NCBI GenBank assembly: GCA_029552745.1
Contig: JAKPDK010000042.1
Location: forward strand, 186,001 to 250,000
Reading direction: 5' to 3'
Source of the DNA: Candidatus Hydrogenedentota bacterium
GTDB lineage: Bacteria > Hydrogenedentota > Hydrogenedentia > Hydrogenedentales > SLHB01
Length of the DNA stretch: 64,000 nt
Shown: positions 1 to 64,000 of the stretch, piece by piece
How positions within the stretch are numbered: the first letter of the stretch is position 1
How the letters are laid out: every line of letters begins with the position of its first letter
The notes under the pieces: generated by a model
Told to the model about the DNA's origin: nothing
Database searches by the model: none
The model's input: the letters and a program-made list of their open reading frames with translations, nothing else
Translations under genes and position numbers: made by a program

Positions 1-1
1 G

Positions 2-217
2 AAAGAATTTGAAGATTCTGTATTACGTGTAGGACTGCCCACCGGCCACGGATTCGCCGACGCCCTCCGCCCCTTGATCAAGAAGTCCGAAGGGGTGTTC
101 CATGCCCTACTCGCTTCGCCCAAAACCGAATACTCCCAAGAAAACAAAAACGACGAACCCAGGTCTTCTGATACCGGTTCAAGTCCCCACAAGAATACTC
201 CAAACTCTTCGCTATAA
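2..217 (+). CDS. C-terminal end of an unidentified protein, cut by the window edge
   Basis: An open frame enters from the left edge and runs 71 codons to a TAA at 215-217. The visible part begins KEFEDSVLRVGLPTGHGFAD, continues with a helical LRPLIKKS stretch, and ends in a Ser/Asn/Pro-rich, probably disordered tail. It stops 17 nt before the terminase start on the same strand, so the two are probably co-transcribed. In tailed phages the gene before the large terminase is often the small terminase subunit, so that is a possible identity, but nothing in the visible residues proves it. Confidence 0.6.
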   Translation, partial: KEFEDSVLRVGLPTGHGFADALRPLIKKSEGVFHALLASPKTEYSQENKNDEPRSSDTGSSPHKNTPNSSL

Positions 218-234
218 CCGTCTCGACCAGTCCC

Positions 235-1698
235 ATGCGCTTGGATTTCAGCCGCGCCCGTACTCTCCTTCAAAACCACGGGTTCACGAAAACCGAAATC
301 GAACACTGGATCGCTCTTTACCACCGCGCCACATTTGCTCACCTCGTCTTCACAGATCGCAATGGAAAGCCTTGGCAACTCCGCCCTTATCAAAAAGACT
401 CCTTCGAGTCCTACGCCCTGCGAAAAGTACACTGTGACGGCAGAGACGTCGGTAAAACCACAGAAATAGAGCTCATCGCCGCGTGGGCATCGGTCGCCTT
501 GCCTGATTCCGAAATGCTCGTCGCAACACAATGCGAAAACCATCTTTACCCTTTAATGGACCGCATCTGCCGACGCATCCAAACCACCTCCGCACTGGCC
601 GGCAATCTTGTCGAACTGCACCGGTCCCCATCGTGGCACATGCGATTCCGAAATGGATTCGTTTTATGGGGACGTATCGCGGGACCACGCGGTATCAATT
701 TTCAGGGACTCCACGTGGACTGGCAAATCATCGACGAAGCCCAAGAAATGACCGAAACGGCATGGGGCGAACTTTACCAAGCCCTCAACGCCGGCGGCAA
801 GCGCTGGGTGTACGGCGTTCCCAACGGACTACGTAACACCTTCTACCGAATGACACAAATTGCCGACGCCGAACAATATAACTGGCCTTCAACCCTTCAT
901 CCCGATTTCACATCGGAAAAAGAAGAAGAACTTGCCCTCCTCTATGGCGGAAAAGACTCCCCGGGATACATCCACCGTGTTCTGGGACAACACGGTGCCC
1001 CGGCGCACGCTGTGTTCGACCTCGAAGATTACTTGGCTTGCGTTCAAGATTCCCTCGAGTTCTGCGAGATCTGCCTCGACGCAAACGACCACGCACTTGA
1101 CGTGCCCAATCCACCGCAAGGCGTCTACTACCTCGGATGCGACCTCGGTTACGCCCGCGACCCTTCTGAATTCGTCATCTACCGACTCGACGGCACCGAC
1201 TTGATTAATACGGCACACATCCACCTGGCAGCCGTCCCCTACCCCCGACAACAAGAGGTCATCCTGGAACTAGACCGCGCCTACAACTTCCACGCTATCG
1301 GAATAGACAACGGCAACAGCGGCCGGGCTGTCGCCCACGCACTCATGGGACTCGGCAGCGATTGGTGCGAAAAGGTGTTTCCCATCGATTTCGGCGGAAA
1401 CATCACGGTTGAGACGCTCCCCGATGGACGCCCGGACCGCCGCCCCGCGAAACAGTTCATGACCGAACTACTCACCCGCCGTATGGCGGAACGAACCATC
1501 ACGTTTCCTCGCTACCCACGACGCGAAACCCAATATGCCGCCCATACCTACTCCGTCACTTCCAACGGAAGAATCCTCTATGACAAAGGCGACGACCATA
1601 TTATCGACGCAGATCGGTGCGCCCTTCTCGCCCACTACCTTGACACCCACCGCGACCACTACCCCGTCACCCTGCGCCTGCGCCTCGAAAGTTTCTGA
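235..1698 (+). CDS. Phage-type terminase large subunit (DNA-packaging ATPase/nuclease)
   Basis: This 487-aa protein has the two-domain layout of tailed-phage large terminases, which translocate DNA into a procapsid and cut it. The N-terminal ATPase has a Walker A-type GRDVGKTT (about residues 69-76) and a Walker B IIDEAQ with Asp167-Glu168. The C-terminal RNase H-like nuclease has three acidic clusters: CDLGYARDPSEF (Asp303), GIDNGNSGRA (Asp358) and DDHIIDADRC (Asp458). All motifs are intact and the length is normal. No strong Shine-Dalgarno precedes ATG 235. It is the only packaging gene seen and is followed by a host-type gene, while the head and tail genes lie at 47.4-56.3 kb on the other strand. 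It may therefore serve those proteins as a dispersed system, or belong to another prophage left of the window. Confidence 0.88.
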   Translation: MRLDFSRARTLLQNHGFTKTEIEHWIALYHRATFAHLVFTDRNGKPWQLRPYQKDSFESYALRKVHCDGRDVGKTTEIELIAAWASVALPDSEMLVATQCENHLYPLMDRICRRIQTTSALAGNLVELHRSPSWHMRFRNGFVLWGRIAGPRGINFQGLHVDWQIIDEAQEMTETAWGELYQALNAGGKRWVYGVPNGLRNTFYRMTQIADAEQYNWPSTLHPDFTSEKEEELALLYGGKDSPGYIHRVLGQHGAPAHAVFDLEDYLACVQDSLEFCEICLDANDHALDVPNPPQGVYYLGCDLGYARDPSEFVIYRLDGTDLINTAHIHLAAVPYPRQQEVILELDRAYNFHAIGIDNGNSGRAVAHALMGLGSDWCEKVFPIDFGGNITVETLPDGRPDRRPAKQFMTELLTRRMAERTITFPRYPRRETQYAAHTYSVTSNGRILYDKGDDHIIDADRCALLAHYLDTHRDHYPVTLRLRLESF

Positions 1699-1753
1699 GC
1701 ATCCCGACCGTACCCATCATTCCCCGCACATCGCCTCTGTCTTTCCTCTTGTC

Positions 1754-1775
1754 GGGGCGAGTCATGACTCGCCCC
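1754..1775. repeat. 22-bp perfect palindrome, GGGGCGAGTCATGACTCGCCCC family
   Basis: An exact palindrome with an 11-bp arm sits 5 bp before the first MITE-like copy. The identical sequence recurs at 3577-3598, and variants occur near 21376, 39548 and 44040. It is intergenic and could form a hairpin or bind a dimeric protein. Confidence 0.75.
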
Positions 1776-1780
1776 ATCCG

Positions 1781-1922
1781 GTCATCCTTGCGAGGAGCGG
1801 AGTCCCCGACGCGACGAAGCAATCCCCTCAACCGCGTAGCGCAAGAGAACCCAGGACATGGTCATCCCCGAATTCCCGAGGGGATTGCCACGTCGTGCCT
1901 AGCGGCACTCCTCGCAATGACA
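1781..1922 (+). repeat. MITE/REP-like inverted-repeat element, full copy
   Basis: A ~142-bp non-coding element starts with a GTCATTGCGAGGAGCG-type left end (here one base off) and ends with CTCCTCGCAATGAC. The outer ~45 bp on each side are imperfect inverted repeats around AGCAATCCCCT and AGGGGATTGC, so the whole unit can fold into a long hairpin. Similar copies are scattered through the intergenic gaps of this window. Confidence 0.85.
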
Positions 1923-2005
1923 TAGGTCAGATGTAGCACATGGGGTGTAGCACATCGACGGGGTATCCACAACTTTCCGGGGGAATTGTCCCGTCTCCCA
2001 TGCGT

Positions 2006-2035
2006 TTGCACGTAACATAACCAGCGCCTTACAAT
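2006..2035 (+). promoter_or_regulatory. Predicted sigma70 promoter of the CobW-like gene
   Basis: TTGCAC (2006-2011) and TACAAT (2030-2035) are separated by 18 bp. The predicted start near 2042 gives a leader of about 80 nt before ATG 2124. Confidence 0.5.
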
Positions 2036-2123
2036 TTGGGGCGTTTGATGACTACTTCTGCTGTAACTTTTACCTCACATGCATCATGCATACACAGGCA
2101 CCCTGCCACTGAAGGAGCACAAT

Positions 2124-3206
2124 ATGTTTCGACTTTTTCTCATTCACGGCTTTCTGGGTTCCGGAAAAACTACCTTGTTGTCCACTGTGGCTAAGCGTTT
2201 GCTGAAAAAAAGGGTGCGTGTCGGATTGATAACAAATGACCAAGTGCCGGAGCTGGTTGATACTCGGGCGTTGTGTCGTACCGGCGCTGCCGTAGCGGAG
2301 GTGCACGGAAGTTGTTTCTGTTGCAATTTTCAGGGCTTCGTCAAAGCCATTTCCCAACTCCAATCTGAGATCTCGCCGGACTTTATATTAGCGGAACCGG
2401 TCGGAAGTTGCGCCGACCTTGCCGCAACGATCGCGCGCCCGTTGAAAAAACGCTTCGCAGCTCAAATTGACGTGCGGCCCATTTCTGTAGTTGTTGACGC
2501 CTTACGTTTTCAGCAGATTCTGAGCCATTCCCCCGATGCACTCCGTTCCGGCGCGGCTTATATCTTCGCAAAACAAATTGAGGAGGCCGACCTCTTGGTT
2601 ATCAACAAGATCGACTTGGTTTCCCCAGACTTCCTCGATGAACTGCAGCAACACGTTGCCAATCTAAATCCTTCCGCCCCGGTTTTCCGTATCAGCGCAC
2701 AAACCGGACAGGGCGTCGAATTGTGGTGGGATAACGTCAACGCCGAAATGACCAGCGCTGCCCGCCGCCTGGAAATCGATTATGACCAATATGCAGCCGG
2801 GGAAGCCGAACTGGGATGGTTAAATGCAACATTGGAGTTGACAGGAAATAGAACGGATTGGAACCGAGCCACGGCAGATTTACTCAATCAAATGCAGCGA
2901 GAATTCCAAAATCGGCAGACTCTCGTAGGTCATGTGAAACTATTTCTAGAAACCGGCAACGCTGCCCTGATGGGAAACCTGACAAATCTCGTTCAACCCC
3001 CGTCTATTCGAGGAACGGCAGGGGAATCTCCCAACGCCATCCTGACGTTGAATGCCCGCGTCGGGATGGAACCCTCCAGCCTTGACCATCTCGTGCGTCA
3101 TACACTTCAAACAGTATTTGATCAACATCACGTCACCGCCACCCAAAAAGCCTGGCAATGTATTCAACCAGGACGCCCCAAGCCTACCTATCGGTTCGCG
3201 GAATGA
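2124..3206 (+). CDS. CobW/COG0523-family G3E GTPase
   Basis: A 360-aa P-loop GTPase of the CobW/P47K type. The family consists of metal chaperones or insertases for cofactors and metalloenzymes, using Zn, Co, Ni or Fe. The P-loop is GFLGSGKTT (residues 9-17) and the guanine-specificity motif is NKID. A CFCC motif at Cys64-Cys66-Cys67 matches the family's CxCC metal-binding motif. The C-terminal region does not obviously match the usual CobW_C domain. ATG 2124 is preferred over an upstream ATG because GAAGGAG sits just before it. The gene stands alone with its own promoter. The B12-dependent reductase at 61 kb makes cobalt a possible cargo, but zinc or nickel (LarA at 56 kb) are equally open. 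Confidence 0.85.
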   Translation: MFRLFLIHGFLGSGKTTLLSTVAKRLLKKRVRVGLITNDQVPELVDTRALCRTGAAVAEVHGSCFCCNFQGFVKAISQLQSEISPDFILAEPVGSCADLAATIARPLKKRFAAQIDVRPISVVVDALRFQQILSHSPDALRSGAAYIFAKQIEEADLLVINKIDLVSPDFLDELQQHVANLNPSAPVFRISAQTGQGVELWWDNVNAEMTSAARRLEIDYDQYAAGEAELGWLNATLELTGNRTDWNRATADLLNQMQREFQNRQTLVGHVKLFLETGNAALMGNLTNLVQPPSIRGTAGESPNAILTLNARVGMEPSSLDHLVRHTLQTVFDQHHVTATQKAWQCIQPGRPKPTYRFAE

Positions 3207-3402
3207 CCCCTTATAAACGGCTAATGACACAATGAGCCCTGGACCAATATGGTATTCTGGGCAAAATCGTTGCCGCAGATATGGCGACATAATCACAACG
3301 CTCCGTATAGGACCGCGCTATTTTGCGCCTCCAATAGCCGAACTAGCCTTCCTTACTTCAACCCCTATTCATTCACTGCACCCAGAAATTGACATTGCCA
3401 GC

Positions 3403-3489
3403 AGCAAGCCCCCGACACGGGGAGCCTATTTCACGGTGCACGGGTGAGGTCGCCCTCTTCGAAGCAAGCCCCCGACACGGGGAGCCTAT
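3403..3489. repeat. Two direct copies of a 27-bp sequence, 60-bp period
   Basis: AGCAAGCCCCCGACACGGGG plus GAGCCTAT occurs at 3403-3429 and again at 3463-3489. The 33-bp spacer differs from the repeat. No coding frame fits. The 3207-3780 gap otherwise shows only short palindromes. Confidence 0.7.
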
Positions 3490-3576
3490 CCTCTCATCTT
3501 TTTGTAAGGGCGCAAGACCTTGCGCCATCCCACTTTCTCGCCCAGGACAACGCCTTGACAGAGATCGCCCTCAGTA

Positions 3577-3598
3577 GGGGCGAGTCATGACTCGCCCC
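3577..3598. repeat. 22-bp perfect palindrome, identical to 1754-1775
   Basis: GGGGCGAGTCA followed directly by its reverse complement. It is an exact duplicate of the palindrome at 1754-1775 and lies in the 970-bp gene-free gap after the CobW-like gene. Confidence 0.75.
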
Positions 3599-3780
3599 CC
3601 TATTTTTGTTTAGGACTACCCATCTCGTACCTCGCCCTTTGTTTTTCCTTGTAGGGCCGATTCCCCGTGCTCGCCCTTCCTGTTTCTGCCCATGACCAGT
3701 CAGCTCCGCCCTTCATGCCCACTGTTGTCACCGCGAGGAATGGAGCCTCGCCCTTCTTATCCTCTTTACTTACCCCCTTT

Positions 3781-3925
3781 TGTCATTGCGAGGAGCGGCG
3801 TCCCCGACGCGACGAAGCAATCCCCTCAACCGCGCAGCGCAAGAGGGTCTCGTGCCGAAACGAAGCTATCTCCTAATCCCCAGGGGACGTTGCCGCGTTA
3901 TCTCTTCGGCACCCCTCGCAATGAG
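3781..3925 (+). repeat. MITE/REP-like inverted-repeat element, full but diverged copy
   Basis: The left end is TGTCATTGCGAGGAGCGGCG and the right end is CACCCCTCGCAATGA. The middle has drifted from the other copies (GGGTCTCGTGCCGAAACGAAG), suggesting an older insertion. Confidence 0.8.
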
Positions 3926-3986
3926 CGCGACAATAGAGAACAATGGGACAGCTGTCCGGGACTTACAAAGAAAAAGGAGTCTCAGC

Positions 3987-4100
3987 ATGGTTCAAACCCT
4001 TTTTGATTTCTCGATACAAGGTCAAAGGCTTGGACCCACATACCTTTATGTGGCCCTTAGTTGTTGCAAAAGAGTACAGTTTGTACAGGCTTTGTCCTAG
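3987..4100 (+). CDS. Possible 37-aa small protein
   Basis: A short frame starts at ATG 3987, eight bases after a strong AAAAAGGAG, and ends at TAG 4098-4100. The product (MVQTLFDFSIQG..., with a CC pair near residue 26) is unrecognised. Against it: a 7-bp hairpin (4036-4053) lies inside and the predicted promoter of the next gene overlaps its end, so this may be leader DNA rather than a gene. Confidence 0.25.
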   Translation: MVQTLFDFSIQGQRLGPTYLYVALSCCKRVQFVQALS

Positions 4101-4120
4101 AAACGCGCGAAGAGTATTAT
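4092..4120 (+). promoter_or_regulatory. Predicted sigma70 promoter of the secreted glycosidase-like gene
   Basis: TTGTCC (4092-4097), a 17-bp spacer and TATTAT (4115-4120). The predicted start lies about 50 nt before ATG 4177. Confidence 0.5.
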
Positions 4121-4176
4121 TTCCTGTATTATGAGACGGCTACGCGGAACTATCCAAAAATGGAGGAAGTAGAAAC

Positions 4177-5910
4177 ATGGTCAGATCTGTTTTCCTTTTC
4201 TGTGTTCTTGTCCTGACTATCACCTGCAACGCTTCGGCTCAACCCAAAATGTTGGCATACTCGGCCATACCGACCGATTACATCAACGAGCATGCGCCTG
4301 ACATCGCCCGTTCTTATGATGGGCTGATTTTTGTTGCTGGGGACTGGGACGAAGGCGTTGCGAACAACATCGGTTTTGGGACCCCGGAATCGCCGACAGG
4401 CGACTGGTTCCGACGTGTATCGGAGAATGTCAGACACCTTTGTGAAGCCGGCGCCACAGAGTCGATTTTAGATGTACATTTTTCGGAGAACGGGGCATGG
4501 CCCTCCCCAAACACCCTCCTCTCTCCTGAGTTCACGGTCAAAATGGCAAAACACTTTTCGCGTCTGGGACAAGTGGCGAAAGAGAGCGGATTTCGCGGCG
4601 TCGCCATCGATGTGGAATATCCCTATAAAAGATATTCTCTGGGCCACGAGATTTACACGTGGGATGGCTACACCGCAGAAGACCTACTTCGTGCCGCTGA
4701 AAATCAGGGACGAGCCACCATGGCGGCGCTACTCGACGCCTACCCGGAAGCTGTTGTTCTCCTCTTACCCGGAGCATTTCAGTCCCGGCCCATCGGTAGA
4801 TATTATATGAAAGGCTTACTGGAAGTCATGGCGGAACGCGATGCGCCCGGAGGGTTGCACCTCGCGTACGAGCGTTCTTATTGCTTATACGAGGGACCTG
4901 TATCACAGATTGCTCTATGCAGAGACGGGGACTTGTCGGTCGAAAATCTATGGAAGGGCAACGAAACGGTTCTACGTTACTGGAAAAAGCGATGCAGTGT
5001 TGCACCCGGGGTTTGGCCCCTGCACATGGTCGAAACAGGCGGACCTGATTATCCCAAACGTCCTTGGAAAGAGGAACTCGCCGAGCTCCGCGCCCAACTT
5101 CAGACACTCCGGACCGTCGCAAAGAAGTATGTATGGTCATTCTCAGGCGCCCCTATCTGGTGTCCGGCTGATCTCGATGTCAGGACAAAGTACGGCATCG
5201 CCCCGGCCTCTTTTGAAGGAGCGGCAGAAGTGGTCCGGGAATGGCTGGAAATCACGACAGACAAAAGTGCAAAAACCGACCCCCGGGCAGAACGCCTCGT
5301 CGATGCGGTGCATGCCTATGACCGTGGCGACTTATCAGCGGGAGATTTGTGTTGCGTTTTCGGTACCCCGCCCGCGTGGTACGTCGCGGGACCCCTTGGA
5401 AACCCATTTACAAAACCCCAATTTGCCGCGGCGCGAACTTTTACGACTCCTATTCGTTTAGACTTACCCTTGCAAGGCCGTGATAGCGTGGTCAGATGGT
5501 TCTTGTTTCCCAACCTGGCGCCTATTGGCAGTGTCAGCATGACGGCTATTTTCGATTGGCGGAATACTGATGACCAGTCTGCATTTCTGGTGACCCAGGT
5601 CGTCTCCGATCGAACACAAAAAGCTTGGATTCACGTTGGATGGGACGACGGTCTCCAGGTATGGCTGGGCAATGATTGCGTTCTTGACCGAGCTTCCTAT
5701 CCGCCAAGAGGCCACGGCGCACTTTATAAGGATCGTTTTCTATTCGAAGACCACGCCGAAGTGACTTTACCAGCGGGCACAACGCGCCTCGGCGTTGTAT
5801 CAATCAATGCAGGCGGAAGTTGGGTGTTCAACTTGCGAATTACAGACGCCGATGGCTTCCCTCTGGAAGGCGTGCGTTTCCAACTGCCTGATCCGGATGC
5901 AGAAATCTGA
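4177..5910 (+). CDS. Secreted TIM-barrel glycosidase-like protein of unknown specificity
   Basis: This 577-aa protein opens with a Sec signal peptide (MVRSVFLFCVLVLTITCNASA, cleavage near residues 21-22). Residues ~25-350 read like an alpha/beta barrel: repeated strand-helix units, a GVAIDVEYP strand whose Asp and Glu sit where retaining glycosidases often keep acids, and WSFSGAPIW late in the barrel. Residues ~430-577 form a beta-rich sugar-binding or PA14-like module (HVGWDDGLQVWLGN). GGAGG lies 10 bases before ATG 4177. It is transcribed alone. The family is not recognised; a periplasmic or surface glycan hydrolase or binding protein is the best inference. Confidence 0.7.
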   Translation: MVRSVFLFCVLVLTITCNASAQPKMLAYSAIPTDYINEHAPDIARSYDGLIFVAGDWDEGVANNIGFGTPESPTGDWFRRVSENVRHLCEAGATESILDVHFSENGAWPSPNTLLSPEFTVKMAKHFSRLGQVAKESGFRGVAIDVEYPYKRYSLGHEIYTWDGYTAEDLLRAAENQGRATMAALLDAYPEAVVLLLPGAFQSRPIGRYYMKGLLEVMAERDAPGGLHLAYERSYCLYEGPVSQIALCRDGDLSVENLWKGNETVLRYWKKRCSVAPGVWPLHMVETGGPDYPKRPWKEELAELRAQLQTLRTVAKKYVWSFSGAPIWCPADLDVRTKYGIAPASFEGAAEVVREWLEITTDKSAKTDPRAERLVDAVHAYDRGDLSAGDLCCVFGTPPAWYVAGPLGNPFTKPQFAAARTFTTPIRLDLPLQGRDSVVRWFLFPNLAPIGSVSMTAIFDWRNTDDQSAFLVTQVVSDRTQKAWIHVGWDDGLQVWLGNDCVLDRASYPPRGHGALYKDRFLFEDHAEVTLPAGTTRLGVVSINAGGSWVFNLRITDADGFPLEGVRFQLPDPDAEI

Positions 5911-6023
5911 GCCGCAACAAACCCCATAGCGAAATAGGGACGCCGGTAAAACCGACCTTTCTTGAACATACACTCGCGAATGGCGAGGCATGTCTCGTCC
6001 CTACTTTTCCCACGTCCCCCGCG

Positions 6024-6164
6024 TTGTCATTGCGAGGAGCGGCGTCCCCGACGCGACGAAGCAATCCCCTCAACCGCGCAGCGCAAGAGGACCCAGGGCA
6101 TGGTCGTCCCCAAGTCCCGAGGGGATTGCCACGTCGTGCCTAGCGGCACTCCTCACAATGACAA
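6024..6164 (+). repeat. MITE/REP-like inverted-repeat element, full copy
   Basis: Starts TTGTCATTGCGAGGAGCG and ends CTCCTCACAATGACAA. Apart from a few substitutions it matches the copies at 1781 and 39582. The rest of the 5911-6361 gap shows no gene. Confidence 0.85.
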
Positions 6165-6361
6165 CCGGGAGACGTGGTGCAAGACGGGATAGATCTGGGG
6201 GCAGGATCATTCCTGTCGCAGATAAGAATGCGTACGCTACCTTTTCATTGTCATCCCCAACGACCAAACAGGTTGCCCCGTCCCGTTCTCGCAACCCCGC
6301 TTAATGAAAGAACCAAAACCTAGCACAGGAAAACCAAGTGAGGAGAGACACCTGAGCCGTT

Positions 6362-6389
6362 TTGGTGAAAAGGAGGGCTTTGTTATGAT
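6362..6389 (+). promoter_or_regulatory. Predicted promoter of the PP2C phosphatase gene
   Basis: TTGGTG (6362-6367), a 16-bp spacer and TATGAT (6384-6389). The start would fall about 20 nt before ATG 6415, leaving room only for the GGAG ribosome site. Confidence 0.4.
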
Positions 6390-6414
6390 GAAGAAGAAGA
6401 AGTGAGGAGCAGCG

Positions 6415-7341
6415 ATGCGAATTGAGATAGCCGCGCAAACGGATGTGGGAAGAAGGAAACGGCACAATGAAGACTCCTTCGGTGTCTTCCGTGTCACGGA
6501 CATGCCGGAGTGTCGCTTAATTCCCGAGGGGGCTTTGTTATGTGTAGCCGATGGTCTAGGGGGACATTTGGCAGGGGATATTGCGAGTAAGTTAGCGGTA
6601 GCGATCCTGAAGGATATGTTGAAACAGACACCGCCTGAAATCGACCCCGATGAGGAAAACCCGGACAAGGGCATTTTGGATGTCATCCGAAAGGCAATTT
6701 TGCGCGCAAACGAAAGCATCTTCCAGACAAATCGGGATAATGGACTTTTGGACACAGGCCGACCAATGGGCACGACATTGCTTGCCGTGCTGGTCACACC
6801 CCGGAAGGTATTTATTGGCAATGTGGGCGACTCGCGCTGTTATCACATACGAGAGGGGGAAATCATCGCACGTACCGAGGATCACTCATGGGTAGATGAG
6901 CAGGTAAAGCTAGGGTTGATGTCAAAAGCCGAGGCAGAATCAGATGGGCGCAAGAATCTGGTCACGCGCAGCATCGGCACGTCACCCGAGGTGGAGCCCG
7001 ACGTGTATGTGTGGCATACGGTGCCCGGTGACACGTTGCTTTTGTGCACGGACGGGTTGGTCAACATGGTAAAGGACGCTGAAATCGTCGAGGAATTCAA
7101 AAGAAATGCGTCACCCGCAGAAATTTGCCATCGGCTCGTTGTAAAAGCCAATGACAACGGCGGAAAAGATAATATCACCGTCGTGGTAGCAGACATTGAG
7201 CCCAGTTTGGGAACTGTCATTCGCCGCAAAATCTGGACATTTTCGAAAAAACGGGGTGCTGGACTATTGTGGTTCTTGCTCGCGGTGCTCTATGGCGTCG
7301 CCTGTTTCGCTGCGGGTTACTTCACCGCGCTCCACCGTTGA
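6415..7341 (+). CDS. PP2C-type (PPM) serine/threonine phosphatase with C-terminal membrane anchor
   Basis: A 308-aa metal-dependent protein phosphatase, the class that reverses Hanks-type kinase phosphorylation. Visible motifs: RHNEDSF near the N-terminus, the metal-binding CVADGLGGH, MGTTLL, GNVGDSRCY, the LLLCTDGL motif, and DNITVVVAD near the end of the domain. All metal-binding aspartates appear to be present. The last ~25 residues (LLWFLLAVLYGVACFAAGYF) are a single membrane helix, so the catalytic domain is tethered to the inner face of the membrane. No partner kinase gene is in the window. The last 78 nt overlap the convergent lpxH gene. Confidence 0.93.
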   Translation: MRIEIAAQTDVGRRKRHNEDSFGVFRVTDMPECRLIPEGALLCVADGLGGHLAGDIASKLAVAILKDMLKQTPPEIDPDEENPDKGILDVIRKAILRANESIFQTNRDNGLLDTGRPMGTTLLAVLVTPRKVFIGNVGDSRCYHIREGEIIARTEDHSWVDEQVKLGLMSKAEAESDGRKNLVTRSIGTSPEVEPDVYVWHTVPGDTLLLCTDGLVNMVKDAEIVEEFKRNASPAEICHRLVVKANDNGGKDNITVVVADIEPSLGTVIRRKIWTFSKKRGAGLLWFLLAVLYGVACFAAGYFTALHR

Positions 7342-8079
7342 TTCAAAGCTCCGGAGATGAAAGGCTTTTTCAAACCACTCCACATAAGAGCGATGATAGA
7401 GCCAATCGCCCGTATTAATGTACGTGCCGAATCCTTTCGGACTTGGAAACGTCTCCATGACGGGGAAGTGAGAATGGCCGCAGATGACAGCATCCGCTTC
7501 GCCTCGTTCGATGACCTCTCGCGCAAACCTGCGTAGGGGCTCTACTTCGGGTCCCTGGCTCAAGTCTTCAGCTTCCAACAGACGGCGACTGCCGTGGGAT
7601 ACCCACCCAGCCAACTTCATCGCCCAATCAGGGTGAAGTAACCGAAACGCCCCAACCACGATGGGAAACGTAGCAAACCGCTTATAGATTCGATATCCCA
7701 CATCGCGCGGGTTAATGCCGTCACCATGGAGCATGAGGACGTCCAAATCGCCAAACCGCAACCTGAGACGATCGGGATGAATGATAAATCCCAGTTGGCG
7801 CTCTAAGAATCGTCCTGCCCAGAGGTCGTGGTTGCCGCAAACGAAATGCACTTCCATACCGGCGTCGTGGAAGTCAGCAAAACGCCGTAAAACGTCGAAG
7901 TAACCCGAAAAGATCACGTGGCGATATTCAAACCAAAAGTCAAACAGGTCACCCAAAATAACGAGCCGTGACACGGTTTGGGGATCGACTTGGCGTAAAA
8001 ACCGAAGAAACACCGTGTACACATCTCGCCCGGCGGGAGGTACTTTAAGATGGACGTCCGAAAAAATTAAGGTCTTCAT
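7264..8079 (-). CDS. lpxH: UDP-2,3-diacylglucosamine hydrolase-like metallophosphoesterase
   Basis: A 271-aa calcineurin-fold phosphoesterase. The metal-binding signature is complete: SDVH (Asp8, His10), GDLFDFW, GNHD, LHGDG and GHSH. LpxH makes lipid X by removing UMP from UDP-2,3-diacylglucosamine at the cytoplasmic face of the inner membrane, a step in lipid A synthesis. The GDLFDFWFE context and the length fit the LpxH family better than generic phosphoesterases, but substrate is inferred. The start is ATG 8079, because the longer frame upstream would overlap lepB. It is the last gene of the minus operon, 10 nt after lepB, and its 3' end runs 78 nt into the convergent phosphatase gene. 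Confidence 0.8.
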   Translation of the reverse strand: MKTLIFSDVHLKVPPAGRDVYTVFLRFLRQVDPQTVSRLVILGDLFDFWFEYRHVIFSGYFDVLRRFADFHDAGMEVHFVCGNHDLWAGRFLERQLGFIIHPDRLRLRFGDLDVLMLHGDGINPRDVGYRIYKRFATFPIVVGAFRLLHPDWAMKLAGWVSHGSRRLLEAEDLSQGPEVEPLRRFAREVIERGEADAVICGHSHFPVMETFPSPKGFGTYINTGDWLYHRSYVEWFEKAFHLRSFESTVERGEVTRSETGDAIEHREQEPQ

Positions 8080-8089
8080 TCGGTTCCTA

Positions 8090-8758
8090 TTATCGGACAA
8101 GCCCGAACTTACGAAGAGGCCAAAAACGCAACACGGCTTTCCCCACAACGTGGTCGTCTTTTACGGCGCGGAAGCTGCGGCTGTCTTTGCTGCGGTGAAA
8201 GTTATCTCCCACCACATAGTATTCTCCGGGACCCAGGTCCACTTCGGGAGCATAGTCCGATGAAAGGAGCTGTTCCGAATGGAAGTATTCGGGTTGTACA
8301 CGCTGATTATTAATAAAGACTTTACCCTCCTCGATACGGACAGAAACCTTTGGCGAGACATTCCCATTACCGTCTGGAACGGCTCCAGCGAGATTCCGAC
8401 GAGCAGAACGTGGCGGCCCCTCTGCCAACACGCGCTTGACATATCGTTTGCCCTCTTCATCCGGACTGTCAAAGACAATGATGTCACCGGGTTTCACAGG
8501 GTCGAGCGCACTAAATAGCGCCCACCGGCTTAATACATGGGGTAGTTTCAGCACCAAGATTCTATCGTTCGTTTCTAAGGTGGGATACATGGAAGGTCCT
8601 TGTACCTCATAGGCTTCCATGACGTAGGTTTTTATGATAAGAAACAGAACCAGAAACCACGCGATAAGCTTTGCGAACTCCTTAAGTTCTCGTTTCAATT
8701 CAGAACCGGCGTCGCGTGGAACATCAGGGGATGTCTGCTTATCCATTGAGGAATCCAT
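8090..8758 (-). CDS. lepB: Signal peptidase I
   Basis: A 222-aa S26 signal peptidase, which cleaves signal peptides on the outer side of the inner membrane. It has one N-terminal membrane helix (about residues 30-45), then the nucleophile box VQGPSMYPTL with Ser56, the general-base box KRYVKRV with Lys108, and the C-terminal GDNFHRSKDSR box. The catalytic dyad is complete. ATG 8758 is chosen over the adjacent GTG 8761 because AGGA is better spaced from it. It sits between the PHP gene and lpxH in one transcription unit. Confidence 0.95.
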   Translation of the reverse strand: MDSSMDKQTSPDVPRDAGSELKRELKEFAKLIAWFLVLFLIIKTYVMEAYEVQGPSMYPTLETNDRILVLKLPHVLSRWALFSALDPVKPGDIIVFDSPDEEGKRYVKRVLAEGPPRSARRNLAGAVPDGNGNVSPKVSVRIEEGKVFINNQRVQPEYFHSEQLLSSDYAPEVDLGPGEYYVVGDNFHRSKDSRSFRAVKDDHVVGKAVLRFWPLRKFGLVR

Positions 8759-8788
8759 CACGTTCCTGTCTTACAGAAAAAAGCCACG

Positions 8789-9394
8789 TTATATATGAAA
8801 TCTACCACGCAGGAGCGCATCGCGCAAATCGGAAATGTTTCGTACCGGCACGGTGAATGTGGTGGCAAAACGTCCAATCTCTTCTACCGCATGCGCATCG
8901 CTGCAGGCGACTGGCGGCACTTTAGTCGCTTCGCTGATTTTCATCGCCAAGGCGCGCTCATGAGGCTGCAATCTCGTGCTGCAAACCTCAATTGCCGCAA
9001 AAGGAAGCGTAAGAATACGTTCGTCGAACCCCATACCTTCTCGCGTAGGATGAGCAGCAATGCATGCGCCACCGTGGCGTCGAACATAAGCCAAAACTTC
9101 AGCCGGCGGCAAATCTCGTTCCAACTGCGCGGCATTCTCATCCGAAAGACCATAGATGAGAATGTCCCCACAGGTGGAGGTGTATTCAAAACCCGACAGC
9201 AACAAAAAACCTGGAGCATCCGCAGACTGAAGCAACGCCGCTAGTTCATCTTGTGTCCACTGGCGAAAGTGCTCTGTGATAACCAACCCGTCCAGCCCGG
9301 CTTTTACAGCGGCAGGAACAACAGCTTCCGGGTCTGTACGACTGCACGAAGAATACCGGCGGGTGTGCGTGTGAAGATCGATGCGTAATCCCAT
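8789..9394 (-). CDS. PHP-domain metal-dependent phosphoesterase
   Basis: A 201-aa PHP-superfamily protein. The metal-binding motifs are in order: DLHTHTRRYSSC at the N-terminus, ITEH (about residue 40), the GFEYT region, AAHP, and SDAHAVEEIG near the C-terminus. Stand-alone PHP proteins of this size act on nucleotides, oligonucleotides or small phosphate esters; which applies here is not visible. It begins 6 nt after the upstream repeat-protein gene and is followed by lepB, so all belong to one operon. Confidence 0.85.
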   Translation of the reverse strand: MGLRIDLHTHTRRYSSCSRTDPEAVVPAAVKAGLDGLVITEHFRQWTQDELAALLQSADAPGFLLLSGFEYTSTCGDILIYGLSDENAAQLERDLPPAEVLAYVRRHGGACIAAHPTREGMGFDERILTLPFAAIEVCSTRLQPHERALAMKISEATKVPPVACSDAHAVEEIGRFATTFTVPVRNISDLRDALLRGRFHI

Positions 9395-9400
9395 TGCTTG

Positions 9401-10504
9401 TCACTCGGCTCTTTTCTCAACCAAGCCGAGCCGAATCGGCAAGGGCGAGTCCGCACGGTATCGCGGCAACAAGGTTTCATGTTCTCCAATCACCTGACGG
9501 GAAAGGAACAAAATCCCAGGGGGATGTTCACCGGCAATTTCTTTGAGGTACTGCCACCACTCGCCATTGGGAATGGAACGCCCCAATAATTGCGCTGCAA
9601 TCTCCATCGGGTTTTCGCCAAGTTGTGCGTAGATTTCGTCTTCCAAAACATCGTCGTCGCCACCGCCGGCTCGATTCTGCAAGGCACGTTGAATCCGCTC
9701 GGCAAACTCCTGCGTCAAACGGCATGCCGCCTGATACCTCGTGGCAAACTCTCCCCAGCGCGGGTCGCGTTCGTGAACAAGGCGTTCGAAAAAGTCGAGG
9801 CGGGTCTCAATGGGACGACTTTCCAGTTTTGCTGCAAGCGACGGGTTTAACAACAAGTACGTGAAACCTGTTCGCAAAAAAACCGGCAATTCCTGAAAGG
9901 GCAGGCTCTCCTCGGGCGTAGCGGGATAATCGCCATGAAGCATCAGGGCGCGGGTCTGGAAATTCGGCACCGCAGGAAGTGGCTCCGGAAATGCCCCGTA
10001 ATCATATTCCAGACTTGCCGCAACAAGATAGGCACGTACCGCCCGGGGAATGTCACCTTTATCCAAAGCGATTTCCCCTTGGTTCAAGAACTCTTCCTGC
10101 ATTCTGGCGCGAATCCGCAACACCTCATACGCCTGCGCCGCACTGGTATACTTCTCCGAACGAACCGCATTGTCCGCCAGCATCAGCAACAATTCAGAAG
10201 GCATCTGCGCCGGACGTTTTGCTTCAAGCTCCTGCTCAACATGTGCCCAGATGTCTCCGCGACGAACTATCTGGAGTACAGCTCGAAACGTGTCGCTATG
10301 CTCCATTTCCGTGTCCGGTAGCAAGTACGCATATTTAGGAGTCTCAAACCGCTCCGTCGAATCCCGGCGTGCCGGAGAGAATGGAGAAAATAAGAAACGA
10401 AAATTGACAATGTCCCCGTCGCAAACCGCCTTGGCGAGCGCTTTTGCCGTCAATTCTGGATTGACTGTTTTTTCTCCGGCGTGCTGCGCGTTGTTTCTAA
10501 GCAT
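9401..10504 (-). CDS. TPR-like helical repeat protein, unknown function
   Basis: A 367-aa cytoplasmic protein with no signal peptide. Residues ~90-180 contain alpha-helical pairs of tetratricopeptide type (AAQAYEVLRIRARMQEEFL, then GEIALDKGDIPRAVRAYLVA), and the rest is also mainly helical, with an acidic DDDVLEDEIY patch near residue 280. Its ATG overlaps the stop of the upstream J-like gene by 8 nt, so the two are translationally coupled and their products may work together. The family is not recognised; a scaffold or co-chaperone role is an inference. Confidence 0.75.
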   Translation of the reverse strand: MLRNNAQHAGEKTVNPELTAKALAKAVCDGDIVNFRFLFSPFSPARRDSTERFETPKYAYLLPDTEMEHSDTFRAVLQIVRRGDIWAHVEQELEAKRPAQMPSELLLMLADNAVRSEKYTSAAQAYEVLRIRARMQEEFLNQGEIALDKGDIPRAVRAYLVAASLEYDYGAFPEPLPAVPNFQTRALMLHGDYPATPEESLPFQELPVFLRTGFTYLLLNPSLAAKLESRPIETRLDFFERLVHERDPRWGEFATRYQAACRLTQEFAERIQRALQNRAGGGDDDVLEDEIYAQLGENPMEIAAQLLGRSIPNGEWWQYLKEIAGEHPPGILFLSRQVIGEHETLLPRYRADSPLPIRLGLVEKRAE

Positions 10505-11096
10505 TCCTCATCATCTCCGACAAGATCGACTGCACGGTTTCGGTGCGCTCCGACCAGTCAATATTCGGCGGCGTCACTTCTACGAAAGGCAACCGCTCCA
10601 ACACTTTTTGATAAAGGCTTTGACGATAATGACGCAAAATACGCGAGGCATGCCGTTCGTGGGCTTCGTTCCAATTACTCGCCTCCACGCACTCCCGGTC
10701 GCGTCCCGCATCGAGCATGGCTTCTTCAATATATTTTGACAAGAAACCCCGTATTCGCCGGTCAAACTCACGGCGCAACGCGTCCGCTTCGGCAGAATGT
10801 TCATCGACCGCAGTGCGCCACCGTTGCTCCAATGCAATCAAACTGTCACGTTCCGATGTGTACGCTTCCCGGCGATTTGCATTCCCCAGAATGTAAAAAG
10901 CCGCGTTAAGCTTCGCCATCTCAAGCAGATAAAACGCCCGCTTTTCCTCCGTGATCTCCGTCTCCCCAATTTCGTACACGAGATCCTTCATCCGGCGACG
11001 ATATTCCTTCCGCACCTCGCCGGGTTTCGCGTCGCGACCCAGACCGAGAATGGCGTAATAATCAATGTATCCTTCATCTGTAAGCGCTTGGTTCAT
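10497..11096 (-). CDS. J-domain-like protein lacking the HPD tripeptide
   Basis: A 199-aa protein whose first ~75 residues resemble a DnaJ J-domain: YYAILGLGRDAKPGEVRKEYR (helices I-II), then KLNAAFYILGNANRREAY (helices III-IV). Where a functional J-domain has His-Pro-Asp between helices II and III, this has LVYEIGETE, so it should not stimulate Hsp70 ATPase in the usual way. The remainder is a charged helical region. ATG 11096 is preferred over an upstream TTG because GAAGG sits about 10 nt before it. It is the first gene of the minus operon leading to lpxH. Confidence 0.75.
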   Translation of the reverse strand: MNQALTDEGYIDYYAILGLGRDAKPGEVRKEYRRRMKDLVYEIGETEITEEKRAFYLLEMAKLNAAFYILGNANRREAYTSERDSLIALEQRWRTAVDEHSAEADALRREFDRRIRGFLSKYIEEAMLDAGRDRECVEASNWNEAHERHASRILRHYRQSLYQKVLERLPFVEVTPPNIDWSERTETVQSILSEMMRNA

Positions 11097-11282
11097 TTGC
11101 CGACCTTCAAACAAGACTGGAACTTATCTAATGCTCACGCGCCACACAGTCCACGGCGTATTGTATACACCCCAACGCTTTAAGACAACCCACCGACCAT
11201 TGACATCATTTCTTACGAAGAAGGAAGTTATCCCGAACACAAAGGTTGTAGGGGCAACCCCCGTGGTTGCCCAACGTTAGTT

Positions 11283-11300
11283 CCCCCCGCGTGCGGGGGG
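11283..11300. repeat. GC-only palindrome (CCCCCCGCGTGCGGGGGG)
   Basis: A near-perfect 18-bp palindrome in the gap between the J-like gene and the reverse-transcriptase promoter. Related sequences occur at 39829-39847 and 47200-47316. The surrounding 11115-11520 gap contains short GTAGGGGCGACGCC-like fragments but no gene. Confidence 0.6.
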
Positions 11301-11524
11301 ATACAGGGGGGCTGAACTGTGTGACGCCGGCGTGGTAGGGGCGACGCCTGCCTCGCCCCTACGCTGGGACTAGACTGCGCTCCTCGCAATGGCACCGAGG
11401 ACAATGTGCGGCGGAAAGGACCTGCACCAGACATAGGCGCTTTCGAGCGTGTTCTTAAGTGAAAAACGCCCTTTGCCATGTCTGACCTTCTTGAACACTA
11501 TACACTGCGTGGTGTTCTTGCGTA

Positions 11525-11553
11525 TTGACGACTTCGGGCATTTGTGTTAGACT
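11525..11553 (+). promoter_or_regulatory. Strong predicted sigma70 promoter of the retron-like RNA
   Basis: TTGACG (11525-11530), exactly 17 bp, and TAGACT (11548-11553). The predicted start is near 11560, about 160 nt before the reverse-transcriptase ATG. The long structured leader therefore looks like a deliberate transcript rather than spacer. Confidence 0.65.
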
Positions 11554-11559
11554 CTTTAC

Positions 11560-11706
11560 ACTGTCTTGGTGGTGCTCTGGAACGGGGCACAGGTTGATGT
11601 TTCGTCAACCGGGTAAAAATGGTCATGCCGAAAGTGTGCGGACTATCTCCGCAGTGCAAGGCAGGGCGGACATCGGCATTCCTGCCGGTGTCCGCAGTTT
11701 GTAGTT
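11560..11706 (+). ncRNA. Candidate retron msr-msd RNA (structured leader of the reverse transcriptase)
   Basis: Between the promoter and the RT start lies a ~150-nt RNA with four stem-loops in series. They are GTGCTC/GGGCAC (11573-11590, weak), an 8-bp stem with a TTT loop (11592-11610), TGCGGA/TCCGCA with a 5-nt loop (11637-11653), and a 13-bp stem GCGGACATCGGCA/TGCCGGTGTCCGC closed by TTCC (11666-11695). The long last hairpin just before the RT gene is where retrons keep msd, the reverse-transcribed part. I did not find convincing a1/a2 terminal inverted repeats or the usual branching-guanosine context, so boundaries and identity are provisional. Confidence 0.5.
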
Positions 11707-11722
11707 TGGAGAAGGGTGCACG

Positions 11723-12583
11723 ATGGGCTTGTGGGATTGGTTCAGGGGGAATCGCGGCAAAGGGGTGGACGAATTAGCCCAACGATTAGGCATGACGGCA
11801 AATGATTTGAAGCGCATCCCAATTTCCTATAAGGAATTCAAAATTCCGAAACGCCGGGGTGGGGTGCGGGCGATTGCGGCTCCGTCAGTGGAGCTAAAAA
11901 AGATTCAACGAGTTATTCTCCGTCGTGTGTTAGGACGGTTATCAGCGCACCCAGCCGCTATGGGCTTTGAACGAGGACGCTCCATTGTATCTCATGCCCA
12001 GCGGCATGCAGGGAAACGCGTTGTGGTGTCGATGGACATTAAGGATTTTTTCACAAGTACCTCCGCCAACCGGGTGCAGAAATACTTTCGAATCATAGGG
12101 TGGAACCGAGAGGCAGCAGACCTTTTGACCCAGTTTTGTACTTATAACGGTGCGTTACCGCAAGGTGCACCGACCAGTCCCAAGTTGAGCAATTTGGTGA
12201 ACTATAGACTCGATGCGCGTTTGGCAGCATTGGCAGAACGTCACGGAGCCTGTTATTCGCGGTATGCGGACGATCTGACGTTCTCATTTGAGAATGATTC
12301 CAGACAAGAGATTCATGTACTCATCCGCGCGGTGAAGCTTATTCTCCAGGACGAGGGATATTCGCTCCACCTGCGAAAAAAATTGCGGATTCGACGCAGG
12401 TACCAACGGCAATTGGTCACGGGCCTTGTGGTGAACGATCGGCCCCAATTGCCCAGGACAGTCCGGCGATATTTGCGCGCGGTGGAACATGCGTTATCAC
12501 AGGGCAAGCCCGCGACGTTATCGCCTCAGCAATGGGAAGGGTGGCGAGCGTTTCGTGCCATGGTGGAAACGCCGCAGCGTTGA
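11723..12583 (+). CDS. Retron-type reverse transcriptase
   Basis: A 286-aa single-domain reverse transcriptase. Motifs in order: IPKRRGGVRAIAAP near residue 45, GFERGRSI, the retron-type HAQRH (variant of NAxxH), SMDIKDFF with the first catalytic Asp, LPQGAPTSPKLSN, SRYADDLTFS with Tyr181-Ala-Asp183-Asp184, and LVTGLVVN, the VTG motif typical of retron RTs in domain X/7. QGAPTSP argues against a diversity-generating RT, which carries a Q near the end of that motif, and no maturase or endonuclease domain follows. ATG 11723 is preceded by GGAGAAGG. It is transcribed behind the structured leader. A ribokinase gene starts 41 nt downstream; no classical retron effector is evident. Confidence 0.88.
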   Translation: MGLWDWFRGNRGKGVDELAQRLGMTANDLKRIPISYKEFKIPKRRGGVRAIAAPSVELKKIQRVILRRVLGRLSAHPAAMGFERGRSIVSHAQRHAGKRVVVSMDIKDFFTSTSANRVQKYFRIIGWNREAADLLTQFCTYNGALPQGAPTSPKLSNLVNYRLDARLAALAERHGACYSRYADDLTFSFENDSRQEIHVLIRAVKLILQDEGYSLHLRKKLRIRRRYQRQLVTGLVVNDRPQLPRTVRRYLRAVEHALSQGKPATLSPQQWEGWRAFRAMVETPQR

Positions 12584-12624
12584 CACACAGGTTGCTTCTA
12601 ATCAGGTAAAGGTGAGTTTCTATC

Positions 12625-13548
12625 GTGAGTACGCCTACTATTTTGATCGTCGGAAGTGCGAATGTTGATTTGGTGACACGCGTCCCGCGGTGTCCGCGTC
12701 CCGGGGAGACGTTGCTGGGACGCTCGTTTTCGGTGGTGATGGGTGGTAAAGGCGCCAATCAAGCCGTAGCCGCGGCACGCCTCGGTGCCCGAACGTTCTT
12801 TGCCGGATGTGTGGGCAATGACGCTTTCGGCGCGATGCAACGCGAGGCGTTAGCACAGGAAGGCATAGACTTAACCTACCTCAAAACCCATCCCTCAGAA
12901 CCCACCGGCACAGCGGTGATCTTTGTGGCAGACGAAGGACAAAACTCGATCGTCGTGACGCCGGCGGCAAATTATGGCATTTTGCCGGAGGACATCGCCG
13001 CGTTGAAACCTCTTTTTTCGCATATCGATGCCGTGTTGCTCCAGTTGGAGATCCCGCTGGAAACAGTGGAAGCCGTCCTGCGCTTGGCCTCCGAGCAAAA
13101 AGTGCTTTCTATTCTGGATGCAGGCCCTGCCCAGAAGATCCCGTCGACAATTATTGCTCAAGCAGACCTAATTTCGCCTAATGAAACCGAGGTGGAAGCG
13201 ATAACGGGAGTAGCCGTAAGGTCGTTGGACGATGCCCGTGATGCCGCAGAGAAACTCCTCGAGATGGGCGCCCAGGAAGTAGTATTGAAGCTGGGTTCTC
13301 GGGGTGCGTTGTATATGGGACGTGACGAGTGGTTTCACGCGCCTGCGTTCCAAATTGACCCAGTAGATACGGTCGCCGCGGGAGACGCCTTTACGGCGGG
13401 GCTTGCCATTGCATGGCGCAGCGAACTATATCGGCGGGATGCCGTGCGGTTTGCCAACGCCGCCGGAGCGATTGCCGCAACGCGCCCGGGGGCACAACCG
13501 TCCATGCCGCGTCGTGCCGAAGTTGATGAATTGTTGGCAAAACAATAA
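12625..13548 (+). CDS. rbsK: PfkB-family sugar kinase, probably ribokinase
   Basis: A 307-aa PfkB-family kinase. It has GSANVDLV at the N-terminus, the MGGKGANQAVAAARLG substrate-binding motif with the ribokinase-type GGKGANQ, the SPNETE motif, and the catalytic DTVAAGDAFTAGLA, where the Asp of GD is the base. GGKGANQ and NETE point to ribokinase (ribose to ribose-5-phosphate) over fructokinase or nucleoside kinases. It starts at GTG 12625 after AAAGGTGAG. It is the first of three clustered carbohydrate genes (kinase, epimerase, deacetylase). It lies close behind the RT gene and may share its transcript; whether that has meaning is unknown. Confidence 0.85.
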   Translation: MSTPTILIVGSANVDLVTRVPRCPRPGETLLGRSFSVVMGGKGANQAVAAARLGARTFFAGCVGNDAFGAMQREALAQEGIDLTYLKTHPSEPTGTAVIFVADEGQNSIVVTPAANYGILPEDIAALKPLFSHIDAVLLQLEIPLETVEAVLRLASEQKVLSILDAGPAQKIPSTIIAQADLISPNETEVEAITGVAVRSLDDARDAAEKLLEMGAQEVVLKLGSRGALYMGRDEWFHAPAFQIDPVDTVAAGDAFTAGLAIAWRSELYRRDAVRFANAAGAIAATRPGAQPSMPRRAEVDELLAKQ

Positions 13549-13595
13549 AATACAGTCGTTTCCCACTCATCTAACCTGACGTGGAGATTTCCTCT

Positions 13596-14279
13596 GTGCA
13601 GAAGCTGACATATGCCGCATCCGTTATGTGTGCTTGTCTCATGCGGCTTGAAGACGATATCCAAGCCTTGGAGCGTGTTGGGATCGATGAGCTGCATTTC
13701 GACATCATGGACGGCGTGTTTGTACCAAATATTACGTTGGGTCCCGACTTCATACGCGCCGCCAAAGAAATATCAAATCTAAAATGTTTTGCGCACCTCA
13801 TGATCACCAAGCCGGAAACGTATATAAAGCGATTCAAAGACGCGGGCGTGGACGGCATCACGGTTCATGTGGAAACGTCATGCCATGTGCAACGATTGCT
13901 CACAACGATTCGGGACGCGGGACTCTCTGTGGGGATTGCCATCAATCCTGCTACACCTTTAACAAAACTAGATTACTTGTTGGATTATGTCGATCGGGTT
14001 TTGGTAATGGCGGTAGACCCGGGCTATGCGGGGCAAACGATTATTCCGAGCGCATTTGAACGAGTCCGCATCCTAAAACGAAATCTTGTCGAGAGAAAGC
14101 TGCATGTTGCCATTGAAGTGGACGGCAACATTACGGCACGTAACGCGGCGCAGCTTGCGGAAAACGGCGCCGAGATTTTTGTACTCGGTACGGCAAGTAT
14201 TTTTAACAGCGGCAATCCAGCTGATCAGTTTTCGGCATTTGTGCATGAAGTCGACGCCAAACGTAAGGCGTTAGCGTGA
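13596..14279 (+). CDS. Ribulose-phosphate / allulose-6-phosphate 3-epimerase family
   Basis: A 227-aa TIM-barrel epimerase that moves the C3 hydroxyl of a ketose phosphate. Metal ligands fit the family: HFDIMDG, AHLM and EVDGNI. The phosphate-binding end is FVLGTASIF. ASVMC at the start and VDPGYAGQ are closer to AlsE (allulose-6-phosphate) than to the usual PSILSAD and VNPGFGGQ of pentose-pathway Rpe, so the substrate may be a hexulose phosphate. GTG 13596 is chosen because GGAG lies at ideal spacing before it; the in-frame GTG at 13581 lacks a site. It lies 47 nt after the ribokinase gene in the same operon. Confidence 0.82.
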   Translation: MQKLTYAASVMCACLMRLEDDIQALERVGIDELHFDIMDGVFVPNITLGPDFIRAAKEISNLKCFAHLMITKPETYIKRFKDAGVDGITVHVETSCHVQRLLTTIRDAGLSVGIAINPATPLTKLDYLLDYVDRVLVMAVDPGYAGQTIIPSAFERVRILKRNLVERKLHVAIEVDGNITARNAAQLAENGAEIFVLGTASIFNSGNPADQFSAFVHEVDAKRKALA

Positions 14280-14354
14280 TATCGCTTTCTTGCATAAAGT
14301 CGTGCAGGTTTTTCTAGACAGTCGATCAAGGTGAGGAATAAAAAGGAGCGGGCT

Positions 14355-15152
14355 ATGACAAAGCCTGTAGCGTTCGCCGTCGCGGCACATCCCGATGACA
14401 TCGAGTTTATGATGGCAGGGACGCTTATCTTGTTGAAACAAGCCGGATACGAAACACATTACATGAACCTCGCTAATGGTTCCATGGGCACTGCCGTAGA
14501 CCCACGCGAAGTGATCATCGCGAAAAGAACCGAAGAGGCGCGGCGCGCGGCTGAGGTACTAGGCGCTATTTTTCACGAACCGTTAGTTGACGATCTAGAT
14601 ATCTACTATGACCGGGAATTACCACGGCGCCTTTGTGCTGTCATACGCGAAATAAAACCTCAAATCATGCTGGTACAATCACCACAAGACTATATGGAAG
14701 ACCATACCAACGCCTGCCGAGTCGCGGTTTCGGCGGCGTTTTTTCGCGGTATGCTCAACTACATAACCGACCCACCTCGCCCACACATTTCGAACAAAGT
14801 CACCCTTTACCACGCGTTGCCTTGGGGACTGCGGGACCCGTTGCGGCGGCGCATTGCAGCGGGACAGTTCGTCGATATATCCGGTGTTTTGGACATCAAA
14901 AGGGCTGCCTTAGCATGTCACAAGAGCCAAAAAGAATGGTTGGACGCTAGCCAGGGACTGGACAGTTACCTGACTACCATGGAAGAAATGTCTCGCGAAG
15001 TGGGGCGTATGTCAGGACGATTCCCCTATGCCGAAGGTTGGCGACGCCATTTGCATTTGGGATTGTGCGACGAACATGATGACCCCTTGACCGAGGCTCT
15101 GGGTGAATCGGTCTGGGTTTCTCCAGAGTATGAAGAAGCCCTGAACCGTTGA
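14355..15152 (+). CDS. PIG-L/LmbE-family deacetylase
   Basis: A 265-aa zinc-dependent deacetylase of the PIG-L fold. The family removes acetyl groups from N-acetylglucosaminyl or related amide substrates. The zinc motif AAHPDDIEF lies near residue 14 and a distal ligand histidine occurs in YMEDHTNA (about residue 118). ATG 14355 follows AAGGAG, so the upstream in-frame start is discarded. Together with the preceding kinase and epimerase it suggests breakdown or remodelling of an amino-sugar compound. A second PIG-L gene occurs at 22136 beside a ROK kinase, so this gene combination is repeated in the window. Confidence 0.85.
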   Translation: MTKPVAFAVAAHPDDIEFMMAGTLILLKQAGYETHYMNLANGSMGTAVDPREVIIAKRTEEARRAAEVLGAIFHEPLVDDLDIYYDRELPRRLCAVIREIKPQIMLVQSPQDYMEDHTNACRVAVSAAFFRGMLNYITDPPRPHISNKVTLYHALPWGLRDPLRRRIAAGQFVDISGVLDIKRAALACHKSQKEWLDASQGLDSYLTTMEEMSREVGRMSGRFPYAEGWRRHLHLGLCDEHDDPLTEALGESVWVSPEYEEALNR

Positions 15153-15243
15153 TGTCCGGCGTGGCTAAAGAGTTTCTGTTGAAAAAAGAACCGCTGCGCC
15201 GTAGACTCTCTTCGGAAACAATGGGGAGTGTCATCCCAAATCG

Positions 15244-17922
15244 ATGCTGGTACAGCGGATTCAAATAAAACGCCGAATTGCAGAGATCGAACGCCTGCCC
15301 ATTTCGCGGTCGGCGCTCTGCCGTATTGCGGGAGTCCTGGCGCGGGGAGATGCAACAGGTAGTGCCAAGATTGCAGAAGCCGTTTTTACCGACGCGTGCC
15401 TCGCCAGTGTGTTGATCAAAACATGTTATGCGAACGTGGCTTCCGCCGCGCCGATCTCAATCCCGACCCCTCAAGACGTAGTCACACGCTTGGGTTCCCT
15501 TCAAACACGTAGGATCGTCGCTGCTCAAGCCCTCGCCTCGTACCTTGATAAAAGCGGAAAGTCATCCGAGCCCTCCGCCGATTCCTCATCTAACGTAGAG
15601 GAGCGGTTGGATACCTTGCGTAGACAGGCGATCTTGACGGCAGTGTGCGCTCGCTTACTTGTGCAACACGCCGTTCCCTTGAAGGGGAAATCGTCTGTTT
15701 TGGCTGGTAAAGCCTACCTGGCAGGCCTCGTCCACGATATCGGCAAGTTTGTCCTTTTGGCAACAGGAGAAGAAGACTTTGTTGCGGAAACCTCGGCACG
15801 CAGCGGAGAAGAACGATTTTGGACGGCACTTGAGGAAAGGTCGGTGCCGCATACCTTAGCGGGCAAGTGGTATGGGGAACAGAACGGTTTTCCCCAGGCG
15901 CTGATCGACATTATCGCGAAACACCACCTAATTAATCCCGAGCCTGACCCGGAAAACGAAACGGACCTGCTTTTAACCGTGCTGGATTGGGCACGCCGTC
16001 TGTCCCAAGCGATTATTCGCGACGAAGACCCGCTCCGATCGAAATCGACCCTACCCTTAGTGGAGGTCTTGGGAATCGGCGAACAGGATTTTGTCGACCT
16101 GGTTGATACATGCCGGGCAGCGACACAATCTGTCTTGCAAAGCATGTCCTTCTCGGAAGATGCGCCGGATACGGTCTTGCAAACGGCGCTTGAGATTTTG
16201 GAAACCGACATTCGTTTGGCACCAGGACATGACCTTGCCTTACAGCGCGCAGGACGTTTCCGGGCAATCCTCAGATTATGTCAGACGCCGAAAAATGACC
16301 GATCCCTTGATGAAATTCACCAGCATATCGTCTCGTTTATTCGGGATGTACTCCATATTACCCCGTGCATCTGCAGCATTTTGGACGAAAATGCGGAACG
16401 GCTTCTTCTGCGCCTATGGGACCGTCTAGAAGAGCCGCCCCGAAGCATGACCGTGCCTCTGGAATATCGCCCATCAAATCCCCAACAAGCCGCCTTGTTT
16501 AATGCGCTGCACGCTTTGGGGTTCGGCATGGTCGATGAAAACGGGAAAGACGCCGCCCTGCGCGACGTCATGAATTGGGGCGGGATCGTTGCTGTGCCGA
16601 TGCTGTTGCGCGGCGCCTGTTATGGGCAAATTGTATTTGACGCCGGCTCCTGTGGCTTTGCATTGACAGAGGACCAATTCGACGACCTACTCGCCTTCGG
16701 CGCCACATGCGCTCTCTTGGTTGCTCAGTACCAAGAAAAGGAAAGAATTCAAACCGAGGCAGAAACTCAGCTCGACGCGGCAGCACGGGAAACCGAACTC
16801 CGCGCCAAATTGCAGCAAGCGGAACGTTTGGCGACCGTCGGAGAGCGTTCGATACATGCGATTCAGTCGTTAAACACCCCCCTGAGCCTGGCGACTGCCC
16901 AGTTGCAATGGTTTTTGAATCGTTGTGAGGATGACAAAACGCGGCATTCCCTGGAAGCGGTTCTACGGCATACACGGGCGGCGTATCGAACTGCAAAAGA
17001 TTTGCTCCTCGTGGCAAAACCGCCACAACCGCGCACCGAACCCACCCTCGTCAACTCTCTCCTCCATCAAACCGTCGTCCAACTGACGGAAATGGTCTCT
17101 TCGCGCAGCATTCAAATCATCGAGGATTATGCAGATGGTTTGCCGAGGATTTACGCCGACCGACGTCTGCTGGAACATGCGGTCATGAATGTCCTCTTGC
17201 GATGTCTGGAGATTGTGGGAGGTAAAGAAGGCACCCTTACCGTGCAGACCTGGGCAGCGCCCGATCGTCGCGCCGTCCTGGCGCGAATCTCCGGTGTGCA
17301 GCAAGGGGAACACCGGGAAAAAGGACATCAGGAACCGCACGTGGAGCCCTGGACGGTTGATTCAGAAAGTGTCACTCCTTCTGCGTTGAGCTTGCGCGCG
17401 GCACGAGAAATTTTGGAGGCTCACGGCGGACTAATCGAAATGGAATCACTACCGGGCAACGGTTGCGCCTTTACAATACGATTCCCAGCAGCAACCGCAA
17501 AAGCCCCACACATAAAGACAGCCCCGCCACAGCCGGAAAGCGGCAAAACAACGTGTCTTATCGTGGATGATGACCGTAACGTGCGGGAAATACTCCGCGA
17601 AGCCCTGGAGACAAGAAACATAAGCGCTACCTGTGCGGCAGACGGTACCGAAGCCCTAGAGATCCTGGAACGCCAATCGTTTCATCTCATCATCACCGAC
17701 ATCCGAATGCCCCGCATGGATGGAATCAGTCTCATCCGCACGCTACGCGCGAGAAACAACACTACCCCGGTCATTGTCATCACGGGTTCCAATGATCCCG
17801 AAGATGCCCACGAGGCGCTCCAGACCGGCGCATGCGCCTGCATTTTCAAACCCTTCCAACTAAAACAACTTTTTGAAGCAGTCACAACCGCCCTCGGCTC
17901 CTCCGTTTCTCAAGCGCTATGA
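15244..17922 (+). CDS. HDOD-GAF-degenerate histidine kinase-receiver signalling protein
   Basis: An 892-aa cytoplasmic multi-domain regulator. Residues ~15-260 are an HDOD domain with LVHDIGK (His164-Asp165). Residues ~340-500 are GAF-like. Residues ~525-600 are a dimerisation helix pair and ~620-760 an HATPase-like region. Residues 768-885 are a receiver. The receiver is complete: Asp775-Asp777, phospho-acceptor Asp819 in ITDIRMPRMDG, Lys869. The kinase looks dead: where ERLATVGxxxxxIAHEINNPL is expected there is ERLATVGERSIHAIQSLNTPL, with Gln541 at the phospho-histidine site. The N-box reads NVLLRCLEIV, and the glycine-rich ATP lid is replaced by TPSALSLRAA. It may thus be phosphorylated by another kinase. 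It starts 91 nt after the deacetylase gene. Confidence 0.85.
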   Translation: MLVQRIQIKRRIAEIERLPISRSALCRIAGVLARGDATGSAKIAEAVFTDACLASVLIKTCYANVASAAPISIPTPQDVVTRLGSLQTRRIVAAQALASYLDKSGKSSEPSADSSSNVEERLDTLRRQAILTAVCARLLVQHAVPLKGKSSVLAGKAYLAGLVHDIGKFVLLATGEEDFVAETSARSGEERFWTALEERSVPHTLAGKWYGEQNGFPQALIDIIAKHHLINPEPDPENETDLLLTVLDWARRLSQAIIRDEDPLRSKSTLPLVEVLGIGEQDFVDLVDTCRAATQSVLQSMSFSEDAPDTVLQTALEILETDIRLAPGHDLALQRAGRFRAILRLCQTPKNDRSLDEIHQHIVSFIRDVLHITPCICSILDENAERLLLRLWDRLEEPPRSMTVPLEYRPSNPQQAALFNALHALGFGMVDENGKDAALRDVMNWGGIVAVPMLLRGACYGQIVFDAGSCGFALTEDQFDDLLAFGATCALLVAQYQEKERIQTEAETQLDAAARETELRAKLQQAERLATVGERSIHAIQSLNTPLSLATAQLQWFLNRCEDDKTRHSLEAVLRHTRAAYRTAKDLLLVAKPPQPRTEPTLVNSLLHQTVVQLTEMVSSRSIQIIEDYADGLPRIYADRRLLEHAVMNVLLRCLEIVGGKEGTLTVQTWAAPDRRAVLARISGVQQGEHREKGHQEPHVEPWTVDSESVTPSALSLRAAREILEAHGGLIEMESLPGNGCAFTIRFPAATAKAPHIKTAPPQPESGKTTCLIVDDDRNVREILREALETRNISATCAADGTEALEILERQSFHLIITDIRMPRMDGISLIRTLRARNNTTPVIVITGSNDPEDAHEALQTGACACIFKPFQLKQLFEAVTTALGSSVSQAL

Positions 17923-17984
17923 CCTTTCGCCACCGACCACGGCGTCCACTTGGCTACACCTTCCCCGCGGTGACAACATGGGAG

Positions 17985-18074
17985 ACGTAGCGCAAGAGAA
18001 CCCAGGGCATGGTTATCCCCGAAATCCCAAGGGGATTGCCACGTCGTGCCTAGCGGCACTCCTCGCAATGACAA
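17985..18074 (+). repeat. MITE/REP-like element, right half only
   Basis: Begins at GACGTAGCGCAAGAG and ends with CTCCTCGCAATGACAA. The left arm (GTCATTGCGAGGAGCG...CCCCTCAACC) is missing. The join to GGGA is the same as in the half copies at 21625 and 21961. Confidence 0.75.
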
Positions 18075-18132
18075 CGTGAGAGACGGGGAGTGCCAGCACG
18101 TACGTTAGGCCCTGTTATCCCCGCATTTATGG

Positions 18133-18272
18133 TTGTCATTGCGAGGAGCGAGTCTTCGAAGCGACGAAGCAATCCCCTCAACCGCGTAGCGCAAGAGAAC
18201 CCAGGGCATGGTCATCCCCTAAATCCCGAGGGGATTGCCACGTCGTGCCTAACGGCACTCCTCGCAATGACA
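18133..18272 (+). repeat. MITE/REP-like inverted-repeat element, full copy
   Basis: Starts TTGTCATTGCGAGGAGCG and ends CTCCTCGCAATGACA. It carries the GAGTCTTCGAAGCGACGAAG left-arm variant, shared with the copies at 21477, 21812, 28102 and 39582. Confidence 0.85.
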
Positions 18273-18327
18273 GCCGGGGAGTACAAGGTAAGATAGGCGA
18301 TATACTGGGAAAAACATAGGCCCATAA

Positions 18328-18372
18328 ACAAAAACCCTGCTGCCGAAGTCTCTATGGTCCTCGGCAGCAGGG
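18328..18372 (-). terminator. Rho-independent terminator of the beta-propeller gene
   Basis: A 12-bp perfect stem (18335-18346 with 18361-18372, CCCTGCTGCCGA arm) and a 14-nt loop. On the minus strand a TTTTTGTTT tract follows. It lies 18 nt past the stop codon at 18391. Confidence 0.85.
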
Positions 18373-18390
18373 GAACTCTCTGCGATTGGA

Positions 18391-21174
18391 CTACTTCTTC
18401 CTCCGTCTGTTACCTATTCTACCCGCTAAAGCAAGCACACCGCCGCTACCCAGCAACAAGACCGCGTCTGCCGGCGCCGGCAACGTGGCATACGTCTGGG
18501 AACCCTCTACGCCCATCGCCAACTGTTTCGTACAACCCCCGGGGGTGCCGCCTCCACCACCGGTAGCTGTCCACGTCTTTGTGAAGGTGATTGTACCGGC
18601 GTTTGTCAGTGTCTGGGTCTGTGTGGCAGGCGTGTTGTACCCAGCCAGCGCGTTGCCTGTCCAAGTGTAATTGCCCACGGGGGCGTTGGTGAACGTGTGG
18701 TCGCCCGTGTACGTTGTGCCATTGCCTTCAAACCCCGCAGGACCCGCCAACGTCCAGCTCGCCGTATCCGGCGTCACATTCACCACGACGGTGCCGGGCT
18801 GGTACCACGTCTTGGTTAAGGTTTGCGAATCGCCAACATTTAAGGTAATCGTTTGAGTTGAAGGAGTGACCCAGCCCGCAATAGGTTTGCCTGTCCAGAC
18901 GTACTCGCCTGATGGAATTGTGTTGAATGTTTTATCGCCTGTGAATACGGCGCCGGTCCCTTCAAACCCTTCAGGTCCTGCCAATGTCCATTGGGCAGTG
19001 TCGGGGGTCACGTTGACCGTGATATTGCCTTCCTGCGGTGAAAATCCCTCGAAACGCGCCAAGTGAGATACGTAAGTTTCCCCGAGTCGGGGGAAGTAGC
19101 CGCCGACAGTCACTTTACCGCGTCGAGCGGTAAACGCGCAGATTTCAGATATGCCTGAGCCATCGGGCGCCCAAGAGAGAAGGGCAGCGGTTGAAGGTGA
19201 CACGGCGGCAAGGCGATAGTGTGTCTCGCCGTTCACCATGTCAAACTCGCCGCCGAGGAAGACGGTGTCACCATAGGGAAGAACCGCGGTAACGACCGGC
19301 GACGAGACATTGTCCGTGGCACAAATCAAATTCCCCGTGTTTGCGTTTAGAACAGCAAATGCCTGGACATGATTGGGAACATCAGCAAACTGACCGCCGA
19401 CCATCAAGGTGCCCGTCTTATAGGCCAGGGCTTTAACGGGGCCCGTAATAGCGGGGTAGGTGGTGGATCGTACTGATCCATCTTGCATAGCAATAGCACC
19501 GACGTAATTGCGCGTGCTTCCCCCCAGTTGGGTGAATGATCCGCCCGCAAACACGGTATCTCCTGACCGGGTGAGGGCATAGACCGTGTCGTTCGCTCCG
19601 GGATTCCAGTCTAAGGCATCGCCGGTTTCAAGATTAAGGGCCGCGATGTGGTTGCGGCTCGCGCCGCCAATACCAGAAAACTCACCACCTACATACAACG
19701 CGTCGGGTCCTACCGTGAGGGCATGAACTGGCAAGTCAGGGTTAGCAAGCCACGACGTGTTTACCGCGCCGGTGGTGGCGTCGACCGCTGCCAAGCGAGA
19801 CCGGGTAATTTTCGCTGTATTAAAAATAGTCCAGAAATCCCCTCCCACGAAAACTTTATCACCGCTGACAGCAAGGGCGCGGACGGTTGTATCGGTCATT
19901 GGAGCCCAATCCGCTTTGACTTGGCCGGTCAGGGTATCCACAGCGGCAAGGTTTGCCCGCTCGTATCCACCGTAGCTCGTAAAGGAACCGCCCACGTAGA
20001 AACTCGACCCCGAAGGGACAATACAGGCTACCCCAAAGTTCACCAAGGGATGCCATAGCGTTGGTGCGCCCGTGGTCGGGTCCACAGAGGCGAGGCGTCT
20101 GCGGGGCACGCCGCCCAGTTCATCAAACCATCCCCCGAGATAAATGCTGGTTCCCACCCGAGCTATCGCTTCGACATTTCCGGAAGCATTTGTGTTCGGA
20201 TTCCATGACTCCAGAGAAGTTAATGCCAAATTGAGCGCGGCCGCCTGGTAACGGGTTGTTCCGAGGATCGCCGAAAACGATCCGCCCACATACACGCGAT
20301 CGGTCTCCGCTAAAATACTGTACACAACGCCGTTCGGGTTGGGTGCACCCGGCAATAGACTGCCGTCTGCCAACGATACTGCCGCAAGAGCAGTTCTTGG
20401 CTGTCCGGCAAACTGGCTAAAAGAGCCGCCGATGTACAAATTGTTCCCTTGATAGGCTAACGCATAGACGTCGCCATCTGGATTAGGTGCCCAAGCGGTT
20501 GGCGCGCCATTAGCCAAGTCCAGAGCGGCGATTCCTTGACGGGTTTGCGTGCCCACTTGGGTAAATCCTCCGCCGACCACAAGTATCCCGTTTGAGGGGA
20601 CAACCAACATCGTTTGACAATAGCCGTTGGTGTTGGCTGTCCATGTAGCTAGGACGTTTCCGGTCGACGCGTCTATGGCAGCAATCCGAGACCGCGGTGT
20701 ACTGTTAACATTACTGAAATACCCGCCTACAAAAAGCGTCCCGGCATGAAGAGCAAGCGTAAGCACCGAATTATCTGTCGAGGCGTTCCATGTCGTGTCC
20801 AGGGTACCGTCACTGAGAATGTGAGCAAGATTGCTTCGCGGAACGCCGCCGACCTCCTGAAATTGCCCGCCGATAAACCAACCGCCCGAACCATCCGCAA
20901 CGCAGGCATTCACAATCCCATTCACTCGGGCAAAGCCAGACAGCGGCGTCAGGTTGCTAGTCGATACGGGCACGCCCCCTCCTGTCCACGGACCAATATA
21001 GGAAAAATAACCTCCTACATAGAGTGTGTCAGACGTTTCCGCCAACGCGTATATGACCCCTTCTGTAACCGGCATGCTGAGGCTGGGAACCTGTGACGGC
21101 GCCGCCCAGGTTACGAGTCCAAACAAGAAAATTGAAGAAAACACAATTCTGGCGATATGGGATTTGTTTACCAT
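18391..21174 (-). CDS. Secreted beta-propeller protein with two PEGA-like domains and a C-terminal sorting-like tail
   Basis: A 927-aa exported protein. A signal peptide (VFSSIFLFGLVTWAAPS) is followed by about 13 repeats of ~50 residues with the pattern LYVGGxFxxxGGxxRxxLAAxxxxTGxxxxWxPxxxxxV (residues ~35-700), typical of beta-propeller blades. Two ~75-residue PEGA-like modules follow (from ~713 and ~792; VNVTPDTAxWTLAGPxGFEG), probably wall- or surface-binding. The tail has GCTKQLAMG (~879), SQTYATLP, a hydrophobic LLLGSGGVLALAG segment and RRRKK, like substrates of exosortase/rhombosortase-type systems. ATG 21174 follows GGGAGAGG; an upstream GTG is less likely. It has its own promoter and terminator. 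A homologue lies at 40177. Confidence 0.85.
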   Translation of the reverse strand: MVNKSHIARIVFSSIFLFGLVTWAAPSQVPSLSMPVTEGVIYALAETSDTLYVGGYFSYIGPWTGGGVPVSTSNLTPLSGFARVNGIVNACVADGSGGWFIGGQFQEVGGVPRSNLAHILSDGTLDTTWNASTDNSVLTLALHAGTLFVGGYFSNVNSTPRSRIAAIDASTGNVLATWTANTNGYCQTMLVVPSNGILVVGGGFTQVGTQTRQGIAALDLANGAPTAWAPNPDGDVYALAYQGNNLYIGGSFSQFAGQPRTALAAVSLADGSLLPGAPNPNGVVYSILAETDRVYVGGSFSAILGTTRYQAAALNLALTSLESWNPNTNASGNVEAIARVGTSIYLGGWFDELGGVPRRRLASVDPTTGAPTLWHPLVNFGVACIVPSGSSFYVGGSFTSYGGYERANLAAVDTLTGQVKADWAPMTDTTVRALAVSGDKVFVGGDFWTIFNTAKITRSRLAAVDATTGAVNTSWLANPDLPVHALTVGPDALYVGGEFSGIGGASRNHIAALNLETGDALDWNPGANDTVYALTRSGDTVFAGGSFTQLGGSTRNYVGAIAMQDGSVRSTTYPAITGPVKALAYKTGTLMVGGQFADVPNHVQAFAVLNANTGNLICATDNVSSPVVTAVLPYGDTVFLGGEFDMVNGETHYRLAAVSPSTAALLSWAPDGSGISEICAFTARRGKVTVGGYFPRLGETYVSHLARFEGFSPQEGNITVNVTPDTAQWTLAGPEGFEGTGAVFTGDKTFNTIPSGEYVWTGKPIAGWVTPSTQTITLNVGDSQTLTKTWYQPGTVVVNVTPDTASWTLAGPAGFEGNGTTYTGDHTFTNAPVGNYTWTGNALAGYNTPATQTQTLTNAGTITFTKTWTATGGGGGTPGGCTKQLAMGVEGSQTYATLPAPADAVLLLGSGGVLALAGRIGNRRRKK

Positions 21175-21223
21175 GACCTCTCCCTCCACTGCACACCATA
21201 AGTGAACTGATCTTTTTGTGTAA

Positions 21224-21252
21224 ATTATACCTTAAAAATATGTTTCTGTTAC
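21224..21252 (-). promoter_or_regulatory. Predicted promoter of the 18391-21174 gene
   Basis: On the minus strand GTAACA (21252-21247), a 17-bp spacer and a perfect TATAAT (21229-21224). The start would fall near 21217, about 43 nt before the ATG. Confidence 0.6.
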
Positions 21253-21344
21253 ACAGCGGGTAAGCCACGCGGCACAGAAACTGGGAACAAACCGCACGTA
21301 GAATATTGTCCCTCAAAGGGATCCACTGCGGTCAGGACTGGGAA

Positions 21345-21364
21345 GGGCGCAACGCGTTGCGCCC
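21345..21364. repeat. 20-bp perfect palindrome GGGCGCAACGCGTTGCGCCC
   Basis: An exact palindrome. A one-base variant with GTG in the centre occurs at 44197-44216. It lies in the repeat-filled 21253-22119 gap, which contains no gene. Confidence 0.7.
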
Positions 21365-21476
21365 CTCGTATTGTAGGGGCGAGGCATGCCTCGTCCGCTT
21401 ACCCCGCATCCATGGCTGTCAGGAGAGGTACAGCGGTTGCCTTGTCGTGGTGGACATCTTACCCCCGGATTTATGG

Positions 21477-21617
21477 TTGTCATTGCAAGGAGCGAGTCTT
21501 CGAAGCGACGAAGCAAACCCCTCAACCGCGTAGCGCAAAAGAACCCAGAGCATGGATATCCCCTAAATCCCAAGGGGATTGCCGCGTCGTGCCTGACGGC
21601 ACTCCTCGCAATGACAA
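21477..21617 (+). repeat. MITE/REP-like element, full copy (array member 1)
   Basis: Starts GTTGTCATTGCAAGGAGCG and ends CTCCTCGCAATGACAA. It is followed after 7 bp by a half copy, forming a compound array together with 21625-22050. Confidence 0.85.
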
Positions 21618-21624
21618 CGTGGGA

Positions 21625-21715
21625 GACGTAGCGCAAGAGGACCCAACGCATGGTTGTCCCCGAAATCCCAAGGGGATTGCCACGTCGTGCCTGTCGGCAC
21701 TCCTCGCAATGACAA
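21625..21715 (+). repeat. MITE/REP-like element, right half (array member 2)
   Basis: Begins at GACGTAGCGCAAGAGGACCC and ends CTCCTCGCAATGACAA; no left arm. The unit directly follows a full copy, as if a full element had recombined into the right end of another. Confidence 0.8.
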
Positions 21716-21811
21716 CAGGAAGCACGGGGAGGGCGAGCACGGGGGCTCGCCCCTACAGGGGATAACAGGGTGAGGTTTCAACCTATCCCGTTTGGTTTGA
21801 TGTCCCCCCAA

Positions 21812-21952
21812 TTGTCATTGCGAGGAGCGAGTCTTCGAAGCGACGAAGCAATCCCCTCAACCGCGTAGCGCAAGAGAACCCAGGGCATGGTCATCCCCGA
21901 AATCCCAAGGGGATTGCCACGTCGTGCCTGTCGGCACTCCTCGCAATGACAA
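21812..21952 (+). repeat. MITE/REP-like element, full copy (array member 3)
   Basis: Starts TTGTCATTGCGAGGAGCGAG and ends CTCCTCGCAATGACAA. Nearly identical to 18133-18272. Confidence 0.85.
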
Positions 21953-21960
21953 CGTGGAAG

Positions 21961-22050
21961 ACGCAGCGCAAGAGGACCCAGGGCATGGTCATCCCCGAAA
22001 TCCAAAGGGGATTGCCACGTCGTGCCTGCGGGGTTTCTCCCAATGGCAAC
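21961..22050 (+). repeat. MITE/REP-like element, right half with decayed end (array member 4)
   Basis: Begins ACGCAGCGCAAGAGGACCC and ends in GGGTTTCTCCCAATGGCAAC instead of CACTCCTCGCAATGACAAC, so the terminal repeat is damaged. Confidence 0.7.
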
Positions 22051-22119
22051 GAGGACACCCGGCGAAAGGGGTGCCCTCGGGATGATGTAACACGACACAG
22101 AGTCTGCCGCCGACGCTCG

Positions 22120-22135
22120 GCTTGCCGTGGCAAGC
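22120..22135 (-). other. Stem-loop directly after the PIG-L gene stop codon
   Basis: GCTTGC-CGTG-GCAAGC is a 6-bp perfect stem beginning one base past the stop codon at 22136. No T-tract follows on the minus strand, so it is at best a weak or RNA-stabilising 3' end. Confidence 0.35.
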
Positions 22136-22984
22136 TCAGTGCAACTTTGCTAAGCGCTGTGCGACCTCCTCGGCGAACCGGTCAATGTACATTTTGACGA
22201 AGGTCGCAATGTCGCGCTTATCATCTTGGATGAGGGGCGTCAGGTCCATGGCAAACGTCAAGCCGGTGCTTACGTCGACCCCGTGGGACGCGTGATATGT
22301 AGCGTGGGCTTTTCGGCGTCCCATCGTGGCGAGGTCATAGCGTTTGCCGCCACAAACTTGCGAGTCGAATACCCCTAGCAGGGCGGCTTGGAGATTTTCG
22401 TGGGCGCTGACATCGAGGGCGAGTTTGTCGGTGTCGCACAACCAATCGAGATCACGCCAGACTTCACAACCGAGGAGTTGTTTCGGCCGTGCGTTTTCCG
22501 GCAGGGTGCGAATGGCTTCGATCAAACGGACCGCGACGCCGACGTGGGTATCATGTTTATCTGCCAGATTGTGCGTGTAGACAATTTCCGGCGCTGCAGC
22601 ACGCACGATCGCAGCGAGGTCATTGACCGGACCGCGATTCTTTCCATCTTTTATAGCGGAACTGGGATAGTCCAAAAGTATTTGGGCGGCGTATTCGCCG
22701 AGCACAGCGGCTTTTTTCTGTTCTTTGCGTCGGACTTCGCGCATTTGATCATCGGTATAATCTTTGTATACATCATCGCGCGGGGAGCCGCTGCCGTTGG
22801 TGACAACGACACCTGTAAACCACTTATCTGTGCGCTGGAAACATTCGAGGATGCCCGCGAACGCCATGATTTCGAGGTCGTCTTGGTGCGCCCCAACGGC
22901 AAGGTGGGTCGTACGGGCTAGCGCTGCGTTCGGTTCTGTTCCGTCCGGTACAAACAATTCCGCGGTGTTTAATGTAAACTGCAT
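22136..22984 (-). CDS. PIG-L/LmbE-family deacetylase
   Basis: A 282-aa zinc deacetylase. The zinc motif is VGAHQDDLEI (about residues 31-40), with the AHxDD pattern of the family, and a distal ligand is in LADKHDTHVG. It differs from the 14355 paralogue, which has AHPDD. The start ATG 22984 follows GGAGGG. It lies 27 nt downstream of the ROK-family gene and ends the minus operon that begins at 27861. Context (ROK kinase, creatininase-type amidohydrolase, sugar-type methyltransferase) suggests amino-sugar or glycoconjugate processing. Confidence 0.85.
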   Translation of the reverse strand: MQFTLNTAELFVPDGTEPNAALARTTHLAVGAHQDDLEIMAFAGILECFQRTDKWFTGVVVTNGSGSPRDDVYKDYTDDQMREVRRKEQKKAAVLGEYAAQILLDYPSSAIKDGKNRGPVNDLAAIVRAAAPEIVYTHNLADKHDTHVGVAVRLIEAIRTLPENARPKQLLGCEVWRDLDWLCDTDKLALDVSAHENLQAALLGVFDSQVCGGKRYDLATMGRRKAHATYHASHGVDVSTGLTFAMDLTPLIQDDKRDIATFVKMYIDRFAEEVAQRLAKLH

Positions 22985-23011
22985 CGTAACCTCCCTCCGT
23001 TTTATGTCCGC

Positions 23012-24409
23012 CTATTTTCGGATTTCAGGTAAACTAGCCGCCGCAATGGACTGTCCTACGCGGCGCGCCTTTTCGTCCGGCAACTGGACATGAATACGTG
23101 CCGCCAGTCCGGGAAACTCTTCTTGCAGGACTTTTTTGGCGCCTTCTACGATCAAGGGACCGCCCGAACCGGATGTACACCTGCCTAAAATTAGCACATG
23201 TTTTAACTCGTAGAAGTCTGCGTAATGTGCCAGACCGTACCCCATGTAGCATCCCATGCTTTGCCATATCTTGACTGCGCCTTCGTGTCCCGACTCGAGT
23301 TTTTCTTGGACAAAATGCAATCGCTCTGCGTCGGGGACGCCGGCAGGTATTTCCAGACCCGCTTTGGGCGCAAGGCGAAACACGCACTGCTGCGAAAAAT
23401 ACAGGGCGCCTACACCACGATCCCCGGACCACTCGTCTATCGGGGCATCCGGACTATAGTCAATTGGCGCAAAAGCCAATTCATTCAGCCAGTCTGTGAT
23501 ATTGCCTTCCATCGTGACATAACCACCCGCCTCACTGGAACCCAGCGCAATGCCCAACACGCCATTGTCTTCTAATGACATAGACCCCGCCAACGCCGTT
23601 ACCTCACCATCGTTCACCACCGTGACAGGTACGCCCATCTCGCGGCTGATCCGTTGGAACATACTGCGCACCTCACCGAACCGCTCCTTGGGAATACCAC
23701 GAAACAGCGAGGCAATCATGGGGCGGTTGTCGATCCAAACGCCCGCCGAGCTGCCGCCGATGGCGTCCACCCGAGGCATTTTCGCTGCTGCTGCACGAAT
23801 CGCCGACATGATCTCATTGTAATGATACGACGGATCGGACTGTTTTCGCGGCTCCCAAACGACTTCTTCCGAAAACACCACCTTGCCGTCTATTACGGCG
23901 GAAACCTTACGGTCAGACGCTCCCAAATCAAACCCGATGCGGCAACCATCGAGATGTCTGCCGAGTGCCTGCGACATCTCGCGTTCCGCGGGCACCTCTT
24001 CCGGTGCACAAGCTACCACTTCAAACGGCCGCTCATACACATCTTCCCCCATGAAATGGTAGTCAAATGCGCGGGCGCCCTGAGGTGAATAGACGGAGGC
24101 GATGTACTCCCCAATGCTCCGGGGGCCGCCCACGTACACCCGAAATCCGCCCTTTTGCCACAACAAAAACTTGACGATCCGCTCGACATACATCAAGTTC
24201 GCACCTGCTCGAGGATGATCTTCTGGAAAAACATGGGTCTCGAACCGAGAAAACGAACCGTTGGGACGTTCCAGCCCCAAAACGAGAGGGACACCTCCTG
24301 CTTGGCTCACATCCTCCAAATATGCCTTGTTCGCCAACACGGCAGGCCGAAAACCTTCATCTAAAGGCGGCACAAACCGCGGTTTTATCAGCCGAAACAC
24401 CTCAGACAT
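23012..24409 (-). CDS. ROK-family (glucokinase-like) protein with N-terminal extension
   Basis: A 465-aa protein. Residues ~1-155 are an extension not found in simple ROK kinases. Residues ~155-460 form an actin/hexokinase-like ATPase: phosphate-1 motif IGFDLGASDRKVSAV, a VNDGEVTALAGS motif, where ROK kinases normally have a catalytic Asp (VxNDAxAxA), and GIALGSSEAGG as phosphate-2. The canonical ROK zinc motif CxCGxxGC is not apparent. Sugar kinase activity is likely but not certain because of that missing motif and the extension. GGAGGG precedes ATG 24409. It sits 109 nt after the FkbM gene and 27 nt before the PIG-L gene. Confidence 0.75.
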   Translation of the reverse strand: MSEVFRLIKPRFVPPLDEGFRPAVLANKAYLEDVSQAGGVPLVLGLERPNGSFSRFETHVFPEDHPRAGANLMYVERIVKFLLWQKGGFRVYVGGPRSIGEYIASVYSPQGARAFDYHFMGEDVYERPFEVVACAPEEVPAEREMSQALGRHLDGCRIGFDLGASDRKVSAVIDGKVVFSEEVVWEPRKQSDPSYHYNEIMSAIRAAAAKMPRVDAIGGSSAGVWIDNRPMIASLFRGIPKERFGEVRSMFQRISREMGVPVTVVNDGEVTALAGSMSLEDNGVLGIALGSSEAGGYVTMEGNITDWLNELAFAPIDYSPDAPIDEWSGDRGVGALYFSQQCVFRLAPKAGLEIPAGVPDAERLHFVQEKLESGHEGAVKIWQSMGCYMGYGLAHYADFYELKHVLILGRCTSGSGGPLIVEGAKKVLQEEFPGLAARIHVQLPDEKARRVGQSIAAASLPEIRK

Positions 24410-24518
24410 ATCTTCCCTCCAATTTCATTGGTCGTGACTCGCTGAAACACATCGAAATATACTTTTGAGCGCGTCAGCGCTCGAGGTTAAGGCACCTGCA
24501 TAAAAGCCGTTTATTAGA

Positions 24519-25307
24519 TTATGGTTTTATCGATGGGGGCAAACACAATACACTATCATGAAAACAATCCAGACGATCTGTCTCTGCTGATGTCAGTTCT
24601 TTATTTGTTTTGTCAAAAAATCTGTAACCGAAACCTTCAAGCAATCGCGTCCCTTGTTGCAACATGTCCAGCCCGTGAAATTCAATAACCCAAACTGGAG
24701 GGCTTTTACTCAACAATCCGCTAGCCCCTTTCAGACAATCAATCTCAGCCCTCTCCACATCCATTTTACAAAAAGCCGGTGGAGCAGTGTCACAAGTCTG
24801 AAGAAACCTATCTATGGTGGTCACGTGGCACCGCTCATGCGGCACCCCATTTTTTGCCTCGCTTGACACACTGGTCATTCCTTTTTGAACAATGGGTAAA
24901 TCAAAATCTCGTTCCTCTGAATAAAATCCTATCGGATAAACTTTTATATTTGTGTAGGAGTTTGATTCGATGGTTCGTGCGAGAAAGGTTTTGCAGGTTG
25001 ACGGCAAGATCTCAAAAGCATGCACACAGCCCGTATTCTTCAATATCTTTGCGAAGAGAAGCGCTGTGTAACCTATCTGTGCGCCAATATCGAAAACGAC
25101 GTCACCTGTTTTAATATACTGTGCCGCAATTTTCCCTAACCACGGGTCATAAATGCCTAGAAAAGCACGAGGAGAATTTTCGAATGTTGTATACAGGAAG
25201 TGGCCACGGAGCGGCCCAAAAGGAATACGATACAGCTTCGGGGTCTTCCCAAAGACAAGGGTTCCTGCCTTTCGCAGGATAGTTTTAAGCCGTCCTGAAA
25301 CATTCAT
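24519..25307 (-). CDS. FkbM-family SAM-dependent methyltransferase
   Basis: A 262-aa methyltransferase. The SAM-binding motif VVFDIGAQIGYTALLFAKIL lies near residues 70-90, followed by an acidic VHAFEILPS strand end. The FkbM signature FCKMDVERAEIDCLKGA occurs near residue 180, with IEFHG after it. FkbM enzymes O-methylate sugars or polyketides, often in polysaccharide clusters. Its codon use is more A/T-rich than the neighbours (many AAA, TTT, ATA codons), hinting at acquisition by transfer. It lies 36 nt after the creatininase gene. Confidence 0.85.
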   Translation of the reverse strand: MNVSGRLKTILRKAGTLVFGKTPKLYRIPFGPLRGHFLYTTFENSPRAFLGIYDPWLGKIAAQYIKTGDVVFDIGAQIGYTALLFAKILKNTGCVHAFEILPSTCKTFLARTIESNSYTNIKVYPIGFYSEERDFDLPIVQKGMTSVSSEAKNGVPHERCHVTTIDRFLQTCDTAPPAFCKMDVERAEIDCLKGASGLLSKSPPVWVIEFHGLDMLQQGTRLLEGFGYRFFDKTNKELTSAETDRLDCFHDSVLCLPPSIKP

Positions 25308-25343
25308 TCTCTCTCTCCCAGCAATATCCCAAACTCTGCCCGC

Positions 25344-26144
25344 TTACTTCAGAAAAATTGGGGCGCCATGTCCGATGTATTTGTTGTGGTTTTGAAGAAG
25401 TTCCTGTATGACACGCGCCACTTTCTCTACGATTGCGGCGACGGCTTGTTCGCCGAATTCTGGTGATGCGCGGAGGATGTCGTTGTTGCTCGCTCCAATG
25501 GGTGGTCGATCGGATTGCCGCAACACATTCAAATCCTGCATGCCAGGGTCGAGCGCCATGAGTAAGGAAGTTTCCCATCTGCCGGCGTGATCACCACAAA
25601 CTTCGAATCCGGCATCTTGCACCAGTTCGTAGCCGGAAAAGGCCCAAACCAAAGGCTTGGGTTGTACCCGCGTGATTTGATGAAAAAGACAAGCCGCTGC
25701 CCGGGCGTAATCTATCAACGGGTAATGTCCTGCGGCAATGGCGATTACCTTGAATCCTAGACTGGCAATTTCATTCAGAATGTGAAGCAAAAGGCGTTCG
25801 TAGGCGAGCGTTTGCTCCAAAAGGGTCGTCCCCATGTAGCCCGGGGCGAAGTTGTCCGTCGATAACCCCATTTTTTCGGCAATGTCTTCACGGTCTTGTG
25901 CGTTGGCTTCCATCAAGCCCGTCTCACGACTTTCGCCGTAATACAGAGGCGGGAAGACAAGGCCGCCTGTTCGTTGGGCGCATCGCATCGCGAGCGCATG
26001 GATTTTCAACGTGTCCAGTCCGACGGGATTGTGTTCGCCGTGCCATTCGATCGTGCCGATGGGCAGATAGGCGACAGGCGTTGCGGTGCGTGCCTCGACA
26101 ATCTGCGCAGGTCTTAAACGTTCATACCGTACTTCGCGTGACAT
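25344..26144 (-). CDS. Creatininase-family metal amidohydrolase
   Basis: A 266-aa creatininase/MftE-type hydrolase, which opens cyclic amides or trims formamide and amide bonds with a dinuclear metal centre. Visible ligand motifs: LPIGTIEWHGEHNPVGLDT near residue 30, AAGHYPL near 130 and CGDHAGRWETSL near 180, with Glu, His and Asp ligands present. ATG 26144 is chosen over 26150, because AAGAGGAG is directly adjacent to the latter but well spaced for the former. It lies within a minus-strand carbohydrate operon, so a glycosylamide or similar substrate is possible. Confidence 0.82.
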   Translation of the reverse strand: MSREVRYERLRPAQIVEARTATPVAYLPIGTIEWHGEHNPVGLDTLKIHALAMRCAQRTGGLVFPPLYYGESRETGLMEANAQDREDIAEKMGLSTDNFAPGYMGTTLLEQTLAYERLLLHILNEIASLGFKVIAIAAGHYPLIDYARAAACLFHQITRVQPKPLVWAFSGYELVQDAGFEVCGDHAGRWETSLLMALDPGMQDLNVLRQSDRPPIGASNNDILRASPEFGEQAVAAIVEKVARVIQELLQNHNKYIGHGAPIFLK

Positions 26145-26229
26145 AGCCATCTCCTCTTACCAAAATTCACCCCTTTATAACAGCCACAGCATTGCACGCG
26201 CAAGGGTTTTCATGCTGTTACTCACTGTT

Positions 26230-27861
26230 TCATATCCGAAACGTCGTGAGGGTATCCCGCAATATGGAACGACACTTGTCCTGAGAAAGACCACATACTG
26301 CCAACAACGCAGGATGCAACTCAAATTCGTCGGGACTATGTTTCGAGAGGGCTTGCGCGGTCATGAAAGCTGCACTCGCCACAACCGCAGCTAGAGGGTC
26401 ATGCTCTGCCGCACGTTCGGGGTGGGGGTATAAGCGCACAGCTTCTGCGAGACGTTCAGGCAAACGCCAGGTGCGCAGTAGAATACCGCCGGCGTCTGCA
26501 TGGGTGAGGCCATACGCACGTTGTTCCGCTTCCAACAAGGCAACGCCATCCGTATTTGGCTCCACCGTCTTATAAGCCTCAGGCAAGACAATAGCCATAG
26601 CCAACTCACCAATTCGGTATAAAAGTCCGGCGGTCAGGGCAGTGGCAAAAGCCACCTCGCCACCGGCTCGCGCGATGGACTGCGCCGCGGCAGCACAGAA
26701 CCGCGATCGCAACGAGAATCGTTCGTAATCAAAACACGATGGGAGAGCCGGCGCTTCTGAGGGCGAGCACATGCGAACCACGCGTACCATGCCCGATGTA
26801 CCCAACAACGTGGCAGCCAGATACGCATTATCCACCTTATCCGGCATGCCATAGGCTGCGGCATTTGTTACGCCCAACATTTTCGCGACAACTGCCGGCT
26901 CGGTCGCACAAATCGTAGCGAGATCACGCGCCGGAAAATGCGGGTCTTGGGCAACGGCTTGCATACGTTCCATGATTTGCTGCGAAGCAGGTAAGGTTTC
27001 TAAGGCGCTGATCAACGACAAAACCTTGTCGTGTTGTCGTAGGTCTTCTTCACTGGGGGCACGCGGTGTCGGCGCAGAGACCGTCGCAGACCCGGCAGAT
27101 GGTGTCGGCGGCGGAGGCGGCACAGACGGCGCAGACGGAGTAGGTGGCGCAGACGTTTTCGAGGGCATGCTGGCAGGCCAATAATCGGCCTCTTCTTGTT
27201 CGGATTCCGCCGGAGGGAAATAGCGTTCGATAGCAGCGTCCAGTTCCCCTAACCGACATAACATCGCGGTCACCCGCAATCGTGTCATGCGTTCCACCAT
27301 CTGAATCGTGTCCGTGTCATCTGCCAACGCCATCGCCACCGTGAGGATATTGCCCACGCGATCAATGGGTAACACAAGACGCTCGAAGGCAAAATCACGC
27401 GGAATTAGCGACACAATCTGCGGGGCAATTTGAAAGTTTTTCAGGTCAATAGAAGGTAACCCTGTTTGCTCGTTTAGGGCGCGCAACAACGCATCCTTAG
27501 AAAGATGCCCTTGCTCCATGAGAATGTCGATTATGCGTCCACCGCGACGTTCCTTTTCCGCTTCGGCTTCCCGAAGTTGAACCTCCGTCACCAGCCCCTT
27601 TTCCAAGAGAAACCGATTCAATCGAGGACGTTTGGCAACTGGTTTTGGCGTAGGCGTTGCTGAACTAGCGGGCGTCGTCGTAGATGGGGCCGCCGCACCT
27701 GAGCTCCTGCCTATATCTAAAGGACGCGAATTTCCCTCCGTCACCAAGAACTTCGCGCCACATTTGACGCATTGCGTCGTCTTCCCGATGATCGCGGCGG
27801 GGGCTTTCATCTTCTGCCCGCACGCACACGAAACAACCACCATCGGCCTATTCTCGACCAC
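26230..27861 (-). CDS. Zinc-ribbon / MshEN / HDOD regulatory protein
   Basis: A 543-aa cytoplasmic protein with four parts. Residues ~10-42 are a zinc ribbon (CACGQ and CVKCG). A Pro/Thr linker follows. Residues ~80-215 are an MshEN domain (LNRFLLEKGLVTEVQLREA... GRIIDILMEQG... SIDLKNFQI), the c-di-GMP-binding N-terminal module of type II secretion/pilus ATPases. A proline-rich linker leads to residues ~285-540, an HDOD domain. HDOD proteins regulate motility, pili or stress signalling without HD hydrolase activity. GTG 27861 has GAGGA at good spacing. The PilZ protein at 29121 also belongs to c-di-GMP signalling, so these may act in one circuit. Confidence 0.85.
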   Translation of the reverse strand: MVENRPMVVVSCACGQKMKAPAAIIGKTTQCVKCGAKFLVTEGNSRPLDIGRSSGAAAPSTTTPASSATPTPKPVAKRPRLNRFLLEKGLVTEVQLREAEAEKERRGGRIIDILMEQGHLSKDALLRALNEQTGLPSIDLKNFQIAPQIVSLIPRDFAFERLVLPIDRVGNILTVAMALADDTDTIQMVERMTRLRVTAMLCRLGELDAAIERYFPPAESEQEEADYWPASMPSKTSAPPTPSAPSVPPPPPTPSAGSATVSAPTPRAPSEEDLRQHDKVLSLISALETLPASQQIMERMQAVAQDPHFPARDLATICATEPAVVAKMLGVTNAAAYGMPDKVDNAYLAATLLGTSGMVRVVRMCSPSEAPALPSCFDYERFSLRSRFCAAAAQSIARAGGEVAFATALTAGLLYRIGELAMAIVLPEAYKTVEPNTDGVALLEAEQRAYGLTHADAGGILLRTWRLPERLAEAVRLYPHPERAAEHDPLAAVVASAAFMTAQALSKHSPDEFELHPALLAVCGLSQDKCRSILRDTLTTFRI

Positions 27862-28101
27862 AGCAAGTCCTCATTCCTGTTATGCCGGTATTTTCAACGT
27901 TTCCAGTTTAGAGTTTCCCAACCTTTTGTTCAAACCGACAACAGAAAGGTGCGTGTGTATCTTTGCCAGCGATCCCCTTGTGCTGCGTCCCCCCACGCGG
28001 GCATCGCGTGGAGCCTCCAGAGGAGACGGGGCAATCTTCTTGGGGAGTTCGCAAGATAACCCTAACCCTGCTTAAACTTTTCTTGCGCTACGTTGCCGCG
28101 A

Positions 28102-28242
28102 TGTCATTACGAAAAGTGGCGCAGGCACGACGGGGCAATCCCCCTCAGGAATTTGGAGACGAGGTTGCCTTACATTCTCTTACGTTATGCGGTTGAGGGA
28201 CTTGCTCCGGTGCTTCGAAGACTCGCTCCTCGCAATAAAAAC
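28102..28242 (-). repeat. MITE/REP-like element, inverted and degenerate
   Basis: The element is in reverse orientation: the right end (TGTCATTACGAAAAGTGGCG) comes first and the left end (GACTCGCTCCTCGCAATAAAA) last. Both termini have substitutions. The rest of the 27862-28387 gap has no gene. Confidence 0.7.
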
Positions 28243-28387
28243 CAGGGGAACAATGTTCAGAACGGAGGCTCTCCCCCTTTATGGACGGGGTAGGGATAAG
28301 GCATGCCTCGCTCCCGCAGGACAGCGAGGAATACCAAGAACGTAACGGGAAACGGACTGCCCTGTCGCTCGGTTGGGTGCTGGTACC

Positions 28388-29134
28388 TCAGAACTCAAAG
28401 TCGTCTTCGTTGTGGGGAGTTTCTCGGTCAAGTTTGTACAAGAGCCATGTGCCTGAGAAGACGACGCAGTCACAATACACGCCGATAAGGTGAACGGCAA
28501 GTTTGGCATATGCCAAGTGGGGCGGAATGCTCCCCACAAGACCGAGAAGAAAGATGTACGCTAGGATTCCGAACAAGATAAAAAAGCCAACGCCTGCTAT
28601 CTGATTGAGAAGGGGACGCAGGGCTTCTTCCAGATTGTCGCGGGGGATACTTCCATAGAACATGAAACACGACCCAAGGGGAATCATTGCCGACGCTGAA
28701 AAAACGTAGAAGAGGAGTAGGGCAAATTGAAGAACGGGATCTTCGACGTTTTCTGCCATGAATGCTGTAAACAGGGAGATCGTGCTCAGAATGAGTGACA
28801 GGACAAACCAAAGCGGAAAAAATCGCTGGAGCGCTTCCATGTCGGTCTCGATTCTCCAGATAGGTTTATCCACATTTCGCGCGATGCGGGAAAATGCCAC
28901 CGAGGCGCCGATTGCGGTAACGAGCGCATCGAGAAAGGTAAAGCCGAGCGTCGCCGCGGTATCACTCCAGGAACGAAACAGGGGCTGGGGGTCTCCCGTG
29001 CCGCTGTCATACCAAACGCTAAGGGCGCCCACGGGCAGAATAACGGCCCAGAAAAGGAACAGGGCCGGAAAATTGCGGTCCACGATCCTGACGGCTTCTC
29101 GAAACACGTGAAATGGGTTATTAGATGAGTACAT
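28388..29134 (-). CDS. Polytopic inner-membrane protein, unknown function
   Basis: A 248-aa protein with about six hydrophobic segments (for example LFLFWAVILPVGALSVWY, FPLWFVLSLILSTISLFTAF, VGFFILFGILAYIFLLGLVG) and an acidic C-terminal EDDFEF. The N-terminal MYSSNNPFHVFREAVRIVDRN resembles the amphipathic start of DUF4013/glycerophosphoryl-diester-type membrane proteins, but the family is not certain. Its start overlaps the end of the PilZ gene by 14 nt, so the two are coupled. Confidence 0.75.
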   Translation of the reverse strand: MYSSNNPFHVFREAVRIVDRNFPALFLFWAVILPVGALSVWYDSGTGDPQPLFRSWSDTAATLGFTFLDALVTAIGASVAFSRIARNVDKPIWRIETDMEALQRFFPLWFVLSLILSTISLFTAFMAENVEDPVLQFALLLFYVFSASAMIPLGSCFMFYGSIPRDNLEEALRPLLNQIAGVGFFILFGILAYIFLLGLVGSIPPHLAYAKLAVHLIGVYCDCVVFSGTWLLYKLDRETPHNEDDFEF

Positions 29135-30266
29135 TTTCTGACTTAGGTGGTGGTTGTTGTTTGCGCCAAACGTATTGCGCGATCACGTCGCGTTCTGATT
29201 CGGAAATGTCAACAAATGCCCCCCGGACAAGATAGCGTCCCGCGCCCACGGAGGACACGCCCACGATTTGGGCGGTGACGGTGACTGGCTCGGTGTTGGG
29301 CATATCCAAGGTGGCGCGCAGCAAAACATGCTGGGGTAGCGGTTGTTGCGTCTCCATCGCCATGCCGCCGGCGCTCAGGCTCACGATTCGTGCCCGAATG
29401 TGCGTCGTGGGTTTACGAAGCGCCGCGCCTTCGTAATTCCCATCCAATGGCCCCGGCACAATGCCAACCGAGGTAGGTTGATTGTGGCGTACCCGATAAA
29501 ACGCCCGAGATTGCGTGCGCTGGAAATCGGTTCCATGACAAAACACGATGACGTCTGGTAAAGCAACGCCTTCGGAAATGGCTATAGCCGACGGGGGAAC
29601 CGCTCGCACGCGTTCTAATCGGACGATGGTACTTTTGAAAGCGTAGCGGGCATCGTCTTCACGCCAGAGACGGCAGGTGATCTCATCGCCGGGTTTTAAT
29701 AAAGGGGCTTCTTGTTCGGCGCCAGAGAAATCTGCCGCGGCTGTGATATAGGCTTCGTCTAGTTGCGTCACCGTGAGTTTAAACCACGACCCGCGTGTAT
29801 CTGCGGCTGGTTTTGCGAGAATGACCTGCCCCCGCGAAAGATCTCGCGTCGTGTCGATGGGTTGTCCGATAGGCACGAAATCGAGACCCAGCCGCACACG
29901 CAAGTCCCGAAGCAACGCACCCTCCTGCTCGAATCGGGCGGGGTCATGACTGACCGAAGCGAGATATTTTTCGACAGCGGCGTTGAACACACGACGTACG
30001 GTTACAAATCCCAGGGGGTCCAGCGGGCACTGCATGCTTACAACCGCCTGGAGCAAACGTAACTCTGAATCGGATAGTTCCTTCGACCGCGTTATGCGGT
30101 AGACCTCTTCCCATGCGCGCCGAACCCGCTGCACCCTTAAATAACGCCGACGGACTATCTCCCCGACGATGGCAACTACAAAGAGGAGCAAAAACACTAG
30201 GGCTGCGACGATCAACTCCGTACGATCCGGCGTTGGAATTCGAAGGAATTTCAGCGATCCATCCAC
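29121..30266 (-). CDS. Membrane-anchored PilZ-domain protein
   Basis: A 381-aa protein with one N-terminal membrane helix (about residues 18-38, LIVAALVFLLLFVVAIVGEIV) and a cytoplasmic remainder with a YcgR-like two-part layout. A flagellar-brake-like N-terminal beta domain (~130-245) precedes a PilZ domain (~250-365). PilZ c-di-GMP motifs are RAFYRVR (RxxxR) and SLSAGGM, in which the Asp/Asn of DxSxxG is replaced by Ser. Weaker c-di-GMP binding is therefore possible. Coupled to the downstream membrane-protein gene. The upstream gap (30267-30463) separates it from the divergent DUF2752 gene. Confidence 0.8.
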   Translation of the reverse strand: MDGSLKFLRIPTPDRTELIVAALVFLLLFVVAIVGEIVRRRYLRVQRVRRAWEEVYRITRSKELSDSELRLLQAVVSMQCPLDPLGFVTVRRVFNAAVEKYLASVSHDPARFEQEGALLRDLRVRLGLDFVPIGQPIDTTRDLSRGQVILAKPAADTRGSWFKLTVTQLDEAYITAAADFSGAEQEAPLLKPGDEITCRLWREDDARYAFKSTIVRLERVRAVPPSAIAISEGVALPDVIVFCHGTDFQRTQSRAFYRVRHNQPTSVGIVPGPLDGNYEGAALRKPTTHIRARIVSLSAGGMAMETQQPLPQHVLLRATLDMPNTEPVTVTAQIVGVSSVGAGRYLVRGAFVDISESERDVIAQYVWRKQQPPPKSENVLI

Positions 30267-30463
30267 GCGGGAACATCCCTTTTCCGGTAGTCAACTGCAC
30301 CTTCGTTCACAAAAAGTTGGCGCAATCATCATTATAGAGTGCCTATCTCCCTGGCGCAAAAATAGCGGCGGCACGCGAATACAGGAGAGAGATACAAAGT
30401 CACTTGCCAGACCGAGTACAATACACCTCCAATAAGATAAGCATGCCGTGTTTGAGCAAAGCC

Positions 30464-30916
30464 ATGAATAGAGACATCAAATCTTCTTCGGCTGATGACG
30501 AGCATGAGCCGATAGCGAGCCGCGAAAAACAACCGACTTCTCACGGCAATTGGCCGTTTCTCAGCGCCCTTAGCGCCGCCATTTTGGTGGGGAGCATGTT
30601 GATTGCGCCGGAGCAGCTTCCCAATACCTCCCTGTGCGCCTTCCGCACCATCACGGGCAAACCTTGCCCTGCTTGCGGGCTTACCCACTCGTTCTGCGCC
30701 ATCAGTCGCGGAGAATTAGAGGCTGCTTGGCACTACAACCCTTTTGGATTTGTGTTTTACGCAGGCGCCCTGCTGATCTTATTTTCGCCTGTGCTGCACC
30801 GCTGGGACACAAGGTTTATGCAGCGCGTCGTTGAATTCTGCTTACGTTTTCGCCTGGGAGCACTCCTACTGATTGCTATGATTCTGTTTGGTTTAGCACG
30901 AATATGGGGCTACTGA
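30464..30916 (+). CDS. DUF2752 membrane protein
   Basis: A ~150-aa membrane protein. The family signature is clear: CAFRTITGKPCPACGLTHSF followed by SRGELEAAWHYNPFGF, with conserved cysteines and a Cys-Gly-Leu-Thr-His motif. Two or three membrane helices are visible (FLSALSAAILVGSMLIA, FVFYAGALLILFSPVL, LGALLLIAMILFGLA). The function of DUF2752 is not established. The start is uncertain: ATG 30464 is used, ATG 30443 and TTG 30404 are in frame upstream, and none has a strong ribosome site. Confidence 0.8.
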   Translation: MNRDIKSSSADDEHEPIASREKQPTSHGNWPFLSALSAAILVGSMLIAPEQLPNTSLCAFRTITGKPCPACGLTHSFCAISRGELEAAWHYNPFGFVFYAGALLILFSPVLHRWDTRFMQRVVEFCLRFRLGALLLIAMILFGLARIWGY

Positions 30917-30998
30917 AAGATAAGGCATCGGGCGAAGGAACGATTTACGGAACGAATTAGTGCGGTTTTTGTATAAATATGAAGATATGAATGACAAT

Positions 30999-31028
30999 TT
31001 GACGGAGCTATCCATAAGTCTTTACTAT
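30999..31028 (+). promoter_or_regulatory. Predicted promoter of the RND efflux operon
   Basis: TTGACG (30999-31004), an 18-bp spacer and TACTAT (31023-31028). The start would lie ~45 nt before ATG 31080. Confidence 0.5.
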
Positions 31029-31079
31029 AAGATGAGTTTGGATTGGGGTAATTATATCCCGTAACTGAAGCGGAATCGT

Positions 31080-32441
31080 ATGCAAACCATTTCCCGCCTT
31101 TGTGTTTTTTCGTCCATACTACTTGTTTTGGCAGCAGGTTGCGGCATTTCGACTACGAAGACCTCTTCTGGTACTGTCGAATCCGTGGCGCCACCGGAAC
31201 CTGAACGGGTGATCATTCCGGTAGAGGCGCAAAAGCCCGTTCGGGGAGATATTTCGGAATATTTGGATACCGTAGCGCGGGTTGAGGCGGAAAGACGGGT
31301 GGAGGTCGCTTCCAAGGGGACGGGAATATGTTTGGAAGTTCTTGCCGAAGAAGGGGATACAGTAAAAAAGGGGCAGCCGTTAGCCGAATTGGACAAAAAG
31401 GACATTGAGGCACAGCTTCGCCAAACGGAACTGAAAGTGCGGCAAGCGCGGGCTGATCTCGAACGCTCCAAGAAGGCGTATGAGTACGGCTTCCTTTCCG
31501 GAATGGAATACGAGAACGCTAAATTTGCTTTGGAGAATGCGGAAGCCGCATTGCAGACCCAACAAATCCAATTGGAAAATACCACGATTCGTGCACCGAT
31601 AGACGGGGTGATCACGCGCCGCAGTATTCACGAAGGGCAACTGATTTCGACAGGTACCCCTGTGTTTCAAATCGTCGACCCGGACTCGTATGTTATCAAT
31701 ATTGACGTCGCCGAAAAGGATTTGCCGCGTTTGAAGCTTGGCCAAATAGCGAAGTTCAGCGTGTTGTCGCTGGAAGGCAAGGAGTTCGAGGCAAAAGTCT
31801 CGCGGATCAACCCCGGTGTCGACCCAGCCAGCGGTATGGTCAAAGTACGCCTTGAGTTAGATGCGTCCACGCGGGCACAGTTAAGAGAAGCCGCATTCGT
31901 TCGCATTCGCTTGGTTATGGACACACACGTAAATGCGTTGCTAGTTCCGAAAGACGCTTTGTTGGAGGAAAATATGCGGCGGTATCTGTTCGTCGTGGCA
32001 GACAGTCCCGTGAGTAGCCAAGCCACAGATGCTCCCGCCCCGACAACTCCCCTGAGCGAGATGCAACGTGCCGATTCCAGCGGTCGCATGTACGCACGCC
32101 GAGTACCGGTAGAAGTGGGGTTAGAAGACAACAAATACGCGGAAATTTTATCGGGGATCGACGACGACACGCTCGTAATCACCGTTGGGCAGAAAAACCT
32201 GAAAACCGACGCAGAGATTCGGGTGACGACAGCCCAAGCCGAAATGGAATCCTCTACGCAACTGACCGCAGAAAAGGCTCTCGAGGCGGCAAAAGCAAAA
32301 CACGAGGAGCTCAAACGGCGACAGGAAGTCGAAAAACGCGAAGCCGCCAAACAACTGGCGGAACAACGTCGACGGATGGCTTCAGAAACCAAAAAACAAC
32401 AGGATGAAACGACCGAGTCCGCCCCCTCGGATGATCTATAG
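31080..32441 (+). CDS. RND efflux periplasmic adaptor lipoprotein (HlyD/MFP family)
   Basis: A 453-aa membrane fusion protein. The lipobox LAAGC places the lipidated Cys at residue 21. Then come a biotinyl-lipoyl-like half (GTGICLEVLAEEGDTVKKGQPLAELD), a coiled-coil hairpin (QLRQTELKVRQARADLERSKKA and onward), the second lipoyl half (TIRAPIDGVITRRSIHEGQLI), a beta-barrel domain and a membrane-proximal domain. An unusual C-terminal ~60-residue charged helix (about 395-453, rich in Lys/Glu/Gln) extends past the usual family end. It is the first gene of a three-gene efflux operon; no TolC-type outer-membrane gene follows, so the channel must be encoded elsewhere. Confidence 0.92.
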   Translation: MQTISRLCVFSSILLVLAAGCGISTTKTSSGTVESVAPPEPERVIIPVEAQKPVRGDISEYLDTVARVEAERRVEVASKGTGICLEVLAEEGDTVKKGQPLAELDKKDIEAQLRQTELKVRQARADLERSKKAYEYGFLSGMEYENAKFALENAEAALQTQQIQLENTTIRAPIDGVITRRSIHEGQLISTGTPVFQIVDPDSYVINIDVAEKDLPRLKLGQIAKFSVLSLEGKEFEAKVSRINPGVDPASGMVKVRLELDASTRAQLREAAFVRIRLVMDTHVNALLVPKDALLEENMRRYLFVVADSPVSSQATDAPAPTTPLSEMQRADSSGRMYARRVPVEVGLEDNKYAEILSGIDDDTLVITVGQKNLKTDAEIRVTTAQAEMESSTQLTAEKALEAAKAKHEELKRRQEVEKREAAKQLAEQRRRMASETKKQQDETTESAPSDDL

Positions 32442-32504
32442 TCCGCCTCTCAGCCAGAGTCGGCGCGTAACTTCTCATGAAACAACCTGAAGCGTGATCA
32501 TGAC

Positions 32505-35500
32505 ATGACGCAAACAACACCAGACCAGACACGTATTTTCCCTTTACGTCGTCCCGTGACGACGGCCATGGTGTTTCTCACCTTGCTCGTATTTGGATGG
32601 AAGTCCTATCAGCAGCTTGCCGTAAATCTTATGCCCGATATCTCGTATCCCACGTTGACCGTCCGCACGGAATTTGAGGGCGCAGCGCCGGAGGATGTGG
32701 AGAAACTGCTGTCTCGTCCCTTGGAAGAAACGTTGAGTACGGTTCCAGGTCTTGTGGAGATCAGCAGTACCTCATCGCCGGGGCTTTCCGAAGTCGTTCT
32801 GGAATTCCGCTGGGGCACGGATATGACGGTGGCACAGCAGGACGTCCGCGACCGATTGGATTTGTTTGTGACGCCTCGTGAAGTGACGGAAAAACCGGTT
32901 ATCTTACGCTTCGACCCCTCTTTGGACCCTGTCATTCGAGTGGCACTCACCGGTCGAGACCTTTCTGCCATTGAAGATCCCGAACTGCGCGCGCAGCGGG
33001 CGACAGAACAGCTTGCCTATTTGCGTGAAGTCGCCGAACGTCATATTAAGAACGATATGGAAGGGGGCGGGGAACTGGGAATCGCCCAGGTCGAGGTCAA
33101 GGGTGGCCGCGCCCAAGAGATCCAGGTACTGGTAGACTCGGAACGCCTGAAAACCTTGGGGTTATCCCTAGCCAACGTTGTGTCGGCATTATCGCAGCAG
33201 AACATCAATCTTTCCGGAGGACGTCTGAAAGAGGGGAAAACGGAATATCTCGTTCGGACGTTAAACGAATTCACTACGGTAGACGAGATTCGCGAATGTG
33301 TGATCCCTAATCCGCGAGGAGAATTCATTCGGTTGCGGGACATCGCCAGTGTGCAGCAAGGACAGCGTGACCAGGAAACCTTGGTGCGGATCAACGGAGT
33401 CGAGGCAGTCGAACTTGCTGTCTATAAATGGGGCGATGCCAACACCGTTCAGGTGTGTCATGCCGTAAAAGATTTGCTCCGCATCGAACGTCCGGTGACC
33501 TTCTCAGAAATGTTTTCTGAAAAACTTAAGAGCTTCATGCAGCGAGCCCCGACCGATGGTTCTGTATCCTTGGAAGACCTCAAAGCGGATATCGCAAAGA
33601 CTATCCAGTCTCGGCTGCCGTCCGGCACACGGATCACCGTAATCAGCGACCAGTCCGCTTTCATTCTCAATTCCATCAATGAGGTAAAAAACGCGGCAAT
33701 CCAAGGCGGCTTTCTCGCGTTTCTTATTCTGTATCTTTTCTTGCGCGACTGGCGCAGCACATTGGCTATCGCCGTGGCTATGCCGATTTCCATCATCTCG
33801 GCATTTCTACCTATGTATCTGCAGGGTATCACGCTGAACGTCATGTCTCTCGGAGGACTGGCGCTCGGCATCGGCATGCTAGTAGACAATTCCATCGTTG
33901 TGTTGGAGAGCATTAGTCGCTGCGCTCAGGAGGGCGACAACCTGTTGGATGCGGCAGAGCGGGGCACGAGAGAAGTGCGGGGCGCCGTGGCGGCTTCCAC
34001 GTTCACCACTATTGTGGTGTTCTTGCCGTTGGTATTTGTGGAAGGTGTGGCAGGTCAGCTTTTCAATGATCTCGCCTTTACGGTCACTTATTCCTTGCTT
34101 GCGTCTCTCCTCGTCGCCCTGTTCTTGAACCCCATGCTTGCCACGCGGGGCATACGGCTTTCCGTTGCCGATGCGGGCGATCGGAATGCCAGTCTGTGGC
34201 TGTTAACGGCTTATCGGGAATCCCGAGAAAAAGGGCGGGGGCGCGTTTCGAGTTTCTTCTTTTTGATATTCTATTATCCCTTTATTTTCGCAGGGCGCTC
34301 TGTCACGCGTGCTTGGCGCGATGCGTTTGAACCTGTGCGCAATACGGTTTCCGTGTTGTTGCGCCCCAGAACATCCTTTTTAAAAACCGCACTGGTCTGG
34401 CTTTTACTCCCCCTCCTATTGGTCCAAGTGGGACTTTCTATAGTTGTGTTTGTCGTCAACGTGGCTCTCCGTTGGACGGCGTCATTAGCCACGACTGTTC
34501 TTTTTGTGGTTGTGGGTTTAGGCGTGGCTGTTTACCGCATCGTTCGCACCGTGCTCAGCGTTCTTGTTACGGTACCTTTCCATTTATTTGACAAAGCATT
34601 TGCACTTTTTACAAACGCCTATGGATATACGTTACGGAGGGCGTTGCATCTGGCGCCCGCTATACTAGCGTTAGCCCTTCTTCTCACGATTCACTCGTTA
34701 TATTTGGCTCGTGGGCTGGGTAGAGAGTTGATTCCCCCGTTGAAACAGGGCGAGTTTGGCATTCGCATGGAGGCACCGCCCGGAACCCGTCTGGAGGAAA
34801 CCGCCCAACAGGCGCAGATTATTGAACAAGAAGCCATGTCTACCGAGGAAATAGAGACCGTTGCGCTGGCGATCGGTCAAGAAAAGACCCGAGGGGAGGG
34901 CGAGCGCGGAGAAAACATCGCCTTATTTACCTGCCGTCTTAAAGACCCAAAGCAGATGGTACGGTTTCAAGATGAGATCATTGACGGGCTTCGCCAGCGC
35001 CTGCAAGGAAAAAGCACCAACAACATCACGTTTACCCTACCCTCGTTGTTCAGCTTCAAAACAGCCGTAGAGATTCAAGTACGTGGCGATGATTTACAAG
35101 AGTTGCGGCGTGTCGGTCGTGACGTGCTGGATGCGATTCAAGGGATACCCGGCTTGAAAGACCCGGAACTGACTCTGAAAGAGGGGTATCCGGAAGTCAT
35201 CATCGAGCTGGACCGCGATTTACTGGCGGCAAAAGGGATCAGTGCCGACCAGGTTGCGCAGAAATTGCGCACCGAAGTGCAGGGGGATCTTGCCACGCGG
35301 TTCAACAAAGGCGGTACGAAAATTGACATCCGCGTCCGCACCGACCGACAGCGGTTAAGCAGCCTAAAAGACCTGCGCTCCCTCTCGGTGAAGGAGGGCA
35401 ATCCGCCGATTCCTTTGGAGGCGGTGGCAAAGATCACGATCCAGGATGGTCCCAGCAAGATCCGACGGATTGGGCAACGTCAGGTGGCGGTGATCGCGGC

Positions 35501-36122
35501 GAACATTGAAGGACGCGACCTGGCGGCGATTTCGCGAGACATTGAGAAACGAGTGGCAACCGTTCCAAAACCAAAGGATTACCAAATTGTGTTGGCGGGA
35601 CAAAATCGAGAGTTGCAGACATCGTATCGAAGCCTTTATTTCGCCATCGCGCTCGCCATATTCCTGGTGTATGTAGTTATGGCGTGCCAATTCGAATCTC
35701 TGATACACCCTGCCTTGGTGATGTTCAGTGTGCCATTGGCTTCGATTGGGGTTGCTTACACGCTTTACCTGCTTTCGATAAGCCTCAGCGTCATGGTATT
35801 TATCGGCGCGATCGTGTTGGCGGGCATCGTGGTAAACAATGCCATCGTACTTGTCGACTACGTCAACCAGCTTCGACAACGCGGGATCTCGAAAACGGAT
35901 GCCCTTGTTATGGCAGGAAAAGTGCGCTTGCGCCCCATTTTGATGACGACGTTGACCACGGTACTCGGTTTGTTGCCTATGGTGGTGCAAACTGGCGAAG
36001 GGGCTGAACTGCGCTACCCGCTTGCGGTGACTCTGATTGCCGGCTTGTCTTGTTCTACGATATTGACGTTGGTCATTATTCCCATGGTGTATTACGTGTT
36101 CGGCGGAAGAGATCGGACGTGA
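32505..36122 (+). CDS. RND-superfamily efflux pump (HAE1-like) with extra membrane segment
   Basis: A 1205-aa inner-membrane proton-driven pump. It has the duplicated RND layout: TM1 (TAMVFLTLLVFGWKSYQQL), first porter region, TM2-6 with the proton-relay motif GMLVDNSIVVLES in TM4, second porter region from ~715, and TM8-12 with VVNNAIVLVDYVNQLR. Between TM6 and TM7 (about residues 545-695) there is ~130 residues more than AcrB has. It includes hydrophobic stretches near 580-600, 628-655 and 663-682 that would add up to three or four helices. It starts 63 nt after the adaptor gene and overlaps the next pump by 4 nt. Substrate unknown. Confidence 0.9.
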   Translation: MTQTTPDQTRIFPLRRPVTTAMVFLTLLVFGWKSYQQLAVNLMPDISYPTLTVRTEFEGAAPEDVEKLLSRPLEETLSTVPGLVEISSTSSPGLSEVVLEFRWGTDMTVAQQDVRDRLDLFVTPREVTEKPVILRFDPSLDPVIRVALTGRDLSAIEDPELRAQRATEQLAYLREVAERHIKNDMEGGGELGIAQVEVKGGRAQEIQVLVDSERLKTLGLSLANVVSALSQQNINLSGGRLKEGKTEYLVRTLNEFTTVDEIRECVIPNPRGEFIRLRDIASVQQGQRDQETLVRINGVEAVELAVYKWGDANTVQVCHAVKDLLRIERPVTFSEMFSEKLKSFMQRAPTDGSVSLEDLKADIAKTIQSRLPSGTRITVISDQSAFILNSINEVKNAAIQGGFLAFLILYLFLRDWRSTLAIAVAMPISIISAFLPMYLQGITLNVMSLGGLALGIGMLVDNSIVVLESISRCAQEGDNLLDAAERGTREVRGAVAASTFTTIVVFLPLVFVEGVAGQLFNDLAFTVTYSLLASLLVALFLNPMLATRGIRLSVADAGDRNASLWLLTAYRESREKGRGRVSSFFFLIFYYPFIFAGRSVTRAWRDAFEPVRNTVSVLLRPRTSFLKTALVWLLLPLLLVQVGLSIVVFVVNVALRWTASLATTVLFVVVGLGVAVYRIVRTVLSVLVTVPFHLFDKAFALFTNAYGYTLRRALHLAPAILALALLLTIHSLYLARGLGRELIPPLKQGEFGIRMEAPPGTRLEETAQQAQIIEQEAMSTEEIETVALAIGQEKTRGEGERGENIALFTCRLKDPKQMVRFQDEIIDGLRQRLQGKSTNNITFTLPSLFSFKTAVEIQVRGDDLQELRRVGRDVLDAIQGIPGLKDPELTLKEGYPEVIIELDRDLLAAKGISADQVAQKLRTEVQGDLATRFNKGGTKIDIRVRTDRQRLSSLKDLRSLSVKEGNPPIPLEAVAKITIQDGPSKIRRIGQRQVAVIAANIEGRDLAAISRDIEKRVATVPKPKDYQIVLAGQNRELQTSYRSLYFAIALAIFLVYVVMACQFESLIHPALVMFSVPLASIGVAYTLYLLSISLSVMVFIGAIVLAGIVVNNAIVLVDYVNQLRQRGISKTDALVMAGKVRLRPILMTTLTTVLGLLPMVVQTGEGAELRYPLAVTLIAGLSCSTILTLVIIPMVYYVFGGRDRT

Positions 36123-39100
36123 ACGTTTCACTGCCACATTTTTCGATTCGTCGACCGGTCACGGTGATTATGTTGGCTATCACCATGCTCGGGCTAGGAG
36201 CCATTGCATGGTATCGAATCCCCCTGGAATTTCTTCCCAAGATGGAATTTCCATTCATCATTTGTTTTATCCCCTATCCAGGCGGCACCCCCGAACAAGT
36301 TGAAAACGAAATTGCCATCCCAGCTGAAGAAGAGTTCCGAACGATCAATCAACTCAAACGCATCACCAGCACATCCAACAGCGATGGTTGTTCCATACGA
36401 CTACAGTTCGACTGGGATGCCGATATGAGCACAGCCGCCGCCGACGTGCGGGACCGGATGGAACGGTTGCGGCTCAAGTTGCCGGCAGAAGTCGGTCAGA
36501 TGTTTCTTCGTCGTTGGTCATCCGACGCCATTCCGGTGGTGTTTTTCACGCTCACTACGGCAGGCAGTTACGAAGAGTTGTCGCATCTTGCCCGCACGGT
36601 AGTCAAGTCGCGTCTTTTACGGCTTGACGGTGTCGCAGACGTTCAAGTATTCGGGAAACCAGAACAAGAAATACTGATTGAGTTCGACCAATCGGTTCTT
36701 CGAAGTCGCAACTTAAGTCTGTATCGGCTTGTCGCTGCGCTTCAACGCAGCAATTTGAACTTATCTATCGGAGAAATGACCGACGGGCGACGTAAGTACT
36801 ACGTACGGGTGGAAAACCAGTTTCGGGGACCCGAAGATATCGCTTCGTTACCGCTCGGAAACGGCACGCTTCGTGTTAAGGATGTCGCTGCCGTAAATTA
36901 CCGTTCGCGTGAAATCGATACGGACTACACGATTGATGGGCGCTCCGGGGTTGCCGTCATGGTGCAGAAAGAGTCCGAAGCAAATACCGTAGCGGTTTGT
37001 CGGGCAATAGAAGAAGAGCTGGAAAGACTGCAACAAGACCCGTTGCTCAAGGACGCACGCGTGTTTGTCATCTTTGACCAGTCCAAGATCATCACCGCGG
37101 CTTTGGATGCACTATTGGATGCGGGCAAGATCGGCGCTTTGTTGGCTATCGGCGTCTTGTACATTTTTCTTTGGCGTATACGTCCCACTCTGCTGGTGGC
37201 ATTATCGATACCAACCTCGGTCGTGGTGGCCTTGGTGTACATGTTCTTCAGCGGCATTACGCTGAATCTGGTGACGATGATCGCCCTTATCGTGGCGTTG
37301 GGCATGCTTGTGGACAATTCCATCGTAGTTATTGAAAACATTTACCGCTACAACAGTCTCGGATACAACGCAACAGAAAGCGCCGAACGCGGGGCGTCAG
37401 AAGTGGGGATGGCAATCACCGCATCCACCTTGACCACCGTTGTGGTCTTCGTGCCGATTCTGTACCTCGAATCCGGACAAATGGCAACCTACATGAAACA
37501 GTTTGGGATGCCGATCACCGTTGCGCTGGGCGCAAGCCTATTGGTTGCTTTGACGCTGATCCCCTTGGCAGCCGCCCATATGAAAGAGTTGAACCCGAAT
37601 GCGGGGCACCCGTTCATCCAAATATTTGCGCGGTATTTCAAAAAGGGAAATTCGCAGCAGGTCTATGTCCTCGATCGGGCGTTTTCGTCGATCCGGAACG
37701 AGTTGATCCAAAAATACACCTACTGCATCAGCGGGGCACTTCGGCATCGTGTTCATACGTTATGTGTCTTGGGCATACTGCTCGCCGCGACCGTCGCAAT
37801 TCCCTACCGTAAAGTGGGCATGGAGCGCATGCCGGAGGCCGACCAGCGCCAAGTGGAGATCAATTTGCGGTTTGAACAGGGCTTCAATGTGGAAAGCGCC
37901 CGCGAGACGGTGGAGATGCTTCGGGGATATATTGACAAACGACGGGAAGAGCTTGGAATCAAGAATGTCTTTGCCTCTTTTTCACCTACAGATGGCCGCA
38001 TTGTGTTGTTTCTCCTGCAAGAAGAGGATTTGCCACCTGGCAAGACATTTCCGTACACCACGGAAGAGGTGCGCGACATTCTTTGGCAGACGCTCCCCAA
38101 GCAAGTGCCCGGTGTAAAACTGGAATTTGAGGTCGCAAAAGGCGGCGAAGATCAAAAAGAAATCCATCTCAGTTTGCGGGGAGACGATACGCGCACCCTT
38201 GCTGAATATGCCGAAAGTTTGAAGGATGCCCTTTTGCGTGCTGTGCCGGAATTGAGTGACGTCAAGACTGCCGAAGAAATCGCCCGAGAAGAAATTCAGA
38301 TCAAGATTAACGAAGCTCTCGCCAACGAAGCGGGTGTGTCCCCGCTTGTGATTGCGCGAACGGTGGACTTCGCCCTCCGCGGGATTCGACTCTTCTCCTT
38401 GAAAAAAGAGGGCAGAGAAATCGCTGTGTGGGCGCAGTTCCGGGAAGAAGACCGCAAAAATCGCAGCAACCTGGAAAATGTTGCTATCTTGACCGACCGG
38501 AACGAGTTAATCCCGCTGAATCAGCTTGTTTCGTTTGAAAAAGCCAATACGCCCCGTGCCATACAGCGCGAAAACGGGAAAAGTGTCACCAGCGTGTGGG
38601 CACAGACCCGTTCCCGCGATTTCTACGGCGTCATCTCGCAGGTCAAAGAAGTCACGTCGAAGTTTCGCATGCCCCGCGGATATACCGTCAGCATGGGCGA
38701 AACCATTCAAGGCATGGAAAGCGACATGGGCAATTTTGTGACGGCTCTGTTGTTGTCTTGTCAATTGATTTATATCGTCATGGCAGCCCTTTTTGAATCT
38801 CTTGTGTTCCCACTGTCTATTCTGTTCACATTGCCACTGGCATTCATCGGGGTGTGGTGGACGCTCTACCTGTTCGGCGTTTCCCTTGACACGGTGGCAA
38901 TGATTGGTATCATTCTGATGGCTGGCATCGTTGTCAATAACGGAATCGTCTTAGTGGACCATATCAACCGACTACGCAACGAGGGCATGGAACGCTTTGA
39001 CGCCATTATTCAAGCTGGCCGTGATCGATTTCGTCCAGTCATGATGACCGCATTAACCACTATCCTTGGTTGTGTACCCATCGCTGTTGGGGGATCGGTC

Positions 39101-39310
39101 GGCTCTGAGGTGCAATTTCGAAGTCTCGGCTTGGCGTTCATCGGCGGGCTGACAACAGGTACCCTGCTAACCCTAGTCGTCGTACCGCTCGTTTATTCTC
39201 TATTGGACGACTTGCGCGCCTGGTGCGCCCGTTTTCTGGCAGACCTTCTTTCCTCAAAGACAACGTCTCTCTCAGCGACGGCGCCATCGCAACCCGAAAC
39301 AAACAGTTGA
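36119..39310 (+). CDS. RND-superfamily efflux pump, second subunit
   Basis: A 1063-aa RND transporter of normal length. It has TM1 (VTVIMLAITMLGLGAIAWY), the TM4 motif GMLVDNSIVVIENIYRYN, two porter regions and a late VVNNGIVLVDHINRLRNEG. The start is GTG 36119, sharing four bases (GTGA) with the stop of the first pump and preceded by GGAAGAG; the longer upstream frame would lie inside the first pump. Two different RND subunits encoded in tandem behind one adaptor suggest a heteromeric pump, as known for MdtBC-type systems. Specificity not visible. Confidence 0.9.
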   Translation: MNVSLPHFSIRRPVTVIMLAITMLGLGAIAWYRIPLEFLPKMEFPFIICFIPYPGGTPEQVENEIAIPAEEEFRTINQLKRITSTSNSDGCSIRLQFDWDADMSTAAADVRDRMERLRLKLPAEVGQMFLRRWSSDAIPVVFFTLTTAGSYEELSHLARTVVKSRLLRLDGVADVQVFGKPEQEILIEFDQSVLRSRNLSLYRLVAALQRSNLNLSIGEMTDGRRKYYVRVENQFRGPEDIASLPLGNGTLRVKDVAAVNYRSREIDTDYTIDGRSGVAVMVQKESEANTVAVCRAIEEELERLQQDPLLKDARVFVIFDQSKIITAALDALLDAGKIGALLAIGVLYIFLWRIRPTLLVALSIPTSVVVALVYMFFSGITLNLVTMIALIVALGMLVDNSIVVIENIYRYNSLGYNATESAERGASEVGMAITASTLTTVVVFVPILYLESGQMATYMKQFGMPITVALGASLLVALTLIPLAAAHMKELNPNAGHPFIQIFARYFKKGNSQQVYVLDRAFSSIRNELIQKYTYCISGALRHRVHTLCVLGILLAATVAIPYRKVGMERMPEADQRQVEINLRFEQGFNVESARETVEMLRGYIDKRREELGIKNVFASFSPTDGRIVLFLLQEEDLPPGKTFPYTTEEVRDILWQTLPKQVPGVKLEFEVAKGGEDQKEIHLSLRGDDTRTLAEYAESLKDALLRAVPELSDVKTAEEIAREEIQIKINEALANEAGVSPLVIARTVDFALRGIRLFSLKKEGREIAVWAQFREEDRKNRSNLENVAILTDRNELIPLNQLVSFEKANTPRAIQRENGKSVTSVWAQTRSRDFYGVISQVKEVTSKFRMPRGYTVSMGETIQGMESDMGNFVTALLLSCQLIYIVMAALFESLVFPLSILFTLPLAFIGVWWTLYLFGVSLDTVAMIGIILMAGIVVNNGIVLVDHINRLRNEGMERFDAIIQAGRDRFRPVMMTALTTILGCVPIAVGGSVGSEVQFRSLGLAFIGGLTTGTLLTLVVVPLVYSLLDDLRAWCARFLADLLSSKTTSLSATAPSQPETNS

Positions 39311-39581
39311 ACTCCATCAGATACGACCAATATCTCTCCAAAAGGTCTGCACGAAATAAGTCATGTAAATGCAGGAGCTTAGCCCCACTGTGATTAAACG
39401 GGAAACAAGAGAGAGTCTAGCTTTTTGGGCATAAGTTCACAAACCTTTGGCACTACATAGGGGAGGCAGACCAGGCTTGTACGCGCCGTTGCCATTGCGC
39501 GGAGGGTCTGTTCAGGGGGAAGAAACGCTTCTCTGTTGTTTCCGCAGGGGCGAGGCATGCCTCGCCCTCCCTACCCACGGG

Positions 39582-39728
39582 TTGTCATTGCGAGGAGCGA
39601 GTCTTCGAAGCGACGAAGCAATCCCCTCAACCGCGTAGCGCAAGAGGACTGCGTGCAAAGACGGTGTGATCCCCCAATTCCCGAGGGGGTTGCCACGTCG
39701 TGCCTAGCGGCACTCCTCGCAAGGACAG
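39582..39728 (+). repeat. MITE/REP-like inverted-repeat element, full copy
   Basis: Starts TTGTCATTGCGAGGAGCG and ends CACTCCTCGCAAGGACAG. The middle has a private stretch (GACTGCGTGCAAAGACGGTG). A CGAGGCATGCCTCG palindrome lies just upstream (39551-39564). The gap 39311-40102 contains no convincing gene. Confidence 0.85.
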
Positions 39729-39828
39729 CGGGGGCAGGGGAAAGAAGCGTCGCTCCTACAGGGCTCCTCGCAAGGACAGTGCGGGGGACGGAGTTCTATC
39801 CCTTGCGCAGGGTTCAGCCCCCCTGTGT

Positions 39829-39847
39829 CCCCCCGCATGCGGGGGGA
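39829..39847. repeat. GC-only palindrome (CCCCCCGCATGCGGGGGG)
   Basis: Same family as 11283-11300. A degenerate relative (CCCCCGCGTGTGCAGGGG) follows at about 39889-39907. Confidence 0.6.
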
Positions 39848-40102
39848 CTAAGAGGGGATGACAGAAGAGCAACACCGCGGGGAGCCATCCCCCCGCGTGT
39901 GCAGGGGACATCGTACGGAGGGCTCGCGCCGCCCCTACATTGCTATCCCCCGGGTGCTGGGGGAATAAGGGGGGTATAATCAAAAGCCTACCTATGACGC
40001 CACGCGTCTGTGGCTTTCTCTATTACCTTCACAAAAATCTTCTCCTCAATTGCGCATCCGGCATAACAAAAAGTGCCAAAGGTACTGGACTTACATATTC
40101 TG

Positions 40103-40131
40103 TTGACGAAAACCTACCGCGGTTGTATAGT
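40103..40131 (+). promoter_or_regulatory. Strong predicted sigma70 promoter of the second beta-propeller gene
   Basis: TTGACG (40103-40108), exactly 17 bp, and TATAGT (40126-40131). The start falls ~38 nt before ATG 40177, with GGGGAGG between. Confidence 0.7.
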
Positions 40132-40176
40132 TTAAATGGGCGAAGGTATATAAATTTCCTACGGGGAGGTTGCAAC

Positions 40177-43100
40177 ATGAGTAAGAAAGATGTATTTCTT
40201 GCATTTCTTTTGGTTGAGACGTTCGCACTGATTGCCTGGGCAGCATCCTCCTCCGCTCCACTCAGCGAAACGCCCAATCCGAACACCTGGGTCACCGATG
40301 GGGCGGTTCATGCCATCGCTCGTACACCCTGTGCGACTTACATTGGTGGCAATTTCAAGTATGTCGGCCCCTATACCGGTTCCGGGGCGCCGGTGAACGC
40401 GACGACGGGGGAATTAGAGCCACCTTTCCCCCATTTTGACGGTATTATCTACGCGGTTTGTCCCGATATGACCGGGGGATGGTTTGTCGGCGGCTCATTT
40501 ACTCACGCGGACAAGACAAGCATAAGTGGGCTTGCTCACATCAATGCGGATGGAACCCTCGACACGACATGGCGCGCTGATACGAGCGGGACGGTATATG
40601 CCCTGAAATTGTATGGAACGACGTTATACGTGGGGGGCGAATTCACGACGATCGGCGGCGTAGCACGTAACCGGATTGCCGCGGTGGATGCAACTACAGG
40701 CAGCGTGTTGGCTTGGAATCCCGATGCTTCCCATACGGTACGAGACCTCTGGGTGACCAACAGCACCGTATACGCGGCGGGGGAGTTCACGTCAATCGGC
40801 GGCTCAACCCATAGTCGAATCGCTGCTATCGACCGAACCACCGGGCTGGCTGCCGCATGGGACCCCGCTGCCAACAACACCGTTACAAGCATATTCCTGT
40901 CAGGTGAAGTTCTGTATGCGGGAGGATATTTTACGCTGATAGGCGGGGAAAACCGGAATTACCTCGCTGCGTTTGATGTGACTTCCGGTACATTGACCGG
41001 CTGGGCACCATCGGCTGATCAGCCGGTGGAGGATCTCTGCGTTGTGGGAACCGAGGTCTATCTCGGCGGCGCTTTTACCTTCGTCGGTGGAATGGCGCGC
41101 GAACATCTTGCAGTCGTTGATGCAGCCACCGGCAGTGTCGTAGCAAAGATTTTCGATGCAAACGATAAAGTCATGACGCTCCTTCCTGTGGGGAGCGTTC
41201 TTCATGTCGGCGGGCTTTTCAACCAAATTGCCGGCGTTGCCCGTAGAGGTCTTGCGGCTATAAATACCGATACGGCAACGCTTGAACCTTGGACGGTGCA
41301 CACAAGCGGCAACGTTCTAGCGTTAGCATCAAACGCTTCGACGCTTTTTGTCGGTGGTGATCTGTACTCTATTGGGGGTGCCCTACGAAAAAATCTTGCC
41401 GCCTTTGACCCACAAACGTATGTCGTATTGCCTTGGCGTCCCGATGCCGATGACACGGTCCTAGCGTTGGCTTGTACGGAGGATGCCGTTTTTGCCGGGG
41501 GCGATTTTACAACTATAGGAGGTCAAACGCGTCCCCATTTGGCACGTCTGGAACCGCGCTTTGGCAACGCTACGTCCTGGAATCCCTTTCCGAACAACAC
41601 GGTAACGCGTCTGGCACTCTCGGGAAATCGTCTGTACGCTAGCGGGTACTTTTCGAATATCGGCGGCCAAAACAGGAATTATCTTGCCGTTGTAAATCCC
41701 GTATCCGGCAGCGTAGAAAGTTGGGATGCGCAGGTAAACTCATTTGTTGATGCCTTGGCGGTCACTACAGATACGGTCTACATTGGGGGCGCTTTTACAA
41801 GTGTCGGCGGTCAACCCCGCAATCGTCTTGCGGCAGTCGATGCCACGACCGGTTCGGTAAAAAGTTGGAATCCGGGTGCAGACAACATTGTCATTAGTTT
41901 CTACCTAAACGATAGTACCATGTTTGTCGGAGGAATGTTCCAAAACATCGGCGGACAATCACGGCGTTATCTTGCCGCATTGGATGCCACCACGGGCACT
42001 GTTCTTGATTGGAACCCCAACCCCGATGCTCATGTACTGGCTCTCGGCGGCTTTGGAAACACTTTGATTGTCGGCGGCAGATTTACCCAAATGGGTACGG
42101 AACCCATCCAGTTTGCCGCTGCCGTGGATATCGAAACAGGTTCCGCCCTGAGCTGGAATCCTGGGGCTAACCAAGAACTGCTAGCAATCGCTCCTGAAGG
42201 CAACAGCGTGCTTGTCGGAGGCCAGTTTACGATCATGGATGGCTCACCAAGGCCGTTCTTGGCGGAATTTCCAAAAGAAGCTGGAATGGTGGTGGTGAAC
42301 GTGACGCCGGAGAATGCAAAGTGGACATTGAATGGTCCAGATGGTTTTGAAGGAAACGGTAAAACGTATTTGGGGGATTGGACATTTCGAGGCGCACCTT
42401 TAGGTAGCTATTCCTGGCAGGGCGTAACCTTGTCCGGATATACGACACCCGCCCCGGAAAGCGCCAGTGTGACGGCGGTAGGGGAAAGAATCCTGTTTAC
42501 CAAGGTGTGGAGACAAACGGGAATCAGCAGTTTCTATGTTTCGCCATCAGGAAATGATGCCAACCCCGGCACCAGTCCTGATTCTCCCTTTTTAACCATT
42601 CCCCATGCCGTTGAGGTTGCGGCAAACGCCGGGGGCGGCATTCTCCATGTCGCTGAGGGGGTATATGCATTGAACGCGCCGTTGACCATCTCCTCGGGGG
42701 TACACGTGGTAGGAGCCAATCCGGAAGAGACGCAGATCGTGATTCAGCCGGGGCTTGTGAGTGGACGATATTGTGGCATCGTCCTTCAATCAGGAACGTC
42801 GATTCGTGAATGCAAGATTCTGGTACCGGCGGGTCTGGCTGGCATACCTAACTGTGCCCTGATTTATGTGCCCGATGCTACGAACGTAACGATAGCGCGG
42901 TGCGTCTTTGACGGCAGTGCCAATACCGAACCAGACACAATACCCACGACGGGTGCGGTGATCATGGGAGGAACGCGGGCAAGCGCGCTTGTGGCGGCAA
43001 ACTGTTTTACCGATCTGAGCTACGGGTTGGAATGTGTGGATTCCGGGGTGAACGTGACACGAAACCTGTTTAGAAGGATTCTGCGCGACGCCGTAACCAT

Positions 43101-43998
43101 TTATTCAAGCGGACGGAAGACCACGACGGTACCGACGCTCGGAGATAGCACGGACCCGGAACAGACGGGACTCAATGTATTTCGGGATATCGGTCTGCTT
43201 CGGGTAAAGAATCTCACAGGCGTGCCGGTGAAGGCGGAAGTGAACGATTGGGGTGCCTATTCGGAACAAGAAGTATCAAGTGGTGTCGAAGGAGACATAT
43301 CGACGGATAAGTTTGTCCAAAAATCCATTGGTCCCGGGTCTGTAGTGGCAGCCGTCGTAGATGCCTTAGGCACGCTCATCTCCGAAAGCGCGAATCCTTC
43401 CAGCCGCTTGCCAAGCCTAAACCTGACGGGCGAGTGGGACAGCAACTCCGAACGCTTCATTTTTGTCTCGGTGCCGCAGGGAGAGTGGCAAGTGGAAGGG
43501 TCGGCGACAGGGTATGTGACGAGTTCGGTGTCGGCGGTAGTCTCGTCATTAAGCGTTACCCCGGTAGTTATATCGCTGAATGCAGCGGGTAGCGGGGGCA
43601 CGGTGGTTGTCAATGTCACGCCGAACACCGCAAGTTGGACATTGGCGGGTCCTAGTGGGTTTGAGGGGAATGGTCAGACCTACACGGGTGACCGCACGTT
43701 TACGAATGCGCCAGTAGGCAGCTATACTTGGACGGGGAACAGTCTGGCTGGGTACACCACGCCGAGTCCCCAGACGCAGACGTTAGCGAGCGGCGGAACG
43801 ATCACTTTCAACAAGACATGGACGCAGTCGGGTACTGGTGGCGGTCGCGGCTGTACGAAACAGTTGGCGATGGGTGCGGAAGGTTCGCAGACGTATGCGA
43901 CATTGCCGACGCCGGCGGATGCGGCGCTGTTGCTGGGCAGCAGCGGTGTGCTACTGGGCTTGGCAGGAAGAATTACGAGCAAACGCCGCTCGAAATAA
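40177..43998 (+). CDS. Giant secreted beta-propeller / beta-helix protein with sorting-like tail
   Basis: A 1273-aa exported protein related to 18391-21174. A signal peptide (VFLAFLLVETFALIAWAASS) precedes ~14 propeller repeats of the LYVGGxFxxIGGxxRNxLAAxDxxTGxxxxWNP type (residues ~30-700). A PEGA-like module starts at ~703. A DUF1565-like right-handed beta-helix begins FYVSPSGNDANPG at ~785 and includes ISSGVHVVGANPEET. A second PEGA-like module is at ~1141. The C-terminus from ~1224 is GCTKQLAMG, SQTYATLP, a hydrophobic LLLGSSGVLLGLAG segment and KRRSK. ATG 40177 is fixed by GGGGAGG and by the promoter; the frame stays open further upstream but without a ribosome site. Likely surface-anchored; target unknown. 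Confidence 0.85.
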   Translation: MSKKDVFLAFLLVETFALIAWAASSSAPLSETPNPNTWVTDGAVHAIARTPCATYIGGNFKYVGPYTGSGAPVNATTGELEPPFPHFDGIIYAVCPDMTGGWFVGGSFTHADKTSISGLAHINADGTLDTTWRADTSGTVYALKLYGTTLYVGGEFTTIGGVARNRIAAVDATTGSVLAWNPDASHTVRDLWVTNSTVYAAGEFTSIGGSTHSRIAAIDRTTGLAAAWDPAANNTVTSIFLSGEVLYAGGYFTLIGGENRNYLAAFDVTSGTLTGWAPSADQPVEDLCVVGTEVYLGGAFTFVGGMAREHLAVVDAATGSVVAKIFDANDKVMTLLPVGSVLHVGGLFNQIAGVARRGLAAINTDTATLEPWTVHTSGNVLALASNASTLFVGGDLYSIGGALRKNLAAFDPQTYVVLPWRPDADDTVLALACTEDAVFAGGDFTTIGGQTRPHLARLEPRFGNATSWNPFPNNTVTRLALSGNRLYASGYFSNIGGQNRNYLAVVNPVSGSVESWDAQVNSFVDALAVTTDTVYIGGAFTSVGGQPRNRLAAVDATTGSVKSWNPGADNIVISFYLNDSTMFVGGMFQNIGGQSRRYLAALDATTGTVLDWNPNPDAHVLALGGFGNTLIVGGRFTQMGTEPIQFAAAVDIETGSALSWNPGANQELLAIAPEGNSVLVGGQFTIMDGSPRPFLAEFPKEAGMVVVNVTPENAKWTLNGPDGFEGNGKTYLGDWTFRGAPLGSYSWQGVTLSGYTTPAPESASVTAVGERILFTKVWRQTGISSFYVSPSGNDANPGTSPDSPFLTIPHAVEVAANAGGGILHVAEGVYALNAPLTISSGVHVVGANPEETQIVIQPGLVSGRYCGIVLQSGTSIRECKILVPAGLAGIPNCALIYVPDATNVTIARCVFDGSANTEPDTIPTTGAVIMGGTRASALVAANCFTDLSYGLECVDSGVNVTRNLFRRILRDAVTIYSSGRKTTTVPTLGDSTDPEQTGLNVFRDIGLLRVKNLTGVPVKAEVNDWGAYSEQEVSSGVEGDISTDKFVQKSIGPGSVVAAVVDALGTLISESANPSSRLPSLNLTGEWDSNSERFIFVSVPQGEWQVEGSATGYVTSSVSAVVSSLSVTPVVISLNAAGSGGTVVVNVTPNTASWTLAGPSGFEGNGQTYTGDRTFTNAPVGSYTWTGNSLAGYTTPSPQTQTLASGGTITFNKTWTQSGTGGGRGCTKQLAMGAEGSQTYATLPTPADAALLLGSSGVLLGLAGRITSKRRSK

Positions 43999-44038
43999 GC
44001 GAACAAACCGGGTAACATTCATCCCTGCCGTTCCCGTA

Positions 44039-44060
44039 GGGGCGAGTCATGACTCGCCCT
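44039..44060. repeat. Palindrome of the GGGGCGAGTCATGACTCGCCC family
   Basis: Another copy of the palindrome at 1754 and 3577, shortened at the right end. It lies 40 nt after the beta-propeller stop codon. Confidence 0.65.
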
Positions 44061-44155
44061 GCCATATCTTTGCCTAAAACTACGCCCGTTTCGCACATCG
44101 CCCCGTCTTTTCCCTGTAGGGACGAGGCCCCGTGCTCGCCCTCTTTGTTCCCCTG

Positions 44156-44193
44156 TTGTCATTGCGAGGAGCGGAGTCCCCGACGCGACAAAG
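44156..44193 (+). repeat. MITE/REP-like element, left end only
   Basis: TTGTCATTGCGAGGAGCGGA and the following GTCCCCGACGCGACAAAG are present, then the element stops abruptly and is joined to a GTAGGGGCGCAACGTGTTGCGCCC palindrome (44197-44216). Confidence 0.7.
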
Positions 44194-44218
44194 TAGGGGC
44201 GCAACGTGTTGCGCCCTC

Positions 44219-44365
44219 TCATCCTTCTTTCTCGGCTGGGAAAGATAGATGTTTGAGCATGGTGCGGATATCAGCGGCGCCACGAATGGTCACGTACACG
44301 GTCACGAAGGTGTACCACAGCACGCATGCAATCGTCAGAATCCACCAAAAAGTGTGCGAAGCCAT
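44219..44365 (-). CDS. 48-aa single-pass membrane protein, probable symporter accessory subunit
   Basis: A short frame from ATG 44365 to the stop at 44219-44221, with AAGGA about 9 nt upstream. The product starts MASHTFWWILTIACVLWYTF and continues VTVYVTIRGAADIRTMLKHL: one membrane helix (~7-27) and a short amphipathic cytoplasmic tail. It follows the sodium:solute symporter gene by 32 nt on the same strand. Small one-helix partners beside SSS-family symporters are known (symporter small accessory proteins). Position, RBS, hydropathy and size support this role; the exact family is inferred. Confidence 0.7.
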   Translation of the reverse strand: MASHTFWWILTIACVLWYTFVTVYVTIRGAADIRTMLKHLSFPAEKEG

Positions 44366-44397
44366 GTGTTTTGTTCCTTATCTTTTTTTTTTACGTT

Positions 44398-45936
44398 CTA
44401 CGAGACTGCCTTAGGATTTGTCGGTTGTTGTTGCGGTTTCAGCAGAGAACCCACGATCATCGCCAGCCATGCGAAGACGTACGCAGCGATTCCGGAAATA
44501 TTGGGACCTATCTTTTTTGCGAGTTCTGCGGTGGCGGGTGTCTTTTCCAAAACGAGGAAAAGTACTGGGATTGCCGCCCCGGCGACGATAGCCGCCGCTG
44601 CTCCCCAGTTGTTCGCGCGTTTCCAGTAACAACATGCCACGAGAAGCGTGGACATGCTGGAGACGTAGATGGCGCCGGTCAAGAGGAGATAGGACCATAG
44701 GTCGCCTTCGAGTTTGTACCAGAGTCCATAGATGAGCAGAAACAACCCGATACAAGCGACGATAAAACGGTTCACAAGAATGCCGCGTCTTTCCGACCAA
44801 GGTTTTTTACGGAACGGGGCAAGGATGTCGTTGTAAATCACGCCACCCCAAGTGAGCATGTAGGCGCTGTCGGTGGACATGTCTGCCGCTAGCATCGCTG
44901 CAACCAGCAACCCCATGAGTCCCGCTGGGACGAACGTGCTCAAGAATCGAGGCATCGCCAACAATTGCATGCGGTCTTGTGCCTGTTGTGCGGTTAGGGT
45001 GGCGAGTTCCTGAGGGGACAGAAGTTGGCGAAGTTCTTCGGGCGCCAGCGTTGCCAAGGCGGCAATGCCCCATAGTCCCGGAATGAGAAAACGACACACG
45101 AAGAAGAAGCTTGTGCGGCTGTATACTTTGAGGCCGACGCGACTGTCTTTTGCAGCGAGCACGCGCTGCACCATGGTCTGCCACGTTAACACGGTGGCAA
45201 ATGCCCCGATGGTGTTGAACAAGACATAATCGACGCCCATATCTGCGTGAAGAAAGGGGTTGAACCCGCCCGCGCCGTAGTGTTGTTCGACGGTCTGGAC
45301 GAGGGTTGACCAACCGATTCTCCAAAGAATAAGCACTGTGACGACGAGCATTCCTGCACTCATGACGATGAATTGGAGAAAATCCGTGACCAAGACGGAA
45401 AGCATACCGCCGAGCACGGTATAGGTTGCTACCATGAGCAAGAGGGCGGTCATCATCAAGGTGAGAAATTTCGGGTCCATACCGCAAACCGTGACCAGAA
45501 AGTCGCCGCCGGTGCGCAGAAAGACGCCCATGTTCAGTAAGCCACCCAGCACGATCACCACACCGCTTGCCCAACGAATGCGCGGGCCAAAGCGTTTCTC
45601 AAAGAGTTCGGGGATGGTAATGACCCCCGCATCGCGAAGGGGTTTTATGCAAAAACCTGTAAGCCCTACGACAAGCATAGCGATCGCTACCAAGATGCCT
45701 GGGGTAGCCCCCGCAAAACCTTTCTGATACCCGTTTTGTGCGGTGTACATGCAGGTTACGATGCCGAACTCGGTCGCGGCAAGGGAGGCGATGCCGAGAT
45801 AGACGTTCATTTCTCTACCGGCAACAAGGAAATGTTCCACCTTCCCGACGTATTTTCGGACCATGATCCCCGCAATCATGGTCACTAGTAAATACAAACC
45901 AACAAGACTTCCATCCCACCACGTAAATTGTGTCAT
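44398..45936 (-). CDS. Sodium:solute symporter (SSS family)
   Basis: A 512-aa inner-membrane Na+-coupled transporter of the LeuT fold, about 13 membrane helices. Visible family features: ATEFGIVTCMYTAQNGYQKG early, the unwound first helix region, TAVLGGMLSVLVTDFLQFIVM-like segment (here TVLGGMLSVLVTDFLQF), the conserved AAMLAADMSTDSAYMLTWGG motif, and a final GSLLKPQQQ tail. Substrate cannot be read from sequence; the upstream esterase-like gene (18 nt away) suggests a small organic acid or sugar released by that enzyme. It is followed by the 48-aa membrane protein. Confidence 0.92.
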   Translation of the reverse strand: MTQFTWWDGSLVGLYLLVTMIAGIMVRKYVGKVEHFLVAGREMNVYLGIASLAATEFGIVTCMYTAQNGYQKGFAGATPGILVAIAMLVVGLTGFCIKPLRDAGVITIPELFEKRFGPRIRWASGVVIVLGGLLNMGVFLRTGGDFLVTVCGMDPKFLTLMMTALLLMVATYTVLGGMLSVLVTDFLQFIVMSAGMLVVTVLILWRIGWSTLVQTVEQHYGAGGFNPFLHADMGVDYVLFNTIGAFATVLTWQTMVQRVLAAKDSRVGLKVYSRTSFFFVCRFLIPGLWGIAALATLAPEELRQLLSPQELATLTAQQAQDRMQLLAMPRFLSTFVPAGLMGLLVAAMLAADMSTDSAYMLTWGGVIYNDILAPFRKKPWSERRGILVNRFIVACIGLFLLIYGLWYKLEGDLWSYLLLTGAIYVSSMSTLLVACCYWKRANNWGAAAAIVAGAAIPVLFLVLEKTPATAELAKKIGPNISGIAAYVFAWLAMIVGSLLKPQQQPTNPKAVS

Positions 45937-45954
45937 AGAAAATAGCCCCCTGCG

Positions 45955-46917
45955 TTACAGCCAGCGCTCAAACCAGTCGTCGGCCTTTTCCAACAATTCC
46001 GGCGTGACTTTGTGTCCTTCGTTATGGGTTTCGATGTGGATGCCGTTTGGCACACTTAACAGGCGATAGATTTTTTTTGCCATTTCAACAGCGGTCTCGC
46101 AACTCTCGGTATTCGAAAAGCATTCGTCGTTCAAAGCGGTCAACAAGAGGGTGGGGTTTGGCGCAATTAACGCAAGTACATGTTCCCAGTCAAACGGATA
46201 CTTCTTTTTTTTGATTGCAGGGGCGAGTTTGGGCATATATACAAAGCCGTTGGGGCGCGCCCAGCGGTCGGGGGTTTTGTCATCTGCAAAACGCGTAAAG
46301 GCGCAACTGGCAACACAGGCTTGAATACGTTCATCAAACGCAGCAAGCATCAACGCGTTATGCCCGCCCAGACTGTGGCCGATGACACCGATGCGGGCAC
46401 TGTCCACACGCCGCATTTCGCAGAGAACATCCACGGCGATCATGTGATCCCACAGCATTTTTCCCATGGCGGACATCCCGGGATGGTCTTTGTAAAAAGA
46501 CGAGGTATCGTAGGGTTCAAGTGAGAAACTTATCCGCTCGCCGGCGGTGATGCAATCGGGCGCTAATGTGGCATATCCCAACTCGGCGTAGTGCTTTGCG
46601 AACGCCAGGTTCGGGTCCCCTTCGATACCCGCCGGCTCGTTTTTTCCAAAGGGTGTCATCTGGTGGCAGCATAAAATCGCAGGGACATCATCTTTTCCAT
46701 CCGGCATAAAAAACCAAGCGTTGGGACGCTCCCATTCGTCAACGAAGTACGTTATTTTTTTACGAACATAACCGTCAAACGAGTCTTCGTCTAGGACTTT
46801 CATTTGCGGTTCCGGTTTTTCGTCGGGGAATTTGCCGAGAACCGCTATGATTTTGTCGCGAATGTCGTTCCGTATTTTGTGCCAATCCTTTAAATCCTTC
46901 AGTTTAGCAAGATCCAT
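45955..46917 (-). CDS. Alpha/beta hydrolase (dienelactone hydrolase / acetyl-xylan-esterase-like)
   Basis: A 320-aa cytoplasmic alpha/beta hydrolase. The nucleophile elbow is IGHSLGGHNAL with the catalytic Ser near residue 183. The acid is probably the Asp of TALNDECFSN and the base the His of NEGHKV near the C-terminus, giving a complete triad. An oxyanion-type region PAILCCHQMT lies near residue 82. No signal peptide. AGGAAAG lies 8 nt before ATG 46917. Placed directly before the sodium symporter, it may act on the imported compound. Confidence 0.85.
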   Translation of the reverse strand: MDLAKLKDLKDWHKIRNDIRDKIIAVLGKFPDEKPEPQMKVLDEDSFDGYVRKKITYFVDEWERPNAWFFMPDGKDDVPAILCCHQMTPFGKNEPAGIEGDPNLAFAKHYAELGYATLAPDCITAGERISFSLEPYDTSSFYKDHPGMSAMGKMLWDHMIAVDVLCEMRRVDSARIGVIGHSLGGHNALMLAAFDERIQACVASCAFTRFADDKTPDRWARPNGFVYMPKLAPAIKKKKYPFDWEHVLALIAPNPTLLLTALNDECFSNTESCETAVEMAKKIYRLLSVPNGIHIETHNEGHKVTPELLEKADDWFERWL

Positions 46918-47199
46918 AAGAAGACTTTCCTGTTCTCTGTCTTTGAGACTCTATAACGGCAGACACGTAACCTCTGTTCAAGGACATGCCGCATCGTGTA
47001 CGCTCATGGTAGAAACGCGAAACCTGCAGATCAAGTTATTCTTTTTTCGCTAAATCGTCAAATCTTTTTTGGAGGGTGAATAGAAGCGAAGGGAGATAAC
47101 CGGTCATTGAGGTAGTAGGGCGCAGAATTTTTTGCCCTTACGCGAGGGGACGGGGAGGACGCATGAGTGATGCGCCCTCCCGTGTAAGGCGAGTAAGCC

Positions 47200-47316
47200 C
47201 CTTGCCCCCGCACGCGAAGGGACACCGCGAGATTAGCCTAGACGAACTCCCTGAAGAATCCCTTGCCCCCGCACGCGGGGGTACACCACAATCCTTGCCC
47301 CTGCGTGCGGGGGTAC
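47200..47316. repeat. Three copies of a CCTTGCCCCCGCACGCGGGGGTACA-type palindromic unit
   Basis: Units at 47200-47223, 47261-47285 and 47293-47316, each containing a CCCCCGCACGCGGGGG-type palindrome with small changes. Spacers are 37 and 7 bp and unrelated, so this is not a CRISPR array. The remaining part of 46918-47425 shows no gene. Confidence 0.65.
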
Positions 47317-47425
47317 GGTTTACCGTGACGAGTGCCGCGGTTGATTCAGCTGGATACAAACGGATAGTTAGGCGCGAGGCACGGGGCTCGCAAATTTGTT
47401 TTTTAGCAAACGGAATATTATCCGT

Positions 47426-47833
47426 TTACCGGAAGGTTGATAGCGTTTGCCAGCCAGCATCGGAGTTGGACTTTGCCCGATTGACCAGGCGAGTAAGCCA
47501 CAGGTCGATGAAGGGTTCGCCCAGCACGCGCAGGACGTCGACGCCGGCCAGTTTTCCTAACGCGATAGCGCGTTCGCGCGCCATTTGGCGGGCGTTTCGT
47601 CGTTCGTCTTCTGTGAGTTTGCCGTCGGCGCGGGCGGCTTTAATGGCTTGTACGTAGGTGCGATAGGTTTCTTCGATAGCGGCTTCGAGGATTTCGAGCG
47701 CGCGTTGCAACCGTTGGTCTTGAAGGTGTGCAAACCATTTTCCGGTTTTGGCAAGCGCCCAGATGGCGGCGGCGAATGCGCCGACAAGAGTCAAGCCCTG
47801 ATCGCTATTGACGAAGTCGGTAAAGGTCATCAT
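47426..47833 (-). CDS. Holin candidate (LLH-holin-like)
   Basis: A 135-aa protein with one N-terminal membrane helix (about residues 12-32, GLTLVGAFAAAIWALAKTGK) followed by a long charged helical region and LAGVDVLRVLGEPFIDLWLTRLV near the end. The single N-terminal helix, helical charged body and the place directly after an endolysin gene fit LLH-type phage holins, which open the membrane for the lysin. GGAGAG precedes ATG 47833; a second ATG follows immediately. Last gene of the virion operon, 8 nt after the endolysin gene. Confidence 0.55.
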   Translation of the reverse strand: MMTFTDFVNSDQGLTLVGAFAAAIWALAKTGKWFAHLQDQRLQRALEILEAAIEETYRTYVQAIKAARADGKLTEDERRNARQMARERAIALGKLAGVDVLRVLGEPFIDLWLTRLVNRAKSNSDAGWQTLSTFR

Positions 47834-47841
47834 GTTCTCTC

Positions 47842-48336
47842 CTATCGGGCACGTTCGCGGTTGTCGGCGTGCACGTGCCCATCTTTGTAGTTGTCTTTCA
47901 CATAGTCAAAGTATTTTCGGCACACAGCGCCCAGTGTGGATTGGGGGACATGGGCGCGGTCGGCGGCGCTGACAGCGACGATGTCCACCGCAATACCGCC
48001 GTATTCGACGAGGTGTTTCGAGTCACGTGCCACGAAGCCTCCTTCATCGGTCCAGCCGTACCGCAGTGCGAGACGTTGCAGGTCGGCATGGGTACGGACG
48101 GCGTCGGTAATGATCACCCAGACTTCTTCGCCTGCCATGGCACAGAGTTCGCGGCGAACGCGTTCGAGCGATTCTAAGGTGCTGCGATGCACCATGGCGA
48201 GTCCGTCGGGGTTTTCGAATTCGCGTAAGCGAAAGTTGGCACAGGGTGCGCCGTCTACATCTATGAGCAGACGGACATTGTTTCTGTCCTTAGAGAAACG
48301 TGCGCGCATCGATGATGTATCCATTGGTGTTGTCAT
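47842..48336 (-). CDS. M15-family peptidase, probable endolysin
   Basis: A 164-aa protein ending in a D-Ala-D-Ala peptidase M15 domain. Zinc ligands are visible as SKHLVEYGGIAVDIV (His, then Asp seven residues later) and DGHVHADNR (His-x-His) near the C-terminus, with TDAVRTHADLQRLA preceding, a typical M15 core order. Phage M15 enzymes cut peptidoglycan peptide bridges for lysis. No signal peptide, consistent with holin-dependent release. The start is not firm: ATG 48336 overlaps the upstream gene by 47 nt and has AAGAGG directly adjacent; ATG 48324 and 48309 are alternatives. Confidence 0.75.
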   Translation of the reverse strand: MTTPMDTSSMRARFSKDRNNVRLLIDVDGAPCANFRLREFENPDGLAMVHRSTLESLERVRRELCAMAGEEVWVIITDAVRTHADLQRLALRYGWTDEGGFVARDSKHLVEYGGIAVDIVAVSAADRAHVPQSTLGAVCRKYFDYVKDNYKDGHVHADNRERAR

Positions 48337-48811
48337 CCTCTTGTTGAATGGTGTTCATTCCGGGGCGCAAATACAGGTGAGCCAGGGGAATGGCGTCGGC
48401 ATCCGGACTCGGCGGCGTAGGAGCGACGGCTTCTGAACCGGTTTTCACCGAAACGTCCCACGTGCTCAAGCAAGCTTGCACCAGGTCTATTCGTGCATGC
48501 TGTTGAGGTGGGATGATGACCGGCGTTGTGACGGGGGAAGCCAGGCGAAACGGCGTGTGCGAAATAAATGCCCATCCCGGTGCCACCCGCACCGCGAGAG
48601 TTGGCGGGTCGGTCGCCTGTACGGCCAAATCGTCGGGGGTTGCGCCGCGCAGGACGCCGTCGCCTCCACCCCATGCCAGGCTCAACACATGAAGAAGGGT
48701 TTCGAAGGCAGCCTCGATCCGGTCGTCCCATAGGTTTAATTTTGCGGAAGCTACGGGACGTTCCTGAAATGCCCAGCTGGTCTTGGTATAGGTTTTGCCT
48801 TTGATAGCCAT
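48290..48811 (-). CDS. Virion protein of unknown role, possibly tail appendage
   Basis: A 173-aa protein. Residues ~5-45 (SWAFQERPVASAKLNLWDDRIEAAFETLLHVL) are helical, and ~55-160 is beta-rich (LAVRVAPGWAFISHTPFRLASP, RIDLVQACLSTWDVSVKTGSE, IPLAHLYLRPG). The latter resembles the small beta domains found in tail-fibre or baseplate appendage proteins that report a list of value-type strands. No catalytic motif. AGGAG is 8 nt before ATG 48811. It sits between the tail hub and endolysin genes. Confidence 0.6.
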   Translation of the reverse strand: MAIKGKTYTKTSWAFQERPVASAKLNLWDDRIEAAFETLLHVLSLAWGGGDGVLRGATPDDLAVQATDPPTLAVRVAPGWAFISHTPFRLASPVTTPVIIPPQQHARIDLVQACLSTWDVSVKTGSEAVAPTPPSPDADAIPLAHLYLRPGMNTIQQEDDNTNGYIIDARTFL

Positions 48812-48837
48812 GCATGTACTCCTCTGGACTTGTGAAT

Positions 48838-50577
48838 CTAGTCGAGATGAAATCCGAGATCCGTGCCCACGCCGTCATCGTCCAGCCGAAACTGGTAGAG
48901 AACGGTTGGTCCGGGTTGTCCGCGGACTATAAAGGTGAGCGGAGATTCGACAGAACGTAACGGCGAAGTGAATTGGACTTCGGTGGAAACATGTTGCCCT
49001 GCGATCTCATAACGGATTGAAGCCGCGCGGCCAACCACGCGGTCTGCGAAGCGGTCCGCCCATTCGCCGCTGATTCGGCGGATATATCGTCTTACCCGTT
49101 CGCCCCGCAGCTCGACGATGTCGCCTACGCGGAGTTGCGAGTTTCCGTGCGGAAAGAACAAATGACCGCGGGCGCTCGGATAGGCGATGTCATTGAGTAA
49201 ACCAGCCACGAGGGCATCGGCATCTTCGAGGCGGGACAACGCGTAATATTCGAGGCGTGCGGCACGGGCACCGTATTCCGCGATACTACCGGTCTGATCG
49301 TAGGTTTTTTGGAAAGCGCCCTCAATCGGGTTGCCAAGGAAAACGATTCGGTTCACCAAATCGGAGTCTTCTAAGCCCAAAGCGGCGTCGAGGTTGCCCT
49401 CATCTACGTAAAACACGTGGTTGGGTATGTCGGCGGAACGAAAAGAGACAGTCCCTTCAGATGAAATAGACCAGACGTAGCCGCCAGCGGCATAGGCGAG
49501 CGCCGTGAGCGATTCCAAGAGCCCGGCTTTCAAATCCACGTGGCGTAGATAGCCAGGCACGGGTTGAATCGTGTCAGTGGACAAGGCGCGGTAAGAAAAG
49601 AAATCCTTCAGTTCCAGTTCAGGTACCAGATAGCGTCCTGAATCATAGAGATAGACGTCCGCGTGTCCCAGTTCCACCATTGCCGCGTTGAAACACATCC
49701 CGCCGCCGTAGACAAGGGCAAGATATCGCCCGTAAGCATCTACACGGTCGTCAAACGCCCCGGATATGTCCCGATGTGGGTTTAGTTCGATGGCTTCGAT
49801 TCCATACGTCGTCAAGAGAGACTGTAGGGCGGCATGTGCGTTGTCGGCACGCCTCTTGTAAGCGCTGGTGAGATATTGCGCCTCGGTCCACGCAGCGACT
49901 TCCGGGTGTCGTTTGATGGCGTGGGCGTTGCGTGTGGTTTCTTCGGTATCAATGAGCATGAGACGAATGTCGGGCCAGGGCGTGCCGTCTACGACTAGAC
50001 CGGAAATGGTGTCTCCGTCCTTTGCGAACGCGCCCGTGAGGTCGATGCGGTTGGCGCCGACCCATTGTCCGTGCTCAATGCCGCCAATTTGAAGTTCGTT
50101 GTCCGGCCGTTTTCGCGAAATAAACTTGCGGTATTCACGGACTGCTCCCTCGGGAAACGCCGTATGGTCTATGCCGTAGTGCACGGGACCGAGCGTTCGA
50201 TTCACGGCATCCCGAACGATATGGTCGATAGATTGGTTCATGTAAGCCCGCGTTACCGCACCGTCGAATGTACCGGCATGACGTTCCGCAACGACCTCAG
50301 TGAAAAAGCGAAACGGCACATACCGTCCAAACACGAGGCGCTCAGTGTCTTCCCAATGGGGAATGACCGACAGCACGGAACCTTCGCAGATCAGGTCTTC
50401 TTCCAGATAGAAACGCACACAGTAAGCCGGGCTGATATCGTAGTTTGTCCCTTCGAGTAGAATCGCCATGCGGTCGGTCTTGTCCGGCGTACGGCAAATG
50501 ACCTCGATAAATGGGGCGTCTGTGATTTGATGGATACGACGGTTACCCGTATCAAGAATTTCGATCAGATAGTGCAT
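48838..50577 (-). CDS. Tail/baseplate hub protein with embedded staphylococcal-nuclease domain
   Basis: A 579-aa protein with an unusual fusion. The N-terminal ~165 residues (HYLIEILDTGNRRIHQI...) and residues ~330-579 (VNRIVFLGNPI, QLRVGDIVELRGERVRRYIRRI) look like a gp27/XkdQ-type tail hub. Between them (about 180-320) is a complete SNase/thermonuclease domain: DGDT with Asp189, IRLMLIDTEE with Arg205, Asp210 and Glu213, and DAYGRYLALVY with Arg284, matching Asp21, Arg35, Asp40, Glu43 and Arg87 of staphylococcal nuclease. All metal and catalytic positions are kept; the Arg205-Arg284 spacing is ~27 longer. ATG 50577 is chosen because a longer frame would overlap the distal tail gene. It could cut nucleic acid at the tail tip during delivery. 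Confidence 0.8.
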   Translation of the reverse strand: MHYLIEILDTGNRRIHQITDAPFIEVICRTPDKTDRMAILLEGTNYDISPAYCVRFYLEEDLICEGSVLSVIPHWEDTERLVFGRYVPFRFFTEVVAERHAGTFDGAVTRAYMNQSIDHIVRDAVNRTLGPVHYGIDHTAFPEGAVREYRKFISRKRPDNELQIGGIEHGQWVGANRIDLTGAFAKDGDTISGLVVDGTPWPDIRLMLIDTEETTRNAHAIKRHPEVAAWTEAQYLTSAYKRRADNAHAALQSLLTTYGIEAIELNPHRDISGAFDDRVDAYGRYLALVYGGGMCFNAAMVELGHADVYLYDSGRYLVPELELKDFFSYRALSTDTIQPVPGYLRHVDLKAGLLESLTALAYAAGGYVWSISSEGTVSFRSADIPNHVFYVDEGNLDAALGLEDSDLVNRIVFLGNPIEGAFQKTYDQTGSIAEYGARAARLEYYALSRLEDADALVAGLLNDIAYPSARGHLFFPHGNSQLRVGDIVELRGERVRRYIRRISGEWADRFADRVVGRAASIRYEIAGQHVSTEVQFTSPLRSVESPLTFIVRGQPGPTVLYQFRLDDDGVGTDLGFHLD

Positions 50578-50603
50578 GCAACACGTCCCTGTGCGTTTCA
50601 GTT

Positions 50604-51290
50604 TTACCACCAGCGATGGTGATAGGAAATAACTGCTTCGCCTACCGGATTCGTGGAAGATTCGTCGGAGTAGGTCCACACGGTTTCAGGTGAGACGATG
50701 CGCGGAAATTTGCCAACTACATAAGGCGTAACGTCGGTGGTATTAAGGATCACCTTCCCTTGAGATGCATCCAAACATAACGTAGCACCGGGAGATACCG
50801 TACCCGGAAAAACGATTCGTCGTTCGCCATCGCTGAATGAGGGGGCGACAAGTGAAGCGGCGGCGGTCAAGACGATGGTTGGCAGCGCGGGAGCGGAACC
50901 AATCGTGGAGAGGGCGAATGTCGCGCCGGATGAGGCAATTGCCCAGATTTGCTGTTCTATCGCGATGGATTCTTCCGTGAGGTCGCGCGACTCGAGAAGT
51001 AGTTCGAACGCGCCAAAACCGATCTCCATCCCCACGCGCCGCGTTCCCGCACAGCAGCGCACCCAGAGACGTCTTCCCTCGCGCAGAGACAGTTCGTTGT
51101 CGTAGGTGGTATGCGAGGCGGCATAATAGATAGCGTCCAAGACTTGCTCGACTTCTTCGACAGTGGGCTTGTCAGCAATGATCCCGCTTAACGTGATGCG
51201 GCGCCGGTTTCTGCCGCCGATTTCTTCGATCTGGTCTTTTATCTGTATTGTTGCCGGGTCAAAGCGATAATCATTGAGTTTGATCACCAT
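50604..51290 (-). CDS. Distal tail (Dit-like) protein
   Basis: A 228-aa protein. The N-terminal half (VIKLNDYRFDPATIQIKDQ... RRRITLSGIIA) resembles the tail-tube-like fold of distal tail proteins. The C-terminal half (ALPTIVLTAAAS, GTVSPGATLCLDASQGKVIL, VVGKFPRIVSPETVW) follows the galectin-like half with its GxxLxxDxxxxxV and FPxLxPG-type pattern. Dit connects the tail end to the hub. ATG 51290 is taken as start, overlapping the upstream stop by 20 nt; GTG 51332 is an alternative without a ribosome site. It directly precedes the hub gene, as in siphophages. Confidence 0.6.
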   Translation of the reverse strand: MVIKLNDYRFDPATIQIKDQIEEIGGRNRRRITLSGIIADKPTVEEVEQVLDAIYYAASHTTYDNELSLREGRRLWVRCCAGTRRVGMEIGFGAFELLLESRDLTEESIAIEQQIWAIASSGATFALSTIGSAPALPTIVLTAAASLVAPSFSDGERRIVFPGTVSPGATLCLDASQGKVILNTTDVTPYVVGKFPRIVSPETVWTYSDESSTNPVGEAVISYHHRWW

Positions 51291-51708
51291 AGGCTCTGTG
51301 TCCCCAAATGTCGTGGGAATTGGTGACGGCACTTACTTGTCTTGGCGGCACGGCTGTAAGGTACGGTTCCAACACATACCACCCGCTCTTTTCTGCCAAC
51401 GATGCGGCAGCGAGCAGTGCGCGAAACCGGTCGCCGGCTTCAATGCGGTTTGCCCCAATCGTTAACCGACGTTGACTTACCGCGTCAGCATATGCCAGTG
51501 ACCTTAAGACCTGAGCCCCCGCCAGGAGGGTTTCCCCCATGACAAGGGCATCAGGAAGCGGGTCCGTGTCCACGTCTGGATCGAGATAGCGAAGGAGTTC
51601 GGTGTGGGTGTCATGGATCGCGTTTTCAATGAGCGAAGGGGACACCGTCACGACATCGTGAAATTGAAATTTGGCGCGTACCCGCGTTTCGTTCGTAAAG
51701 GGGTTCAT
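51271..51708 (-). CDS. Putative head-tail connector protein
   Basis: A 145-aa mostly helical protein (PSLIENAIHDTHTELLRYLD, LPDALVMGETLLAGAQVLRSLAYADAV) with a beta-like C-terminal third. Size, helicity and place between the major capsid gene and the distal tail gene fit gp6/DUF1320-type head completion proteins, but there is no diagnostic motif. Its stop overlaps the next gene by 20 nt. GGAG lies 11 nt before ATG 51708. Confidence 0.5.
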   Translation of the reverse strand: MNPFTNETRVRAKFQFHDVVTVSPSLIENAIHDTHTELLRYLDPDVDTDPLPDALVMGETLLAGAQVLRSLAYADAVSQRRLTIGANRIEAGDRFRALLAAASLAEKSGWYVLEPYLTAVPPRQVSAVTNSHDIWGHRAYGDQTQ

Positions 51709-51768
51709 TGCTCAAGAATCTCCGTAATTGGGGCGGGACAAGCGCTGTCCCGCCCCGCGGCTTCGGGA

Positions 51769-52818
51769 TTACGTCCAATCGCTTTGGACCACTACTCGGG
51801 CTTTTTCGTAAATGACGGCAAAGTCCGTCACGACGGTGAGGTACGTGCGGTCCCATTGCTGTTGAATGAGCTTGTCGCTTTCGACGAGCAGGTCTTGTTC
51901 CGTCAGTTTTTGAACGGCATATCCGGCGTCAAGGATCGTAAGCTTATGTTCTGGCTGGTCGGGCATGGGGATAAGCCGAACTCCCAATGGGGTGGGCAGG
52001 TTGCCGGTCTTGGCAAAGTCAAACAAGGCGGCATCGCGGAACTCATCCAACGACAAAATGGTGCGGCAGAGCGCCCCGCTTGCGAGCATGTGCGTGGGTG
52101 TAAAATAATGTTCCAGGGTTAGTTTCATGAACCCCGCCACAATGTCCTCATAACTCCAACTTCCTGCGGCAGCGGTGTTCAGGGTCAGAGCCGCCGTAGC
52201 GGCGCCTGAAGAGTCGCCGTACACGAGAACGTGGGCAAGTCGAGCGTCGAGGTTACGTCCGAGGCGTTCGCCCATGCGTTGCAAATGCACGCGCAACATG
52301 TCGATGGACATTCGCCGGATCGCCTCGTAGGAGGCAATCACGCCGCGTCCTTTCTTGTCAATGCGCACGATGCGGTCACCGTACGTAATTTCCGATTCGG
52401 GAATGGCGGCGCCTTCTGCAACACTGTGCAATTCTTCCTCGGAAGCGGCCTCTTGCACATACGGGACGTCGTACGCCGTACCGTCCACGGCCTCGTCGCG
52501 AATGATCAATTGCGGGTAAACCGGTTTTCGGCGCATGCCTTGCAGGACGGATTCGCGAACGATGTCGGGGAAAAGCCATTTGGCATTGGGATCCGATTGA
52601 AAAAATCGGTCGACGGTGATACGGTCGAGGTCAATGCCGAACTCCTGGGCACAGTAGTCCTGAACATTGGTACCCAGAGCACGGAAATACTGATGGTAGG
52701 ATATACCGAGCGTGCCTAACTGCTCGTATAGCTCGCGGCCGCGGGTTTGCCGCAACCTTTCTGGGTCTTGCGAAAGGAAAGCGGCACGCTCCCGCAAGCG
52801 GTCATCACGATATACCAT
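51769..52818 (-). CDS. Major capsid protein (HK97 fold)
   Basis: A 349-aa protein. After a helical N-arm (RLRERAAFLSQDPERLRQTRG) comes the pattern of HK97-like capsids. There is an extended E-loop region around YDVPYVQEAASEEELHSVAEGAAIPESEI, a long spine-helix candidate RRMSIDMLRVHLQRMGERLGRNLDARLAHVLVYG, and a P/A-domain with PTHMLASGALCRTILSLDEF and a YLTVVTDFAVIYEKARVVV C-terminal strand pair. It forms the shell of the particle. AGGAG is ~11 nt before ATG 52818. It lies just downstream of the DUF2190 gene. Confidence 0.78.
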   Translation of the reverse strand: MVYRDDRLRERAAFLSQDPERLRQTRGRELYEQLGTLGISYHQYFRALGTNVQDYCAQEFGIDLDRITVDRFFQSDPNAKWLFPDIVRESVLQGMRRKPVYPQLIIRDEAVDGTAYDVPYVQEAASEEELHSVAEGAAIPESEITYGDRIVRIDKKGRGVIASYEAIRRMSIDMLRVHLQRMGERLGRNLDARLAHVLVYGDSSGAATAALTLNTAAAGSWSYEDIVAGFMKLTLEHYFTPTHMLASGALCRTILSLDEFRDAALFDFAKTGNLPTPLGVRLIPMPDQPEHKLTILDAGYAVQKLTEQDLLVESDKLIQQQWDRTYLTVVTDFAVIYEKARVVVQSDWT

Positions 52819-52853
52819 AGAAACTTTCTCCTGTGTTTCCTGAGTTTTTTGGT

Positions 52854-53234
52854 TTACAAAAGTACATGCACAACGGATTGCACGGTATCGGTTTTCAAAA
52901 CGATGCCGGAACCGTCCCCGGATTGAGGCGCTTTCACTTTGCCCGTATCACTACTTGCGGTGATTCCCGTTTTGCCGTCAATCGTGGGCGCGCTACCGGT
53001 GTATGCAAAAACGCAAATGCCGCGCACCTTCACTGGAAGAGCCACGTTGTTTCCAGATGCAGCGGCCATGGCTTGTCCTAGCACAGGACTCTCTACCGCT
53101 GCCGTATTGGTCACGACGTAAGGGCCTACAAGGGAAACGGCATCCCCTTTTTCAATGTGCACCGTGCCGGAAGAAGGGGTACGGCAGGTCAAGATTAATT
53201 CGGTAATGGTTCCGCCAACATCACCAAAAGCCAT
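52854..53234 (-). CDS. DUF2190 capsid decoration/stabilising protein
   Basis: A 126-aa beta-rich protein. GTVHIEKGDAVSLVGPYVVTN, followed by VLGQAMAAASGNNVALPVKVRGICVFAYTG, is the typical DUF2190 pattern (gain of a stable trimeric beta-barrel that cements HK97-type shells). Many Gly, Ala and Thr, no enzyme motif. AAGGAG lies 10 nt before ATG 53234. It immediately precedes the major capsid gene. Confidence 0.8.
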   Translation of the reverse strand: MAFGDVGGTITELILTCRTPSSGTVHIEKGDAVSLVGPYVVTNTAAVESPVLGQAMAAASGNNVALPVKVRGICVFAYTGSAPTIDGKTGITASSDTGKVKAPQSGDGSGIVLKTDTVQSVVHVLL

Positions 53235-53330
53235 AGAAGTAAACTCCTTTTCGATTGGGGGAAATGTCTGATTGTTTTGGAAATGCCTTTGTTTTTAGTG
53301 GGTTCCGCCGGCGTGCCGACGTTGGGTTCC

Positions 53331-54038
53331 TTACTCCTCTGTGGAACGAAGGATATTCAGTCCTCGCTCCAAATGCGCGCCCTCTTCACTTGACACGAGC
53401 GTTTCGGGTATAGCCACCGGCGCGGGTGGGTACGCAAGGTCAAAGCGCACCTCAAACAGCCGCAAGAGGTCATGAATTTCGTCCAGTGTCAGGTTTTGGA
53501 GTGACTTGCGCCAGACGGCTTCATCAAAAGCCGTGCCATCCAACTCTTTGCCCAGTCCACAGAGCCGTGCCACAGCCCGTTGACGCGCGGTGACGCCGTC
53601 GGCAATGAGGCGCGCCGCTTCTCGTTCATTGACTTGGGTTTCCTGTAAGACAGCGCAAATGGCGCGCGCTATCTCCGGGGCAATGCCGCGGACGCGCTCG
53701 AATCGCACGAGACGGTCTTCCTGGCGACCCCGCAAGAGGACCGTGCGCGAGTCTTCTGTCCGCTCTATCCAGTGATACAACCCGGCGTCTTCTCGTATGG
53801 CGTGCCCGTCTTGATCTAGCCAATGCAAGGGATGGGGCATTTTCTCGGTTGCCCAAGGTTCCCCGGCAAAGACTTCTCCGGCAACTCGCCACCCCAGCAG
53901 GACGTCGCCGCACTCCAATCGTAAATCGAGGTGAGTGCCCTCTTCGTCGTTATGCCGATGAAGAACAAACCGTCCGTCTGGACATTGCTGTGCCTGCGCA
54001 CCGGTGTTATCAGGCAAGAGAATAGTCTTCCAGTACAT
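53331..54038 (-). CDS. LigD-type 3'-phosphoesterase-like protein in the virion operon
   Basis: A 235-aa protein. Residues ~20-115 match the LigD 3'-phosphoesterase domain, which removes 3'-phosphates and ribonucleotides from DNA ends. FVLHRHNDEEGTHLDLRLE has His29, His36, Asp38, Arg40 and Glu42 in place of the family's KHxxxxLHYDxRLE, followed by GDVLLGWRV and MPHPLHW with His69 where the family has EDHPL. The loop between His29 and His36 is two residues longer. The C-terminal half is helical (ARAICAVLQETQVNEREAARLI, LTLDEIHDLLRLFEVRFDL) and unrecognised. AGGAGG is 5 nt before ATG 54038. It may process DNA ends during packaging or delivery. Confidence 0.7.
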   Translation of the reverse strand: MYWKTILLPDNTGAQAQQCPDGRFVLHRHNDEEGTHLDLRLECGDVLLGWRVAGEVFAGEPWATEKMPHPLHWLDQDGHAIREDAGLYHWIERTEDSRTVLLRGRQEDRLVRFERVRGIAPEIARAICAVLQETQVNEREAARLIADGVTARQRAVARLCGLGKELDGTAFDEAVWRKSLQNLTLDEIHDLLRLFEVRFDLAYPPAPVAIPETLVSSEEGAHLERGLNILRSTEE

Positions 54039-54048
54039 GCGCCTCCTC

Positions 54049-54270
54049 CTAACGTAGCAATTGTTGTGTCAATGAGCCTGCAACGCCGATGAGATTGGCG
54101 ATGAGCAAGAGCACGCCGCGCGCGAGTACCGTTTCGAGTCGACGTACCCGTTCTCGAAGGTCTTCGAGGTTTTCTTCCAATTTTTGAAATTGGACGTCAT
54201 ACGCCATTTCATAAGGACAAGGGTTACATGCAGCAGCGGCTATTTCCTTTTTCCCACTGGACCGTTTCAT
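54049..54270 (-). CDS. Small XhlA-like membrane protein
   Basis: A 73-aa protein: a coiled-coil stretch (QFQKLEENLEDLRERVRRLETVL) followed by one C-terminal membrane helix (GVLLLIANLIGVAGSLTQQLL). This is the layout of XhlA-type accessory holins. A CNPCPY motif precedes the coil. GGAGGAAAG lies before ATG 54270. It is placed in the head-gene part of the operon instead of beside the endolysin, so a different membrane or particle role is possible. Confidence 0.65.
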   Translation of the reverse strand: MKRSSGKKEIAAAACNPCPYEMAYDVQFQKLEENLEDLRERVRRLETVLARGVLLLIANLIGVAGSLTQQLLR

Positions 54271-54289
54271 AAATCTTTCCTCCGCAGCC

Positions 54290-54979
54290 TCATTCCCTTG
54301 CCCACGTACGGGAAGTATGAAGTTCTATCGGGCGGTGATAGAGGGAACGGGCGGATTCGAGCGCATCAGGGAAGGAAGACGATCTGCCACCGGCGACAAA
54401 ACCTGTCCCTTGTGAGCCGGACGCAACAACAGAACCTTCGATAACTTCCAAGACGTTCCGCATGATGGAGTGACACAACACGTCGCCGTAGGTTCTGCCT
54501 GGGACGTGGTCACAGGTGCGAAGGTCGCGTCCGCAAACACTGCATTCGGGTGTCTGGAACGCAAATCCTATTGAAGTCTCTCGATAGACGCCGCCTTCGA
54601 TGTTCAGAATGAAAGAGGCATTGTCGGGCGTCCGCAAAACGTATACATCAGGGCGCACACTCGTGCGGTCGTCGTCACGGTGCAAGCGTGAGCGGAAAAA
54701 GGTGCCGCGAGGCAACGATCCGCGGAGGTCGTGACGTTCCATCAACGGCCTGCCTACCACGAGGCGGTTGATGGTCTCTAATTCTTCATCCGGAAAACGG
54801 CTGAAATGTCGATCGATCTGGTTGTGGCATAGGTCGAGCGTAAACACGGCGAACTCTTCGGATTTTAGGGGACGTAGGGCAAACTGATTCACCTCGTCCG
54901 CGGCGGACGAGTCTGTTGGGTGAACCCGCAGTCCGACAATACTCCCTTCTCTTCGGAAAAAGAACGGTTGCAGTTCCAT
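54290..54979 (-). CDS. Head maturation protease-like protein
   Basis: A 229-aa protein. The pattern LCHNQIDRHFSRFPDEELETIN, GRPLMERHDLRGSLPRGTFF, YRETSIGFAFQTPECSVCGRDLRTCDH and VLEVIEGSVVASGSQGTG follows head-maturation proteases whose catalytic His (in ERHD) and Ser (in TSIGF) lie far apart, and that carry a CxxC...CxH metal-like cluster. It would cleave scaffold and capsid delta regions. Located between portal and capsid genes, as usual. AAGGAG is 10 nt before ATG 54979. Catalytic assignment is inferred. Confidence 0.65.
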   Translation of the reverse strand: MELQPFFFRREGSIVGLRVHPTDSSAADEVNQFALRPLKSEEFAVFTLDLCHNQIDRHFSRFPDEELETINRLVVGRPLMERHDLRGSLPRGTFFRSRLHRDDDRTSVRPDVYVLRTPDNASFILNIEGGVYRETSIGFAFQTPECSVCGRDLRTCDHVPGRTYGDVLCHSIMRNVLEVIEGSVVASGSQGTGFVAGGRSSSFPDALESARSLYHRPIELHTSRTWARE

Positions 54980-55022
54980 CGGTAGTATCTCCTTAGAAAA
55001 AAGCGCGACATGGGGTGTCAGT

Positions 55023-56282
55023 TCAGGTATGGGGCGGTAGATCGATATTCAGCCGTTTTGCCGCCATTTCATGGTCAATAAATCCCTCTTTTTCCAGACG
55101 AATTGCATTTTCGATTTCTTTTCCGCGTGCCGTAGCTTCTTTGAGCGGGTCGACGGTGCGGTTATGACGCATACGGACATGGGCGCGCGCCTCCCCCCAC
55201 ATCAAAGACAACTCGAAGTTGTAGAGTCGTTCGAGCAGTCGTTTGACACTGCGGTTAACGGCTTCGACTTGGCGGTTGATGATTTCGAATTGTGCGGTAC
55301 CGTAAGTCTCCGTTGTGCCGTAGTTCCTGCCAACGAGGATAGGCATGAGATGCATACCCGTGATGATCTGCTCTTCGATTGCTTTGTGGTTTTCATAGAA
55401 GACTACTGACCGCTGGTCTCCCCGAATCAATTCCACGGCAATGTTGTCATAGGTGATCAAATTTTGGTCGGCTTCGAGCCCGCTCAAGCGGTCCCGAAGG
55501 TCCTGAAAATTGCGTTCCACCCTTTCCTGATAGCTTTCGGGCGACTCCCCGCGTTCCCGGGGTTCCGGCGTGTAACGGACGTGTAGTTTTGCCCATCCCA
55601 CATTTCGCATGGCTTTTGCCATGTCCTCAATAAGACGCTGCTGAATCTTGACCACAAACGGGATGGAGCGCAGCATCGACCTGCCATACGGATTGGTACC
55701 GTCTCTGTCGAGACCGACGTAAAGAAAGAGCTTCGACGGGAGTCGGATTTCTTTGCCGTCGTAAACCTGATACGGTTGAAGGGTTTGTTTTTCGCGGCGA
55801 AACCGGACGGTCCACACATCCACGGGGACTACGTCAAAGATGGCAGACCGATCGCGGTTGAGTACGATTTCTAGAGCGGCGGCGCCATACGTGAATAGGG
55901 AGGTGTAAAAGATATCGAGTAACCCTTCCATGCCGCGGTCGCCTGAATTGACCCGTCGGTCTAAATCGGCAATGAGTCGCTCGGCACGACGCCTTGCAGA
56001 TTCGGAAGAGGGTGCAAGAACTTCCACGTCATAACCCGTTTGGCACAGCCGTTTCCATGTCCACACGGCATCTGAAATGTCAGGAATGGCGTCACGGAGG
56101 AATCGGTATACCTGAAGCATCTCAAAGGGAGTGCCGTTCGGTAACCCGATGAAGGTGCCCGAGACTAGCCGTGAGAAATCTTCGGGGAGACTCGCCGTTC
56201 GGAACGATAATACGCGCGGGGAAGATCGGTGAGAGAGGGTAGGGGATTTTGAAGAGAAAAGGCGACGTAACCAACCGGACAT
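55023..56282 (-). CDS. Phage portal protein
   Basis: A 419-aa protein. Typical portal features: SDAVWTWKRLCQTGYDVEV near residue 75, GLLDIFYTSLFTYGAAALEIV, the wing region, a long stem helix, ITGMHLMPILVGRNYGTTETYGTAQFEIINRQVEAVNRSVKRLLERL, and the C-terminal helix. The portal forms the dodecameric ring through which the terminase packs DNA. Closest in style to DUF935/Mu gp29-type portals, though exact family is uncertain. GGGAG is 6 nt before ATG 56282. First gene of the virion operon, 66 nt after the LarA-like gene; no promoter is obvious between them. Confidence 0.78.
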   Translation of the reverse strand: MSGWLRRLFSSKSPTLSHRSSPRVLSFRTASLPEDFSRLVSGTFIGLPNGTPFEMLQVYRFLRDAIPDISDAVWTWKRLCQTGYDVEVLAPSSESARRRAERLIADLDRRVNSGDRGMEGLLDIFYTSLFTYGAAALEIVLNRDRSAIFDVVPVDVWTVRFRREKQTLQPYQVYDGKEIRLPSKLFLYVGLDRDGTNPYGRSMLRSIPFVVKIQQRLIEDMAKAMRNVGWAKLHVRYTPEPRERGESPESYQERVERNFQDLRDRLSGLEADQNLITYDNIAVELIRGDQRSVVFYENHKAIEEQIITGMHLMPILVGRNYGTTETYGTAQFEIINRQVEAVNRSVKRLLERLYNFELSLMWGEARAHVRMRHNRTVDPLKEATARGKEIENAIRLEKEGFIDHEMAAKRLNIDLPPHT

Positions 56283-56348
56283 GGGTTGCTCCCTGGTTGC
56301 AATGAGGTGATTGCTCTTCTACTTACTTTTGTGCGGGTGTTGCAGCGG

Positions 56349-57635
56349 TTAGGCGAGATCAAAGGTAGAGGTGGGAATTGGCACGGTGTACTCTGCGTGC
56401 GGCATAAAGCAAATCGTAGGATGCGCAGGAAGCTCCGTTCGTAGTTGGTCTAATGCTTTCTCGAGCGATGGGGCTTTTCTACCGCCAAGCAAGCGGACAT
56501 CTGATTCGCTCATTTCAGTTACAAATAGGGCGGACGGCGTTTTTTCCAAGGTGGATAATGCGGTTTGACCGTTAATTTCACTTTGGCGGCGCAGGGCTGC
56601 GAAAACGGCGTGCCGATCTCCTAACCGCAACCATTTGGTGAATGTTTCCCCACCGAGCCCTTCGGCACAAGGCGCGACAAAAAGGATACGTCCGCCCGGT
56701 TTCATCGCTTGATAGGCGTTGTAGAGGGCTTTGTGCGCCTGAATAAAGTTGCGCACCGGTCCTGCGGAGGCGATGACCAAATCGGCTTTTTCTTTCAAAG
56801 GAACACCGTACAAATCGGCGGCAGAGTTTGTTGCGGCACGGTGAGCCGCTACGATATCGCCGACAATGAGGGCCGCTATCTCGCCTGTTTTGTCCAAGAC
56901 AGTATTAATGATGCCGTCCACAGGGACAAAAGAAGCGCCTTCCTGCATGTCTTCCGCGACGGGATTGCCATCGAGTACGCCGATGCGTACATTGGGATTG
57001 AGTCGATCGTGTATGGGATCTAGGTTTAAGGAATGGTTTTGCGAAATGGTATCGGCGCCGCTCAGCCCGGGTACTATCGATTTCCGTCCCCCGCCGAATC
57101 CGGCAAAATAGTGCATCACCACCGTGCCCGTGACATAAATGCGGTCGCATTCCAAAAGACGGCGATTTACCCGCACCGTCGTGCCGCGCGATGTGGTACC
57201 CACCTCGGTCAACCCATTTTCGTCCCATGCATTATGCGAAAAGGCACGGTCGGCGAACCGTTTGTATACTTCAAGACCCAAAATTTGCGCTTGCTCTTCC
57301 GGCGTGGGGGCACGATGAACACCCGTGGCAAACAGGAAAAAGATCGATTCCTCGTCGATGCCGCGCCGGTTGAGGTCGGCAAGCAGAAGAGGCAACACAC
57401 GGTCAATGCCTGTGCGCCGAAATGAATCAGAGACGACCAAGGCAACGCGCTCCCCGGGTTTCACGGTGGCGAAAAGAGGAGAATCCATCCCGATGGGATG
57501 GGCTAAGGCTTCTGCAACGTCGACGTCGGAGACCGGTCGAGTGGCGCGGCTCCTGATATCCAAAAGGGTGACAGAGTCGTTCCAGGGAAGTTCGGCTTCC
57601 AAGGGGTTTGGAGTGTATCGAAGAACCACGCGCAT
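56349..57635 (-). CDS. larA: LarA-family nickel-pincer racemase/epimerase
   Basis: A 428-aa LarA-like enzyme. LarA uses a nickel-pincer nucleotide to racemise lactate or related 2-hydroxyacids by hydride transfer. Recognisable motifs: FATGVHRAPT (His of the active site), HNAWD, VVMHYFAGFGGGRKSIVPG, holding the His and the Lys that binds the cofactor, and NHSLNLDP. All are intact. The cofactor-making genes larBCE are not in the window. Substrate may differ from lactate; many paralogues act on other hydroxyacids. It begins 3 nt after the GspG-like gene and precedes the virion operon on the same strand. Confidence 0.82.
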   Translation of the reverse strand: MRVVLRYTPNPLEAELPWNDSVTLLDIRSRATRPVSDVDVAEALAHPIGMDSPLFATVKPGERVALVVSDSFRRTGIDRVLPLLLADLNRRGIDEESIFFLFATGVHRAPTPEEQAQILGLEVYKRFADRAFSHNAWDENGLTEVGTTSRGTTVRVNRRLLECDRIYVTGTVVMHYFAGFGGGRKSIVPGLSGADTISQNHSLNLDPIHDRLNPNVRIGVLDGNPVAEDMQEGASFVPVDGIINTVLDKTGEIAALIVGDIVAAHRAATNSAADLYGVPLKEKADLVIASAGPVRNFIQAHKALYNAYQAMKPGGRILFVAPCAEGLGGETFTKWLRLGDRHAVFAALRRQSEINGQTALSTLEKTPSALFVTEMSESDVRLLGGRKAPSLEKALDQLRTELPAHPTICFMPHAEYTVPIPTSTFDLA

Positions 57636-57638
57636 GAG

Positions 57639-58208
57639 TCACTGCTTTCGTTGTTGAACGTATTGTTGAGTCAAAGCGCGGTACACGTCACGCCATGAGC
57701 GGTGAGTATCCCAGCTAGTGATATTATCCCGTAAAGCGCGGGGGTTTTGCACCCCGGTATCGCTGTCGGCACCGAGGGAATATAGTTGGAAAGTATCGGG
57801 AGCGAAAAAACCCGTTGGTCCCCGCAGCGCTTCAGATTTCGGGTCGGTGTACTGGGTATGCGGGATGTAGTGATAGGGGTTATCCCAGGGGTCTGTGGGT
57901 GGCGCTCCACCAAAATATGACGCCACTTCAGAGAGCGATTGCGCGGCGATGCGCAATCCGTCAACCCCTGCGGGCGGATACATGCCGTATCGGTCCTTGT
58001 AGACTTCTACAGCGTACGCTAAAACGGCAATATCCGCTTCGGCACGGTACATGCGGGCAAGGGGTGCATCGGTGGGTAGACGTTTCGCCTGGATATAGAG
58101 CGCAAACAATGCGACGAAAGGTAAGAATACGGCGGCAGTTGCCAAGGGCAAGCAACCTTTTCGCACAAGGCGCTGAAATCGAGAAGGTGTACTACCGTTC
58201 TGCTCCAT
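57639..58208 (-). CDS. Membrane-anchored GspG-like (pseudopilin C-terminal) protein
   Basis: A ~189-aa protein with one membrane helix (about 20-40, LATAAVFLPFVALFALYIQA) and a periplasmic domain like the GspG pseudopilin. DIAVLAYAVEVYKDRYGMYPP is the alpha-helix and first loop, then PPTDPWDNPYHYIP, then LYSLGADSDTG, a calcium-binding-type loop. It lacks the prepilin cleavage motif GFTLIE, so it is probably a fixed anchor rather than a processed pilin. ATG 58208 is used; TTG 58232, sharing TTGA with the upstream stop, is possible. Located between an anchored protein and larA. Confidence 0.7.
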   Translation of the reverse strand: MEQNGSTPSRFQRLVRKGCLPLATAAVFLPFVALFALYIQAKRLPTDAPLARMYRAEADIAVLAYAVEVYKDRYGMYPPAGVDGLRIAAQSLSEVASYFGGAPPTDPWDNPYHYIPHTQYTDPKSEALRGPTGFFAPDTFQLYSLGADSDTGVQNPRALRDNITSWDTHRSWRDVYRALTQQYVQQRKQ

Positions 58209-58228
58209 AAGACGACCCGTACGGCATG

Positions 58229-58915
58229 TCAATCCGGGAGTAACTGCACATTGCCCAAATCGGTCTCGCCGCCCGGCGGAAGAAAAACGGCTGGAAGGTC
58301 AATCCGTCCGCTCTGCGACGTTTTCAATGCAAGAAGAAATTTACCGGCGGGGACTCGGCTGAACTGTACATTTCCAGCGTCGTCGGTATCCGCCTCGCTG
58401 GGCCACCAGGGACCCTTATCCGGATGAAACATCATCAGCCCGACGTTCTCAAGTGCTGCGGGCGACCCGTCCGCACGAAAAAGGCGGGCTTTGAGCGTGG
58501 CGCCCTCGACCATGACAATTTGCAGTTCGTCGCGGACTGCGGCATTGCCACTCGGCACTTCGAAGTAGTTGTTGGCGAAAAAGCGTAATTGAGGATCCCA
58601 CGCGCGAACATAGAGCCAACGATTCGGATCAAGCACGATCGTCCCTCGTCCTTGAGAATCGGTTGGCTTGCCCTTTGCCACAGGGGCATCAAACGCGTTG
58701 GGTGTCTCGGTAGCAATGGGTAGCATACCGCTGAGAGGCGCACCATCCAATCCGACAACGCGCACGCGTGCTGTGTTAGGGACGGAAGAAACAACTGGTT
58801 CGGAAGATACTTCAGGAGGAGTGTTTGAGGAAAGATACCTGTTGTACGCCCAAATTGCCGCGCCTCCGGCGATCACCATGCCCATCGCCGTAGCGGCGAA
58901 GACGACCCGTTTCAT
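58229..58915 (-). CDS. Membrane-anchored carboxypeptidase-regulatory-like domain protein
   Basis: A 228-aa protein with an N-terminal membrane helix (VVFAATAMGMVIAGGAAIWAY) and periplasmic beta-sandwich repeats. VRVVGLDGAPLSGMLPIAT and LKARLFRADGSPAALENVGLM are typical starts of carboxypeptidase-regulatory (transthyretin-like) folds, and DTDDAGNVQFSRVPAGKFLLAL is a typical end. No enzyme motif. Its ATG overlaps the stop of the ABC transporter by four bases (ATGA), so it is coupled to that gene. Likely an extracytoplasmic binding protein or partner of the exporter. Confidence 0.75.
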   Translation of the reverse strand: MKRVVFAATAMGMVIAGGAAIWAYNRYLSSNTPPEVSSEPVVSSVPNTARVRVVGLDGAPLSGMLPIATETPNAFDAPVAKGKPTDSQGRGTIVLDPNRWLYVRAWDPQLRFFANNYFEVPSGNAAVRDELQIVMVEGATLKARLFRADGSPAALENVGLMMFHPDKGPWWPSEADTDDAGNVQFSRVPAGKFLLALKTSQSGRIDLPAVFLPPGGETDLGNVQLLPD

Positions 58916-60912
58916 TCCGTGGTATCCTTCACGGCGCCGAACTGCGTCTCGTAAAGTTTTCGATAGAGACCGCCGCGAGCCAGCAGTTCCTGATGGGTTC
59001 CCTGTTCGACAATCCGCCCTTTGTCCATTACCAAGATTCTGTCGGCACGTAGAACGGTGGAGAGACGATGAGCGATCACAAGGGTTGTTCGTCCTGCAAT
59101 AAAACGGTCGATGGCTTCTTGAATCGCTCGCTCGCTTTCCGAGTCTAGGTTTGACGTGGCTTCATCCAGAATGAGAATAGCCGGGTCTTTGATAATCGCT
59201 CGGGCGATGGCGAGCCGTTGGCGCTGTCCGCCTGAAAGGGTGCCGCCGCTTTCCCCGATTACCGTGTCGTAGCCATTCGGGAGGGCGCAGATAAATTCGT
59301 GGGCGTACGCCGCTTGCGCCGCTTGACGCACGCGTTCGTCAGAAAACACCATTTCGCCGAAAGTGATGTTCTCTCGCACCGTTTCATTGAAGAGGATGGT
59401 ATCTTGCGTGACCAACCCGATTTGTCCCCGAAGGCTTTTCAATGTGACATCGCGGATGTCCACACCGTCAATCGTAATGGCGCCACCCGTGACGTCGTAA
59501 AACCGCGGAATAAGCTTTGCCAACGTGCTTTTGCCTGCGCCGCTAAATCCAACGATGGCAACAATTTGGCCTTTGCGAATCTCGAGATCAATCCCCGAGA
59601 TCACTTCTCGATTGCCATCGTACGAGAATGACACTTGGTGAAATCGGATCGCTTCGCGCAGGGGTGGCAATTCCACGGCATCTGGCTTTTCCACAATGTC
59701 TGGCTTGACATCGATGAACTCGAACACGCGCTCGGCACTTGCCACGCTTCCCATCACCATGTTGTTGACGGAAGAGAGTTTTCGAACAGGGTCTAGGATC
59801 ATGGCAAGAGCAAACACCAGTTTTACCAAGCGGTCTGGCGTGACCACGCCTTGTTCGACGCGGTAACTCGTAATCAAGACAAACCCAATGATGCCGAGGA
59901 TGAGCACTGTTTCGACCAGCGGACCAATGGCGGCATCGGCGCGTACCATCTTCGCCAGATGCTGGCGGAGTTTCCCCAACTCGCTTTCGGCACGGCGTAG
60001 TTCATACGGCTCCATGCAATACCCTTTGACCACCATGATGCCGTTGAATACCTCGTTACCGACAGACGCCAGCGAGGCGACACTCTGAAGCGAGCGGCGC
60101 ATGCTGCGCTTGAAACGTTTGCCCACTTTGATGATGATCAGAACCACCGGCGGCAATACACACAGACCTATCAGGGTAAGGGCGGGGTCTGCACTAATTG
60201 CGACCGCCAGGAAAAACACCATCTTGAAGGGTTCTCGAATAACCTTCACAAAGACGTTTGCCAAGCCGCGATTGACTTGGAAGACGTCGTTGGTCAGTCG
60301 TGCTAAAATCTCGCCACTCGGGTGCTGCTCAAAAAACCGCAGGGAACACTTCAAGATATTCTCGATCATTTCCCGAGCGAGTTGAACCGAAATCGACGCT
60401 CCGACCAGACCGGCAAAGTACTCCTGAAAATACCGCGCGAGCCCTGCTAATACGGTGAGAACCAGGATTATCCCGCAAGCCAGCGTGAGTGCAGGCATGC
60501 GTCGTTGCCGCATCAGGGCGACGACACCCCGAAACTTCTCCTGCATGGCACTTGGCGGCGATTCCGAGGAATCCGGTGGGGCGATTTCTTCCGGCAGGGC
60601 TTGAGGCAGCGGAAGCTGCAGCAGCAGGGACTGCACCCAGGCGGGGAGTCCTTCTGCGTGGTGGGCGTAGCGGTCGACTTGACTGTAAACGGCGTCTGCT
60701 TTGCCAAAGACGACTTGAACGACGCCGGCAACGCCTAAAATCATCACCGTAAACGAGATAGCAACGACCAGTGCGAAGAGAATAGATACGCCGAGCTTGA
60801 ACTTGTATTGCAGCGTATACGTCAAAAGACGCTTCAGGACAGGCCAAGCACTGCCCCGAAGTTGAATGGCGTTTCGCACATTGAATTTGGAGACTTCCCC
60901 GAGGTCAAACAC
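58912..60912 (-). CDS. MsbA-like ABC exporter (fused membrane and ATPase domains)
   Basis: A 666-aa half-size ABC exporter. Residues ~20-370 carry six membrane helices, with a loop of about 90 extra residues after helix 1 (SQVDRYAHHAEGLPAWVQSLLLQ...). The ATPase begins near 390: Walker A GFSGAGKST, Q-loop VTQDTILFNE, signature LSGGQRQRLAIARA, Walker B ILILDEATSNLD, and the switch His of VIAHRLSTV. The family flips lipid A or other amphiphiles across the inner membrane. Start GTG 60912 is chosen because CAGGAAACAG precedes it. In an operon with two anchored periplasmic proteins. Lipid A is a reasonable substrate guess given lpxH, but not shown. Confidence 0.88.
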   Translation of the reverse strand: MFDLGEVSKFNVRNAIQLRGSAWPVLKRLLTYTLQYKFKLGVSILFALVVAISFTVMILGVAGVVQVVFGKADAVYSQVDRYAHHAEGLPAWVQSLLLQLPLPQALPEEIAPPDSSESPPSAMQEKFRGVVALMRQRRMPALTLACGIILVLTVLAGLARYFQEYFAGLVGASISVQLAREMIENILKCSLRFFEQHPSGEILARLTNDVFQVNRGLANVFVKVIREPFKMVFFLAVAISADPALTLIGLCVLPPVVLIIIKVGKRFKRSMRRSLQSVASLASVGNEVFNGIMVVKGYCMEPYELRRAESELGKLRQHLAKMVRADAAIGPLVETVLILGIIGFVLITSYRVEQGVVTPDRLVKLVFALAMILDPVRKLSSVNNMVMGSVASAERVFEFIDVKPDIVEKPDAVELPPLREAIRFHQVSFSYDGNREVISGIDLEIRKGQIVAIVGFSGAGKSTLAKLIPRFYDVTGGAITIDGVDIRDVTLKSLRGQIGLVTQDTILFNETVRENITFGEMVFSDERVRQAAQAAYAHEFICALPNGYDTVIGESGGTLSGGQRQRLAIARAIIKDPAILILDEATSNLDSESERAIQEAIDRFIAGRTTLVIAHRLSTVLRADRILVMDKGRIVEQGTHQELLARGGLYRKLYETQFGAVKDTTE

Positions 60913-61035
60913 GTCTGTTTCCTGCGGTAGGGTAGTTGAGGCGCACGGATGTTGGTGCGCCCCCGTCGTTGTTTTCCTGCAGATCACCGTACCACATGAG
61001 TGGTGATCCAATCAAAATCGGGGCACCGAACACCG

Positions 61036-63084
61036 TTAAGCCGATGGCACGGGTTCTGTGTCCTCGCTGGCGGAAACGAACTCGAATTCCGGTGTCTCGG
61101 GCGATTTTTCTGGTAGGATCACTTCGCATTTGTCGCCGTCGCAGAACAAGTCCGCTGCTTCGTTCGTATGGACGGAACCAAAATCCACCGGTTTCAGGCG
61201 CGACACCGCATGGAGATACATCTCCTGCGTGATTTCTTGATAGGGTGCCTGCACGTAGGCATGGTCTTTAATGGGTAGAAAACTGATGGATTTCAGCCGC
61301 GTCTCGTATAGCTCTAGGATGCGGGGGATATCCGCTGCTTCCTCCGGACGAAACGTCACGGTGACACTCACTTGATTGTCAGCCCAGTAATACTGCATTT
61401 GAGCGGCATTTTCTACCTGTTCCCATACGGACACGTCATTTTTCGAGCGATCGAAGTTTTCATGTCGCACGGGAAAATACACCACCCAGGTGTTATCGCC
61501 GTAAGCGGACTCTTCCACCGTATACCCGGCACGCCGCAACGGCTCTACCAAGGGACTCGTCTTGTCCAAACGAATGGCACGCAAGTAGTACTTGGAATGG
61601 GGATAATGAATACCCGGCGTGACGCCCGGCAGCAAGGACACGGTGCCGCTCGGTTTCACGCTGGTCTTTTTTATGCTTTCCGGGATACACAGCCATTGGG
61701 AGTAGATCCGATCCAAGTCACAGATGTACTGGTACCCCTTATCACACCACTCAAAATGCGTCCTTCTCCCGTGTTTCTCGAAGGATTCAACAATTCCGGA
61801 CTGCGAAAGCCCAATCCGACGGTTGCGCAACATGATCGCGTTGGTACGTTCATTATGTGTCGGTATTAGCGTCACGGTCTTGGCATACAGATACGCAAAC
61901 TTGAGTGTTCGTTTGTATTCTTCAAAAGAATCATGCAGCGACGGGAACGTTTCTACGAGGTTACAAATCTCGTATGACTCGAGGCTCTGTTCGGCACAGG
62001 GATTTGTGCCGGCAACTTTAGCGTCTTTATAGTTTACACCGTCTTTCAAGCGCCCATAGGCTCGGGCATTTTCAAGCCAAAAATACCCTGGCTCGCCATT
62101 TTTCGCCGTCTGCGTCCCTAAACGGCTATAATCCATCCCGATGGTTGCCGCTACGCTATTATTTGATGCCCAGCGCCAAGCCATCAGTTTGTCGCCATTG
62201 ATATCGGGATCTTTGAGCGTCAGATAGGCGTCGTCGTCCGGGGCTCCCAATGCCAACTCCGCTGTGCGGCGCACGCCTCCGGAAACTACGCATTTTCCAA
62301 TGACGTTCATCAGGTCGGTAATGTCCACACTGGAAATCCGTTCGCCGATCCTAGGTTTGAGTACCTTGTCGATGTTTTCGACCGCATCCATCAAGGGACC
62401 CGGACCCGGCGCAATGCCGCCAAACGTGCGAATGGGTGCCCCCAAGGGACGAATCTTCGAGTAATCAATGTGGGCGGGACGTTTTCCATGTCCGGCATAG
62501 GAATCCAACAGGACGCGAATTAGGTCTACCCAGCCTTCCTTGGAATCTTCAACAACATGCGTATATTCCGCTATTTTGGGCTCTTGAATGATGATTTTCC
62601 CCGCCCCCTTGGTATCAAACGCCACACCTACCCCTAGCATGGACATGTCCATCAGAAAGCAAAAGGGTTCGGAAAAACTGAAGTCAATTTCCTCTGTCGA
62701 AACAAAAGCACAGTTATTCAGCGCGGCCGAACCTCGCTCATAGATATAATCCGTTCCCATCATCCAAAGACCCCGACCCGGCGGTAGGAACTTGAATTCC
62801 CACATCAGTCGAAACATTTCCTGGGCGGAACGTTGCGCCTTGCGCGCGTCCCAGGGCAACTTCAAATTGCGGCAGTGGTTCAACTGAATCGTGTAACACC
62901 CTTCAACAACACGGCGACACGTCTCCCAATACTCTTCAGTGCGTCCACTTCCATCGGGCACAGGTCGCGCGTAGGTCCTCTTATACGTCACGTAACCCAA
63001 AGGACCCCATTGTGGTTGACGACCCCGATAGTCGTCCAGGAACTTTTCAGATAACTTAAAACGTTCTCTGACCTCGAAAAGCAT
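61036..63084 (-). CDS. nrdJ: Adenosylcobalamin-dependent (class II) ribonucleotide reductase
   Basis: A 682-aa monomeric-type class II reductase, which makes deoxyribonucleotides using adenosylcobalamin instead of a tyrosyl or glycyl radical. Visible: LPPGRGLWMMGT, ALNNCAFVST with the first redox Cys, NPCAEQSLESYEICNLVETFP with the thiyl Cys, catalytic Glu and second redox Cys, KPSGTVSLLPGVTPGIHYPHS, and the C-terminal CDGDKC pair that re-reduces the active site. The length and motifs fit the Lactobacillus-type triphosphate reductase. AGGAGGG precedes ATG 63084. It lies 75 nt after thyX, linking two steps of DNA-precursor synthesis. Confidence 0.93.
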   Translation of the reverse strand: MLFEVRERFKLSEKFLDDYRGRQPQWGPLGYVTYKRTYARPVPDGSGRTEEYWETCRRVVEGCYTIQLNHCRNLKLPWDARKAQRSAQEMFRLMWEFKFLPPGRGLWMMGTDYIYERGSAALNNCAFVSTEEIDFSFSEPFCFLMDMSMLGVGVAFDTKGAGKIIIQEPKIAEYTHVVEDSKEGWVDLIRVLLDSYAGHGKRPAHIDYSKIRPLGAPIRTFGGIAPGPGPLMDAVENIDKVLKPRIGERISSVDITDLMNVIGKCVVSGGVRRTAELALGAPDDDAYLTLKDPDINGDKLMAWRWASNNSVAATIGMDYSRLGTQTAKNGEPGYFWLENARAYGRLKDGVNYKDAKVAGTNPCAEQSLESYEICNLVETFPSLHDSFEEYKRTLKFAYLYAKTVTLIPTHNERTNAIMLRNRRIGLSQSGIVESFEKHGRRTHFEWCDKGYQYICDLDRIYSQWLCIPESIKKTSVKPSGTVSLLPGVTPGIHYPHSKYYLRAIRLDKTSPLVEPLRRAGYTVEESAYGDNTWVVYFPVRHENFDRSKNDVSVWEQVENAAQMQYYWADNQVSVTVTFRPEEAADIPRILELYETRLKSISFLPIKDHAYVQAPYQEITQEMYLHAVSRLKPVDFGSVHTNEAADLFCDGDKCEVILPEKSPETPEFEFVSASEDTEPVPSA

Positions 63085-63159
63085 CTCTCTTCATCCCTCC
63101 TACTATTTAAGAATGCTCCAATATCTCTTCGTGCGGACTTGCCGTCCCAAGGCAACGCT

Positions 63160-63942
63160 CTATACCTTACGATGGAGCGGCCGTACCCACGGCAGTCCGT
63201 CAACCATTTCTATCTCATAGTCACTCATCACGTTGGGGTAACGTTCCCGCACTATTTCGTAGACTCTTCCAAACACCAGTCGAATCTCTTCCTCCGCGTG
63301 CGGGTCGGTGCGCGCCTCAATTACATGACGCAGCGCCCGGAAATTACAAGACCAACCGATTGTCGTCGCCACACCGATCGGCGCCAAGCGCCGAAACGCC
63401 GAGGTGAGTTTCTTTTTGCGGTCAAATTGCTTTTCCGCAGCAATTCCGTAAAGTTCCGCCAGTGTCTCTTGAACCTCCTCCAACTGTTCGATCGTGCGCA
63501 CAAAAATGTTCATCGCGCGCTCGTCTTCGTGAATTTCGGTTGGAATGTACGCCGATAATTTTTCTAAACGCACGTAACGCAACGATTCCTGAGAAATAGC
63601 CGTGCCCGCACGGTGACGCACGAGTTCATGTGTAAAAACACGACTCACATCCGCAAAAATGAAATTCAACACCGGATGTTCCAATACACTCCCGTGACCT
63701 GAAGCCAAAATGTTTTCTAGATAAGGTCGATTCCCCTCCCGCACTCTAGTGACGTTCGGGTTAAGCCCAGGCTCAAACGACCGATAGCATAACCTCCCGA
63801 ATACCTCGCATAATCTTTCGGAGTCACTAGGCGCATCGGTTTTCCAGTTCGGGGCGCCCACATACGCCAAATAAGCCGATAACCCTTCTTCCACGATACG
63901 CGTTTCCCCTACTAAGAAAACCTTCGGTTCCGCCCTCATCAT
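63160..63942 (-). CDS. thyX: Flavin-dependent thymidylate synthase
   Basis: A 260-aa ThyX, which methylates dUMP to dTMP using folate and FAD with NADPH. The ThyX signature reads RHRAGTAISQESLRY (about residues 109-123), followed by helices with substrate contacts. GHGSVLEHPVLNFIF precedes it. The length is normal. The start is ATG 63942 (a second ATG follows directly), with GAGGG and GGAAG upstream. It is the first visible gene of the minus run that passes through nrdJ and the exporter; the window ends 58 nt upstream, so its promoter may lie outside. Confidence 0.93.
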   Translation of the reverse strand: MMRAEPKVFLVGETRIVEEGLSAYLAYVGAPNWKTDAPSDSERLCEVFGRLCYRSFEPGLNPNVTRVREGNRPYLENILASGHGSVLEHPVLNFIFADVSRVFTHELVRHRAGTAISQESLRYVRLEKLSAYIPTEIHEDERAMNIFVRTIEQLEEVQETLAELYGIAAEKQFDRKKKLTSAFRRLAPIGVATTIGWSCNFRALRHVIEARTDPHAEEEIRLVFGRVYEIVRERYPNVMSDYEIEMVDGLPWVRPLHRKV

Positions 63943-64000
63943 CTTCCGTAACCCTCAAAAGTGAGTCGCAGGGTGGGTATTGCTATAGGATCGTGTTACG

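Follow-up and report, generated by a model that had tools for sequence, protein, structure and literature searches.

A tail hub protein with a complete staphylococcal-nuclease (SNase) domain inside it raises the question of which kind of particle carries such a protein and what its nuclease would do there. In this study, we analysed a window of 64,000 nucleotides from a Candidatus Hydrogenedentota bacterium, i.e. the whole stretch of DNA to which all coordinates refer. The hub gene lies on the minus strand, with its ATG at 50577 and its stop codon at 48838 in the ORF translation, while the plus strand across 48838-50577 is interrupted by many stops. The protein consists of an N-terminal part (residues ~1-160), the SNase part (~161-335), and a C-terminal part (~336-579).

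48838..50577, minus strand: hub with internal SNase domain, 579 aa (PF00565, AlphaFold2, Foldseek; 37/68 genomes)
49573..50097, minus strand: SNase domain in the hub, residues ~161-335, holding D187, D189, R205, D210, E213, and R284

The preliminary description of this DNA had reported a full SNase domain between hub-like halves, and three approaches agree with it. The Pfam SNase family (PF00565) matched hub residues 204-311 with an E-value of 1.1e-5 and 26.2 bits at a curated cut-off of 21. A phmmer search against the PDB aligned staphylococcal nuclease with two colinear hub segments, ~185-236 and 276-314 (best E 8e-6). Structure prediction, which had been suggested as a check, was carried out with AlphaFold2 on a homologue alignment of 25 rows and gave a model with a pLDDT of 88.9 and a pTM of 0.88. 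Foldseek matched this model to gp27-type hubs, namely the Anabaena contractile injection system 7b5h (E 3e-13), Mu gp44 1wru (E 4e-11), and T5 pb3 7zqp (E 8e-10), which identifies the two halves as hub fold. Staphylococcal nuclease 1ey6 was a separate match (E 6e-6, 26% identity over 155 columns, TM 0.63 when normalised on nuclease length). That a gp27-type tail hub contains an inserted SNase domain is thereby confirmed at the level of sequence comparison and predicted structure. Since the same fusion was seen again in 37/68 Hydrogenedentota genomes by profile search, it is not a product of chance.

The earlier assignments of Asp189, Arg205, Asp210, Glu213, and Arg284 to D21, R35, D40, E43, and R87 of staphylococcal nuclease were right, and Asp187 is the equivalent of D19. 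In the alignment of 25 hub homologues, R205, E213, R284, and D187 are invariant (25/25), D210 is kept in 24/25 and D189 in 23/25; the two homologues with altered Ca2+ ligands are those of genomes G043 and G005. For these 25 sequences, mean column identity reaches 0.76 in the SNase part, compared to 0.62 and 0.61 in the two halves of the hub. Across eight congeneric pairs, of which those from one genus are not all mutually independent, the hub dN/dS ranged from 0.11 to 0.19; the SNase part had the lowest value of the three hub parts in 7/8 pairs and a lower value than the N-terminal part in 8/8. By these sequence measures, the SNase domain is held more strictly by evolution than the remaining hub.

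It is conceivable that the insert is a purely structural OB-fold without catalysis, as OB-like domains are common in hubs and in many tail proteins, and the altered Ca2+ ligands of two homologues would fit. We regard this as improbable, in view of the invariant R35, E43, and R87 equivalents, the highest conservation of the protein in the SNase region, and the lower dN/dS than in the N-terminal hub part in all eight pairs. The hub is, as the sequences suggest, probably enzymatic. Because the active-site residues are conserved, any particle made from this locus would bear a predicted nuclease at its tail tip, as had been proposed from the first reading of the DNA.

The hub gene is part of a 9-kb block that runs from portal through protease, capsid, adaptor, Dit (distal tail protein), and hub to lysis genes, all on the minus strand. 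The portal gene is followed by the protease candidate, two genes for small or unknown proteins, and genes for a decoration-like protein, the HK97 capsid, the adaptor candidate, and Dit, after which come the hub-SNase gene and genes for a 173-aa virion-like protein, an endolysin candidate, and a holin-like protein.

55023..56282, minus strand: portal protein (Portal_Mu PF06074, E 9.7e-9; phrog_3753, E 1.6e-50)
54290..54979, minus strand: prohead protease candidate (phrog_16951, E 1e-35, function unlabelled)
54049..54270, minus strand: small protein, 73 aa (synteny conserved; no family match)
53331..54038, minus strand: head-operon protein, function unassigned (synteny conserved; no significant family match)
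52854..53234, minus strand: head decoration-like virion protein (phrog_4588, E 1.8e-7; synteny conserved)
51769..52818, minus strand: HK97-type major capsid protein (PF25209, E 1.2e-15; phrog_3922, E 2.9e-50)
51271..51708, minus strand: head-tail adaptor candidate, 145 aa (conserved in 27/28 compared loci)
50604..51332, minus strand: Dit (SPP1_Dit, E 2.5e-5, just under the curated cut-off)
48290..48811, minus strand: small virion/baseplate-like protein (phrog_9534 and phrog_20556, weak here; 49-64% conserved)
47842..48336, minus strand: endolysin candidate (phrog_465 endolysin, E 0.015 only)
47426..47833, minus strand: holin-like small protein (conserved final gene of the block; no PHROG match)

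Several of these roles are putative. The position between portal and capsid together with His/Ser motifs suggests the prohead protease candidate, and gene order suggests the adaptor candidate, for which no family match was obtained in Pfam or PHROG. For Dit, the AlphaFold2 model (pLDDT 90.7) matched SPP1 Dit 2x8k in Foldseek (E 1.9e-10, TM 0.65); an identity of this protein as tail tube was ruled out by the same structural match. A relative's copy of the protein at 48290..48811 matched phrog_9534 with E 4e-10 and phrog_20556 with E 3e-8. The endolysin candidate, conserved at 46-69% in part of the relatives, may be of M15 type according to its motif, and one N-terminal hydrophobic stretch together with the position would fit a holin for the last gene.

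In several relatives, an insert of ~270-620 aa with a signal-peptide-like start was observed in the head operon, which is absent from this genome. Its N-terminus is conserved as PRYLEEL..GGGYG..DGG.D, and one copy has a weak phage depolymerase-like C-terminus.

L041:7435-9108, L047:8031-9251, L048:848-2716, L050:8783-9586, and also L046: head-operon insert in relatives

All block genes that are recognisable by family are phage-derived. The block occurs once, on a host contig of 325 kb, and its GC content does not depart from that of the surroundings. A scan of the immediate flanking genes found cellular neighbours, i.e. a sodium symporter, an alpha/beta hydrolase, a lactate racemase, and a T2SS pseudopilin-like gene. 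In IMG/VR and INPHARED, neither relatives of the hub nor a virus close to the block were found, and the nearest viral capsids are 23-34% identical. The nearest viral large terminase subunit (TerL) is 39% identical.

Within the block there is no terminase. Its TerL gene is located ~46 kb away at the beginning of the window, directly preceded by a candidate for TerS, so that block and TerL loci together span ~56 kb of the window.

235..1698, plus strand: TerL, large terminase subunit (phrog_2, E 4e-22)
1..217, plus strand: 3' part of the TerS candidate (170 aa, start precedes the window; complete at L147:7705-8217)

The TerS candidate has no family match, and its role is assigned by its position just before TerL; its family is present at 20/29 compared TerL loci, a few genomes being counted twice. 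In genome G037, TerL lies directly behind the block. With the G037 protein as query, TerL was detected in 57/68 genomes and in 37/38 good ones, mostly with 60-78% identity and usually on a different contig from the block. The Walker-like and nuclease motifs are invariant. Pfam Terminase_6N misses nearly all TerLs of the element, phrog_2 finds those of some genomes, and the direct protein query finds most. The distribution of GTA genes over several loci has been described (PMC11841831).

Another TerL in the same genome, on contig C12, was rejected as partner of the block. This contig (L079, 39.9 kb) represents a separate phage, either co-binned or infecting, which has a TerL of its own and is unrelated to the element. 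Also, a gene for a lipoprotein-like protein with a 3D domain (PF06725), not seen in this genome, often precedes TerL in relatives, beside the TerS candidate.

L109:952-1395, and also L110, L112, L120, L148, and L152: PF06725 gene at TerL loci

Elsewhere in the window, a stand-alone reverse transcriptase is encoded at 11723-12583 (plus strand), with RT_XIII (retron-type RT) as top PADLOC match (E 7e-86). Two large repeat-rich proteins, probably surface proteins, at 18391-21189 (minus strand) and 39940-43998 (plus strand) appear to be paralogues and have a near-identical C-terminal motif, GGCTKQLAMG.EGSQTYATLP; the protein at 39940-43998 matches phrog_5490 with E 5e-166.

Genes for a tail tube and a tape measure are absent between adaptor and Dit. 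The gap between capsid and Dit is 0.4 kb here and is filled by one 145-aa gene, compared to ~9-10 kb in phage relatives: Enterococcus phage fHoEfm07, with related portal and capsid, has ~10 kb of tail genes between capsid and Dit, and ~9 kb separate the two in an IMG/VR contig. The tape-measure family PF10145 was missing in 12/16 genomes searched and sporadic in the other four. On this sequence basis, the tail tube is likely short or absent. A very short tail would in turn place the nuclease near the DNA exit of the particle.

The element is not confined to this genome. The hub gene was found in 36/60 genomes including this one, generally once in each, with full-length or nearly full-length matches of 39-53% identity. 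A scan of named genomes yielded 27 hub loci, all but two titled Candidatus Hydrogenedentota or Hydrogenedentes; of the remaining two, one is labelled 'uncultured bacterium' and one Rhodothermaeota. The capsid is present in 52/68 genomes and in 34/38 good ones, in single copy unless cut by a contig end and with 58-81% identity inside the phylum. The block is colinear across the Hydrogenedentota relatives in the synteny comparison. A split block was seen in genomes G009 and G021 (L032, L033), where portal, protease candidate, and the next two genes are located away from the capsid; each of these genomes carries two TerL copies.

Comparison with RpoB distances gave Mantel correlations of 0.86 for the capsid (p 0.0005; 0.83 for between-family pairs alone) and 0.87 for the portal (p 0.0005; between-family pairs alone 0.87). 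TerL (0.55) and the hub (0.52) followed RpoB less closely, and for the hub the value between families was 0.22 (p 0.07). In a tree built from three head proteins, eight changes suffice for the family labels, the fewest possible. The preliminary description had implied a single prophage with an ordinary tail; what we found instead is a single-copy element that is inherited vertically throughout the phylum; its terminase is unlinked, and its block lacks tail-tube and tape-measure genes.

Alternatively, the element could be nothing more than a widespread prophage family of these bacteria, ordinary or in decay. All of its recognisable genes are indeed derived from phages, and gaps are possible in MAG assemblies. 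One f4 copy with an internal stop and another copy that is split could be read as decay. This explanation is nevertheless very improbable, because the element is single-copy, colinear, under purifying selection, and diverges along with its hosts, and also because it has no close virus, an unlinked TerL, cellular flanks, and a block without tail tube and tape measure.

Natural variants without the tail tip are found in two families. Four f6 and several f10 genomes have kept portal, protease candidate, capsid, and lysis genes, with Dit and hub missing in between, and in the f10 genomes G061, G039, G033, and G044 Dit is kept and the hub is gone. TerL is retained in these lineages without tail-tip module or hub. 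The tail-tip module is therefore separable from the core for head formation and packaging, and the element can do without the nuclease. As seven other families and some of the f10 genomes carry the module, loss in f6 and f10 is favoured over gain, in a comparison that has no outgroup. Weak SNase matches in f6 were rejected as relocated hubs, since they belong to DNA methyltransferases that end in an SNase-like domain, which is an unusual fusion in its own right (L159:5163-6446, L160:7725-9041, L161:2406-3734). With full tail tips, Dit without hub, and heads with terminase alone, a natural series is available.

What would the nuclease do in such a particle? We give about an even chance to the reading that the hub-SNase protein is part of a domesticated GTA-like phage particle, in which it most likely cuts DNA at delivery. 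The cell would make small headful-packaged particles, released through lysis; headful packaging is carried out by TerL through the portal. Dit and hub would be positioned directly on the neck, with the nuclease beside the DNA exit. As SNase requires millimolar Ca2+, the domain would be silent in the cytoplasm of the producer and become active outside the cell or in the envelope of the recipient. There, trimming or nicking of the released fragment could provide an end or a single strand for entry via the ComEC channel of the recipient. DNA of known GTAs enters via ComEC/ComF, with one strand being degraded (PMC6209664).

ComEC was found in 65/68 genomes; as it is near-universal, its presence discriminates little and permits the delivery idea without lending it specific support. 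It was discarded as a discriminator with nearly every genome positive, and the count of SNase domains per genome proved equally uninformative. Against the delivery reading stand the lineages that retain head and TerL but have no hub, the weak tracking of RpoB by hub divergence between families, and the changed Ca2+ ligands of two homologues. In its most specific form, delivery would mean a phylum-wide GTA whose tail tube is reduced or missing and whose hub is a Ca2+-gated nuclease converting delivered DNA for competence import. This we put forward tentatively, as possible but doubtful; if true, the hub nuclease would be the particle-borne counterpart of the surface nuclease of natural transformation.

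The strongest rival to a role in delivery is that the nuclease of the same GTA-like particle clears extracellular DNA, such as genomic DNA released by lysis or biofilm matrix, and lets particles diffuse to recipients. Secretion is typical of SNases, and the phylum has SNase domains in proteins other than the hub. Also, a Ca2+-dependent tailspike of the R. capsulatus GTA breaks down biofilm and increases gene transfer (PMC13420450). However, the inside of a hub by the DNA channel would be an odd site for a matrix-degrading enzyme, for which spikes or fibres are usual, and we consider this explanation unlikely.

The particle might also be a weapon, whose tail-tip nuclease enters competitor cells and degrades their nucleic acid, given that the hub fold is common to contractile injection systems and effector-carrying VgrG spikes. 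Here, however, the SNase domain is built into the hub and is not a released cargo, no immunity gene was recognised next to the hub gene, and portal, TerL, and capsid imply DNA packaging. Moreover, the sequence is conserved phylum-wide, while toxins often diversify, so that a weapon has little probability. A delivery particle of the GTA type remains the reading that we prefer, and the union of particle and nuclease in one protein would make the processing of GTA DNA on arrival testable by one point mutation.

Among known proteins, the hub halves have their fold in common with the hubs T4 gp27, Mu gp44, and T5 pb3 and with VgrG, in none of which we know of an SNase domain. The relation to gp27-type hubs is given by the fold (7b5h, 1wru, 7zqp), and the hub gene adjoins that of a structurally confirmed Dit. 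The insert has the OB-fold of the SNase family with equivalents of D21, R35, D40, E43, and R87, and thus fold and catalytic residues in common with staphylococcal nuclease (thermonuclease), from which it differs by its place in a virion protein, an identity of ~26%, and a longer stretch between the conserved halves. In the literature on Hydrogenedentota GTAs and SNase hubs, the sole precedent found was RBTH_07687, a protein of the phage-like region BtI1 from B. thuringiensis israelensis, which is reported to combine a gp27-type hub with an SNase-like domain as well (PMC2147016). There, the SNase-like domain is N-terminal and belongs to a long-tailed phage lineage with a tape measure (PMC2147016), whereas here it is internal and part of a domesticated element. 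The earlier statement that a hub with an internal SNase was not known to have been described therefore has to be restricted, as an N-terminal SNase-like domain on a hub was already on record with BtI1 (PMC2147016).

In an intact siphoprophage, the genes of head and Dit are separated by those for tail tube and tape measure, which are lacking there in the present block. For GTAs, which are viriforms, six features have been defined (PMC9662315). Three of them are found by sequence in this element: structural proteins derived from caudoviruses, according to families and the Foldseek folds of hub and Dit; full endogenisation over several loci, with cellular flanks and TerL ~46 kb off or, in most relatives, on other contigs; and mainly vertical inheritance with host co-diversification, as seen from capsid and portal against RpoB and from family clustering, and less strongly from TerL and hub. 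The other three in the definition are a cargo of largely random host DNA, a head too small for the complete genome of the GTA, and delivery of the cargo to other cells. With three of six features, we call the element GTA-like and not a proven GTA (PMC9662315).

RcGTA, BaGTA, and the Brachyspira GTA are alike in consisting of caudovirus-derived, endogenised genes in split loci, inherited vertically and co-diversifying with the host; the present element, known from its genes alone, differs from them by the new phylum, the nuclease hub, and a block without tube and tape measure. FpGTA of Faecalibacterium is an experimental precedent for particles without a visible tail and for two separated operons (PMC12946183). 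It resembles the present element in these two unlinked operons, in lysis genes, and in a TerS without obvious DNA-binding domain; its particles, in which a tail seems to be lacking or very short and which contain ~9 kb of packaged DNA, have been demonstrated (PMC12946183), whereas here the short tail is deduced from genes. FpGTA is described as a homologue of short-tailed phages, and the text consulted mentions no nuclease hub (PMC12946183).

We judge the locus, from its sequence, to be a GTA-like element with a shortened tail and a hub that probably acts as an enzyme, in a phylum that is new for such elements. Few lineages are known to have GTAs; an uncultured phylum with a near-universal GTA-like element would now join them.

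Follow-up and report, generated by a model that had tools for sequence, protein, structure and literature searches.

The 3'-phosphoesterase (PE) domain of bacterial LigD and the stand-alone archaeal PE proteins (PF13298; 3n9b, 3p43, 3p4h, 5dmp) are the described systems closest to the protein that we analyze here. The latter shares with them its fold, its metal ligands, and Arg40, His69, Glu42 and Trp50. It differs in being fused to a tail of phage-protease type instead of a ligase or polymerase, in having no Ku at its side, in lacking several residues and a loop that are characteristic of LigD (see below), and in scoring beneath the Pfam and NCBIfam cut-offs. LigD-type PE domains are also encoded by three large viral contigs in IMG/VR, none of them joined to a protease tail: in L170 and L171 the domain forms the C-terminal end of a larger protein, and in L172 (315 kb) it stands alone.

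For the second half of the protein, the nearest counterparts are the proteases of phages MT835952 and MT836604 and of the IMG/VR contigs L162 and L163, each of which has a tail homologous to it, with the same portal-protease-capsid order of genes. In the Hydrogenedentota, by contrast, protease and tail are separate, and it is the tail that bears the PE domain; an undivided protease and tail is seen only in one genus (g31). A functional precedent for a scaffold tail is gpO of phage P2, which has an N-terminal protease and a C-terminal internal scaffold (PMC7552001); the likeness that we draw here is one of function.

The locus as a whole invites comparison with RcGTA and other GTAs, which are likewise phage-derived head and tail genes maintained as one chromosomal locus, vertically inherited and under purifying selection. 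Among the flanking genes that we examined, no lysogeny genes were noted beside the Hydrogenedentota locus, and ComEC is encoded in the genome. On the other hand, this locus belongs to a different phylum, uses other capsid and portal families, has PE and SNase domains built in, contains no recognised tape-measure or major tail protein, and, of what packaging and transfer of random host DNA would need, shows the terminase and ComEC genes. GTAs outside the Alphaproteobacteria are hard to recognise (PMC11841831), and the open-licence papers that we searched make no mention of GTAs and Hydrogenedentota together. Nor did we find, in the collections and open-licence papers searched, a PE domain with a protease-scaffold tail in a class-wide inherited particle locus, although an earlier description is possible. 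PE domains and protease-scaffold fusions are already known; what appears to be new is their combination in such a locus.

The gene, its neighbours and its fold

The window, by which we mean the whole stretch of DNA that was analysed, comprises 64,000 nucleotides from Candidatus Hydrogenedentota bacterium (GCA_029552745.1, contig JAKPDK010000042.1). Its relevant features are as follows, in window positions.

235..1698, plus strand: terminase large subunit (phrog_2, 4e-22), on the same contig as the head operon and ~46 kb from it
47426..47833, minus strand: small conserved protein, the operon's last gene; order conserved, weak matches only
47842..48336, minus strand: conserved 164-aa protein, peptidase-like by eye only; order conserved, no Pfam match
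48290..48811, minus strand: conserved tail/baseplate-like protein (phrog_20556, 0.0022); order conserved
48838..50679, minus strand: tail-hub-like protein with an SNase insert (residues 237-344, ~49648-49971; Pfam SNase 1.3e-5), active-site residues intact
50604..51332, minus strand: Dit-like distal tail protein (Pfam SPP1_Dit 2.5e-5, slightly below cut-off)
51271..51708, minus strand: head-tail adaptor-like protein, named mainly by position (its profile matches the post-capsid gene of phage L165, E 3.5e-4)
51769..52818, minus strand: major capsid protein (Pfam Phage_capsid_4 1.2e-15)
52854..53234, minus strand: decoration/virion structural protein (phrog_4588, E 1.8e-7)
53331..54038, minus strand: PE gene, 235 aa, ATG start; LigD-type PE domain followed by a head-protease tail domain
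53331..53690, minus strand: C-terminal helical domain of the PE gene, residues 117-235, homologue of the phage head-maturation protease tail (hhalign)
53691..54038, minus strand: PE domain, residues 1-116; metal site His29/His36/Asp38, phosphate site Arg40/His69 (Z 12.4 to 3p4h)
54049..54270, minus strand: small membrane protein of 73 aa, belonging with PE to one inserted module
54290..54979, minus strand: head-maturation protease, 229 aa, without a tail of its own (phrog_16951, E 1e-35)
55023..56282, minus strand: portal protein, Mu-type (Pfam Portal_Mu 9.6e-9; phrog_3753 1.6e-50)

The protease also matches the 'major head and protease protein' of Flavonifractor phage Cormatin. A preliminary description of this DNA had recorded the open reading frame of the PE gene and six residues in it (His29, His36, Asp38, Arg40, Glu42 and His69), all of which we find where it placed them. 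It had also set the gene between those for the decoration protein and the small membrane protein, which is again correct: the PE gene lies 10 nt downstream of the latter (54049-54270) and ~100 nt upstream of the former. To this we add its strand, minus, which that description did not give.

Single-sequence comparisons with the known families are faint. Pfam LigD_N (PF13298) aligns with residues 26-78 at E 0.0066 (17 bits, against a cut-off of 31.1), TIGR02777 of NCBIfam scores 19.3 where the cut-off is 144, and phmmer pairs the protein with two archaeal PE domains (3p43, 3p4h; E 0.005-0.008); a profile built from 24 family sequences matches the solved PE domains at E 7e-8. The AlphaFold model (pLDDT 90.4) has the helical C-terminal half that the preliminary description had proposed, and its top matches are the solved PE structures, as that description's likeness to LigD would have it. 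Foldseek ranks PE domains first; in VIA, 3p4h is matched with Z 12.4 (rmsd 1.9 A, 97 residues) and all six PE entries give Z 9.0-12.4, compared with Z 5.4 for the best unrelated fold. This match is well beyond chance and confirms a LigD 3'-phosphoesterase fold for residues 1-116.

Elsewhere in the window, a retron/defence-type reverse transcriptase is encoded at 11723-12583 on the plus strand (PADLOC RT_XIII E 7e-86; Pfam RVT_1 7e-22). A defence role for the PE gene was considered and rejected, its own PADLOC match being weak (E 0.0068).

The capsid-protease tail and natural losses of the PE domain

Taken alone, the tail has no fold match in the PDB or BFVD, and the protease profile has no match in the PDB. 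The tail (A2) can nevertheless be aligned by hhalign with the phage protease tail (A4) over 78 columns, with a probability of 91.7% and E 7.6e-7; the controls give at most 3% for nine other operon families and at most 0.6% for 100 column shuffles. Moreover, when a profile of the C-terminal half of PE was searched against all open reading frames of the nearest phages, the best matches were the C-terminal ends of their proteases, which are 300-370 aa long, each with its own helical tail. Gene order in these phages is portal, protease, decoration (where recognised), capsid. By this remote profile match, the head-maturation proteases of related phages end in a homologue of the C-terminal half of the PE gene, which implies that in the Hydrogenedentota element the tail passed from the protease to the PE gene. 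By analogy with P2 gpO, we infer that the tail works as an internal scaffold or docking piece, and its ancestry suggests that the PE enzyme is built into the particle head.

The preliminary description had proposed that the particle or the packaging step includes an enzyme that heals 3' ends. Its 'in the particle' component is strengthened by the capsid-protease ancestry of the tail and by the constant place of a PE-fold protein in a particle-building operon; its other component, healing of 3'-phosphates, fares badly, the phosphatase residues being missing (see below).

Another informative set of observations concerns natural losses. In genus g31, represented by two separate assemblies (G038 and G040), neither the PE domain nor the gene for the membrane protein is present, and protease and tail form one continuous reading frame, the arrangement seen in phages. 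We considered this PE-less state as ancestral and rejected it: in a phage-rooted tree g31 groups with the PE-bearing G032 (support 97), so that the loss is secondary. In G004 and G057 the PE sites are destroyed and the tail is retained. PE activity is thus dispensable in some lineages, namely the two genomes with dead sites and the one genus with the domain deleted. The small membrane-protein gene adjoins PE in most loci and shares its loss in g31. A tail that assembly requires, with PE as its passenger, would be retained in this way when PE is lost; on these comparisons the tail looks to be needed for assembly, with PE a passenger that is probably carried into the procapsid.

A protease with 62% identity and a different C-terminal domain is encoded by L161 (IMGVR_UViG_3300033062_001943), a viral contig whose portal and capsid are unrecognised by the profiles of the Hydrogenedentota element.

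Active site and predicted chemistry

His29, His36, Asp38, Arg40 and His69 correspond to His42, His48, Asp50, Arg52 and His84 of P. aeruginosa LigD (PMC8656161). All five are jointly intact in 51 of the 53 full-length homologues, while overall identity drops to 25-30%, and alignment shows that true LigD proteins from the Hydrogenedentota phylum have retained the same residues. The PE half evolves under purifying selection (dN/dS 0.07-0.47).

Around this core, the family departs from LigD in ways that the preliminary description did not note. In the latter, mutation of Tyr88 inactivates the enzyme; Arg14, Arg15 and Glu21 are required for 3'-phosphatase activity and not for ribonucleoside removal, and Glu82 is also among the residues of the 3'-phosphatase step (PMC8656161). 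In the window's protein, Tyr88 is replaced by Trp73 (Trp in 50/53 homologues), Gln40 by His27, Ser61 by Gly49 and Glu82 by Met67, the last at a position that varies among homologues (mostly A/G/M/L). Alignment with true LigD of the same phylum reveals no counterparts of Arg14, Arg15 or Glu21. The active-site loop is shortened, and the YGxG loop of LigD is missing. Since the phosphatase-step residues are missing and the catalytic Tyr has become Trp, we predict a phosphodiesterase rather than a phosphatase: the activity, if any, is more likely to be metal-dependent phosphodiester cleavage at 3' ends than removal of 3'-phosphates.

The Trp that is nearly universal in the family and the shortened loop could also be taken to mean that the domain is a non-catalytic structural or DNA-binding module, kept for its grip on DNA ends. 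We regard this as unlikely, bearing in mind that the metal ligands persist together with Arg40 and His69 at such low identity, and that the stand-alone PE of the viral contig L172 also has Trp in the place of Tyr88, so that PE enzymes may tolerate it.

The tail hub provides a second point of comparison. SNase enzymes leave 3'-phosphates, and PE might therefore be a healing partner of the hub, converting the ends it makes to 3'-OH for joining or priming. The SNase site is indeed intact in the window and in most hub-bearing genomes; it is defective in G004, G005 and G040, all of which are also PE-defective (G005 by E42A only), an association with a Fisher value of 0.002 or 0.035 according to how G005 is counted, uncorrected for relatedness. 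This joint decay may, however, only reflect decay of the whole element. Furthermore, in 16 genomes (families f10 and f6) PE is intact and a homologue of the hub is missing; candidates for replacement hubs in these families were rejected, those read being unrelated exported SNases or methyltransferase-fused proteins. Conversely, SNase is intact in G038 and G057, where PE is deleted or dead, respectively. Strict coupling of the two enzymes is rejected on these grounds, and what survives of the earlier proposal that PE acts with the SNase hub is the tendency of their active sites to decay together. With Arg14, Arg15, Glu21 and Glu82 of LigD all lacking a counterpart, we hold the healing partnership to be quite improbable.

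Distribution, inheritance and meaning

Loci were found by family profile, and those with a named source are nearly all Hydrogenedentota MAGs, which places the window in that phylum. Our sample of the class comprises 68 genomes (MAGs), of which 55 have a PE homologue and 52 the capsid protein; 12 of the 13 genomes from which PE is absent are without the capsid gene too. PE occurs as a single copy per genome, save for one short LigD side match in G012. Genes for portal, protease, small membrane protein, PE, decoration and capsid succeed one another in a conserved order: PE directly follows the membrane-protein or protease gene in 51/52 loci and is itself followed by the decoration gene in every operon that goes on beyond it, the lone exception (G048) being an artefact of overlapping reading frames. 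Constancy of this kind rules out co-occurrence by chance, a concern raised in the preliminary description. In the split operons of G009 and G021, where the block after PE is elsewhere, PE stays with the portal and protease genes and not with the capsid gene.

Reduced operons are found in L033, L041, L073-L075, L077 and L078 (families f6 and f10): the capsid gene leads to those for the 164-aa protein and the last small protein, either directly or past one small gene, and no Dit or hub homologue was recognised in these loci.

Set against host families, the capsid tree requires 10 changes and the PE tree 9, where the minimum is 9 and the shuffled mean 28-29; the capsid, PE and concatenated trees together give 9-11 changes (minimum 9-10, shuffled mean 28-32). 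Neither close nor profile searches returned relatives of this PE from viral contigs or phage records, and phage records yielded no canonical PE. Given one locus per genome, conserved synteny, trees that follow taxonomy, purifying selection and no close phage with PE, the particle locus behaves as a phage-derived, vertically inherited, GTA-like element of the Hydrogenedentota.

That the locus is a prophage operon, ordinary or in decay, with an accessory gene and not a domesticated particle might be argued from the position of the terminase, whose large subunit is present in 57/68 genomes and mostly not on the head-operon contig; from the decay of some members; and from the standing of GTA-type packaging of host DNA as a candidate function only. 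We find this very hard to reconcile with a single locus per genome across 11 families, evolving under purifying selection with taxonomic trees, with the absence of a close phage relative carrying PE, and with flanks that, in the genes examined on both sides, are host metabolism and transport. The least probable reading by our assessment is the original one, in which ends are healed so that DNA can undergo non-homologous end joining or be integrated in a recipient: in its favour is the likeness of fold to the LigD PE domain, but the window's genome has neither Ku (PF02735; present in 2/40 relatives) nor an ATP-dependent DNA ligase (PF01068), and true LigD, where relatives have it, is a separate gene. 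Such end joining might yet operate in an unrelated recipient.

The explanation that we prefer, with confidence a little better than even, is that a LigD-type PE domain has been joined to the assembly tail of a head protease, within a phage-derived, vertically inherited, GTA-like locus, and is docked through that tail in the procapsid. Fold, conserved metal and phosphate site, synteny, vertical inheritance and tail homology are the parts of this explanation drawn from sequence. In the mechanism that we envisage, the tail would act as internal scaffold or docking piece, as in P2 gpO, and PE would thereby enter the procapsid during assembly; it would stay near the portal or the DNA inside the head, and there may act on the 3' ends of packaged or ejected DNA, with phosphodiester cleavage the likelier chemistry. 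We put forward more tentatively, as possible yet doubtful, that a gene-transfer particle inherited vertically across the phylum carries an end-processing enzyme in its capsid by way of the protease scaffold tail and delivers it with the DNA, whose 3' ends would arrive prepared.

For the Hydrogenedentota, these observations describe a conserved GTA candidate that spans a whole bacterial class. Being fused to the tail of a capsid protease, PE has a predicted location, and the fusion offers a testable case for particles that carry DNA-end enzymes, for which the natural loss of PE in one genus is a built-in control.
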